DNA of 40,936 bases from Anaerolineae bacterium (lineage in GTDB: Bacteria > Chloroflexota > Anaerolineae > CG2-30-64-16): NCBI GenBank assembly GCA_026645775.1, contig JAPKMS010000206.1, forward strand, positions 1 through 40,936, written 5' to 3'. A program made the position numbers and the translations under genes. This document shows positions 1-40,936 of the stretch, piece by piece (position 1 is the stretch's first letter; each line of letters starts with the position of its first letter). Below the pieces are notes generated by a model that was given only the letters and a program-made list of their open reading frames with translations, was not told where the DNA came from and ran no database searches.

Positions 1-2
1 GG

Positions 3-77
3 CAAGATTTCGTCGGTGACTTCGCGCAGCCGACCCTCTATCTGCCGCTCATTCTGAACGCGATGGGAGGCCAATAA
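3..77 (+). CDS. C-terminal end of an unidentified protein (partial)
   Basis: Reading frame 3 is open from the window edge to a TAA at 75-77 and encodes 24 residues that look protein-like, ending in NAMGGQ. The start lies outside the window. The stop overlaps the ATG of the next reading frame (TAATG), an arrangement typical of real adjacent genes. Too little is visible to assign a family. Confidence 0.4.
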   Translation, partial: QDFVGDFAQPTLYLPLILNAMGGQ

Positions 78-313
78 TGAGGCATCCCATTGAAGGCTGG
101 TCCAAGACGCTGCGCTTCGGGTCACTGCTCCAGCGCACGATCTGCCACTACTGGTATCACACCGGCGAGAACCAGGCCATCCGGAAACTGCTGGGGTACG
201 CTGACCTGCCCGACTTCATGGGCGATATTGACAACGAGGCCTCATACCGGCCGGAGCAGGACAGCCATTCAACTTCGAGAGCAGCCGCATGTCGCAAAAC
301 CATGAGTTCGTGA
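77..313 (+). pseudogene. DinB-like C-terminal fragment
   Basis: This 78-codon frame contains the segments LLQRTICHYWYHTGENQAIR and LPDFMGDID. These resemble the last helix region of DinB-superfamily proteins, where an HYWYHTGE-type motif carries a metal-binding His. The usual N-terminal part of about 100 residues is missing: in this frame there is a stop at 17-19, and only 19 codons lie between it and the ATG. The last 18 residues look like read-through into the leader of the lactonase gene, which it overlaps from 289. It could be a remnant of a DinB gene or a small intact relative; the remnant reading is more likely. The family call is from memory of the motif. Confidence 0.4.
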
Positions 314-1398
314 TCTACGTGGGCGCCTACACGCGCCGTCTGCCGCACGTGGACGGCCACGGCGAGGGGATCTACCGCCTGTGGCTCGATGCGGAGGGGG
401 CGCTGGCGTTCGACGGGGTTGCGGCCCGCCTCGCCAACCCGACGTTCCTGGCGCTGGACCCGGTGCGCCCGCAGCTCTATGCGATCAGCGAGGTGGACAC
501 GGTCGCGGGCCGGCCTGGCGCCGCGCTTTACGCGTTCGCGCTGGACGCCGGAACGGGCGCCGGCCGCGGCGCGCTGATCCGCCTGAACTGGCGGCGCACC
601 GGCGGCGCGGCGTCATGCCACGTCACGGTTGATCGTGCGGGCCGGTGCGCGCTGACCGCGAGTTATCACGGCGGCAGTGTGGCCGTGCTGCCCATCGGGC
701 GCGACGGCCGGCTGGCGCCCCGCATCCACCAGGTGCAACACACCGGCTCCGGCCCCCACCCGGCGCGGCAGCAAGGGCCGCACCCGCACGGCGTTTACAT
801 CGATGCCACGGATCGGTATGTGTTCGTCCCCGATCTCGGCGCTGACTGGGTCTACGTCTATGACTTCTCGGCCGGCTTCCGCCCGGGGCCCACACCCTGG
901 GCCATCATCCATCCCGGCGCGGGGCCGCGCCACCTGGCGCTGCACCCGAATGGCCGCTGGGTCTACTGCGCCAACGAGTTGGACGCCACGCTGTCGGTGT
1001 TGGCCTTCGACCCCGCCTCGGGCGTGCTGGCCGAGCAGGGCTGGGTCCCCCTGCTGCCGGATGGCGTTGATGGCGACGGCTCCGAGATCGCGCTGGACGC
1101 AGCCGGCCGGTTCCTCTATGCCTCCGTCCGCCGGTATGACAGCATCGCGATCTTTGCGGTTGCGCCGGACGGCAGCGCGCTGACGCTGATCGGACACGAG
1201 CCGACCCAGGGCCGCACCCCACGCCACTTCGCGCTCAGCCCGGATGGCCGGCTGCTCATCGCGGCCAACCAGGATAGCGATTCGCTGGTCACCTTCAGAG
1301 TCGATGCCGAGACGGGCAAGCTGACGCCGACCGGGCACAGCGCCGTCGTGCCGTCGCCCGCGTGCGTGCTGATCGTGCCGCAGCACGCCGATCCTTAA
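289..1398 (+). CDS. Lactonase family protein (seven-bladed beta-propeller, 6-phosphogluconolactonase-like)
   Basis: The 369-residue product has repeated propeller-blade segments such as GPRHLALHPNGRWVY and TPRHFALSPDGRLLIAANQ, spaced roughly 50 residues apart, as in the Lactonase/YkgB family (PF10282). Members hydrolyse sugar lactones such as 6-phosphogluconolactone, while some act in the cytoplasm on other lactones. The N-terminus (FVIYVGAYTRR) matches the first strand of the family. No signal peptide is visible, so a cytoplasmic location is inferred. A purine-rich GAGAG stretch lies upstream of the ATG. The phosphodiesterase gene starts 14 bases after the stop, so the two are probably co-transcribed. 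The real substrate cannot be read from sequence. Confidence 0.8.
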   Translation: MSQNHEFVIYVGAYTRRLPHVDGHGEGIYRLWLDAEGALAFDGVAARLANPTFLALDPVRPQLYAISEVDTVAGRPGAALYAFALDAGTGAGRGALIRLNWRRTGGAASCHVTVDRAGRCALTASYHGGSVAVLPIGRDGRLAPRIHQVQHTGSGPHPARQQGPHPHGVYIDATDRYVFVPDLGADWVYVYDFSAGFRPGPTPWAIIHPGAGPRHLALHPNGRWVYCANELDATLSVLAFDPASGVLAEQGWVPLLPDGVDGDGSEIALDAAGRFLYASVRRYDSIAIFAVAPDGSALTLIGHEPTQGRTPRHFALSPDGRLLIAANQDSDSLVTFRVDAETGKLTPTGHSAVVPSPACVLIVPQHADP

Positions 1399-1412
1399 CG
1401 AGGTTTCCGCCC

Positions 1413-2663
1413 ATGTTTCACCTCGATCCCGCGTTCGTCAAGCCGACCTACGATGGCCGGAACTTCACCGCCGTGCCGCGCAGCATCCCAGGACTGTTCG
1501 GGGCAGCGGCGCCGGTCGCCTTGCCGGCCGAGTTCTGCACAAAAATGCCGGCCGCACCGCAGGCGGTGGTGCTCGTCCTGTTGGACGGCTTCGGCTGGCG
1601 CTTCTTCGAAAAAGCGGCCGGCGACTATCCTGCCCTACGCCGATTCCTGGACGACGGCGTGGCGGCCCGGTTCACCTCGCAGTTCCCGTCGACGACATCC
1701 GCGCACCTCACCTGCCTGCACACGGGCCTGGAGGTGGGCCAGAGCGGCGTGTACGAGTGGAACCAGTACGAACCGCTGCTGGATGCGGTGATCACGCCGC
1801 TGCTCTTCTCCTTTGCCGGCGCCAAGGCCGTGGATCAGCTCAAAAACACCCGCATCACCCCGGATCAGCTCTACCCGACCCGGACGCTCTACGCAGAGTT
1901 GGCCCAGGCCGGGATCGCCTCCACCATCCTGTCGCACCGGGAATACACGCCGTCCACCTACTCCAACGCCATGTATCGCGGTGTGGAAGCGGCGATCGGC
2001 TGCCGCACCCTGCCGGAGGCGCTGGTGAACCTGCGCGAGCGGATGGCGGAACGCCGGGGACCAGCCTACTACGTGCTCTATTTTGACCGCTTCGACGGCC
2101 TATGCCACGAGTACGGCCCGAATTCGCCCCAGGTCGAGGCCGAGCTGGACACGTTTCTCACCGCGCTGGAAAGGCTGTTCCTCGCCAGGCCGGCGCCGGG
2201 GCAGGGCGACACCCTGTTCATCCTGACGGCCGACCACGGCGAAGTCGAAACAGACCCGGAGACCACGATCTACCTCAACATCGACCGGCGGTTCGCGGGG
2301 CTGGAGCGGAGCCTCAAGACCAACCGGCGTGGGGAGCCGTTGGTGGCGGCCGGCGCGGCGCGTGATTTCTTCCTCCACGTGCAGGATGAGCGGCTGGATG
2401 AGGTCCAGGCATTCCTGGCAGAGCGGCTGGCCGGCCGCGCCGTGGCCTATCGCACCGCGGATCTCGTCGCAGCCGGGTTCTTCGGCGCGCTGCCGCCCTC
2501 GGCTACCTTCCTGGGCCGCGTGGGCAACCTGGTCATCCTGCCCTATGCGGGCGAAACGGTGTGGTGGTATGAGAAGGATCGCTTCGAGCAGCGGTTCTAC
2601 GGCCATCACGGCGGACTCACGCCGCAGGAAATGGAGATCCCGTTCTTGATGCTGGCGCGTTAG
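1413..2663 (+). CDS. Alkaline phosphatase superfamily phosphodiesterase / nucleotide pyrophosphatase
   Basis: A 416-residue protein of the type I phosphodiesterase/nucleotide pyrophosphatase fold (PF01663). Visible metal and nucleophile motifs, in order: LLDGFGW (first Asp ligand), FPSTTSAHLT (Thr nucleophile region), YFDRFDGLCHEYG (Asp and His ligands), LTADHGEVE (Asp-His pair) and GHHGGLTPQEMEIP (last His). All expected zinc ligands therefore appear intact. I chose the ATG at 1413, not an upstream in-frame start at 1362, because GAGGT sits eight bases ahead of it and the upstream start lies inside the lactonase gene. No signal peptide is visible, so it may act in the cytoplasm. The substrate (phosphodiester, nucleotide or phospholipid headgroup) is unknown. 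Confidence 0.8.
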   Translation: MFHLDPAFVKPTYDGRNFTAVPRSIPGLFGAAAPVALPAEFCTKMPAAPQAVVLVLLDGFGWRFFEKAAGDYPALRRFLDDGVAARFTSQFPSTTSAHLTCLHTGLEVGQSGVYEWNQYEPLLDAVITPLLFSFAGAKAVDQLKNTRITPDQLYPTRTLYAELAQAGIASTILSHREYTPSTYSNAMYRGVEAAIGCRTLPEALVNLRERMAERRGPAYYVLYFDRFDGLCHEYGPNSPQVEAELDTFLTALERLFLARPAPGQGDTLFILTADHGEVETDPETTIYLNIDRRFAGLERSLKTNRRGEPLVAAGAARDFFLHVQDERLDEVQAFLAERLAGRAVAYRTADLVAAGFFGALPPSATFLGRVGNLVILPYAGETVWWYEKDRFEQRFYGHHGGLTPQEMEIPFLMLAR

Positions 2664-2694
2664 CGTCTGATTGCAAACTGATACAAGGTGCGTT

Positions 2695-3297
2695 ATGTCA
2701 AAAATTCCTCGTTCCTTCGTGCTCTTCCTGGTGGCGGCTGCGGTGGTAGCCGTAGTGAGCTGGCTGGCTCTGCCCCGGCTGCTGCCCTATCGCCCCTACG
2801 GCGCGGAAATCCCCGCGGGTGAGGCGCAAGATTTCACGCTGGTGGGCCAGGGCGGCCAAACGATCCGCTTGAGTGATTTTCGCGGCAAGCTGGTGGCACT
2901 GTACTACGGCTACACCTTCTGCCCCGACGTGTGCCCGACGACACTGGCCGAGCTGGGCCAGGCGATGAAGCAGCTCGGCGCGCAGGCCGATGAGGTGCAG
3001 GTGATCCTGGTGACCGTGGATCCCGAGCGCGACACGCCGGATCGATTGGCCGAGTACGTGAGCTATTTCGACCCCAGCTTCATCGGCTTAAGCGGCACGC
3101 TCGATCAGGTTGCGGCTGCGGCCAAAGCGTTCGATATCTATTATCTAAAACACGAAGGCACTGCCGCATCCGGCTACCTGGTGGATCACACCGCCAGCCT
3201 GCGGTTGCTGGATCGGGAAGGTCGCCTGCGCCTGATCTGGCCCTACGGGACCAGCGGTGACAAGATCGCGCGCGATATTAAGCATCTGCTCAGGTAG
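2695..3297 (+). CDS. SCO1/SenC/PrrC family copper chaperone
   Basis: A 200-residue thioredoxin-fold protein. An N-terminal hydrophobic segment (about residues 6-28) anchors it in the membrane, with the rest outside. The copper-binding motif FCPDVCP (CxxxC) and the distal His in VDHTASLRLLD are both present, as is the DFTLVGQGG-RLSDFRGK opening of the family. SCO proteins deliver copper to the CuA centre of cytochrome oxidase or act as thiol oxidoreductases. The ATG at 2695 is preceded by AAGGTG; a TTG further upstream (2671) lacks this. It is the last gene of the plus-strand group; the next gene converges on it. No cytochrome oxidase genes are visible nearby. Confidence 0.87.
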   Translation: MSKIPRSFVLFLVAAAVVAVVSWLALPRLLPYRPYGAEIPAGEAQDFTLVGQGGQTIRLSDFRGKLVALYYGYTFCPDVCPTTLAELGQAMKQLGAQADEVQVILVTVDPERDTPDRLAEYVSYFDPSFIGLSGTLDQVAAAAKAFDIYYLKHEGTAASGYLVDHTASLRLLDREGRLRLIWPYGTSGDKIARDIKHLLR

Positions 3298-3391
3298 CCC
3301 GGCGAATTTCGCTGCGGAACAGCAGGCAGACAAACCAAGGCCTGCCCCCCGCACCCGGTTTCACGGCCAGACACAGACGGCCAACCGCCCG

Positions 3392-4366
3392 CTACTTCAC
3401 GATCCGTGCGCCCTGATTCGCGGCGCGTGCCACGAATACCTCACCGCCGGCAGCGCGCGCCAGGAAGGCGTTGGCGATCTGCGCCAGGCGATCCGCCGCT
3501 TCTTCGCTCCCGGCCAGGGCATACACCGTGGGGCCCCAGGAGCTCTGGCCCGCGCCCGCGGCGCCTTGGCTGAGCCAATGTGCCACCAGCGCGCCGGAGA
3601 GGGTGTTGGCAAAGCGGCCGCCCTGGATGGCCGCAAAGCTGTCGCCCACCCATTGTTGGATCCCCGTCAATGCCTGACCGAAGGACGCAAGATCCTGCTC
3701 GATCAGCGCGGGCAACAACTGCATCACCAGGAGCCGGCAGATCTTTTCAACGTAGGCGGCGGGCGCAGGCGCCATCGTCCGGAAGGCGCGCTGCTCGGAC
3801 GCGCCGTTCAGCCCGGCCGTGGCCGCCGGTATGGCGACGACGAAACGCCACGCTGCGGGGAACGGCTGCTGAAACAGCACCGGCGGCGCCCGATGGCTCG
3901 CGTCCGCTTCCGCGTGTCCGCCATCGACGACCAGCCCGCCCCGCTCAAAGGTCGCGATGCCGATGCCCGAATGCGCGCCCCGGCCCAGGACCTGGCTCAG
4001 CGTGGGCGCATCCAAAGAGAGCCCGCCAAGGTGCGCCAGGGCTGCTCCGACGGCCAGCGCAAGTTGCGTGCCCGAGCCAAGCCCTACGTGCGCAGGGATG
4101 GCCGCCTGAAGCTGCAAGCGGATCGCGCCCGACAGGGGGTAACGCGCGAGGAAACGTCGGGCATACGCGGCGACGCGTTCCACCTCCAGTCCCTCAACAG
4201 CGAGTTGCTCCTCGCCGGCCGCCCCAGCGGGCACGCGCTCGGCCCCCAAGATCAGGGACGGCCGCTCGATGGCGACGCCGATGCTGCCGTAGAGCCGGCC
4301 CAGATCGCCGTTCAGATCCAGTAGGCCCAGGTGCAGCCGGGCCGATGTCTCAATGCGTACCTTCAT
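3392..4366 (-). CDS. mptG: Beta-ribofuranosylaminobenzene 5'-phosphate synthase (beta-RFAP synthase)
   Basis: The 324-residue product is a GHMP-kinase-fold protein with an intact glycine-rich loop GLGSGT at residues 95-100 and the opening IETSARLHLGLLDLNG seen in beta-RFAP synthases. The enzyme joins p-aminobenzoate or p-hydroxybenzoate to phosphoribosyl pyrophosphate with loss of CO2 and PPi. This is the committed step that separates H4MPT from folate synthesis. The gene is last in a six-gene minus-strand unit, and its ATG overlaps the end of the DUF447 gene by 17 bases. Its presence is one of the best single markers for real H4MPT synthesis here. Confidence 0.9.
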   Translation of the reverse strand: MKVRIETSARLHLGLLDLNGDLGRLYGSIGVAIERPSLILGAERVPAGAAGEEQLAVEGLEVERVAAYARRFLARYPLSGAIRLQLQAAIPAHVGLGSGTQLALAVGAALAHLGGLSLDAPTLSQVLGRGAHSGIGIATFERGGLVVDGGHAEADASHRAPPVLFQQPFPAAWRFVVAIPAATAGLNGASEQRAFRTMAPAPAAYVEKICRLLVMQLLPALIEQDLASFGQALTGIQQWVGDSFAAIQGGRFANTLSGALVAHWLSQGAAGAGQSSWGPTVYALAGSEEAADRLAQIANAFLARAAGGEVFVARAANQGARIVK

Positions 4367-4913
4367 CGCGCCAATTCCTTATGTAATGCTGCACGCGTTG
4401 CAACGCGGCCTGTTCCGCCGCGCCGCCGGTCTTCACGACGATCGTCTGGTATTGCTGCAGAGCAGCCAGCACGTCCTCGCGATCGAGCAGGTGCAGCCGC
4501 GTGGCCAGCACCGCCGCCTCGATCACCGCGTTGCGCGCCCGGTTGTAGCCCAAGAAATCGCGCTGCCAGCCCCGATGCACCACCCGGCAGCACAGCTCGG
4601 CCCGCTCCGGTGGGCCGCCGGCCGAGACCAGGCGCACCTCGCGCCAGTAGCAGGCGCCCGCAAGGACCACGCCGGGCACGACCTGCGCGGGAAAATGGGG
4701 CAGCGCCGCATCGCCCAGCGCACTCTCGACAAATGCTATCACGTCATCGGTGATACTGATCACGGCGCACCCCGTGGCGAGCAGGTTGCGGCACGTATGC
4801 GAGGTGCGAAACGGCCGGATGACGGGGGCTTCCTCATCCCACAGCACGCCCATCGGCGCAAAATTGGGCCGGCCCTCCGGATCGAGCGTGCTGACCAGCG
4901 TCTCGATGATCAT
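4350..4913 (-). CDS. DUF447 family flavin-reductase-like protein
   Basis: The 187-residue product fits the archaeal/methylotroph DUF447 family, small split-barrel proteins related to flavoredoxins. Visible family features are the opening IIETLVSTLDPEGRPNFAPMG, FRTSHTCRNLLATG and the later LGYNRARNAVIEAAVLATR. The barrel suggests FMN binding, but the reaction is not known. Its ATG overlaps the TGA of the preceding nucleotidyltransferase gene as ATGA, and its 3' end overlaps mptG. This places it firmly in the H4MPT biosynthesis unit. A redox or chaperone role in pterin maturation is inference only. Confidence 0.75.
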   Translation of the reverse strand: MIIETLVSTLDPEGRPNFAPMGVLWDEEAPVIRPFRTSHTCRNLLATGCAVISITDDVIAFVESALGDAALPHFPAQVVPGVVLAGACYWREVRLVSAGGPPERAELCCRVVHRGWQRDFLGYNRARNAVIEAAVLATRLHLLDREDVLAALQQYQTIVVKTGGAAEQAALQRVQHYIRNWRDEGTH

Positions 4914-5944
4914 AGGCCCACCGGCAGCAGATACTCGCGGCCGCTCCGGTGGCTGCTGCCGATGACCAGCCGGTGCATGGGGCCGCCGTCAATCCGCTCC
5001 AGTTTGCCACGGGCCTCGATCTCCTGGCCCGCATCGGCGACCTGGGCGAACAGGCCCTCATACGCGCAGATCTGGCTGACGTCCACCTGCGGTCCCTCGG
5101 TGATGCGCACGCGCTCGACGCGGTACAACGCCGGGAGATAGATCGCCTCCTGGGCATCGGTGAGGACGGCACGCAAGCTGCACACCCCCACGTCCCGGTA
5201 GGTATGGTCGCCGTAGTGCTCGCCGATTTCCGCATCGGTGCGCACGGGATGCATCGACAGATAGCGCGGCCCGCGGTAGGAGGCAAAATTCCAGCGCCGA
5301 GTGAGGAGCCAGTCCACCTGGGCGGTGCTCAGACCGTGGTGGTCACGGATCTCCCCGCGCCAGCTCTGCACCGAGGCCGGGGGCACCGGCCCGACGCCGG
5401 AGATGCCCGGGCCAGCCAGGAGCGCCCGCAAACGCTCGACCGCGGCCCGGCCATAGACGGTGAGATCGATATCCGAGAAGCTGGCATCGTGGATCCCCAG
5501 CAGAATCGACCCCGTGACACCCAGGTTTGCCAGGGGGATGCCGGTCGCGGCCAGCAGCGCCTCGGTCAGCTCAGCCAGCTCCTGCTCCAGGGGATCTTTC
5601 GGACGGGCCAGGATCTCGGCCAGCCGCGCCTGGGGCTCGTAATAGACGGCCACCCGCTCGCGCGGGATCAGCGAGAAGCGCATGTCGCGCACGGGGCAAT
5701 AATCGATGTACTCGGGATAGGCCGCCTGCAGATAGTCCAGGGTCTGGCCCACCTGGTGGGCGTGATAAAAAGCCAGCTCGCGATGATAGGCTGTGCCCCC
5801 GCGCTGCCACCGGCCAGCAGAGGCCGGCGAATACTTGAGATAGGCGGTGATCTTGCCGTCCGGGTGCAGATAATCCACCACGCAGAACAGCATCCCCTCC
5901 ACGGTTTCGACGAAATCCCGATCCTTGGGCAGGCGCGTGCTCAT
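4910..5944 (-). CDS. COG1665-type predicted nucleotidyltransferase, copy 1
   Basis: A 344-residue protein with the nucleotidyltransferase signature GVTGSILLGIHDASFSDIDL, that is a G-S pair followed by DxD, the usual catalytic carboxylates. The N-terminal part (DYLHPDGKITAYLKY) and the C-terminal small domain (residues about 270-344) match the layout of archaeal COG1665 proteins linked to methanopterin genes. The function is unproven. The ATG at 5944 overlaps the TGA of the DHPS-like gene (ATGA). An alternative ATG at 5959, five codons upstream, has an AGGAG ahead of it. A diverged paralogue lies at 7840-8880, two genes upstream in the same unit. Confidence 0.7.
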   Translation of the reverse strand: MSTRLPKDRDFVETVEGMLFCVVDYLHPDGKITAYLKYSPASAGRWQRGGTAYHRELAFYHAHQVGQTLDYLQAAYPEYIDYCPVRDMRFSLIPRERVAVYYEPQARLAEILARPKDPLEQELAELTEALLAATGIPLANLGVTGSILLGIHDASFSDIDLTVYGRAAVERLRALLAGPGISGVGPVPPASVQSWRGEIRDHHGLSTAQVDWLLTRRWNFASYRGPRYLSMHPVRTDAEIGEHYGDHTYRDVGVCSLRAVLTDAQEAIYLPALYRVERVRITEGPQVDVSQICAYEGLFAQVADAGQEIEARGKLERIDGGPMHRLVIGSSHRSGREYLLPVGL

Positions 5945-7257
5945 GACAAATACCCCCATCGCAGCTCCTGCTCCTGGGTGTATTTCTTGCCGAGTTGCAC
6001 AGCCAGCGCCGCCTTCTGCAGCTCCTTGCCGAGGTAAAAGGCGTGGCTGCCCTCCGTGACGTCGAGCTGGGCAAAAAGCGCCTGGGGATCCGTGCCCTTG
6101 AGGAACAGATGACTGTTGAAAACGTAGATCGCCTGATCGTCCGTGAAGATGCGGAAGTTACGGTCGCGCACCTGGGCTTGCATGGCCCGCAGTTCAGGCT
6201 CGCTGTAATGCTCGTGCGGCGGGTCTTTGATGGTCAGCAGCGCGTCGGTCAAATGCTTCGGCAGCGTGTGATGGCTGAACGCGTAATGCATCAGCTTGCG
6301 GGCGTGATCCAGCTCGCGCACAGCGCCGTGGGCCCAACTGATCACCTCCGTCGCCAGGACGTAGGTGATGTCGAGCTCGGCGATAACGCCGGCCATCACC
6401 GCGTTGATGCCCGTCGAGTCCGCATCGGTGAGCTCGACCAGGTTCCCCAGCCCCATCAAGATCTCGGCCTGCGGGCGCCGCCGCCGGGTCTCGTAGAAGC
6501 GGTGCAGCGACTCGGTGAAGCCGAAGCTGATGGGATTGAGGATCGGATCGACGATATACGGGACGCCCCAGGCCTCAAGTTGGCCGATATTGCGCTCCAA
6601 CGAGTCCAGGCCCTGGTCGAAGTCCGGGATCACGACCACCCGGCAGCGCAGGCTGCGGGCCAGCTCCAGGTTCTGACCGTTGACGCTCAACAGCATGTCA
6701 ACCCCGGCCCGGTCGGCTTCCAGGATGTCGGCGCTGTTGAAAGTGTCCAGGCTGACACCGAAGCCGGCGTTTTTCAGGGCAGCCACGACCTCGCCGACGC
6801 GCGGAAAACGGTCCTTGACCGGACAACCCAGATCAATGAAATCGGCGCCGCTGGCCCGGAAATACTCGGCGCGAGCCAAGATTTGCTCCAGGCTCAGTTT
6901 GTAAGCGTCCACGATCTCGGCCAGGATACGCGCGCGATATTCGCCGTACCCCTCCAGTTGCCGCTGGCGGCCAAAGGCGACCGGGATATCCTTGAGGTCC
7001 TTGGGGCCCCTCGTGACCGGCACACCGAGCTTGTCGGCAATGACCGCCGGATCGCCCTGGCACAGGCCGGGGATCATCACGACCTCGGCGTGGCCGGCGC
7101 CGGCCAGGTGCCGGGCGATCCACTGCGTATCCATCAGGGCCGCGACCGAGATGGGCAGCACCGCGATGTCGTAGGAGAAATCGGGGGTCATCTTGGTCAG
7201 CGCCGCGCTCAGAGAATCGGCCGCCAGCTTGCCGGTCACGAAGAGATAATGAGGCAT
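5941..7257 (-). CDS. Dihydropteroate synthase-like protein (archaeal type, H4MPT synthesis)
   Basis: The 438-residue product matches the DHPS-related family found beside H4MPT genes. It has an N-terminal domain of about 150 residues, then a TIM-barrel region with GADFIDLGCPVKDRFPRVGE, VSLDTFNSADILEADRAG and PYIVDPILNPISFG, equivalents of the pterin-binding strands of DHPS. A C-terminal extension follows with ATEVISWAHGAVRELDHARK. It is a good candidate to couple the hydroxymethylpterin diphosphate to beta-RFA-phosphate, the step after MptG. The start at 7257 begins the conserved YLFVTGKLA segment and follows GGAGG by 11 bases; longer upstream starts run into the flavoprotein gene. Confidence 0.8.
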   Translation of the reverse strand: MPHYLFVTGKLAADSLSAALTKMTPDFSYDIAVLPISVAALMDTQWIARHLAGAGHAEVVMIPGLCQGDPAVIADKLGVPVTRGPKDLKDIPVAFGRQRQLEGYGEYRARILAEIVDAYKLSLEQILARAEYFRASGADFIDLGCPVKDRFPRVGEVVAALKNAGFGVSLDTFNSADILEADRAGVDMLLSVNGQNLELARSLRCRVVVIPDFDQGLDSLERNIGQLEAWGVPYIVDPILNPISFGFTESLHRFYETRRRRPQAEILMGLGNLVELTDADSTGINAVMAGVIAELDITYVLATEVISWAHGAVRELDHARKLMHYAFSHHTLPKHLTDALLTIKDPPHEHYSEPELRAMQAQVRDRNFRIFTDDQAIYVFNSHLFLKGTDPQALFAQLDVTEGSHAFYLGKELQKAALAVQLGKKYTQEQELRWGYLS

Positions 7258-7312
7258 GTTTCCGGTTTCCTCCGCAAATCCATAAATCGGTTTAAGAACG
7301 ATGGGCCGCGCA

Positions 7313-7843
7313 CTACGCCAAATAGCCGGCGAGGCAATCGGCCATCTCCTCCACGCTGTCCACCACCGTGACGCCGGGAAAACCACGCAAGCGGGCCGTG
7401 TTCTCCAGGTCGATGGGGCGCGGGTAGACCTGGATCAGGTCGCCGTGCGGCCCGGTTGAGGTCATTTCGGGGGCCAAGTCGGTGGGCAGCACGATGATCG
7501 GCACCCGCGACTTGCCGGCCTGGGCGAACAGGTTCGAGACCAGGGAATCGGAGATGCCGCAGGTGAACTTCGCCACGGAGTTTGAGGTGGCCGGCGCAAC
7601 CACCAGCACCCGGTAGAGGCCGCGGGCGAAGCCGGCCACAGCCGGAGAACTGGCCAGGGTCTCCCGCCGCACGCGCAGGTGCTCCCCTTCCAGACAGCTC
7701 TCCAGGCGGTACATGCGGATCACCTCGTTCGCAGCCCGCGAGAGATACACATCCACCGCGCCGTAGCGCAGCACGCGCGCCGCGCAGTCCGCCAGAAAAT
7801 GGCCGGCCCCGGTGATGGCCCAGGCGATCCGTTGTTCGTTCAT
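7313..7843 (-). CDS. Flavoprotein, candidate dihydromethanopterin reductase (AfpA/DmrB-like fold)
   Basis: A 176-residue Rossmann-like flavoprotein of the UbiX/DfpA fold. The opening IAWAITGAGHFL and the FMN-pocket segment VVAPATSNSVAKFTCGISDSLVSN are visible. In archaea the related DmrB reduces dihydromethanopterin to H4MPT but carries a ferredoxin-like [4Fe-4S] domain, which is absent here, leaving only the flavin domain. Its place between the DHPS-like and nucleotidyltransferase genes suggests the final reduction of the pterin. The ATG overlaps the TGA of the upstream gene (ATGA). The role is inferred from fold and context; a decarboxylase-like function cannot be excluded. Confidence 0.7.
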   Translation of the reverse strand: MNEQRIAWAITGAGHFLADCAARVLRYGAVDVYLSRAANEVIRMYRLESCLEGEHLRVRRETLASSPAVAGFARGLYRVLVVAPATSNSVAKFTCGISDSLVSNLFAQAGKSRVPIIVLPTDLAPEMTSTGPHGDLIQVYPRPIDLENTARLRGFPGVTVVDSVEEMADCLAGYLA

Positions 7844-8880
7844 GCGTCCCCCCTCAGGATCATCACGTCCTCAGCGGTATTTCCCAGCAGCAAACGGCGC
7901 CACATGCGGCCGCCGCGCTCGCGCACCGCTTCGATCATGCCGCTGGCCTGAACCAAGTCACCGGCCGCCGCCTGCTCACAAAAGCGGCCGCGAAACGAGA
8001 CGATCTCGCGCAAATCTGCCGCCGGAGGCTCGGACAGAAACTGCACTTCGCTCAACAGGTAACGGCAAGGGGTGAAAAGGCTGCCGCTGGCATCGGTAAC
8101 CCTGGCCCGCACCGTGGCGCGGCCTGCGGGCTCGTAGACGTAGTCGCCGTACTGTTCAGCGTTCTCTGCCGGCGTCAGCACAAAGCGGATGAAGTAGGGC
8201 CGCCCACAGAACTGCCCCTGGTTGATTTTGCGCCGCTCGACCGCGACAAAGTCCTCAAACGCCATATGCGTATCCGCCACCCGTTCGGCGTACAGCCCTT
8301 GCTCGCCCGCGTCATCGAACCGGCACAGATCGGGATATGTGTTTGCGCTGAACAGGCGGTGGAGCGCCCGCTGCACCGCCCAACCGGCCTGTGCGCCGTA
8401 CACGGTCACATCCAGGTCCGAGGCCGGCGTGTGCAGGCCGATCAACACCGACCCGGACACGCCGAACGCGGCCGGCGGTGCGCCCGCCTCCCGCACGAGC
8501 AAGTCGGTGAAAGCAACGCAGCTCTCGGCAACGGGGTCGCGCCCGGCCCCTGAGCGCAGTTGCTGCAGGCGCAGGCGGGGATCATAAACTTGCCGGATGT
8601 GCGAGCGCGGGACGCTCTGCAGCGTCGCCCGGCAGATGGGGTCAAAGGCGAGGTAGTGCGGATAGCGTTCCCGCAGCAGTGCTTCTTGCTCGGCGAAGTG
8701 GTACAAGCGCCGATAGCGAACGCCGGCCAGCTCACGCTCGCCCGCGGGATCCGGCGCGTAACGCAGGATGGCCAGGAAACGATCGGGCGGATGAACCAGG
8801 CCTTTGACCGCAAAAAACAGCCCATCGACCGTTTCCAGGTAGTGACTCTCAATCACTTCATCGTAATGTTCGCCCGTCAT
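7840..8880 (-). CDS. COG1665-type predicted nucleotidyltransferase, copy 2
   Basis: The 346-residue product has the same plan as the copy at 4910-5944. The motif GVSGSVLIGLHTPASDLDV holds the GS and DxD residues, preceded by the FFAVKGLVHPPDRFLAILRY region and ending in a small beta domain. Outside these motifs the copies are clearly diverged, so this is an old duplication. I chose the ATG at 8880 with GGAG upstream; the frame stays open 74 codons further but would cross a promoter pair. It is first in the six-gene unit ending in mptG. Function unknown, presumably in H4MPT or methanofuran side-chain synthesis. Confidence 0.7.
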   Translation of the reverse strand: MTGEHYDEVIESHYLETVDGLFFAVKGLVHPPDRFLAILRYAPDPAGERELAGVRYRRLYHFAEQEALLRERYPHYLAFDPICRATLQSVPRSHIRQVYDPRLRLQQLRSGAGRDPVAESCVAFTDLLVREAGAPPAAFGVSGSVLIGLHTPASDLDVTVYGAQAGWAVQRALHRLFSANTYPDLCRFDDAGEQGLYAERVADTHMAFEDFVAVERRKINQGQFCGRPYFIRFVLTPAENAEQYGDYVYEPAGRATVRARVTDASGSLFTPCRYLLSEVQFLSEPPAADLREIVSFRGRFCEQAAAGDLVQASGMIEAVRERGGRMWRRLLLGNTAEDVMILRGDA

Positions 8881-8902
8881 GGGTGCGTGCTCCGGTATCG
8901 GT

Positions 8903-8931
8903 TTGACGGCCAATCTAGCACGGAATATAAT
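8903..8931 (+). promoter_or_regulatory. Sigma70-type promoter for mfnB
   Basis: TTGACG at 8903-8908 and a perfect TATAAT at 8926-8931 are separated by 17 bases. Predicted transcription starts near 8938, giving a leader of about 40 bases before the ATG at 8978, which is preceded by AAGGAAG. It overlaps the opposite promoter at 8912-8940. Confidence 0.75.
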
Positions 8932-8940
8932 CCGCGTCAA
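8912..8940 (-). promoter_or_regulatory. Sigma70-type promoter for the 8880-3392 unit
   Basis: On the minus strand TTGACG (8940-8935) and TAGATT (8917-8912) are 17 bases apart. Predicted transcription starts near 8905, about 25 bases upstream of the ATG at 8880. Each promoter's -10 element lies within the other's spacer, so the two cannot easily be occupied at once. Confidence 0.65.
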
Positions 8941-8977
8941 TGAGATGCCGCAAGGGCTCCCACAAGGAAGCGTTTGA

Positions 8978-9697
8978 ATGCAACTATTGATCAGCGTGAT
9001 GAACGCCGATGAGGTCACCGCGGCCCTGGCCGGCGGGCCTGTCATCCTGGATGTCAAAAACCCGGCGGAGGGCTCGCTGGGCGCCCCCGCACCTGACACC
9101 ATCCGGCAGATTCGCCGCCTGGCCCCTCGCCCTCAAAAGGTGAGCGTCGCCATCGGCGATATGCCCGATCTACCGGGCACGGCGGCGCTGGCCGCGCTGG
9201 GCGCCGCCAACTGCGGTAGTGATTATGTCAAAATAGGATTGCACGGACCGCAGACCGCAGACGCAGCGGTCAACCTGCTGGCCGCGGTTTGCCGTGCCGT
9301 GGCCGATTACCCCGCCACCTCCGTGATCGCCGCGGCCTACGCGGATGCGGACCGGGCCGGCACGCTCGACCCGCGCCTGCTGCCCCGCATCGCCCGGGCC
9401 GCAGGCGCCGCGGGCTGCCTCGTGGATACGGCGATCAAAGACGGGCGGCCCGTGTTCGACTTCCTCTCGGTCGAGGCGATCCGGGCGCTGGTCACAGAAG
9501 CACACGCGGCCGGGCTGACCTTTGCGTTGGCCGGTGCGCTGCGCGCCGAGGATCTGTCAACGGCCCAGCGCCTGGGGGTCGACATCGTGGGCGTGCGCTC
9601 GGCGGGGTGCCGCGATGCCCGCCGCAGCGGTCCGTTGGATGCCGAACGGGTGCGGCGCCTGCACGCGCTGCTGGCCGCGCTGACCGTCTCGGACTGA
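8978..9697 (+). CDS. mfnB: (5-formylfuran-3-yl)methyl phosphate synthase (MfnB)
   Basis: The 239-residue product catalyses the first furan-forming step of methanofuran synthesis, condensing two molecules of glyceraldehyde 3-phosphate. The Schiff-base and catalytic residues described for the archaeal enzyme are all in register: K27 in LDVKNPAEGSLGAP, K85 in YVKIGL, and D150 and K154 in VDTAIKDG. The length is typical for the family (COG1891). It is the only plus-strand gene in this part of the island and has its own promoter overlapping that of the divergent unit. It converges on the MfnE-like kinase gene, which probably acts on its aminated product. Confidence 0.93.
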   Translation: MQLLISVMNADEVTAALAGGPVILDVKNPAEGSLGAPAPDTIRQIRRLAPRPQKVSVAIGDMPDLPGTAALAALGAANCGSDYVKIGLHGPQTADAAVNLLAAVCRAVADYPATSVIAAAYADADRAGTLDPRLLPRIARAAGAAGCLVDTAIKDGRPVFDFLSVEAIRALVTEAHAAGLTFALAGALRAEDLSTAQRLGVDIVGVRSAGCRDARRSGPLDAERVRRLHALLAALTVSD

Positions 9698-9708
9698 GCC
9701 CCGGTGGT

Positions 9709-9750
9709 ACGATTTCGGGTGTTGGCTCTGCCCCGAACCCCGGAAATCGT
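9709..9750. terminator. Inverted repeat between converging genes
   Basis: ACGATTTC at 9709-9716 pairs perfectly with GAAATCGT at 9743-9750. GGG (9717-9719) pairs with CCC just inside, leaving one bulged G. It lies just after the mfnB stop and touches the stop codon of the converging kinase gene, so it is a likely bidirectional transcription end. No long T-run follows on either strand. Confidence 0.5.
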
Positions 9751-10514
9751 CACGCCGAACGCCTACAGATGCGCGTGCCCACCGTGGCTCCGGTCGCCAG
9801 CAACTCGGCCAGGCGTTCGGGATGCCGACCATTGATGACCCACGTCTCCAGATCCAGCCCGGCCAGGACGGTGGCCAGGGTTTCGTCCACACCGCCCCGG
9901 TGCGCCGCCAGCGCCTCCACGCTCAGCTCATCATAGATACGCTCCGTCCCGGTCTGTCCCGGTCTACCCCGAAAATTGGACGCGGACGAGCGCAGATGAA
10001 CGCGGATGACCGCACTTTCGTTCTCGATTGTGCCCCGGCGAGGTGCACCAACACTGTTTTGAAACAGGCCATCCACGTCTTTCAGCAGCACAAATTGCGG
10101 CGCACCGACCCGGCCGGCGATCCATGCGGCCAGGCTGTCCGAGGTAACCTGCCACGAATTGGGCAGCGGGTCAGCCTCGATCAGCAGGCGCGCCGGCAGA
10201 AGGATAGGCACTCCGCCGCGGGCCGCCACCTGGCAAGCCGCGTCCAGGTCCGGGGTGGTGACGCCGCCCGGCACGACTTCGGCCAGCAAGTACCCGAACT
10301 GATCCATCGCCAGCAAGGCCATGCGGTGCGCGGCCGTTTCGCCCAGCCGGTAGCGGCGGTACTGCTCGCGCACCAGGTCGGCAAACACGCCTCCGCCGGG
10401 CACCACCAGCAGCCGGCGCCGGCCGGCAAGCTGGCCCAGCGCCTGGCCCAGGGCGGCAAGCCCTGCGCCGCGGCCCAGGCTGCCGCCCACCTTCAGCACC
10501 GCGTCGAGAGTCAT
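9750..10514 (-). CDS. mfnE: Amino-acid-kinase family protein, MfnE-like, with an in-frame repeat insertion
   Basis: The 254-residue product has the amino acid kinase (AAK) fold: VLKVGGSLGR at the N-terminus, LLVVPGGGVFADLVR, a TSDSLAAWIAGRVGAPQFVLLKDVDGLF core, and VINGRHPERLAELL near the C-terminus. In archaea MfnE phosphorylates the aminomethyl-furan phosphate made downstream of MfnB. Between DVDGLF and DELSVEALAAHRGG there is a segment of about 35 residues including SAVIRVHLRSSASNF, which does not look like a kinase and is encoded partly by a 10-base tandem repeat (9981-10014). The ATG at 10514 has GGAGG 11 bases upstream; GTG at 10517 is possible. The enzyme may still fold with the insertion as a surface loop. 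Confidence 0.75.
   Translation of the reverse strand: MTLDAVLKVGGSLGRGAGLAALGQALGQLAGRRRLLVVPGGGVFADLVREQYRRYRLGETAAHRMALLAMDQFGYLLAEVVPGGVTTPDLDAACQVAARGGVPILLPARLLIEADPLPNSWQVTSDSLAAWIAGRVGAPQFVLLKDVDGLFQNSVGAPRRGTIENESAVIRVHLRSSASNFRGRPGQTGTERIYDELSVEALAAHRGGVDETLATVLAGLDLETWVINGRHPERLAELLATGATVGTRICRRSA
9981..10014. repeat. 10-base imperfect tandem repeat inside the mfnE-like gene
   Basis: Successive 10-base units read CGCGGACGAG, CGCAGATGAA, CGCGGATGAC and CGCA. Similar CGCGGATGAACGC-type repeats occur scattered in many bacterial genomes and translate to the same VHLRSSA-like peptide; this comparison is from memory. Here the repeat is embedded in a coding region without breaking the frame. 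Confidence 0.7.
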
Positions 10515-10521
10515 CACCGGA

Positions 10522-11556
10522 TCAACCTCCAAGCGCCTCGGCCAGCAGATGCGCCGCGGCCCAACTCGGCGCGACCTCGGAGATCTGCTGATCCGGACCT
10601 TGGCCGAGGCTGAGGGTCTTCAGCTCCAGCCGCTTTGCGGCCTGCTCGGCCAGAAACGCGCCCAGACCCAGCGCGACAACCGGCAGGTCACGGCGGCCCT
10701 CCAGCCGCGAGAGCACCTGGACCAGCCCTTGCGTCACCTGTCCCACCTGCTGTTCGTGGACATAGCCGGCCAACGCGTCGATCTCGGCGGCAGCCAGTTG
10801 TTCGGTGTCGGCGCACACCAGCCGTGCCAGGCGCGCCCGCGCCGCCTCGACCGTGGCCGGCCGCCCGTCGGGCGTGGGGCAGGCGTAGTCCTCCGAGGTC
10901 AGGTGTCCCAGCACCAGATGGACGTCACCGCTGACCGCAAAATATTCGGACGCGACCGGGCAAGGCCGGCCGCGCACCGGCGCCGACCGGATGATGGCTG
11001 CCAGGTTCGTCCGCACCGCGCCGGTGTAGACCAGTTCCCCGGCCTGCAAGCGCGCCAGGTCCGTGCGGCCCGCGGCCAGCACCTGGCCGTCGATGATCGG
11101 GGTGATGTCGGTCGTCGTACTGCCGATGTCAACCAGGAGACAGTCGGGGTATTGTCGGGCCAGCCAGGTCGCCGCGGCCAGCCAGTTGGCTGCGGCGAAA
11201 TCCAGCGGCTGCTGCCGGGCTTGGGCCAGGGGCACAAACGCACCGGCCAGGCTCAGCGCATAGACCGGGCAGCCGGCAAAGGCCTCGGCCGCACAGTCGA
11301 AGACGAAGTTCACCCCCTCGCGCTTGGTTGCAAAGACATCGGCCAACTCGGCCGTCATCGTCAGGGCCATCGCTTGCGGCGGCTGCTCAGCGACCGCTGC
11401 CAGCGCCGCGGCCAGCACTTCGGGCAGGTGCTCTTTGGCGCGCCAGATCTCAAACGGCAGCGAGACCGTCCGCACGGCCGGCTCCTGCCCCGCGCGCCCC
11501 AGCCAGGTTGCTTTGACGTTCGCGCCGCCGATATCCCAGCCCACAATTGACATCAT
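10522..11556 (-). CDS. mfnF: H4MPT-linked C1 pathway protein of the hydantoinase family (MfnF-like)
   Basis: The 344-residue product has an ASKHA-type ATPase core: IVGWDIGGANVKATWL (phosphate-1 loop) and LLVDIGSTTTDITPI (phosphate-2). It matches the TIGR03123-type proteins found next to H4MPT genes. Archaeal MfnF couples the furan diphosphate to the glutamyl-tyramine part, giving the backbone of methanofuran. The ATG at 11556 overlaps the TGA of the upstream ATP-grasp gene, and GGGAGG lies four bases ahead. MfnE-like and MfnD-like neighbours support the methanofuran assignment. Bacterial methylofuran is reported to use tyrosine in place of tyramine, so the exact acceptor may differ. Confidence 0.82.
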   Translation of the reverse strand: MMSIVGWDIGGANVKATWLGRAGQEPAVRTVSLPFEIWRAKEHLPEVLAAALAAVAEQPPQAMALTMTAELADVFATKREGVNFVFDCAAEAFAGCPVYALSLAGAFVPLAQARQQPLDFAAANWLAAATWLARQYPDCLLVDIGSTTTDITPIIDGQVLAAGRTDLARLQAGELVYTGAVRTNLAAIIRSAPVRGRPCPVASEYFAVSGDVHLVLGHLTSEDYACPTPDGRPATVEAARARLARLVCADTEQLAAAEIDALAGYVHEQQVGQVTQGLVQVLSRLEGRRDLPVVALGLGAFLAEQAAKRLELKTLSLGQGPDQQISEVAPSWAAAHLLAEALGG

Positions 11557-12599
11557 GCTGCCTCCCACAACCCGCCGGGACGATCCTTGCTGAAAACCAC
11601 CCGGCCGTGCAATTCGACTGCGGCCGGCAAGACCCCACCGACGGAGGCTGCCCAGATCGCCTGCGCCAGATTGATGCTTGCCACCTGGCGCAGTCCGACA
11701 TAGGCCGTGGTCAGACGGGGGTTAAGTTCGATCGCCCAGGCCATGTCGCCGTCCAGGATCAGGTCGACGCCGACGTAGCCTTGCAGGCCGGGGATGGCCG
11801 CCGCCGCGGCCTGCGCCACTGCCAGGGCGCGGCTTCCGGCCGGGTGTGCGAGCGGCACGCTCCCCCCGCGGTAGCTGAACGGGCTGCCGGGCCGGATGTC
11901 CTGGCCGTTGAGGCTCAGCGGCAGGGTCTTCTCCCCGGCCACCAGGAGTGAGACGCTGGCGTGTTTGCCGGTCAGGTAAGGCTGGAGTAGAATCGGCTGC
12001 AGCGGCGCCTCCAGCGCGGCCAGGGCGACCGCCCGCTCAAGCTCGCCGTGATTGCGGGCCAGGCACACCCCAGCGCAGCCCACACCGTCCGCGGGCTTGA
12101 CCACCAGAGGGTAGCCCACCTGGCGTGCAACCTGCGGGGCCTCATCCGGCGCAGCTTGCCGGGTCACGGGCGTGGGCACGCCGGCAGCTTGCCACTGCCG
12201 GTAACACGTCCACTTGTCGCCCGCCGCTCTGATCGCCCCGGGGCTTGAGCCGAGCAGGCGGACGCCGGCCGCCAATGCCAGTTCGCTGAGATCAGCGAGG
12301 ATCCCGCCGGTTTCCGGCGCGATCACGAGCGCGGCGTCGCACCGGGCAAAGGCGGTTCGCAGGGCCGCTTCCTGCGCGCCGGGCGCGACGGCCAGCACGT
12401 CGTGGGCCGGCAGCACCCGATGCGCCAGGCGATCATCGAGCGTGGTGAGCGTGTGGACCTGCCCCCACGCCGCGAAATCAGCCAGGACGGCCGACAGCAT
12501 CGCGGCCCCTTCGGCCACCAGCTCGCCGGGCAGCTCGCCGGAGGGGCAGCCGCCACCCGTCACGTATTCATAAACCAACACCCTGGGAGATTCGGGCAT
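11553..12599 (-). CDS. mfnD: ATP-grasp ligase, MfnD-like (amino acid-glutamate ligation)
   Basis: The 348-residue product is an ATP-grasp protein opening with VLVYEYVTGGGCP, followed by the hinge AAGVPTPVTR, the nucleotide loop YPLVVKPADGVGCAGVCLA and the metal-binding ELNPRLTTAYVGLR. Archaeal MfnD, also ATP-grasp, joins tyramine to glutamate. The position directly before mfnF and mfnE fits that step. The ATG at 12599 shares four bases (CATG) with the ATG of the divergent HisA-like gene, so there is no intergenic room for separate promoters. No Shine-Dalgarno is seen for this start, and an in-frame ATG at 12617 is possible. Other ATP-grasp functions remain open. Confidence 0.65.
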   Translation of the reverse strand: MPESPRVLVYEYVTGGGCPSGELPGELVAEGAAMLSAVLADFAAWGQVHTLTTLDDRLAHRVLPAHDVLAVAPGAQEAALRTAFARCDAALVIAPETGGILADLSELALAAGVRLLGSSPGAIRAAGDKWTCYRQWQAAGVPTPVTRQAAPDEAPQVARQVGYPLVVKPADGVGCAGVCLARNHGELERAVALAALEAPLQPILLQPYLTGKHASVSLLVAGEKTLPLSLNGQDIRPGSPFSYRGGSVPLAHPAGSRALAVAQAAAAAIPGLQGYVGVDLILDGDMAWAIELNPRLTTAYVGLRQVASINLAQAIWAASVGGVLPAAVELHGRVVFSKDRPGGLWEAA

Positions 12600-13338
12600 G
12601 CGTGTGATTCCGGTCATGGACCTACGAGATGGCACAGCCGTACACGCTGTGCGGGGCGAGCGCGCCCGTTATCGGCCCGTCACGGGCTTGCTGGTTTCAG
12701 GCGGCGATCCGCTGACGCTGGCCCGCGCGTTTCGCGAGCAGTTAGGCTTGCAGGAATTGTACGTCGCCGACCTGGATGCCATCCAGGGGCGCGGCGCGCA
12801 GCGGGCGATCCTCGCGGATCTGGCCCGGCTGCCCGGCCAACGCATGATGCTCGATGCCGGCGCCGCAGATGCGGCCCAGGCCCGGCAAGTCGCAGCCTTG
12901 GGCGCACACAAAGTCATCATCGGCTCCGAGACGCTGGCGAGCCTCGACGAGCTGGCTGCCATCTTCGCAAGCCTGCCGCCCGATCGCCTGGTGTTCAGCC
13001 TGGACATGCGCGGCGGCCAGGTGCTGGCAAGTGACGCGCGCCTGGCCGCGCTCGGTCCGCTCGACCTGCTCCGGCAAGCCTGCGATCTCGGCTGCAAGGA
13101 GGCCATCTTGCTCGACCTGGCGCGGGTCGGGGCCGCCGCGGGCACGGATCTGACGCTCATCGCCGACGCACATGCGCGATTTCCGCGTTTGCACTTGCTG
13201 GCCGGCGGCGGCGTCCGCCACATCGCCGATCTACGGGATTTGCAGGAAGCCGGCGCGGCCGGGGCCCTGGTGGCGACGGCCCTGCACAACGGCACGATCG
13301 GTCCGGCGGAACTCGCGACGCTGAATATCGGAGCGTAG
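12598..13338 (+). CDS. HisA/HisF-like TIM-barrel protein of the H4MPT cluster
   Basis: The 246-residue product begins RVIPVMDLRDGTAVHAVRGER, as HisA does. It continues with LQELYVADLDAI, VIIGSETL, VFSLDMRGG and LLAGGGVRHIADL, giving phosphate-binding loops at the ends of the last barrel strands. HisA itself isomerises a histidine intermediate, but paralogues of this kind recur in methylotroph H4MPT gene clusters with unknown function, and no other his genes are nearby. GGGAGA lies ten bases ahead of the ATG. It faces the PTPS gene tail-to-tail with seven bases between stops. A role in methanofuran or pterin side-chain synthesis is inference. Confidence 0.75.
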   Translation: MRVIPVMDLRDGTAVHAVRGERARYRPVTGLLVSGGDPLTLARAFREQLGLQELYVADLDAIQGRGAQRAILADLARLPGQRMMLDAGAADAAQARQVAALGAHKVIIGSETLASLDELAAIFASLPPDRLVFSLDMRGGQVLASDARLAALGPLDLLRQACDLGCKEAILLDLARVGAAAGTDLTLIADAHARFPRLHLLAGGGVRHIADLRDLQEAGAAGALVATALHNGTIGPAELATLNIGA

Positions 13339-13345
13339 TGGCGGC

Positions 13346-13825
13346 TTACGCGTCCCGGCTGTACCACGCCGTCTGGCCCGGAGCTTCCTCTACGCCCACG
13401 CTGATCTTCAGCGGCCGATCCCCGTACTCGGCCTGTAACGCCTTTGCCAACGCCTCGGAGATGTATTCGGCCAGCCGCTCGGCGGTCACGTTGTCGAGCG
13501 GCAGTGGCAGCACGTCCCGGCTGGGGAAGACGTAGCGGCGGTCGCCGTAGTTAATCTGCCAGTGGCCATCGCTCTCCTGCAAGACAAATTGCTCGTTCTT
13601 GAGGGGCAGCAGGAACCGGTGGTCCAGGATCTCGCAAATGTCCCTGAGCGTGTGCTTGAGCAACACAAAATCGACCACGTAGCTATCCGGGCCCAGCGGC
13701 CCCTCAACAATGGCCGAGACGCCGTAGTTGTGACCGTGCAGACGCTCGCACTTGCCGCCCATCGTAATGAAATGGGCCGCGCCAAACCGTAGATTGCCCC
13801 CTTCGACAATGACCTTGAAGCTCAT
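13346..13825 (-). CDS. 6-pyruvoyl-tetrahydropterin synthase family protein with CExxHGH motif
   Basis: The 159-residue product has the zinc ligands of the PTPS/QueD family, H18 in FGAAHF and H30/H32 in LHGHNY. The active-site motif is C26-E27-x-x-H-G-H. To my knowledge members with both the Cys and the Glu (PTPS-I/III type) can cleave dihydroneopterin triphosphate to 6-hydroxymethyl-dihydropterin, bypassing the aldolase FolB. The gene lies one base after the HPPK-FolE2 fusion, whose GTP cyclohydrolase half makes the substrate and whose HPPK half uses the product. QueD-like tunneling to queuosine is the alternative, but no queuosine genes are visible. Confidence 0.8.
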   Translation of the reverse strand: MSFKVIVEGGNLRFGAAHFITMGGKCERLHGHNYGVSAIVEGPLGPDSYVVDFVLLKHTLRDICEILDHRFLLPLKNEQFVLQESDGHWQINYGDRRYVFPSRDVLPLPLDNVTAERLAEYISEALAKALQAEYGDRPLKISVGVEEAPGQTAWYSRDA

Positions 13826-13826
13826 C

Positions 13827-15284
13827 TCACATCTCCAACCATTCGTTTAAGCTTGTATGTCGGGCCAGATGCTGGCTTTCCCGCATGTCGCCCCGGAGTT
13901 CGCCCAGAGTCCCGTAGCGCTCGGCAAACGCGTTGTGCTTGTGGATCCCCTCGAAGTTAACCTGTTTGGCCGAAACGAAGGTGCTGTCGGGCAGATGCGG
14001 GTATCGCTCGACGACGTTGCGCAGTATCTCACGCACGACGTCCTCCACAAAGCGCGGGTGATGATGGGCCTTGTTGACCACGAAGAACTCGTCCGGGCGC
14101 TTCAACCGGCCATAGGTCTCGGAGCTCATGGATGATTCCACGATCTCCACCAGATCCTCGGCGCGGATAAGTTCATCTGCACCGATCATCAAGGTGCCGC
14201 GGCCCCGCTGATTGTGCGAGGCGATCGGAATCACGTTCAGTGCAAGGTCCGCCGCTTCAGGCGTGAACCCTTCTTCGATCAACCGCATCCGTGAGTGCTC
14301 GCGCACCATGTCCTGCGCGCACGGGCACACGGTCATCCCCTCGGCCTCTACGCCGATCACGTGTCGTGTGCGCTCCGGGGTGCTGACCGCGATCCCCAGC
14401 AGGGTGTAGAGTTCTTGCGATTTCCTGGCCGACACCGGGGCAGACTTCTCCACGGGGAAAATCGCCCGCACATGCGCTTCGGCCCGCCGTGCATGCTGCC
14501 GCAGCACGATCTCCCGCGCCACGCGCTCGGTCAACGTCTCGATGTCAGGCGCGCGTTGGAGGGCAATCTCATCCGCCGTCTCCTCCAGGACATCGCTGAA
14601 GCGCGACATGTGCACGCCCATCTGGGTGCGGTCGAGGTCGGCGAACAGATCGATCTCTGCGTAAAACAAGGTGTTATCCCCGCGGCTATCGATCCGGATG
14701 ATGCGCCTGAGGCCGGCCACCCCCACCCGCGTCAGACCGACCTGAACCGCCGGGCTGGTCTCTTGCACGTCATGCACCGGCTGCAACTGGAGGTCGCGTG
14801 CCGCAGCCACCACCCCCAACCGATCCACTCGCGCGAGCAAATCGGCGACGCTGGCATGCAGCACGGGATGAACACAATTCGGCGCGATCTCGGCCAGGGG
14901 CACCAAGACGAAAGCTCGCTCGTGCAGGCGCGGGTGCGGGATCACCAGGTCGCCCGACTCCAGCACCAGGTCATCATAGAACAGGATGTCGATGTCGATG
15001 GGCCGCGGGCCGTCCCGGAACGTTTTTTCGCGCCCCATCCGCGCCTCGATCTGTTTCAACGAGGCGAGCAGTTCTTGCGGAGCCAGCTCGGTGCTGATCG
15101 CACAGGCGATGTTCAAAAACTTGGGCTGATCCAGGTAGCCGACCGGCTCGGTTTCATAACAGGCGGAGACCCGTTCAACCGTCGCCCGCGCCCGGATATG
15201 CTGCAACGCCTGTGCCAGGTTGCTTTGGCGATCTCCCAGGTTGGCACCCAGGCCAAGATAGACTTTATGCTGTGTAAATGTCAC
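13827..15284 (-). CDS. HPPK (FolK) fused to GTP cyclohydrolase FolE2/MptA
   Basis: A 485-residue two-domain protein. Residues 1 to about 160 are HPPK: GLGANLGDRQSNL at 11-23 and DGPRPIDIDILFYDD at 91-105. Residues about 168-485 are a COG1469 GTP cyclohydrolase (FolE2 or MptA): CPC at 320-322, SHNQRG at 356-361, and FVSAKQVNFEGIHKHNAFAERYG near the end. FolE2 makes dihydroneopterin triphosphate; MptA makes the 2',3'-cyclic phosphate; I cannot separate the two by eye. HPPK activates hydroxymethyl-dihydropterin with ATP. The GTG start (15284) follows GGAGGTG and overlaps the upstream TGA. This is the first and third pterin step in one chain, with the middle step encoded next door. Confidence 0.88.
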   Translation of the reverse strand: MTFTQHKVYLGLGANLGDRQSNLAQALQHIRARATVERVSACYETEPVGYLDQPKFLNIACAISTELAPQELLASLKQIEARMGREKTFRDGPRPIDIDILFYDDLVLESGDLVIPHPRLHERAFVLVPLAEIAPNCVHPVLHASVADLLARVDRLGVVAAARDLQLQPVHDVQETSPAVQVGLTRVGVAGLRRIIRIDSRGDNTLFYAEIDLFADLDRTQMGVHMSRFSDVLEETADEIALQRAPDIETLTERVAREIVLRQHARRAEAHVRAIFPVEKSAPVSARKSQELYTLLGIAVSTPERTRHVIGVEAEGMTVCPCAQDMVREHSRMRLIEEGFTPEAADLALNVIPIASHNQRGRGTLMIGADELIRAEDLVEIVESSMSSETYGRLKRPDEFFVVNKAHHHPRFVEDVVREILRNVVERYPHLPDSTFVSAKQVNFEGIHKHNAFAERYGTLGELRGDMRESQHLARHTSLNEWLEM

Positions 15285-16156
15285 GCCACACCTCCATCTT
15301 CACGTCTCACAAGCCGCAAGAAAATGGCCGCCGCGATCAGATCTGCGGTCGTGCCGGGGTTCAATGTGTGCCTCTCGTCGCGCAGGGCCCGGTCAAATGC
15401 CGCCAGGGCTTGCCGCCCGGCGGCGCTGAAAACACCGCCCAGTTGCAGAACTTCAGCCGCCTGCTCGGACACTTGGGCGCTCACCGCGGCCCCGCGCTTG
15501 CGCCCGATCAGCGTGTCGGGAACCTGCGCGAGGAGTGCCAGAAAACCCTGCACGATCGCCTGATCGAGCCGCTCGGCAGCATCGCCGGCCCGGGCCAAAG
15601 CCGGCAGCGCGATCTCGAACGTGATGGCGAAGTCGCTCACATACTCGCGCGCGATGGCATCGTGCGCCTGGCTCAACGCCATGGCCTCGCGCAACGTGAT
15701 GTCTGGGACGTCTCGCACATCGGCTTCCGGCGCCTGACCCAGCCCGCCGGGTGCGGCCAACCGGATCGCAGCGTACACCGACCGGGCATCTTCCACCGTC
15801 AGGCCGGCCAGCACCCGCGCCAGATTCGCTCGGATGTCGCCCGGCGCCGTGCAGGCCTTGGCGAGCGGCGCCAGCAAGAGGACCATGCCCAGGTTCGTGT
15901 TGGAGCCCACCAGCTTGCGCGTGGCATTGACCGCGTCCCAAACGATCTGTCCAACGCTGTTTTGCTCCGCCCGCGCAAAGGCAGCGCCGATGGCGGCGGC
16001 ACTCAGGAGGAAATCTTCGAAGCGCGTATCGGTGAAATCGGCCGTGCGATGGACATTGCCCGGCTTGGCCGCGCTGACCTCAAGCAGGCAGGCGGCTTGT
16101 GCCGCGAGCGCGACACCCTCAGCCGAGCGGGGCAGCATAGGCCAGCCGCGTCTCAT
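15281..16156 (-). CDS. Triphosphoribosyl-dephospho-CoA synthase family protein (CitG/MdcB-like)
   Basis: The 291-residue product has the hallmark CitG motifs: AAKPGNVHRTADFTDTRFEDF near residue 30, GSNTNLGMVLLLAPLA in the middle, and HTLNPGTTADLIAAAIFLRL at the C-terminus. Classic CitG makes the prosthetic-group precursor of citrate or malonate lyases, but no lyase genes are present. Homologues are regular members of H4MPT gene clusters in methylotrophs, where they may attach a phosphoribosyl unit to a cofactor. The ATG overlaps the TGA of the RimK-like gene. Specific role unknown. Confidence 0.8.
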   Translation of the reverse strand: MRRGWPMLPRSAEGVALAAQAACLLEVSAAKPGNVHRTADFTDTRFEDFLLSAAAIGAAFARAEQNSVGQIVWDAVNATRKLVGSNTNLGMVLLLAPLAKACTAPGDIRANLARVLAGLTVEDARSVYAAIRLAAPGGLGQAPEADVRDVPDITLREAMALSQAHDAIAREYVSDFAITFEIALPALARAGDAAERLDQAIVQGFLALLAQVPDTLIGRKRGAAVSAQVSEQAAEVLQLGGVFSAAGRQALAAFDRALRDERHTLNPGTTADLIAAAIFLRLVRREDGGVA

Positions 16157-17040
16157 GGGCGAATCAGCCCAAGCACGTGATCCGCGATGGCGCCCGCGAT
16201 GTCGAACGCGACGGTGGTTTGCAGGCCGTGCCAGCCCGGAATGCTGTTGACTTCCAGGACGAACGGATCACCCTGTTGGCTGCAAACGATGTCCACCCCC
16301 GCGTAGTCCGTGCCCACCAGACTGGCCGCGCGCAGTGCCAGCGCGGTCAGAGCCGGATCGAGCGCCAGCGCTTCGCTGCGGGCGCCCTGTGCCACGTTCG
16401 TTTTCCAGCCGTTCCCGCGCCGCGCCGACGCAGCCAGGAGCTGCCCGCCCAAAACGAAGGCTCGGATGTCCCAGTCGTCGTGCGGGATATACTCTTGCAG
16501 GTAATACACGTAACGTCCAAGCTCCAACGCCCGAAAAATGCGATGGGCCAGGTCCGCGTCGGTGAGGCGCATCATGCCTTTGCCTTCGGAGCCGAACAGC
16601 GGTTTCAGGATCACGTCGCCGCCCAGCTCGCCAAAGGCGGCCGCGGCTTCATCGAAGCATTCGGTCACAATCGTGCGCGGGGTGGGCAGACCGGCGTCCT
16701 CAAGCAAGCTGGAGGTGTAGTACTTGTCCACGGTCTTTTCGATGGCGCTGGCCGAATTGATCACGCGCAGCCCCATGTTTTCCAGGCGGTGCAGCAGATC
16801 CACGCGGAAGATGACCTGTTCCAGCGAGGCGATCGGGATGCCGCGCACCACCAACGCGTCGCAATCATCGATGGCGATACCGCGGGCGCTGGCGCGCGGC
16901 GCAGCCGCCACGCGGCCCACCAGCCGGGTGCTGTTGAAATGCTCGACCGTCACACCCCGCTGCTCCAACGCTTCTTGCAAGCGTACGACGTGCCAGCCGC
17001 CGGGCTCGGAAGCCATGATGCCGATCTTCACATCACCCAC
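16153..17040 (-). CDS. RimK-like ATP-grasp glutamate ligase (MptN-type candidate)
   Basis: The 295-residue product shows a RimK-type ATP-grasp layout: the hinge DAGLPTPRTIVTE, the loop VILKPLFGSEGKGMMRL, DWDIRAFVLGG, and the metal site VLEVNSIPGWHGLQ. RimK relatives add glutamate to cofactors: MptN to H4MPT, CofF to F420, RimK to ribosomal S6. Placed directly between mch and the CitG-like gene, it most likely adds glutamates to the pterin or to methylofuran, which in methylotrophs carries a long glutamate chain. The GTG at 17040 overlaps the mch stop by eight bases; another GTG at 17031 is possible. Confidence 0.75.
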   Translation of the reverse strand: MGDVKIGIMASEPGGWHVVRLQEALEQRGVTVEHFNSTRLVGRVAAAPRASARGIAIDDCDALVVRGIPIASLEQVIFRVDLLHRLENMGLRVINSASAIEKTVDKYYTSSLLEDAGLPTPRTIVTECFDEAAAAFGELGGDVILKPLFGSEGKGMMRLTDADLAHRIFRALELGRYVYYLQEYIPHDDWDIRAFVLGGQLLAASARRGNGWKTNVAQGARSEALALDPALTALALRAASLVGTDYAGVDIVCSQQGDPFVLEVNSIPGWHGLQTTVAFDIAGAIADHVLGLIRP

Positions 17041-17998
17041 CCAACAACGAAGCGCTCAGGACCCCGGCATTCAGCCGGCCCGCCGTGAAACTCCGGCCGC
17101 TGGCGACGTTGTTGATCGTCACCTGCGCCGGGCTGAACAGAAGCGGATCGATCGCATAGAAATCGCCGCCGTACTGCTTGAACAGACGATAGAACGGCTG
17201 ACCATAGTCGCGCGAGGCCGACGACGGGATGCGGTCGATCAAGTCGGCCAATTCGGCGTCGTCTGCGCGGACGGTGTAGAAGACCCGGCCGCCGTACAGG
17301 ACGCAGTCGTTGGTGCGGCCGATGGCGTGCATATCGTCCTTATCCACCGGGGCGATCGGCGCGGCGCCGTAACCGCTCAGCACCTGGCGGACGTCGAACC
17401 CCAGTTCGACCAGCTTGTGCAAGCCGGTTTCCACCACGCGCGCCGAGATCTGAATGCCGCCCGCCAACGACGCGGTCGGTGCGATCAACAACGTCAGCGC
17501 CGCGACGGGCACGCCGCACTTATCAGCGATGTACGCGGCCACTTCGTCGGTAGGCAACTGACGGCTCTCCAGCACGATCACGGCCGAGTCAGCCTGGTCG
17601 CGGTAGCCAAGCTTGTCGTACAGCTTCTCGACAACCGCCAGCGCACGCGCCGGCCCGGAGCCCATCGCGAAGTACTTCCCGCGCTTGATGGCCCACCCCG
17701 CGTATTGCGCGGCCATGCAGCCGATGGCCGGCTGGTCGACGGCCACGCCGAGGCCCGGCAGCCAGAACGCGGGGCCTTCATCCGCCCCGAACGCCAGTGG
17801 CAAAAAAGTCACCTGGCCCAATCCGCCCATGCAGACCTCGGCCAGGTATTTGCCGGCCTGCAAACCGCCCGGCGCGGCGACGCCACAATCCAGCAGGCGC
17901 GCGCCGCCGGGCAACCGTGACACCGTGATGCCGAGCACGTCGGCCTGCGCGGCCATCTGTTCGACAAGCGCAGCCGCTGCCCTGTTGACGCTGATCAT
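17033..17998 (-). CDS. mch: Methenyl-H4MPT cyclohydrolase, copy 1
   Basis: The 321-residue product opens ISVNRAAAALVEQMA and carries the conserved FWLPGLGVAVDQPAIGCMAAQYAGW, ATGSGPARAL-like segment (FAMGSGPARAL), TNDCVLYGG and DFYAIDPLLFSPAQVTINN regions of Mch. The enzyme interconverts methenyl-H4MPT and N5-formyl-H4MPT in the cytoplasm, between MtdB and Ftr. It sits in the fhc operon directly after fhcC with an ATGA overlap, the arrangement expected for a housekeeping copy. A second mch lies at 26600-27553. Length and motifs are complete, so this copy should be active. Confidence 0.95.
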   Translation of the reverse strand: MISVNRAAAALVEQMAAQADVLGITVSRLPGGARLLDCGVAAPGGLQAGKYLAEVCMGGLGQVTFLPLAFGADEGPAFWLPGLGVAVDQPAIGCMAAQYAGWAIKRGKYFAMGSGPARALAVVEKLYDKLGYRDQADSAVIVLESRQLPTDEVAAYIADKCGVPVAALTLLIAPTASLAGGIQISARVVETGLHKLVELGFDVRQVLSGYGAAPIAPVDKDDMHAIGRTNDCVLYGGRVFYTVRADDAELADLIDRIPSSASRDYGQPFYRLFKQYGGDFYAIDPLLFSPAQVTINNVASGRSFTAGRLNAGVLSASLLGG

Positions 17999-18804
17999 GC
18001 TGCCTCCCACACCAGGATCTCACCTTTGCCCAGCGCCGTCATGTCACCGCTGTAGCGCCGATACCGGCCGTGTAGGTAGGCCTCCGGCACCGCCACGCCC
18101 AACCCGGCCAGGTGGCGCAGGAGCAGACCCATAAACGGCGGCGCATACGTGCAGGCATAACGGTACGAAGGGAGCAGGCGCGGCGGCTTGAAAGCCACGA
18201 CGGTGCCCCGTTTGAGAGCCGCGCCGGTCCGCTCGCCCAACTCACCGAAAACGACCACCGTGCCCGCGATCATGAACGCGCCGGTGAAGTCACCACTGTT
18301 GCCGCCGATGACGATCAAGCCGCGGCGCATCGCCGTCCCCGCCTCATTGCCGGCATCGCCATCTACGATGATAACGCCGCGATTCATCCCCTTTGGGCTG
18401 CCGCGATAGCCCGCGCCCAGGCAGTGGCCCGCATTCCCGCGGATGTGGATGTGGCCGCCCTGCATTTCCGCGCCGGCCCAATCCCCGACAGCGCCATCGA
18501 CCATGATCCGGCCGCCCCGCATCCCCGCGCCCAGGTGCATGCCGGCATTGCCGCGCACATGGATCTGGCCCTGCGTCATGCCGGCGCCGATCAGCTTCAC
18601 ACGTGCGAGGTCGCCTTCGAGGACGATTTCAGGCCCGCCGTCGCCGGAGACTGCAAAGAACTCACCCAGGCAGGCCTTCCGGTTGCCGACGTTGACCGGG
18701 AGCGCGGCGATCTCGTCCGCGGTCTTGCCGATGAAACGATCGGGCGAAATCGATTCCGCCTCAAGGGGAACCTCCGGCAGGTCTTTGAGCTGCAAAGTCG
18801 TCAT
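17995..18804 (-). CDS. fhcC: Formyltransferase/hydrolase (formylmethanofuran dehydrogenase) subunit C
   Basis: The 269-residue product is built from repeated short blades such as GAGMTQGQIHVRGNAGMHLG, GGRIMVDGAVGDWAGAEM and GLIVIGGNSGDFTGAFM. These form the right-handed beta-helix shared with the glutamate synthase C-terminal domain. In the archaeal and bacterial complexes subunit C is the scaffold joining A, B and the formyltransferase. The ATG overlaps the ftr stop as ATGA, and its own stop overlaps mch the same way, implying translational coupling and fixed stoichiometry. Confidence 0.93.
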   Translation of the reverse strand: MTTLQLKDLPEVPLEAESISPDRFIGKTADEIAALPVNVGNRKACLGEFFAVSGDGGPEIVLEGDLARVKLIGAGMTQGQIHVRGNAGMHLGAGMRGGRIMVDGAVGDWAGAEMQGGHIHIRGNAGHCLGAGYRGSPKGMNRGVIIVDGDAGNEAGTAMRRGLIVIGGNSGDFTGAFMIAGTVVVFGELGERTGAALKRGTVVAFKPPRLLPSYRYACTYAPPFMGLLLRHLAGLGVAVPEAYLHGRYRRYSGDMTALGKGEILVWEAA

Positions 18805-19688
18805 GCTTGCCCCTCCAGTACCCGGCACAGGTGGATCTGGAACTGGCCGAGCGTGCCGCCATAGTTGCCGGCCGAGATGCGCCGGATGCCCGGAATGCAG
18901 GCCGCGCGCACGCCGACCCGGGTGGCTTCCTCCACCGCGGCCAGATCGAGCCCGTCGATCACAATTTCCAGGACGGAATTGACGCCCTCGGGCAACGCCG
19001 TGTCGGTAATCCCCCGCAGCGTCGGACAGTAAGCATCGTTGGTCGAGGCGATCAGCGCCTTGTAGCGCGAGCTGGTTTTGCTGCCGCTTCGCACAATGCC
19101 GCCAGGGAAAGGCAGGATGACGCCCGGCGCCTGTCGCATGGCGGCTGCCGCGCACTCCGCCGCCCGGAGGGTGACCTCGGCATCTTCACCCAGGATCAGG
19201 AAGTTTCCACCGCCTACTGCGCGCTGCATGCCAAACTTCTCTTCGATCAGGAACTCGCCTTCCATCACCGGGATGCGCCAGAAGCGCCGGCCGCCAACCA
19301 GCTTGCTCGCCTGGAAGCTGTCGCCGAAGAAACGCAACTGGCCGCCGATGGGCATGGTCAGCGGGCTATCCAGGCCGTTGAAGCAGGCGGTGGTCGGGCA
19401 CGTCAGCACACACTGGCCGATGCGCTCCATCAGGCGCTTGGGCAGGTCCTCCTTGCCCGGCGTGAACAGCAGGACGCTGACACCGGGGCGGCCATCCGGG
19501 GTATCGGTTGCCACCCCCTCGATGCCCGCCTCGCACTTGCAGCCGATCACCGACGTGGCAAACCCGGTCATGGTGGTCGCTGCGATCATCGCCCAGCGCG
19601 CGTTGCAGGCCGTGATGATGACCCGGCTGCCCCACATCTTGAACGCTTCAGCGAAGGTCTCTTCGATCTCCACCCCATTGAGATACAT
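18801..19688 (-). CDS. fhcD: Formylmethanofuran:H4MPT formyltransferase (Ftr/FhcD)
   Basis: The 295-residue product contains the family opening NGVEIEETFAEAFKMWGSRV, SVIGCKCEAGIEG, GKEDLPKRLMERIGQCVLTCPTT-type segment (residues about 75-100) and the FPGGIVRSGSKTSSRYK region. Ftr transfers the formyl group between H4MPT and methanofuran; in bacteria it is subunit D of the Fhc complex. Length is normal for the family. The ATG is preceded by GGGAG. The spacer to fhcA holds a short tandem repeat (19708-19731). The operon order fhcB-fhcA-fhcD-fhcC resembles that of methylotrophs. Confidence 0.95.
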   Translation of the reverse strand: MYLNGVEIEETFAEAFKMWGSRVIITACNARWAMIAATTMTGFATSVIGCKCEAGIEGVATDTPDGRPGVSVLLFTPGKEDLPKRLMERIGQCVLTCPTTACFNGLDSPLTMPIGGQLRFFGDSFQASKLVGGRRFWRIPVMEGEFLIEEKFGMQRAVGGGNFLILGEDAEVTLRAAECAAAAMRQAPGVILPFPGGIVRSGSKTSSRYKALIASTNDAYCPTLRGITDTALPEGVNSVLEIVIDGLDLAAVEEATRVGVRAACIPGIRRISAGNYGGTLGQFQIHLCRVLEGQA

Positions 19689-19707
19689 AGAAGAACGCTC
19701 CCTTTCT

Positions 19708-19731
19708 AACGTTCCAACGTTCTAACGTTCA
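19708..19731. repeat. Three 8-base tandem units at the fhcA-ftr junction
   Basis: AACGTTCC, AACGTTCT and AACGTTCA follow one another without gaps. Each contains the palindrome AACGTT. The array covers the last codons of fhcA and the short spacer before ftr. It may be neutral slippage or a protein or RNA site that tunes the ratio of the two subunits. Confidence 0.75.
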
Positions 19732-21350
19732 TGACAGGGCACGGCGACGCGGTCGGGCAGGTAGTGTTCGAGCTGCACCGGGTAGTTTTCAAAGTCCACC
19801 GTGTAGTACCGCTCGAAATCGTCGCTGATCGCGGCCTCGATTTGCCCATCATAGCCCGGCGTCACGTGCAGGCAGCGGCCCGGCTGGTCGCGCACGATGC
19901 GGCCGTCACGGGCGACAATCTGCCCGCCCTTGATGACGTAGCGCGGGTGATAGAACATCTCCTTGGGATCTTCCACTTGCGGGTAGATAGCGATGTCCGC
20001 GTCCGCGCCGACGCCCAGGTGTCCCTTGTTCGCCAGGCCCAGACAGCGCGCCGGGCCCGCGCGGGTGATCGTCACAATCTCAGAGAGCGTGTACTCGCGC
20101 CGCAGATCCTTGAGGCCGCTCCGCGTGCTGGCCGCGCTGTGAACGCCCGCCAGCGTGGCCGCCCGATAATCGGCATCCATCAGCAGCTTGATGATGTCGG
20201 GATACGCGTGGAACGGGCCTGCATTCGGATGATCGGTGGTGAGGTACATGCGCCAGGGATCATCGATCAACAACGCCAACTCCAGGCCGATGGCCCACTG
20301 CACCGCGTTGACCGCGCTGCGCTTGCTGAACTGATAGGGCACCACCCCCGCGCTGGTCTCCATCTCGACATCCGCGTTGGCCCACTTGTGCCCGGACAGC
20401 TCATACAGCCGGTGCTGCCAGGGCCCATCGGCCGTCATCGTGGTCACCGGGCCGAAAACCACCTGGCCCATGTCCACCGTGACGTTACGATGGCTGTTCA
20501 CGTAATCCGCGATCTCCGCTGCGCCAGAGCGGATGTCGCTCCAACCGGCGCCGCCGTACGCGTTGAATTGGGCGTGGGTGATGTGCACCGGCAGGCCATC
20601 GAGGGCTTGCAGCGTCTGCAGCGTCGTCGCGACGTTACCCGGTGACCCCAGGTTGTTGCAGTGCAGATGGATCACGTGGGGCAGGCCCAATTCCTGCTGC
20701 ACGCGCGCCAGGCTTGTCACGATCTGCCGCGGCGTCACTGGGAAGGTGTCGGCCGGCTCATCGATGTCGTTGACGTTGCGGCCCCATTTCCAGGTATCGA
20801 CGCCGGCCGGGTTGACGATCTTGATCGCATAGCCCCCGGTCGCGTTCAGCAGCCAGGCGACGTAGTCTTTGAGTCGGGCAAAGTCGTTCTCCGCGATATA
20901 CTTCAGCACGAAGTAGTTGTTCCCCATCAGACATAGGAAGCCGTGGTCCAGGATGGGCATATCGTTGAGCTCTTCGTGCACGTGACGCGCGCCCAACGGC
21001 GGGGCAGCCGCTTCCATCACCGTGGTGTAACCCAACTGCGCCATGTGATAGCCCATCGCAAAAGTGGAAGGCACCGTATGGCCGACCCCCGACCGGGTCA
21101 GCGCGGTGCGCGGGATGGGCATCGCGCGGTGGTCTTCCGGGCGCATCTTGCGCCCGGCATTAACCTTGGCGCCGGCCACGTGGGCATGAAACTCGACGCC
21201 GCCCGGCATCACGATCAGGCCCTGCGCATCGATGACTTGGCCGCCCTCGACAGCCGCCACGATCTTGCCGTCGGCCACGCAGATATCCCGGACCTCGCCT
21301 GCGATGCCGTTTGCAGGATCGTACACCGTGCCATTAATGATCCGGAGCAT
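19722..21350 (-). CDS. fhcA: Formyltransferase/hydrolase (formylmethanofuran dehydrogenase) subunit A
   Basis: The 542-residue product is an amidohydrolase-fold subunit with the dinuclear-zinc motif EFHAHVAG (H55, H57), a lysine at 177 in AIKIVNPAG in the place of the carboxylated lysine of archaeal FwdA, the later HLHCNN and HITHAQFNAYGG histidine segments and the YLTTDHPNAG aspartate. Subunit A interconverts formyl-methanofuran and formate plus methanofuran. In archaea the formate passes along a tunnel to subunit B. The ATG at 21350 has a strong AAGGAGGTGA five bases upstream, lying inside the end of fhcB. All expected metal ligands appear present. Confidence 0.95.
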   Translation of the reverse strand: MLRIINGTVYDPANGIAGEVRDICVADGKIVAAVEGGQVIDAQGLIVMPGGVEFHAHVAGAKVNAGRKMRPEDHRAMPIPRTALTRSGVGHTVPSTFAMGYHMAQLGYTTVMEAAAPPLGARHVHEELNDMPILDHGFLCLMGNNYFVLKYIAENDFARLKDYVAWLLNATGGYAIKIVNPAGVDTWKWGRNVNDIDEPADTFPVTPRQIVTSLARVQQELGLPHVIHLHCNNLGSPGNVATTLQTLQALDGLPVHITHAQFNAYGGAGWSDIRSGAAEIADYVNSHRNVTVDMGQVVFGPVTTMTADGPWQHRLYELSGHKWANADVEMETSAGVVPYQFSKRSAVNAVQWAIGLELALLIDDPWRMYLTTDHPNAGPFHAYPDIIKLLMDADYRAATLAGVHSAASTRSGLKDLRREYTLSEIVTITRAGPARCLGLANKGHLGVGADADIAIYPQVEDPKEMFYHPRYVIKGGQIVARDGRIVRDQPGRCLHVTPGYDGQIEAAISDDFERYYTVDFENYPVQLEHYLPDRVAVPCHER

Positions 21351-21351
21351 A

Positions 21352-22656
21352 TCAGTCACCTCCTTGGCCGATCGTCTGCAGGCGGCGGACTTCGGCCACC
21401 AGGCGGCTCAACACCTCTTCGTCGTTCGGATAGGGCGAAGGCAGGAAGCTGCGCAGCATGAGCGGCACGTTGTCCATCCGGTAGATCGTCCCCGCGGCGC
21501 TGATGCCCGCCGTCGCGGTCATGATGGCAACCCTGGCGATCTTCGTCGTCTCGCTGGGATGCGTGTCCAGGACGATCGTCGGGATCTGCGCCAGGCGGCG
21601 CGTGGCTGAGCGCGGAAAGTTGGAGGCCGGGTCCGAGGCGACAACCAGGACTGCATCCGCCTCATTGCGGGCCAGCAGATCGACCGCCGTAAATTCACCG
21701 GGATTAAAGCGCGGATAGCCGCGGCTGAAGTTGACGGCAAAGGGATAGCCCGTCTGCCAGGCCAGCACGTTGTCGATGCCGGTGACATTGCCGTGGCCGC
21801 GCATGGGGATGACGGCAAACTTGGTGTAGCTCTGCAGATCGCGCGCCAGCATGAAGGCCGCCGTCATGTTCATGTGGCGGCCGCGGCTCTGGGTCAGTCC
21901 CTGGCCGACGAAGAAGACGCCGAACTTGCACTTCTTGAGGCGCTCGGCAAGGTCCCCCAATTGAGCCAGCGAAAGGCCGGTGTCGGCGACGGCCGCTTCA
22001 TCGATGGCGATACCGCGGATCAAGCAGCGCAGCGCCCAGAACACCTCGAAGTCGCGGCCGGGCTTGATCTGGAGGAAGATGTCCACCGCCCGGCTGCTGG
22101 GGGTGGGCCGCACGTCGACCAGCACCACCGTGCGGCCCTTGCGGCCAGTGGGCGTGAACAGGCCCTTCGGGGTGACGGCATAGCGCGTGAAGTGGCGCGG
22201 GTGCGACTCGGCCGGGTTCGAACCCCAATAGATCACCAGGTCCGCCCGGTTCTTGACCTCGCCCAGCGTACACGACGGTTCGCCCACGGTCTGGAACCCC
22301 ATGCCCGAGGGGCCGTGACAGACGGAGGTGCAGCAGTCGATGTTGGCGCCCAGTAGATCGGCCAGCGCAACCGCCTGGCGTTGGGCCTCGCTGTAGGTGC
22401 TGCTCAGGCCGTAGATCAACGGGTAGCGGGCCGCGGCCAGGTAACTTGCTGCGGCGGCAATGGCTTGATCCAGGCTGGCCGGCTGGCCATCGATCAGCGC
22501 GGCCGGCTCATGCGCCTCCGCGGTGTGGCCCGTCAGCCAGGACTTGCTGAGCGCACAGGCCTGCTTCACGCCGGTGATTCGCCCCTCCTCGATGGTCACA
22601 GTGAGGTCATCGCAGACGCAGCCGCAGAAGGCGCAGACTACGTGTTCAACTTGCAT
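21352..22656 (-). CDS. fhcB: Formylmethanofuran dehydrogenase-type subunit B with intact Fe-S and metal-ligand cysteines
   Basis: The 434-residue product belongs to the molybdopterin oxidoreductase family. It keeps CAFCGCVCDDL at residues 8-18, with C8, C11 and C15 spaced as in archaeal FwdB, and C34 as the fourth [4Fe-4S] ligand. The Mo/W-ligand cysteine is in place as C113 in TSVCHGPS. Further FwdB-like segments are VKNRADLVIYWGSNPAESHP, GQGLTQSRGRH and FAVIPMRGHGNVTGIDN. In Methylorubrum, as I recall, FhcB has lost these cofactor sites and the complex works only as a hydrolase. Here they are intact, so formate/CO2 redox chemistry is plausible. GAGGAGG lies five bases before the ATG. Confidence 0.92.
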   Translation of the reverse strand: MQVEHVVCAFCGCVCDDLTVTIEEGRITGVKQACALSKSWLTGHTAEAHEPAALIDGQPASLDQAIAAAASYLAAARYPLIYGLSSTYSEAQRQAVALADLLGANIDCCTSVCHGPSGMGFQTVGEPSCTLGEVKNRADLVIYWGSNPAESHPRHFTRYAVTPKGLFTPTGRKGRTVVLVDVRPTPSSRAVDIFLQIKPGRDFEVFWALRCLIRGIAIDEAAVADTGLSLAQLGDLAERLKKCKFGVFFVGQGLTQSRGRHMNMTAAFMLARDLQSYTKFAVIPMRGHGNVTGIDNVLAWQTGYPFAVNFSRGYPRFNPGEFTAVDLLARNEADAVLVVASDPASNFPRSATRRLAQIPTIVLDTHPSETTKIARVAIMTATAGISAAGTIYRMDNVPLMLRSFLPSPYPNDEEVLSRLVAEVRRLQTIGQGGD

Positions 22657-22665
22657 GGTTCCTCC

Positions 22666-23001
22666 TCACATCTTACAGACGACAACGTCGAGCCGCTTGG
22701 AGTCCGGCATCCCGGATGCGCCGGTCTCCGTGCCCACCAGATCGCTTGAGGCGGGCCCAAAAGCGATGAAAGCCATGCCGATGGGCAAATCACCCCGCCG
22801 GCAGCGGACGTCGGTCTGTCCAAACGGGCTGCGCACCCGGATTTCGTCGCCATCCTGGACGTCCAGTTGCTGCATGTCGCTGCCGCTCATTTCCAGGGTG
22901 CTGACCGCTGCCCGGTACTCGGCGGAGTTTTTGCCCAGGTTCAGCCCCGTGCCCTGTTTCAGGCTGCGTCCCGTGATCAACACCAGTTTCAGTTCAGACA
23001 T
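22666..23001 (-). CDS. fwdD: Formylmethanofuran dehydrogenase subunit D (molybdopterin dinucleotide-binding)
   Basis: The 111-residue product starts KLVLITGRSLKQGTGLNLGK and contains LDVQDGDEIRVRSPFG and GMAFIAFGPASSDL, the small double-psi barrel that closes over the pterin dinucleotide in archaeal FwdD/FmdD. It sits ten bases upstream of fhcB and overlaps the preceding ATP-grasp gene by eight bases, so it is part of the operon. Bacterial formyltransferase/hydrolase complexes described in methylotrophs lack this subunit. Its presence supports a molybdopterin cofactor in subunit B. GGGAG precedes the ATG. Confidence 0.88.
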   Translation of the reverse strand: MSELKLVLITGRSLKQGTGLNLGKNSAEYRAAVSTLEMSGSDMQQLDVQDGDEIRVRSPFGQTDVRCRRGDLPIGMAFIAFGPASSDLVGTETGASGMPDSKRLDVVVCKM

Positions 23002-24190
23002 ACAACTCCCCTCCCAGCGCCTCTGCTTGATCGAGCAAGCCGGCGTAGCAGGCGTCAGTGGTCGCCGCGCGGCTCAACACAGTACAGACAGGGCTGCCCT
23101 TGACGATGGCCTCACCGGGAAACGGCACGTCACGGATCCCCCGCTCGGCCCAACCGCGCGTGTCTGGCGCCCGGCAATCGCGTTCAGCATACAGGATCGC
23201 TTTGCCATAGGTGCTCCGGTTGGCGCCGATCGCTTGCGCTCCGTCCGCGTGGCCCCGGCCAGGGTCCGACAGATCGCCGTGGAGCACCGCACGGACATGG
23301 CAGTCGAACATCGACAGCCCCCGGGCCGCTTCGATCAGCTCCATCGAAGCCGAGTATCGCGGATTAACCTCAAGCGGCCAAACGCGGCCATCGCACAGCA
23401 CAAAATCCAGCCCATTGAGCCCCACCAGGCCGAACTCACGGGTCAGCGCCGTCGCCAGGTCACTCACCTCGGGCTCCAACGCACTGACCGCACCGCCATC
23501 TGCCCGCAGCAACGGGTACAAATTGCCGCAGTAGATAAAACCCGTTGCGCCGAAAGCGGCTTGCCCGATCAGTTGCTCAGTCAACCCCAAGACGACGGCC
23601 TCCCGGCGGTTCGCCACAAAGGCCGCCGAACAAACCTGCCCGGCCAGGTGTTGCTGGAGCAGGTAGCCCCGGCCGGGCGGCCTGCCCGCATCCCAGAATG
23701 TGACACCGCGGCCCCCGCCGCTGCCGACCGGCTTGCGCAGCCAGCGGTGCGGAGCCGCTGGGGCTGGCCGGTTGCCAAAACGCGTTTGCGGGGTGGGCAC
23801 GCCCCGGTCTTGCAGGAAAGCGAACAGGGCCGGCCCGTGGCGCACCCGTTTCAGCGCCTCCGGACAATTGCCCAGCAGGCCCGCCCCAGTGCCTCCTGCG
23901 TCGGAGGTCCCCCGTAAAGCGGCGCCGGCAGCCAGCCGCGCGACGGTGGCCGGATGGTTTTCCAGGCTGGCCGTATAGACGACGGCATCGTATTGCAACC
24001 GGCGGCTGGCCTCGTAGAGCGGCCCCGGCCCGTACGGCAGCCCGAAGTCCCGCGCCAACGCGTAGTTCTCGCACCAGGCCTTTTGATCGTAATCGCCAAA
24101 GTAGTCCAGCGTAACAAAATCGTAGCCGGCCGCCTGCGCCGACTCTGCGATCGCACGGGTGCTCACCCCGGTGATCAGGATACGCGTCAT
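22994..24190 (-). CDS. ATP-grasp family protein (COG2232-like) of the H4MPT cluster
   Basis: The 398-residue product opens with a Rossmann-like segment ILITGVSTRAIAESAQAAG. The ATP-grasp core follows: DRGVPTPQTRFGN, WLRKPVGSGGGRGV, a lid region with YLLQQHLAGQVCSAAF, and GLNGLDFVLCDGRVWPLEVNPRYSASME for metal binding. Relatives of this type occur in archaeal and methylotroph H4MPT clusters, but the substrate is not known. It is the third ATP-grasp gene in the island, besides the MfnD-like and RimK-like ones. It sits six bases after the DUF1464 gene and overlaps fwdD. Confidence 0.75.
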   Translation of the reverse strand: MTRILITGVSTRAIAESAQAAGYDFVTLDYFGDYDQKAWCENYALARDFGLPYGPGPLYEASRRLQYDAVVYTASLENHPATVARLAAGAALRGTSDAGGTGAGLLGNCPEALKRVRHGPALFAFLQDRGVPTPQTRFGNRPAPAAPHRWLRKPVGSGGGRGVTFWDAGRPPGRGYLLQQHLAGQVCSAAFVANRREAVVLGLTEQLIGQAAFGATGFIYCGNLYPLLRADGGAVSALEPEVSDLATALTREFGLVGLNGLDFVLCDGRVWPLEVNPRYSASMELIEAARGLSMFDCHVRAVLHGDLSDPGRGHADGAQAIGANRSTYGKAILYAERDCRAPDTRGWAERGIRDVPFPGEAIVKGSPVCTVLSRAATTDACYAGLLDQAEALGGELYV

Positions 24191-24196
24191 GCTCCC

Positions 24197-25288
24197 TCAG
24201 CCCAGGTAACGCCGTCGCAACGCTTCGGCATCCTGGATATACAGATGATCCAGCACCGTCCCGGCCGCGCCCCGCAACCGCAACGCCGCCACCAGATCAG
24301 CGCACTGACCGCCCGCCAGCCCGTCGGCCAGGAGCGCCGCGCCCTGCGCCGCCTCCTTGGCGACCTGGGCGATGCCGGCCACCCGGCGGACCGGGCCAAA
24401 GGGGCTCAGTCGCCGCGCCAGCTCCTCACGAATCTTGGCCGTGCGGCAGAGCCGGCCGGAGATCAGGATCTCGCGCGGGCCGGGCACGACAGCCAACTCC
24501 GCCGCCACGCTCTTGACAACCCCTTCCAACAGCGCTTCCCAGGCCACCCGCGCCCGCTCATCGTGATCGACCCGTTCCGCAAACGCTTCAGGGGATAACG
24601 CAGGGTCGCCGGCGATGTACGCCGCGCCGCCGGTGAACAGGACCTCCTTGTGGAATGTGCCGAGCAGATAGGCCAACTCGCCGTCCATGCTGCCCAACGA
24701 ATAATAGCCGGGCCCGCCGGTTGTGCCGCCCAGGCCATCGACGACCTGCCCGCCGGCGACCGCCATCACCGCGGTGTAAGCGCCGCCCACCTCGGCATAG
24801 ATGAAAGATGTCTCGGAATAGGGGATGGCGTAGCGGCGGGCCTGATCGAACACGCCCAAGGCCAGACAGCACAGCTTATCGGCGGTGCCCATGTCCACCT
24901 TGTTCGCCTTGCGGTGCTCGGGGACCGTGGGCAGGTGAATGACGCCTGGCAGAAACACGATGGGCAAGCCGCTCTCCCGCATCAGGCGGATCATCTTGCC
25001 CATGCCGCCCAGCACGGGGATCCGCCCGCGCTCGCGTTCATCGACCAGCGTGAAGAGGAACCGCTCGGCCGCGCCAAAATCCGTGATGGCGGTCAGCGGG
25101 AGGCCATACCCTGAAGGCGCCGCGATCAGGTCGACCGGGGCCGCCGATTGGAGCAGGTCGATCAACGTCTGGGGGTTCTCAGCAAACTCCGGCGACGGCA
25201 GCGTCGTATCCAGAAAAACATGGCCATCATCCAGGCCACAGATGTCGAAGCTTACCGTGCCCGGGTCGATCCCAATGACGCGCGTCAT
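24197..25288 (-). CDS. DUF1464 family ASKHA-fold protein
   Basis: The 363-residue product starts VIGIDPGTVSFDICGLDDG, a phosphate-binding loop of the sugar-kinase/Hsp70 type. It also has VEGGAYTAV-like (AEVGGAYTAVMAV) and ILISGRLCRTAKIREEL segments. It matches the DUF1464/COG2441 family, sometimes labelled predicted butyrate kinase without proof, which is common in archaea with H4MPT. GGGGGT precedes the ATG. The tight spacing to the next gene suggests shared regulation. The substrate is unknown; a cofactor intermediate is one possibility. Confidence 0.72.
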   Translation of the reverse strand: MTRVIGIDPGTVSFDICGLDDGHVFLDTTLPSPEFAENPQTLIDLLQSAAPVDLIAAPSGYGLPLTAITDFGAAERFLFTLVDERERGRIPVLGGMGKMIRLMRESGLPIVFLPGVIHLPTVPEHRKANKVDMGTADKLCCLALGVFDQARRYAIPYSETSFIYAEVGGAYTAVMAVAGGQVVDGLGGTTGGPGYYSLGSMDGELAYLLGTFHKEVLFTGGAAYIAGDPALSPEAFAERVDHDERARVAWEALLEGVVKSVAAELAVVPGPREILISGRLCRTAKIREELARRLSPFGPVRRVAGIAQVAKEAAQGAALLADGLAGGQCADLVAALRLRGAAGTVLDHLYIQDAEALRRRYLG

Positions 25289-25296
25289 ATAACCCC

Positions 25297-25443
25297 CTAC
25301 CTGTCAGCCCGCTCAAGTGCCCACTGGCCGCCGGACCAGATCAGCTTGAATACTTCTTTGCAGTAAGGGCACCGGATGATGTCGCCCTCACGGGCATCTG
25401 GGGAGATGTCGATATCGCGCAGACAGACGGGGCATTCAAGCAT
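25297..25443 (-). CDS. Small LysW-like zinc-ribbon protein (48 residues)
   Basis: A very short gene with a strong ribosome site (AGGAGGTG five bases before the ATG). The product has two CxxC knuckles, C4-C7 (ECPVC) and C25-C28 (RCPYC), with the GDIIRCPYCKEVFKLIW segment typical of LysW/TFIIB-like zinc ribbons. LysW is an amino-group carrier that ends in a Glu used for attachment; this protein ends ERADR and lacks that tail. It lies between mtdB and the DUF1464 gene in the same direction. It may be a metal-binding adaptor for one of the ATP-grasp enzymes, but this is inference. Confidence 0.75.
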   Translation of the reverse strand: MLECPVCLRDIDISPDAREGDIIRCPYCKEVFKLIWSGGQWALERADR

Positions 25444-25468
25444 GAGCACCTCCTGGGATAGCGCCACT

Positions 25469-25485
25469 GCAATCCGACGGATTGC
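25469..25485. repeat. Short perfect hairpin between mtdB and the zinc-ribbon gene
   Basis: GCAATCC (25469-25475) and GGATTGC (25479-25485) form a seven-base stem around GAC, just after the mtdB stop. No T-run follows, so it is more likely a pause or RNA-processing site than a full terminator. Confidence 0.45.
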
Positions 25486-25488
25486 GCT

Positions 25489-26343
25489 CTACAGCGCCTT
25501 TCCGATCGCGTAGATTTCCTCAACATCGAGCACCAGGTCGTTCTGCTCGAAAAGTCGGGCCACGGCCGCCCGATGGATCTTCATCTTCAAGCCGCCGATG
25601 CCCAGCGCACCGAAGGCGAGCTTGCCATCCCGCGGTTTGCCATCATCGGTGGCCTTGATCCCTTCAATGCCTAACGGCGGCACCGCGTTGATGTCGGCGA
25701 CGACTTCCAGCACGGGTTGAGCGACCCACACCGCCTTGGAGACAAGCTGCACCCCAGCCGCGCCGGCCGCCAGTGCGACCGCTGCGCCATCCAGTGCGCG
25801 CGCCACAGCCTGTTCGTCGCTGACCTCGAGCGGGATCACGTCCAGCCCGAAACGCTCCTTGATATCCTGCGCCGCCTGTTGTGCGCGGGCCAACGAGCGT
25901 GAAGTGAGCACCACCCGTGCGCCCTCCTTGGCCAACAGGGTCGCCGCACGTACGCCCACCGGGCCGGTGCCCGCGAAAATGGCGGCCCCTTTGCCGGCTA
26001 CCGAGGTCGCGCGGATAATCTTCAACACCGCCGCCGCAGCCGTGGTATTGGCGCCGTTGGGGTCAGCCATCACCGAGACGCGCACCGGGCCGAAGAATGC
26101 ATCGGTGGCGGCCTTCAACATGCGCTCGCCGGCCTGGACAGAGGAACCGCCGATGAAGATCGCACTGTTCTTCAGCGCGTCGCCCCCGCGCGTGAACATC
26201 GCCCCGTAAACCAGATTGCGCACATCGTCCACACCGACGCCGCCATAGGCCAGCACATGATCGACACCGGCATCGTAGGCGGTGATGCCGTCGAACGCAC
26301 TCGGATGCTTATCGCTGTCCAACTGGATCAGGAGTTTCTGCAT
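25489..26343 (-). CDS. mtdB: NAD(P)-dependent methylene-H4MPT dehydrogenase (MtdB)
   Basis: The 284-residue product follows the MtdB pattern closely. It opens KLLIQLDSDKHPSAFDGITAYD, continues with FFGPVRVSVMADPNGANTTAAA and a dinucleotide-binding loop AAIFAGTGPVGVRAATLLA, and ends FGALGIGGLKMKIHRAAVARLFE. It oxidises methylene-H4MPT to methenyl-H4MPT with NAD+ or NADP+, feeding Mch. The ATG at 26343 is preceded by GGAGGA. It heads the long minus-strand unit and is divergent from the second mch across about 256 bases. I see no convincing minus-strand promoter; TTGAGT and GATAAT near 26463 and 26440 are badly spaced. Confidence 0.93.
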   Translation of the reverse strand: MQKLLIQLDSDKHPSAFDGITAYDAGVDHVLAYGGVGVDDVRNLVYGAMFTRGGDALKNSAIFIGGSSVQAGERMLKAATDAFFGPVRVSVMADPNGANTTAAAAVLKIIRATSVAGKGAAIFAGTGPVGVRAATLLAKEGARVVLTSRSLARAQQAAQDIKERFGLDVIPLEVSDEQAVARALDGAAVALAAGAAGVQLVSKAVWVAQPVLEVVADINAVPPLGIEGIKATDDGKPRDGKLAFGALGIGGLKMKIHRAAVARLFEQNDLVLDVEEIYAIGKAL

Positions 26344-26458
26344 GGCTCTTCCTCCCTGGGTATCTTGGCTCAAGTTTAGCCGATCCACTTTTTATCTGAG
26401 GTTCCTCCTGGTCGAATCGCTGGCTCATCCAGGAAGATCATTATCCCGGCCGCGGACG

Positions 26459-26472
26459 CGACTCAAGAGTCG
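26459..26472. promoter_or_regulatory. 14-base palindrome, possible operator between mtdB and mch2
   Basis: CGACTC-AA-GAGTCG lies in the divergent spacer. Immediately outside it AAGATC (26433-26438) and GATCTT (26472-26477) form a second, wider inverted repeat. The location between two C1 genes suggests a regulator site; no protein can be named. Confidence 0.35.
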
Positions 26473-26532
26473 ATCTTACCGACTTTCCATGCGGGTTGCG
26501 CACAAGACTGACTGAACCACCCGGTCGAATAA

Positions 26533-26541
26533 TGGTATACT
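26533..26541 (+). promoter_or_regulatory. Extended -10 promoter for the second mch
   Basis: TGGTATACT is an extended -10 element (TGn plus TATACT). No good -35 is present at 17 bases, as is usual for extended -10 promoters. Transcription would start near 26548, about 52 bases before the ATG at 26600. Confidence 0.5.
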
Positions 26542-26599
26542 ATGGATCATCTCGCCCATGATGCCAGGACGGCGGATGGTGTTAGAAGGAGGATCCCCT

Positions 26600-27553
26600 A
26601 TGATCAGTGTCAACCAACAAGCGGCCGCGATTGTCGCGGAGATGGTCGAACAGGCAGAACGATTAGGGATCGATGTTTCGCTCCTATCCTGCGGAACCCG
26701 TGTGATCGATATCGGCCTGAGGGCCCCCGGTGGGCTGCTGGCGGGCCTGCACACCGCCAACCTCAGCCTGGGCGGGATGGGTCAGGTTCACTTCCAGGCG
26801 CTTGATTACGGCAATTTCTGGCTGCCGGGCGTGGCCATTGCGGTAGATCAGCCCGAAATCGGGTGCATGGCCTCACAATATGCCGGCTGGGGCATCCGCA
26901 AACCGGACTTCTTTGCAATTGGCTCAGGGCCGGCACGGGCTCGGGCCAGGGTCGAGGCGTTGTTCGGCGCCCTGGACTACCGGGATGACGCCGATCTGGC
27001 GGTGTTGATCCTCGAAGGCCGGAACATGCCCAGTGAGGCCATGGCTGAATACATTGCCCGCAAATGTCGCCTGGACCCGGCGCAGGTGACGCTCATCATG
27101 GCCCCGGCGGCCTGTCAGGCTGGGCTGGTGCAGCTCTCAGCCCGGGCGGTGGCCACCGGTATGCACAAGATGTTCAAGCTCGGCTTCGACGTGCGCAAGG
27201 TGCTGCACGGATTCGGCACCTGTCCGATTCCGCCTGTGGTGCCGGACGAAGATCTGGCTTCGGCACACGCCAACGACTGCGTGCTGTACGGCGCTCGCAT
27301 CCAGTACAGCATGGCCGCAGAAGATGCCGAGTTGGCGGAGCTCATCGAGCGCATCCCGTCAACGGCCTCGCCTGATTACGGCACCCCCTGCCAGGAACTG
27401 TTCCAACGTTATGGTGACTTCTACGCCATCGACCCGCTGCTGTTCTGCCCGGCAGAAGTGACGATCAACAACCTGACCAGCGGGCGGGTCTTCCACGCCG
27501 GTCGGACCAACCCTCAGGTTTTGCAGCGAGCGTTATTCGGGTCCGCGGCCTGA
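26600..27553 (+). CDS. mch: Methenyl-H4MPT cyclohydrolase, copy 2
   Basis: The 317-residue product has the full Mch pattern: opening ISVNQQAAAIVAEMVEQAER, FWLPGVAIAVDQPEIGCMAS, FFAIGSGPARARARVEALFG, HANDCVLYGARI and FYAIDPLLFCPAEVTINN. It is clearly diverged from copy 1 at 17033-17998 throughout. It has its own promoter, a strong AAGGAGGAT ribosome site and its own terminator, so it is a single-gene unit. Both copies keep the same motifs, so neither looks inactive. Possible reasons for two copies are different expression conditions or different pterin variants. Confidence 0.94.
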   Translation: MISVNQQAAAIVAEMVEQAERLGIDVSLLSCGTRVIDIGLRAPGGLLAGLHTANLSLGGMGQVHFQALDYGNFWLPGVAIAVDQPEIGCMASQYAGWGIRKPDFFAIGSGPARARARVEALFGALDYRDDADLAVLILEGRNMPSEAMAEYIARKCRLDPAQVTLIMAPAACQAGLVQLSARAVATGMHKMFKLGFDVRKVLHGFGTCPIPPVVPDEDLASAHANDCVLYGARIQYSMAAEDAELAELIERIPSTASPDYGTPCQELFQRYGDFYAIDPLLFCPAEVTINNLTSGRVFHAGRTNPQVLQRALFGSAA

Positions 27554-27587
27554 CGGGCTCAATCGCTCTTCTGGTTTTCTAACAACA

Positions 27588-27620
27588 AGCGGGGCGCATC
27601 CACGCGGGATGCGCCCCGCT
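27588..27620. terminator. Strong hairpin terminator between mch2 and the DUF2193-like gene
   Basis: AGCGGGGCGCATCC (27588-27601) pairs perfectly with GGATGCGCCCCGCT (27607-27620) around a five-base loop. On the minus strand it is followed by a T-rich TTGTTGTT, so it best serves the converging DUF2193-like gene but can act both ways. Confidence 0.75.
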
Positions 27621-27675
27621 GAACAACATAGCGCTACATCACCGACGGCCAGCGCCGGTTATGCAGCATGGTGGT

Positions 27676-29223
27676 TTAGACTGCCTCGTCCCAGTTGCAG
27701 TAGCCCTTGGCTCCGGCGCCCAGGCCGGTGACATAGGGCACATTACGCTTGAGCAGATCGGTGGTGGCGCAGTCCTTGCACGTGCGAGCCGGCGAACCGG
27801 GTTTGTTGGGCGTCAGCGCGATGATGTTGGTCATCAGCGTGGCGGTAACGCACTCGGTAGTCAGGAAGCACGGGTAGTCCGACAGGCTCATCAGTGCCGC
27901 AAAGCGTTGCGTGATGGCGCAGGCCGGATAGGTGTAACGCTGCGGGTTAGCAATTACCTCGTTGTCGTCGATCGGCGACAGGTCCACAGGGATGCCCTTG
28001 ATCTTGCCGCCGCTGCCCTTGGGCACGATGTCGAGGATCGACTCGCCGCGCTTGAGGATGTCCATGAAGTCGGCGTTGTGCAGCTCGTCGGCCCCGCCGC
28101 GCTTCGGGTTCATGACCACATAGTTGTGGAAGCGCTTGTTGAGCAGGTCGATGACCATCGGAACGGTGAAGGCATCCTTCCAGAGGATGTAGGCCACCGC
28201 GCAGGCGCCCGCGCCGGTGGCGACGCTCAAGATGTCGTACGGGCTCTTGAACGCATCCATCTCGAGGCCGCGGCGCAGGGTGTTCTCGTACACCGCGGTC
28301 ACAGCCTTGAAGATGTTGAAGACCATCTCATCGTTGAACATGTTGAAGGAGGCCGGCCCGAGGTGATGGCCGATGTCGCCTACGCAGTAGGCTGGCACAG
28401 TCACGATGTTGCCGGGATGCACGCCCGCTTCCAGGGCCTTCAGCACGAACGGCTTCATCATGGCCTTATACTGCTTCATATACTCGGCCGTGTCGAAGGA
28501 GGTGTGCGGCCCGTGCCCACCCAGGTTATGGGTCAGCATGAGGTGGGTCTGAGCTGCGGAGGGCTCGCGGTAGATGAACTGCCACATGTCGAGCTCGGCC
28601 TGCTCCGCTTCGGCCAGGCTCTTGCCCTCTTCGACTGCACCGCGGAAGGCACTGCCCAGGCCATAGGAGGTATTCATGCCCCACGACTTGGCTGACAGGA
28701 TCGTGCGTTTGTGATCCTTCGGGATGTCCATGCCGCGGAGGATGCGGTTGACGACATTCGAAGTGGAGCCAACCGAGAAAGCGAAGTCGACAACACAGGT
28801 CAGGCCGTACATCCCGCCATAGATACGGGCCGATTCGCGACCGAGGAGTGCCCGGTTCTCAGCCAGAGCATCGATGAACTTCCACATCGACGCCTTGAAC
28901 GCCGGGTCCGCATCGTAGAGAATTTCCAGGATTGGCGGCGTCTGATAGTGCTCAACAAAGGGGTCATCCTCGGGGCGGATGGTGTTGTTGACGGCGATCT
29001 TGTTGAGGATATCGTAGTGTGCGTTGACCGACTGTACGTGCAGGTCAAAGATTTCCTTGGATTGCCCCTCGGCCGGCTTCATGCCGTTCACCGCATCAAC
29101 GTAGGGTTTCGCATCGGTGAAAACGAAGGGCCCGCCACGCTTCTTGCCGATCACCGCCAAATCTGCGTCAGCGGCCGCCGACGCCTCGGCAATCATCTTC
29201 TGGTACAGTGCATTAACTGCCAT
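27676..29223 (-). CDS. Large conserved protein, probably DUF2193 family
   Basis: The 515-residue product has no recognised catalytic motif. Its size, opening (ALYQKMIAEASAAADADLAV) and glycine/histidine-rich middle (LTHNLGGHGPHTSF, CVGDIGHHLGPASFN) recall the archaeal family DUF2193, but that is from memory and unconfirmed. The last quarter has seven cysteines, in YPACAI, YPCFLTTECVTATL, CKDCATT and the final CNWDEAV, so a metal or Fe-S site is possible. GGAGG lies 11 bases before the ATG. It shares a promoter and leader with the glutaredoxin-like gene upstream, and a strong hairpin ends the unit. Being next to the H4MPT island suggests a C1 or energy-related role, which is inference. Confidence 0.5.
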   Translation of the reverse strand: MAVNALYQKMIAEASAAADADLAVIGKKRGGPFVFTDAKPYVDAVNGMKPAEGQSKEIFDLHVQSVNAHYDILNKIAVNNTIRPEDDPFVEHYQTPPILEILYDADPAFKASMWKFIDALAENRALLGRESARIYGGMYGLTCVVDFAFSVGSTSNVVNRILRGMDIPKDHKRTILSAKSWGMNTSYGLGSAFRGAVEEGKSLAEAEQAELDMWQFIYREPSAAQTHLMLTHNLGGHGPHTSFDTAEYMKQYKAMMKPFVLKALEAGVHPGNIVTVPAYCVGDIGHHLGPASFNMFNDEMVFNIFKAVTAVYENTLRRGLEMDAFKSPYDILSVATGAGACAVAYILWKDAFTVPMVIDLLNKRFHNYVVMNPKRGGADELHNADFMDILKRGESILDIVPKGSGGKIKGIPVDLSPIDDNEVIANPQRYTYPACAITQRFAALMSLSDYPCFLTTECVTATLMTNIIALTPNKPGSPARTCKDCATTDLLKRNVPYVTGLGAGAKGYCNWDEAV

Positions 29224-29279
29224 AGTAGCTATACCTCCATTGGTTGTGCTTTTTCGCGGTCTACTTCGATCGCTAGGCT

Positions 29280-29321
29280 CTAGATGTGCTCAAAACTGAC
29301 AGCAACCCAATTCTCCGGCAT
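29280..29321 (-). CDS. 13-codon small ORF with a strong ribosome site
   Basis: Between the glutaredoxin-like gene and the DUF2193-like gene, AAGGAGG stands three bases ahead of an ATG opening MPENWVAVSFEHI and then a stop. The spacing is tight but the Shine-Dalgarno is the strongest in this unit. It may be a leader peptide affecting translation of the large gene, or the start of a gene lost by mutation. Confidence 0.3.
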   Translation of the reverse strand: MPENWVAVSFEHI

Positions 29322-29340
29322 GCACCTCCTTCTGTTGTGA

Positions 29341-29601
29341 CTAGAAACGCGACGGCACGCTGCGATCCAAAAAGTCGGGATCATACCCAACAACCACCTG
29401 GCCGTCGATCACGACCACGGGACGCTCGATCTGGCCGGACAAATCCCGCATACGCGCCAGTGCGGCGGGATCGGCCGACACATCGATATCCTCCATGCAT
29501 ACGCCCTTGCGCTCCAGGTGCAGCAGCATCTGGTAGCCCTCGGCGGATACATGTTCGCGATATAGGGTAATATCAACTGGGGGCATACAACGACACGTCA
29601 T
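29341..29601 (-). CDS. Glutaredoxin-like protein lacking the CxxC active site
   Basis: The 86-residue product keeps the glutaredoxin/NrdH pattern: VDITLY, LERKGVCMEDIDVSADPAALARM, then RPVVVIDGQVVVGYD with the cis-Pro region, and a short C-terminal helix. The place of the CPxC active site reads REHVSAEG, so both redox cysteines are gone. Other cysteines are present: two at the N-terminus (MTCRC) and one in KGVCMED. It is first in the unit with the DUF2193-like gene. It might be a binding or metal-carrier partner and not a thiol reductase. The ATG at 29601 is preceded by GGGAG; a GTG lies one codon upstream. Confidence 0.65.
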   Translation of the reverse strand: MTCRCMPPVDITLYREHVSAEGYQMLLHLERKGVCMEDIDVSADPAALARMRDLSGQIERPVVVIDGQVVVGYDPDFLDRSVPSRF

Positions 29602-29604
29602 CAC

Positions 29605-29929
29605 TCACTCCCAAAGGTGCGAAAAAAAGCTAGTGACTACAACCTACCGGGGAGTAGACCCTTATGGCAAATCTGAGCACCAGAATCGCCCATGGATTCG
29701 AACGTGCAATCAGAAATCACCAGCAGCCAAGAGATTCTGATGCCTCTACAGCCCCGGCAGCACCGCTCATGGCCGTCGGGTTGCCATACAGCGCATGAAA
29801 CAAGCGCCATAATAGCAACAGCCGAGCGCCATGAATCACGTTCACGGCAGCTCGGCTGTATAGCGCACAACAGACGCTTAGAATTTCACAGCTTCGCGGT
29901 CCCACGTTGCCTGGGTAGCCAAATTTACG
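29605..29929 (-). ncRNA. Long structured 5' leader, candidate cis-regulatory RNA
   Basis: The transcript from the promoter at 29936-29964 would have about 330 bases before the glutaredoxin-like ATG. In RNA order the leader holds: (1) a hairpin at 29818-29859 with 18 base pairs, one bulged U and a five-base loop, with outer arms GCGCUAU (29866-29860) and AUGGCGC (29810-29804) also pairing; (2) a two-part stem, 29790-29793/29764-29767 and 29783-29787/29769-29773; (3) a nine-pair stem, 29733-29741 with 29709-29718; (4) GCAC/GUGC and GAAUC/GAUUC nested at 29677-29707; (5) CUAC/GUAG at 29644-29657, followed by seven Us (29628-29622) just before the ribosome site. No known riboswitch consensus is recognisable to me. 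Stretches of coding potential here look accidental. Confidence 0.55.
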
Positions 29930-29935
29930 AAAGTT

Positions 29936-29964
29936 AATATATCACACGTCGCCGCACTTGTCAA
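29936..29964 (-). promoter_or_regulatory. Near-consensus sigma70 promoter for the DUF2193-like unit
   Basis: On the minus strand TTGACA (29964-29959) and TATATT (29941-29936) are separated by exactly 17 bases. Transcription is predicted near 29929. This is one of the two best promoters in the window, suggesting high expression limited by the leader. Confidence 0.8.
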
Positions 29965-29977
29965 GAGGCTTAATATA

Positions 29978-30005
29978 TTGTGAAACACTACTCGAAACAT
30001 CACAA
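29978..30005. promoter_or_regulatory. Inverted repeat just upstream of the promoter
   Basis: TTGTGA (29978-29983) and TCACAA (30000-30005) form a six-base inverted repeat with a 16-base gap, immediately upstream of the -35 box. A dimeric regulator could bind here. The gap is too wide for a CRP-type site. Confidence 0.3.
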
Positions 30006-30032
30006 AAAAGAGACGTGAATCGGACAAACCAG

Positions 30033-30058
30033 CCGGTATCCAGGATGGGGGATACTGG
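30033..30058. terminator. Hairpin after the GH3 gene, likely end of the glycoside operon
   Basis: CCGGTATCC (30033-30041) pairs with GGATACTGG (30050-30058), nine pairs with one G-U. On the minus strand CTGGTTTGTCC follows directly and a longer T-run comes about 20 bases on. It would separate the GH3 transcript from the promoter of the next unit. Confidence 0.45.
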
Positions 30059-30112
30059 GCAGATCCGACCCGCGATGGTGATGTTCGTCATGAGTCCAGT
30101 CCTTTCACTGAC

Positions 30113-32386
30113 TTAAACTCTCTGAACCTGCGCCAACAGCCCGGCCACGAGATCCTCCGGGTGCACGGGGAGCACGTCTTGCTGCCACATCAGCACGCTC
30201 ACCAGCGGCATGTCGCCCATCATATCCATTATGTCTATGCCGATGCCGCCATCGGCTCCGCCGAACAGCTTGCGGGTGTGTTCTTCCATCTGGGCATAGA
30301 AGGGGCCGAACGCGGCCTTGCCTCGCGGGTCGGCCATCCATTCGCGGATGGTGGATTCCCGGTCGAGGATGCAGGGCAGGTCGAGGGTGGAGTCGAGCTT
30401 GACCGCCAGCGTGTGGCGGATGTCGGCGGCGGAAGCGCCGATCAGGATGTCGAACTCGCCGTCCTCGGTGATCCAACGCCGGTATTCGGGATGCCAGTAG
30501 GCGAAGGCCCGAAAATCCAGCTTGACGGCGACCGACCGGGTTTCACCCGGTTCGAGCGCCACCTTTGCGAACCCTTTCAACTCCTTTTCGGGCCGCACCA
30601 GGCCCGATGCCCGGTCGTGGACATACACCTGGACGATCTCCTTGCCCGCCATGTGGCCCGTGTTGGTGACATCCACTGTCACGGTCAGCCCGTCCACGTC
30701 CCGGAACGTCTGCGCCGAGGCCCTGGGATTGCTGTAGGCAAAGGTGGTGTAGCTTAACCCGTGGCCGAAGGGGAAGAGCACCGGCATCTGCTTGGCGTCG
30801 TAATAGCGGTAGCCGATGAAGAGCCCTTCGCCGTAACGCACCACCCCCGCGCCGCCCGGCCAGTTGAGATGCGCCGGGGTGTCGGCGAGCTTGAGAGGGA
30901 AGGTCTCGGCCAGCTTGCCGCACGGGGTCGCCTGGCCGAAGAGGAGGTCGGCCAGCGCCGCGCCGCCCGCCTGGCCCATCATCCAGCCTTCGAGCACGGC
31001 CGGGACCGCGTCGATCCAGGCGCTCATTGCCACCGGCGCGCCGTTATTGAGCACCACCACGGTCTTCGGCTGGACCTTCGCCACCGCCTGGATCAATGCA
31101 ACCTGCTGAGCGGTCAAGTCGAGATCGGTCCGGTCATACCCCTCGGATTCTTTGTAGGCGGGCAGCGCGAGGATGAGCAGCGCCACGTCCGCGGCCTGTG
31201 CCAGCCCCACGGCCTCGTCCATCAGGTCGGGCCGGAGAGCATCGTCCGCGGGATAACCCTCGGCGTAGGTCAACTCGGCGCCATCAGCACGAGACCGCAG
31301 CTCCTGGAACGGCACGTCCACCCGCGTCGGATTGATGTGCGAGCTGCCGCCGCCCTGGAAGTGCGCGTCCTGCGCAGCGCGGCCGATCACGGCGATCCGC
31401 CGGTGGCCCTGCAACGGCAGCAGATCACCCGCATTCTTGAGCAGGACCATGCCTTCCGCGGCGATCTTGCGCGCCAGTGCGTGGTGCGCGTCCACGTCAA
31501 AGGCGCCGCCCTTCGGGGTCTGCTGCGCCATGAACACGATCCGCAAGATGCGGCGGACCGCTTCATCCAGGGCCGCCTCGGCAACCGCGCCGGCGCGCAC
31601 CGCATCCACGACAGCCTGGACGCGGCGCGCCTGCGGGCCGGGCATCTCCCAATCCAGCCCGCCGCGCAGCGCAGCCACCCGGTCGCGCACCGCGCCCCAG
31701 TCGGAGACCACCAATCCTTCGAAGCCCCATTCGTCCTTGAGGATCTCCGTCAGCAGGGTGTGATGCTCCGAGGCGAAGACGCCGTTCACCTTGTTGTAAG
31801 AGCACATCACCGTCCAGGGCTGGGCCTCCTTGACGGCCCGCTCGAACGCGGGCAGGTAGATCTCGCGCAGGGTCCGTTCGTCCACCTCGGCGCTGATGCT
31901 GAAGCGCTGAAATTCCTGGTTGTTGGCCGCGTAGTGCTTGAGCGAGGTGCCCACGCCCTTTGACTGGACGCCGTTGACGAAGCTGACAGCCAGTTCCCCG
32001 GCCAGGTAGGGATCCTCGGAGAAGTATTCGAAGTTGCGGCCCCCCAGCGGCGAGCGTTTCATGTTGACGCCGGGACCCAGCACGACGTCCACGTTCAGGG
32101 CGATCGCTTCCTCGGCAATCGCCGCACCCAATTGGCCCAGCAGCCCCGCGTCCCAGGTGGACGCGCTGCACGAGGCCGTCGGGAAGCAGGTGGCGGGCAG
32201 GCTCTGCGCGCCCATCATGTGAACATCAGGTTGGCGCCGGATGCCGTGCGGCCCGTCCGCGACGAGCATGGCGGGCACACCCAGGCGCTCCACCGGGGTG
32301 GTCGTCCACGCGCTGGCGCCGATGGACAGCGCAGCCTTCTCTTCGAGCGTCATGCGGGCGATGATGGATTGGATGTCGGCGTTCAT
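30113..32386 (-). CDS. Glycoside hydrolase family 3 beta-glucosidase-like enzyme
   Basis: The 757-residue product has the GH3 N-terminal barrel with MLVADGPHGIRRQ, KRSPLGGRNFEYFSEDPYL, SLKHYAANNQE and the nucleophile loop GLVVSDWGAVRD. The alpha/beta sandwich (RRIAVIGRAA) and a fibronectin III-like C-terminal domain (KEIVQVYVHD) follow. A further 80-residue tail resembles those of intracellular GH3 enzymes. No signal peptide is visible, so it is probably cytoplasmic and acts on imported oligosaccharides. Beta-glucosidase is the most common activity, but beta-xylosidase or others are possible. It is the last gene of the transporter-glycosidase unit. Confidence 0.88.
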   Translation of the reverse strand: MNADIQSIIARMTLEEKAALSIGASAWTTTPVERLGVPAMLVADGPHGIRRQPDVHMMGAQSLPATCFPTASCSASTWDAGLLGQLGAAIAEEAIALNVDVVLGPGVNMKRSPLGGRNFEYFSEDPYLAGELAVSFVNGVQSKGVGTSLKHYAANNQEFQRFSISAEVDERTLREIYLPAFERAVKEAQPWTVMCSYNKVNGVFASEHHTLLTEILKDEWGFEGLVVSDWGAVRDRVAALRGGLDWEMPGPQARRVQAVVDAVRAGAVAEAALDEAVRRILRIVFMAQQTPKGGAFDVDAHHALARKIAAEGMVLLKNAGDLLPLQGHRRIAVIGRAAQDAHFQGGGSSHINPTRVDVPFQELRSRADGAELTYAEGYPADDALRPDLMDEAVGLAQAADVALLILALPAYKESEGYDRTDLDLTAQQVALIQAVAKVQPKTVVVLNNGAPVAMSAWIDAVPAVLEGWMMGQAGGAALADLLFGQATPCGKLAETFPLKLADTPAHLNWPGGAGVVRYGEGLFIGYRYYDAKQMPVLFPFGHGLSYTTFAYSNPRASAQTFRDVDGLTVTVDVTNTGHMAGKEIVQVYVHDRASGLVRPEKELKGFAKVALEPGETRSVAVKLDFRAFAYWHPEYRRWITEDGEFDILIGASAADIRHTLAVKLDSTLDLPCILDRESTIREWMADPRGKAAFGPFYAQMEEHTRKLFGGADGGIGIDIMDMMGDMPLVSVLMWQQDVLPVHPEDLVAGLLAQVQRV

Positions 32387-32407
32387 GGTATTCCTTCTCT
32401 TTCATTA

Positions 32408-32438
32408 TGTGCCAGGCACTTGCGAAATGCCTGGCACA
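32408..32438. repeat. REP-like palindrome, copy 1 (between GH2 and GH3 genes)
   Basis: TGTGCCAGGCA (32408-32418) and TGCCTGGCACA (32428-32438) form an 11-base perfect stem around CTTGCGAAA. Nearly the same element occurs at 37640-37672, so it is a dispersed palindromic repeat. It may also affect mRNA stability between the two glycosidase genes. Confidence 0.8.
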
Positions 32439-32453
32439 TGGACTGCGTAAATC

Positions 32454-34949
32454 TCAATACGTATTGTAGACAGAGCGTACCTTAAGCGCCGCCTGGGCCG
32501 CGGCTAAATCCCAGCCGGCGGGCAGGGGACAGGAGAGCGTCGCGGGCCGTCCGGCCGGCAGGTCGAAATAGTTGTCGCTGAAGACCCCGTCGGCGCCGGC
32601 CAGGCTGACCTCCACCAGGCGGGCCAGGGAGCGCGCCGCCAGCTCGATGACAAGCCGGCCGTCCGCCAGCGTCACATCGGCCTCGATCTGCGGATCGGCC
32701 AGCCGGAGGTGCTTGGTGGGGGCGAAGAACGCGGTCTGCACAGCCAGGCGGCGCTCGCCCTGCCACAGCTCGGCCACGAAGACCAGCTCCCGCCGGCTGT
32801 CGTCGTCCAGATAGCGGGCGAAGTCGAGCGCTTCGACGGCCGCCACGCCCTGCGGCGGCACGGCCACGGCCTTCTCGCCCGCGGCCAACACCCCCCCGTC
32901 CAGGGTCGTCAGCGTCCAGCGCACGACGCCCTGCCACGCTTCGCGCAGGTCGCTGCTGACGGAGATGGACTGGCACGGCGGCGCGTCCTCGATGGAGAGC
33001 AGCACGGGCGCATAGAAGCGGCGGGCGGCGTAATGCAACGCCTTCCAGCGGCCGAAGTAGTCCAGGCTGGACCACGAGGCGACCGGCCAGCAGTCGTTCA
33101 ACTGCCAGTAGAGCGTGCCCGCGACGCGGTCGGTGTGCCGGCGCCAGTGCTCCACCCCGTAGCGGATCCCTTCGGCCTGCAGGACCAGGCTCAGATACAC
33201 CAGCGACTCGAAATCCTTGGGCAGGCGGAACGTCTCCAGCATCTGCGCCACCATCAGCGCGTTGCCGCTGGCGTTCTTCTGGTGCTGCTCCATGATGTAG
33301 GAGGTCATGTTCCAGTCGGGCTCCGCCGCGTAGGTGCGGATGGTCTCCAGCGGCGGCAGCGCCTGGAAGCCGAACTCGCTCATGAAGCGTGGGTACTGGC
33401 CGCGGTAGGCGGTGAACGGCTTGCGGCCATGCCAGACATCCCAGTAATGCGCGTCGCCCTGAATCTGGCCGTTCGGGTTATCGAATGGCGCATCCGAAGA
33501 GGGCGAGCTGGGCCAATAAGCGTGATCGGGGTCCTCGGCCGCGCACCACGCCGGCAGCGTGCGGTGGAAGAAACGATCGTAGGCGGCCTTCAAGTCCTGT
33601 AACTCCGGCCCCTTCCAGCCCCACTCGGCCCACCCCTGCTCCATCTCGTTGTTGCCGCACCACAGCGCCAGGCAGGCGCGATGCCGCAGCCGACGGATGT
33701 TCTCGGCCACCTCGACGCGCACGTTCTCGACGAAATCCGGCTCATCGAGCGGATAGATGCTACACGAAAAGATGAAGTCCTGCCAGATCAGGATGCCGTA
33801 GCGGTCGCACAGATCGTAGAAGCGCTCGTCCTCGTAGAAGCCGCCGCCCCAGACGCGCAGCATGTTCTGGTGCGTCTCGGCCGCGGCGCGGATCAGACCC
33901 TCCAGGGCCGCCTCGGTCAGCCGCGTGGGGAAGGAGTCGGCCGGGATCCAGTCGGCGCCTTTGGCGAAGATCCGCACGCCGTTGACCACAAACTCGAACG
34001 ACCGGCCCCATGCGTCCGGCGCCTGCCGCAGCTCGACCGTGCGCAGGCCGATCCGGTACGAGGCTGAGGCTAAGGTTGAGGCTAAGGTTGAGGCCGAGGC
34101 GCGATCCTCGTCCTTAGCCTTAACCTCAACCTTAACCTCATACAACGGCTGCGCGCCGTAGCCATTGGGCCACCAGAGCTGCGGATTCGCGATGGGGATC
34201 GTCAGGCGCGCGCGGCCATCAGCCACCGGCGCCTCGGCTGTGACGACGCCGCCATCGGGCGCCACGATGCTCACGACCATCGCCAAGCGTGCAACCTCAG
34301 CCTTAACCTCAACCTCCACCTCAGCCTTAACCTCAACCTCGACCTTCCCGCCGTCGTGGCGCTGCCGCACGTGAACGTCCGCCAGCCGCGCCGCGCTGAA
34401 CGCCTCCAGCCGGATATCCCGCCAGATGCCGACCGGCGGGAGCTGCGGGCCCCAATCCCAGCCAAAGTGGCAGGGCGCCTTGCGGACGTGCGGGCCGCCC
34501 GCGATGGCCTGTGAGACGCCGGGCAGGGGACGGGCGGCCTGTTTCTCGGCCGCATGCCGCACGACGGACGCAAACTCAATCTGCAACTCGTTCCCCTTGG
34601 CCTGGAGCAGCGGCTTCACATCCCAGCGATACTGCCGGAACATGTTCGCTGCGCGGCCCAGCTCGCGGCCGTTCAGGCTGACGGTCGCCAGGGTGTCGAG
34701 CCCGTCGCAGACCAGCCAGATGTGCGGCTGCGCCAGAAGTTCGGGCGTGACGGCGAACGCGCGGCGGTATTCCCAATCCGCCTCGGCCACCCATGCCACG
34801 CGGCGCTCGTTGTCGCCCACGAACGGGTCGGGGATGCGGCCCAGGGCCAACAGGTCGGTGTGCGCGCCGCCAGGGACGGTGGCCGGCAGCCATTCCGAGG
34901 TTCCAGCCTGGCGAAACTGCCAGGCGCCTGTCAAAGATTGTGTGTGCAT
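32454..34949 (-). CDS. Glycoside hydrolase family 2 beta-mannosidase-like enzyme
   Basis: The 831-residue product has the GH2 layout: a sugar-binding N-terminal domain with VPGGAHTDLLALGRIPDPF and HFGWDWGPQLPPVGIWRDI, an Ig-like middle domain, and the barrel with FAKGADWIPADSFP, MLRVWGGGFYEDERFYDLCD, the acid/base Glu in LWCGNNEMEQGW and the nucleophile Glu in FMSEFGFQALPP. These are typical of beta-mannosidases. The middle domain carries two lysine/valine/glutamate or serine/threonine-rich stretches encoded by microsatellite DNA (34060-34140, 34292-34346). No signal peptide. GAGGAA precedes the ATG. Beta-mannosidase fits best, though close GH2 subgroups cannot be excluded. Confidence 0.9.
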   Translation of the reverse strand: MHTQSLTGAWQFRQAGTSEWLPATVPGGAHTDLLALGRIPDPFVGDNERRVAWVAEADWEYRRAFAVTPELLAQPHIWLVCDGLDTLATVSLNGRELGRAANMFRQYRWDVKPLLQAKGNELQIEFASVVRHAAEKQAARPLPGVSQAIAGGPHVRKAPCHFGWDWGPQLPPVGIWRDIRLEAFSAARLADVHVRQRHDGGKVEVEVKAEVEVEVKAEVARLAMVVSIVAPDGGVVTAEAPVADGRARLTIPIANPQLWWPNGYGAQPLYEVKVEVKAKDEDRASASTLASTLASASYRIGLRTVELRQAPDAWGRSFEFVVNGVRIFAKGADWIPADSFPTRLTEAALEGLIRAAAETHQNMLRVWGGGFYEDERFYDLCDRYGILIWQDFIFSCSIYPLDEPDFVENVRVEVAENIRRLRHRACLALWCGNNEMEQGWAEWGWKGPELQDLKAAYDRFFHRTLPAWCAAEDPDHAYWPSSPSSDAPFDNPNGQIQGDAHYWDVWHGRKPFTAYRGQYPRFMSEFGFQALPPLETIRTYAAEPDWNMTSYIMEQHQKNASGNALMVAQMLETFRLPKDFESLVYLSLVLQAEGIRYGVEHWRRHTDRVAGTLYWQLNDCWPVASWSSLDYFGRWKALHYAARRFYAPVLLSIEDAPPCQSISVSSDLREAWQGVVRWTLTTLDGGVLAAGEKAVAVPPQGVAAVEALDFARYLDDDSRRELVFVAELWQGERRLAVQTAFFAPTKHLRLADPQIEADVTLADGRLVIELAARSLARLVEVSLAGADGVFSDNYFDLPAGRPATLSCPLPAGWDLAAAQAALKVRSVYNTY
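34060..34140. repeat. In-frame hexamer microsatellite forming an inverted repeat, GH2 gene
   Basis: On the plus strand, 34060-34100 is made of GAGGCT/AAGGTT-type hexamers. 34112-34140 is made of the complementary TTAGCC/TTAACC/TCAACC hexamers. The two halves can fold on each other around a short spacer. It encodes EVKVEVKAKDEDRA followed by SASTLASTLASAS. Unit length six keeps the frame. Confidence 0.85.
34292..34346. repeat. 24-base tandem duplication of the same hexamers, GH2 gene
   Basis: Two 24-base copies (34298-34321 and 34322-34345) differ at one base, C versus G. Each is itself built of AACCTC/AGCCTT hexamers. It encodes KVEVEVKAEVEVEVKAEV. It is the same repeat type as at 34060-34140, in the orientation of that repeat's second half. 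Confidence 0.85.
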
Positions 34950-34968
34950 ACGGTGCTTTCCTCTGAAC

Positions 34969-35809
34969 TCACTTTTTTCTCCAGACAGTCTGCAAGGCCC
35001 GATAGTCCAGGAGCGTGATACCTTCCTCCCGGATGAGGTCTTTGGCCTGCTGCGACGTCAGAAAGTCGTAATCCGCCTGGCGGATATGGGCGCCGCCAGG
35101 CTCAATCGCCCGCAATTCAGGTGTGTCCAGGCCCGGGTGCACCGCCCACTCGCTCAGGCCAACGGGCAGCGTGCGCAGGAGCCCGGCATAGCGGGCGGCT
35201 TTGTTGACCGGGTCAAGGAGGTAGCTGTCCAGGACGTCGTGATCGTTGGTGGGGAAGCCCTGGCCTTGCAGCGCCTCGATGATGGATCGGTTAAAAACCC
35301 GGAGCGCCAGCCCGTATTCGCGCGCCAGCCTGAACATCACCGCGAAGATATCCGGCCGACCAGCGATCCGCAGCGAATGCCAGTCCAGGTGCGTCGGGCG
35401 CAGCCCTGCCGCCAGCACAACCTCGATCTGCGCCCGGAATTCCAGCTCCAGTTGGTCGAGCCTGACCTGGGCCAGGAATTCCCCCATGTGCTCGAAGTCG
35501 TAGAAGTATCCCACAGCATCAACCAGGGAGGGGATCTTTTCACCGGCGGTGACGGGTTGCCAGCGGTTATGCACCGAATCGGAGATAGCGGTGAGGTGGA
35601 CGCCGAAGGGGGTCTCGGGATGGGCGGCGAGGAACTGCGCGGCAGACGCCATCCGGGGGCACGGGATCATCAGGCTGGTGGAGAGGACGATCCCAGCCTG
35701 CAGCGTGCCGATGATGGCCTCATTTACAGCGTGGCACATCCCGAAATCGTCGGCGTTGACAATCAAGAGGCGAGCATCGGCCGGATACCCCAGCAACCGG
35801 TTCGTCTGG

Positions 35810-35838
<29 letters not shown>
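34969..35838 (-). CDS. ChbG/YdjC-family carbohydrate deacetylase
   Basis: The 289-residue product has the family metal site [15 protein letters not shown] near the N-terminus, then GVHLTAIS and [12 protein letters not shown] with further His ligands. ChbG removes an acetyl group from chito-oligosaccharides; relatives act on other acetylated sugars. Its place between the transporter and GH2/GH3 genes suggests it trims acetyl groups from imported oligosaccharides, for instance acetylated mannan pieces, which is inference. The start at 35838 overlaps the ATPase gene by 29 bases; an ATG five codons upstream is also possible and neither has a clear ribosome site. Confidence 0.8.
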
Positions 35839-36611
<773 letters not shown>

Positions 36612-36622
<11 letters not shown>

Positions 36623-37622
36623 GTGCGTAAGCCTCCCTCAAGACCTGTTCCGCCAGGATGCAGCGGTACGCCCGGCCATTCCCCACCGCATAGAGCGGGA
36701 CAGCGGTCACCTTGCACTCCGCCCGAACATATTTGCAGCGCTCGGCGAACCGGCAGCCGGCCGGCGGCTTCTTCAAGTTCGGCGGCACCCCAGGGATAGC
36801 CGCCAATTTGACATCCCGCAAGCCTGCTTCAGGCACAATGATCGAGCCCATCAGCCCCTTGGAATAGGGATGCAGCGGATCGAAGACGGCCTCCCTGGCC
36901 GCGGCCTGCTCCACGATCTGCCCGGCGTACATGACCATGATGTCGTCGGTGACGTTGTAAAGCAGGGGGAGCTCGTGGGTGATAAAGATCATGGCTTTGA
37001 TGAAGCCGGTATCCATCAAACTTCTGAGCATCTTGATGACCATCTTCTGCGAGGTGACGTCGAGCGCGGAGGAAGGCTCGTCGGCGATCAGCACCTTGGG
37101 CCGCAGGATCACCGACACAGCGATCACGGTGCGCTGCTTCATGCCGCCGGACAGCTCCACCGGATACTTTTGCAGCACTTCGGGGGGCAGCCCCAGGATT
37201 TCAAAACTTGCCCTGGCCAGATCATAGATAAATTTCTTGTTCTCGGTCGGATCGTGCGCCAGGATCACATCTTCGATGAAGTTGATGATCTTCCGGGTGG
37301 GGTTGAGCGCGTTCATTGCGGCCTGGGGGATGTAGGCAATCTCCGTCCCCAGGACGGACTTGCGCACGTCATCCGGCTTCATGCCCGAGATAACCTTGCC
37401 GTCAATGATGATCTCGCCGCTGGTGTAGTACAGGGGCGGAAAATAGTAGCCCATCAGGCTGAGGGCCAGGGTGGACTTGCCGCAGCCGGATTCGCCTGCA
37501 ATGCCCAGCGATTTTCCCTCTTCAACCTTCAGTGAGACATGGTCAACCGCGTAGACATCTTCCCGGAACCGGGTGATATATTTGGTGGTCAGGTCTTTGA
37601 CCTCGAGTACAACGTTTGCCAT
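36612..37622 (-). CDS. Opp/Dpp-type ABC transporter ATPase (OppD-like)
   Basis: The 336-residue ATPase has Walker [10 protein letters not shown], signature LSGGMKQR, Walker [13 protein letters not shown] and the switch segment FITHELPLL. The C-terminal extension of about 70 residues contains [14 protein letters not shown], the cysteine pattern of the oligopeptide-transporter ATPase domain, which can hold an Fe-S cluster. The ATG at 37622 has GGAG 11 bases upstream. A REP-like palindrome separates it from the permease gene. Confidence 0.9.
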
Positions 37623-37639
37623 ATCAATCACACTCCGTT

Positions 37640-37672
37640 ACGTGTCAGGCACTTGCGAAGTGCCTGGCACGT
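37640..37672. repeat. REP-like palindrome, copy 2 (between permease and ATPase genes)
   Basis: ACGTGTCAGGCACTT (37640-37654) and AAGTGCCTGGCACGT (37658-37672) pair along 15 bases with one G-T, around GCG. It is the same family as the element at 32408-32438 and lies in the same operon. Confidence 0.8.
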
Positions 37673-37681
37673 GGCGCGCGT

Positions 37682-38935
<1,254 letters not shown>

Positions 38936-38980
38936 AATGTCTCTCCTCCGAGAGGGCCTCTCTCTGGAGAAAATCTCTCC

Positions 38981-39985
38981 TCAGTCGGCCTGGGTTGCTT
39001 TGATGCGCGGGTCAATAAAGCCGTACAGGATCTCGATAATGAAATTGGCCAGCAACGCCATGATCGTGATGATCAGCGTCGCGAAGGAGATGAGCGGATA
39101 GTCCCTGCCCATGACCGCACTCAGCATGATCGTGCCGAGTCCCGGATAACTGAAGACGATCTCCGCGATGAGCGCGCCGCCGACCATCGTGCCGATCGCG
39201 AGGGCCAGGCCGGTGATCTGGGGCAGCATGGCGTTCCGGAATACGTAGCCGACGATCTTGCGATCCTTGATGCCCATGAAGCGACTGTATTTAACGTAGT
39301 CCGCATTCAGCTCGTAGATCGACATGGAACGCATGCCGATCGCCTGGCCGCCAATCGCAATAAGAACGAGCGACCAAAAAGGCAATTGGTAGTGGACGAT
39401 CGCGGACCAGAGAAATTTCGGCGTGAAACTCGGGATCAGGTCAAAGCCATAGCCGCCCGAAGTCGGGAACCATTTCGCGCCCACCCCGAAAATAACCAGG
39501 AGGAAGATGGCCATACCGAAAGCCGGGAAGTTGCTGACAAAGATGGCCACCGGCATGAGGACTTTGTCGAAGCCGCCCCTGATGTAGGCGGCCAGCGCAC
39601 CGAGCATGTTCCCGATGATCCAGCCGACGATAATCGCCGGAAACTGCAGCACAACGGTCCACCAGATGGCGGAGCCAACTACGCTGGTGACGGTGCGGGG
39701 ATACTGGCTGAACGAGAAACCGAAATTGCCCTGCAGGGCATTTCTGACATAGAGGAAAAACTGTTCGAGCAAAGGCTTGTCGGTGCCAAAGAGCTCGGTG
39801 TACTGCTGGTAAATCGCCTGGACGCCGCTGGAGTTGCTCATGCCCTGAGCCTGCCTTGCGACGATGGCGGCCACAGGGTCGCCCGGCATGAGGCGCGGCA
39901 AGATGAAATTGAGCAAGAAGGCGAAAACGAAGGTGATTGCGAACCAACCCAGTTTGTTGAGGAAATACTTCCGGTACCCTTTCAA
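38981..39985 (-). CDS. Opp/Dpp-type ABC transporter permease (OppB-like)
   Basis: The 334-residue protein opens with a transmembrane helix ([24 protein letters not shown]), the hallmark of OppB/DppB. Several further helices follow, and the ATPase-contact loop [28 protein letters not shown]. The start is a TTG at 39985 with AGGAGGTG six bases upstream, the only good ribosome site there. It forms the membrane channel with the OppC-like permease. Confidence 0.9.
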
Positions 39986-40013
39986 CGCAACACCTCCTGA
40001 GGATGCTTGGATG

Positions 40014-40048
40014 GAGCTTTTCGGGCAGCGCGGCTGCCCGAAAAGCTC
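40014..40048. terminator. Perfect 16-base hairpin between binding-protein and permease genes
   Basis: GAGCTTTTCGGGCAGC (40014-40029) and GCTGCCCGAAAAGCTC (40033-40048) pair fully around GCG. In the spacer after the substrate-binding-protein gene such a hairpin usually limits read-through or protects the upstream mRNA, giving more binding protein than permease. Confidence 0.65.
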
Positions 40049-40060
40049 GATTTCGGTGAC

Positions 40061-40089
40061 TCCCCTCTCCCGCCGTGCGGGAGAGGGGA
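40061..40089. repeat. Second hairpin, dispersed CCCTCTCCC-type palindrome
   Basis: TCCCCTCTCCCG (40061-40072) pairs with CGGGAGAGGGGA (40078-40089), 12 perfect pairs with a five-base loop, just after the binding-protein stop. This type of palindrome is common as a dispersed repeat in bacteria (from memory), and may add to the termination effect. Confidence 0.65.
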
Positions 40090-40104
40090 CAGGGGGGTGA
40101 GGGT

Positions 40105-40936
<832 letters not shown>

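Follow-up and report, generated by a model that had tools for sequence, protein, structure and literature searches.

The DNA analysed here, a 40,936-nucleotide contig of an Anaerolineae bacterium (JAPKMS010000206.1; the window, below, is this whole stretch), carries an operon which, on sequence comparison, probably encodes a formylmethanofuran dehydrogenase of the FwdABCD type that is redox-active, and ftr also belongs to this operon. The gene order is fwdD-B-A-ftr-fwdC-mch on the minus strand, with short gaps or overlaps between genes: fwdD (22666..23001), for a molybdopterin-dinucleotide-binding subunit of 111 aa; fwdB (21352..22656), for the catalytic W/Mo subunit of 434 aa; fwdA (19722..21359), for the amidohydrolase subunit; ftr, or fhcD (18801..19688), for formylmethanofuran:H4MPT formyltransferase; fwdC (17995..18804); and mch (17033..18010), for methenyl-H4MPT cyclohydrolase. 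Both fwdB and fwdD are real genes and not chance ORFs, as are fwdA, fwdC, ftr and mch. FwdB scores 511.7 bits against the NCBIfam FwdB equivalog model (TIGR03129, cut-off 327.8 bits). FwdD scores 45.6 bits against Pfam Molydop_binding (PF01568, cut-off 26.8 bits) and matches solved FwdD chains at E values from 1.8e-15 (best) to 1.2e-8; its score is under the 175-bit cut-off of the strict archaeal model NF042908. The initial annotation had placed fwdD directly upstream of fwdB, and the two are indeed adjacent ORFs 9 bp apart, both with profile matches. Among the other products, FwdA (TIGR03121, 757.7 bits, above the cut-off) matches 5T5I_A at E 2e-167 and 6S6Y_A at 2.8e-101 and has metal-site-type motifs (H58/H60, K180, H231, H262, D376), FwdC matches TIGR03122 (275.8 bits, cut-off 130.65) and Pfam GXGXG, Ftr matches Pfam FTR and FTR_C, and Mch matches TIGR03120 at 415.9 bits.

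FwdB shares 45% identity with Methanothermobacter FwdB and matches the solved archaeal FwdBs at E values of about 1e-119 to 1e-96 (8RJA_B, 3.1e-119; 5T5I_B, 1.1e-116), compared with 1.3e-16 for Methylorubrum extorquens FhcB (6S6Y), and is much closer to the archaeal type. In an alignment with 5T5I and other solved archaeal FwdBs, C8, C11, C15 and C34 fall on the Fe-S columns with the archaeal spacing and C113 (in VCHGPS) on the W-ligand column, as had been read from the sequence initially. The M. wolfei FwdB counterparts of C113, H114 and R286 are Cys118, His119 and Arg288 (alignment numbering), whose functional roles we take to be those generally associated with that structure. A metal-ligand role for Cys118 has been described (PMC7325909). 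This triad is invariant in 24 aligned members of the class to which FwdB belongs, and of the 87 positions that are invariant in five solved archaeal FwdBs the window protein keeps 69, its relatives 65-73, and ten D-less paralogues 35-41. An AF2 model of FwdB has 5T5I as its best solved match (TM 0.73), with 8RJA also at the top and 6S6Y weaker (0.55); the active-site loops of this model (110-129, 253-261, 287-290 and 307-321) are of low confidence.

In Gammaproteobacteria, 11 loci carry a gene for a second B subunit, at ten of them within a B-A-ftr-C set beside the first. All 11 of these second, D-less B subunits have lost C113, H114 and R286, and nine keep all four Fe-S cysteines. The triad is lost too in seven D-less FhcBs of plasmid-borne clusters (Thiodictyon, Azospirillum, Paraburkholderia, Azoarcus, Cupriavidus, Aquabacterium and Phyllobacterium), near which no FwdD, ferredoxin or FprA is found, giving 18 D-less FhcBs compared; their contrast with the triad-intact proteins is one of counts on related sequences, and not a test on independent samples. 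A Fisher value from the locus comparison was likewise left unused, because of this relatedness and because some rows of the triad-intact set show no FwdD in the DNA examined. A plasmid search using the window FwdB as query returned no match. The four N-terminal cysteines, which were at first taken as evidence of redox competence, were rejected as a marker because most of the 18 D-less FhcBs keep them, and the diagnostic of the redox type is C113/H114/R286 plus FwdD.

These comparisons bear on whether the complex is hydrolytic in practice, with FwdA and Ftr turning formyl-H4MPT into free formate, FwdB-D persisting as structural remnants, and the formate being oxidised by the NAD-linked formate dehydrogenase encoded elsewhere. 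Such a scheme would suit the location of ftr, which is part of the operon just as it is in bacterial Fhc clusters, the lack of an electron acceptor encoded near the operon, and the NAD-linked-type FdhA, NuoE/F-like subunits and formate transporter encoded in the source genome outside the window. We consider it quite improbable, however, as true Fhc B subunits lack the triad and roughly half of the positions invariant in archaea and are not accompanied by FwdD, whereas all of these are kept here, and relatives are predicted to have selenocysteine at exactly C113. Moreover, some Gammaproteobacteria carry both a redox-type and a hydrolytic complex, side by side, which suggests that the two have different jobs. 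In favor of redox activity, we note FwdD and, in relatives, the predicted selenocysteine at the C113 position and the ferredoxin/FprA and diflavin partners. The genome also encodes MoaA (MoCo synthesis) and other bisPGD-type proteins, among them the NAD-linked-type formate dehydrogenase. Sequence, fold, phylogeny, FwdD and operon thus fit the initial proposal of a true formylmethanofuran dehydrogenase in a bacterium; its redox activity itself, as well as the metal and the electron acceptor, is what we infer.

Bacterial redox-type Fwd is a known kind of complex to which the window operon adds a further member, as bacterial fwdD-B-A operons were published in 2016 (PMC4807772) and 2020 (PMC7325909). 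A scan of genome collections gave at least 558 confirmed relatives, the best 80 of which are almost all bacterial records, and the redox-type class is represented in Gammaproteobacteria, Planctomycetota, Chloroflexota and other groups. Of the 81 redox-type loci with room for FwdD, 77 encode it as a neighbouring gene, as a gene up to about 2 kb away, or as part of a fusion: it is directly adjacent in 65 loci by a strict script, the adjacent D genes of L032 and L089 lie within unusually long open frames and were added by inspection, in five loci a Sec-split fwdB has D upstream of it at no more than about 2 kb, four have diflavin fusions of D, and one has a D-B fusion (L062). In four triad-intact loci (L024, L034, L053 and L075) no FwdD is present in the locus DNA examined. 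The view in the initial annotation that bacterial complexes are generally D-less hydrolases does not survive these counts and the published operons, and the FwdD-bearing loci also show otherwise than an earlier review, which gave fwdD as absent from Planctomycetes and Proteobacteria (PMC5020050). Thirteen Planctomycete fwdBs have exactly one in-frame stop, a TGA at the C113 codon that is predicted to encode selenocysteine (L047, L058, L061, L065, L067, L068, L071, L072, L073, L074, L079, L086 and L088); a selenocysteine FmdB had been reported for one Planctomycete (PMC4807772).

Several individual loci have peculiarities of their own. In a Phycisphaeraceae bin, FwdD and FwdB share one reading frame (L062:3199-5106, +). 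Second FwdB paralogues with Thr at 113 adjoin the selenocysteine copy in two loci (L068:8520-9836, + and L071:7044-8312, +), and the record of L075 is titled Euryarchaeota although its FwdB lies inside a Planctomycete branch, and it is probably a mislabelled bin.

Four characterized or described systems provide useful comparisons. The archaeal W-FwdABCDFG of Methanothermobacter wolfei (5T5I/5T5M) has FwdA, B, C and D homologues in common with the window, the four Fe-S cysteines and the Cys118/His119/Arg288 equivalents are kept, and it is the best fold match; the window differs in having Ftr in the operon, no FwdF/G, and a bacterial host with MtdB. The window FwdB also belongs to a separate bacterial branch, with 30 bacterial FwdB rows on one side (98/98) and five archaeal ones on the other, and recent transfer from archaea is therefore not favored, although archaeal sampling in this tree is thin. 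FhcABCD of M. extorquens (6S6Y) similarly has A, B, C and Ftr-type subunits in one operon surrounded by H4MPT genes, but the window B subunit keeps the triad, matches 6S6Y_B weakly and is accompanied by FwdD; M. extorquens FhcB is described as being without Mo/W-bisPGD (PMC10100899). The Hakuba actinobacterial fwdDBA-ftr-fwdC operon (PMC7325909) is identical in gene order and is likewise without FwdF/G (here within the scope of the window), and both systems have a FwdB with an Fe-S domain and Cys118 and Wood-Ljungdahl genes in the genome, whereas the H4MPT biosynthesis genes reported missing in Hakuba are present in the window. A FwdDBAC set without polyferredoxin FwdF/G is also known in Methanosarcina acetivorans (cited in PMC7325909). 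Finally, the Planctomycete fmdD-fmdB-fmdA-fmdC operon (PMC4807772) shares the D-B-A order and a redox-type B subunit, but has Sec rather than Cys at the metal ligand, and ftr is not named in it.

Relatives of the operon offer candidates for the electron partner. In 22 pseudomonadotal loci, genes for a 7Fe ferredoxin (FdI-like, E about 1e-28) and an FprA/adrenodoxin-reductase-type ferredoxin-NADP reductase (1LQT, E 1.8e-102) are linked to a triad-intact fwd operon, as at L026:14996-15298 and 15308-16687, and 12 of these loci are without a second B set in the locus DNA examined. In Methylococcales/Methylothermaceae-type loci the FwdD domain instead forms the N-terminus of a diflavin NAD(P)H reductase with Flavodoxin_1, FAD_binding_1 and NAD_binding_1 domains, encoded divergently from fwdB (L051:7498-9729, L052:7503-9785, L059:1562-3829, and L057:1-1431, which is partial; all on the minus strand). 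With either arrangement, electrons would be expected to pass between the metal site and NAD(P)(H), and a formyl-methanofuran:NADP+ oxidoreductase is predicted for methanotrophs and other Gammaproteobacteria. We found no earlier report of either in the literature searched, which covered few subscription papers, and these predicted partners are new here and the most valuable output of the analysis. Neither kind of partner is seen near the Chloroflexota operons. The absence of FwdF/G from the window noted initially holds, in that no ORF in it contains the ferredoxin motif CX2CX2CX3C. F420 was considered as an acceptor via an FrhB-type subunit, of which there are none in 12 genomes.

H4MPT pathway genes lie on both sides of the operon. 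Directly upstream of fwdD is an ATP-grasp gene (22994..24190, minus strand; PF02655) that is conserved in Chloroflexota loci, followed in the same run by a DUF1464 gene (24197..25288, minus; PF07318, 320.7 bits) conserved in L012, L014, L016 and L050. Beyond these are an mtdB-type NAD(P)-dependent methylene-H4MPT dehydrogenase gene (25489..26388, minus; Pfam Mpt_N, 107 bits) and, beside it, a second, divergent mch (26558..27553, plus; TIGR03120, 336.3 bits, cut-off 228.8; Pfam MCH). On the other side are genes for an MptN-like RimK-family glutamate ligase of the H4MPT side chain (16153..17040, minus), which is above the TIGR00768 cut-off and, at 255.6 bits, below the NF040720 cut-off of 350, an HPPK-MptA fusion of pterin biosynthesis (13827..15284, minus; TIGR00294 and folK models), the methanofuran biosynthesis enzyme MfnB, 4-HFC-P synthase (8978..9697, plus; PF04476, 242.7 bits), and beta-RFAP synthase of H4MPT biosynthesis (3392..4366, minus; TIGR00144, 213.5 bits, cut-off 113.5). 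Further H4MPT/methanofuran biosynthesis-type genes within 4350..13825 have Pfam matches to DUF447, DHPS-like DUF6513, flavoprotein, AA kinase, hydantoinase-A, ATP-grasp and PTPS.

In the proposed scheme, C1 units on H4MPT would pass MtdB and Mch, Ftr would transfer the formyl group to (methylo)furan, and FwdA would hydrolyse formyl-(methylo)furan inside the complex; formate would then be oxidised to CO2 at the W/Mo-bisPGD site of FwdB-FwdD, with electrons leaving via the FwdB [4Fe-4S] cluster to a soluble ferredoxin-like carrier. The oxidative direction is somewhat favored on two grounds: the formyl-MFR/CO2 couple has a potential near -0.53 V (PMC11656701), and NADP-linked partners are found in relatives. 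If the complex is redox-active, bacteria would have a direct step from formyl carrier to CO2 involving neither free formate nor ATP, and the drawing of the bacterial H4MPT pathway would change.

A sub-case of the redox-active reading is that the complex reduces CO2, forming an archaeal-type methyl branch that uses no ATP and supplies CODH/ACS or biosynthesis beside the H4F branch. Methanogen FwdBs run in this direction (PMC11656701), and the source genome holds ACS beta and CdhD/E-type subunits. In addition, Fae (PF08714) is absent from the source genome and all nine Chloroflexota genome entries tested (G024 and G410 seem to be a single genome), and is present in 19/19 others. The source genome further encodes formate-THF ligase, and relative G409 has a complete CODH/ACS cluster. 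However, CdhD/E and formate-THF ligase are also found in Fwd-less members of the source family, and three Fwd-bearing Chloroflexota (G411, G413 and G414) are without ACS, and we regard CO2 reduction as unlikely. Because the Fwd-less members share CdhD/E and formate-THF ligase, the H4F Wood-Ljungdahl route is characteristic of the family and independent of Fwd, and the presence of ACS was rejected as proof of a hybrid pathway. The Fwd/H4MPT genes appear to constitute an extra branch beside the canonical H4F pathway; that in Fae-less Chloroflexota they provide a hybrid Wood-Ljungdahl pathway with a second methyl branch, which needs no ATP and exchanges C1 units with CODH/ACS, is a tentative suggestion to which we give little weight. 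Methyl entry of the MtrH type was considered, and there is just one weak match, in the source genome. Upstream of mtdB is a gene for a DUF2193 protein (27676..29223, minus; PF09959, 731 bits), which is present in five of the nine Fae-less Chloroflexota entries and in 0/12 other genomes tested. DUF2193 proteins are known from methanogens, and this one is possibly linked to C1 entry; its model has a pLDDT of 57, and a sequence search found no PDB relative.

We also considered that the window contig is foreign DNA misbinned with the source genome, a bin of 4.38 Mb that is 98% complete with a reported contamination of 4.5%. FwdD is found in one of ten genomes of the family, and a strong FwdB match is likewise restricted to one of these ten and to 4/400 genomes of the phylum, as might be expected of a contaminant. 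However, the GC content and tetranucleotide profile of the window match those of the bin (correlation 0.97-0.99), and the nearest FwdBs are from the same phylum, the tree placing the window sequence among Chloroflexota (95/95), such that misbinning is very unlikely. Another genome of the phylum encodes a distant FwdB-like protein that has no metal-ligand Cys (L010:607-2721, minus), and genes for a small FwdD-like and an Fe-S protein lie next to it.
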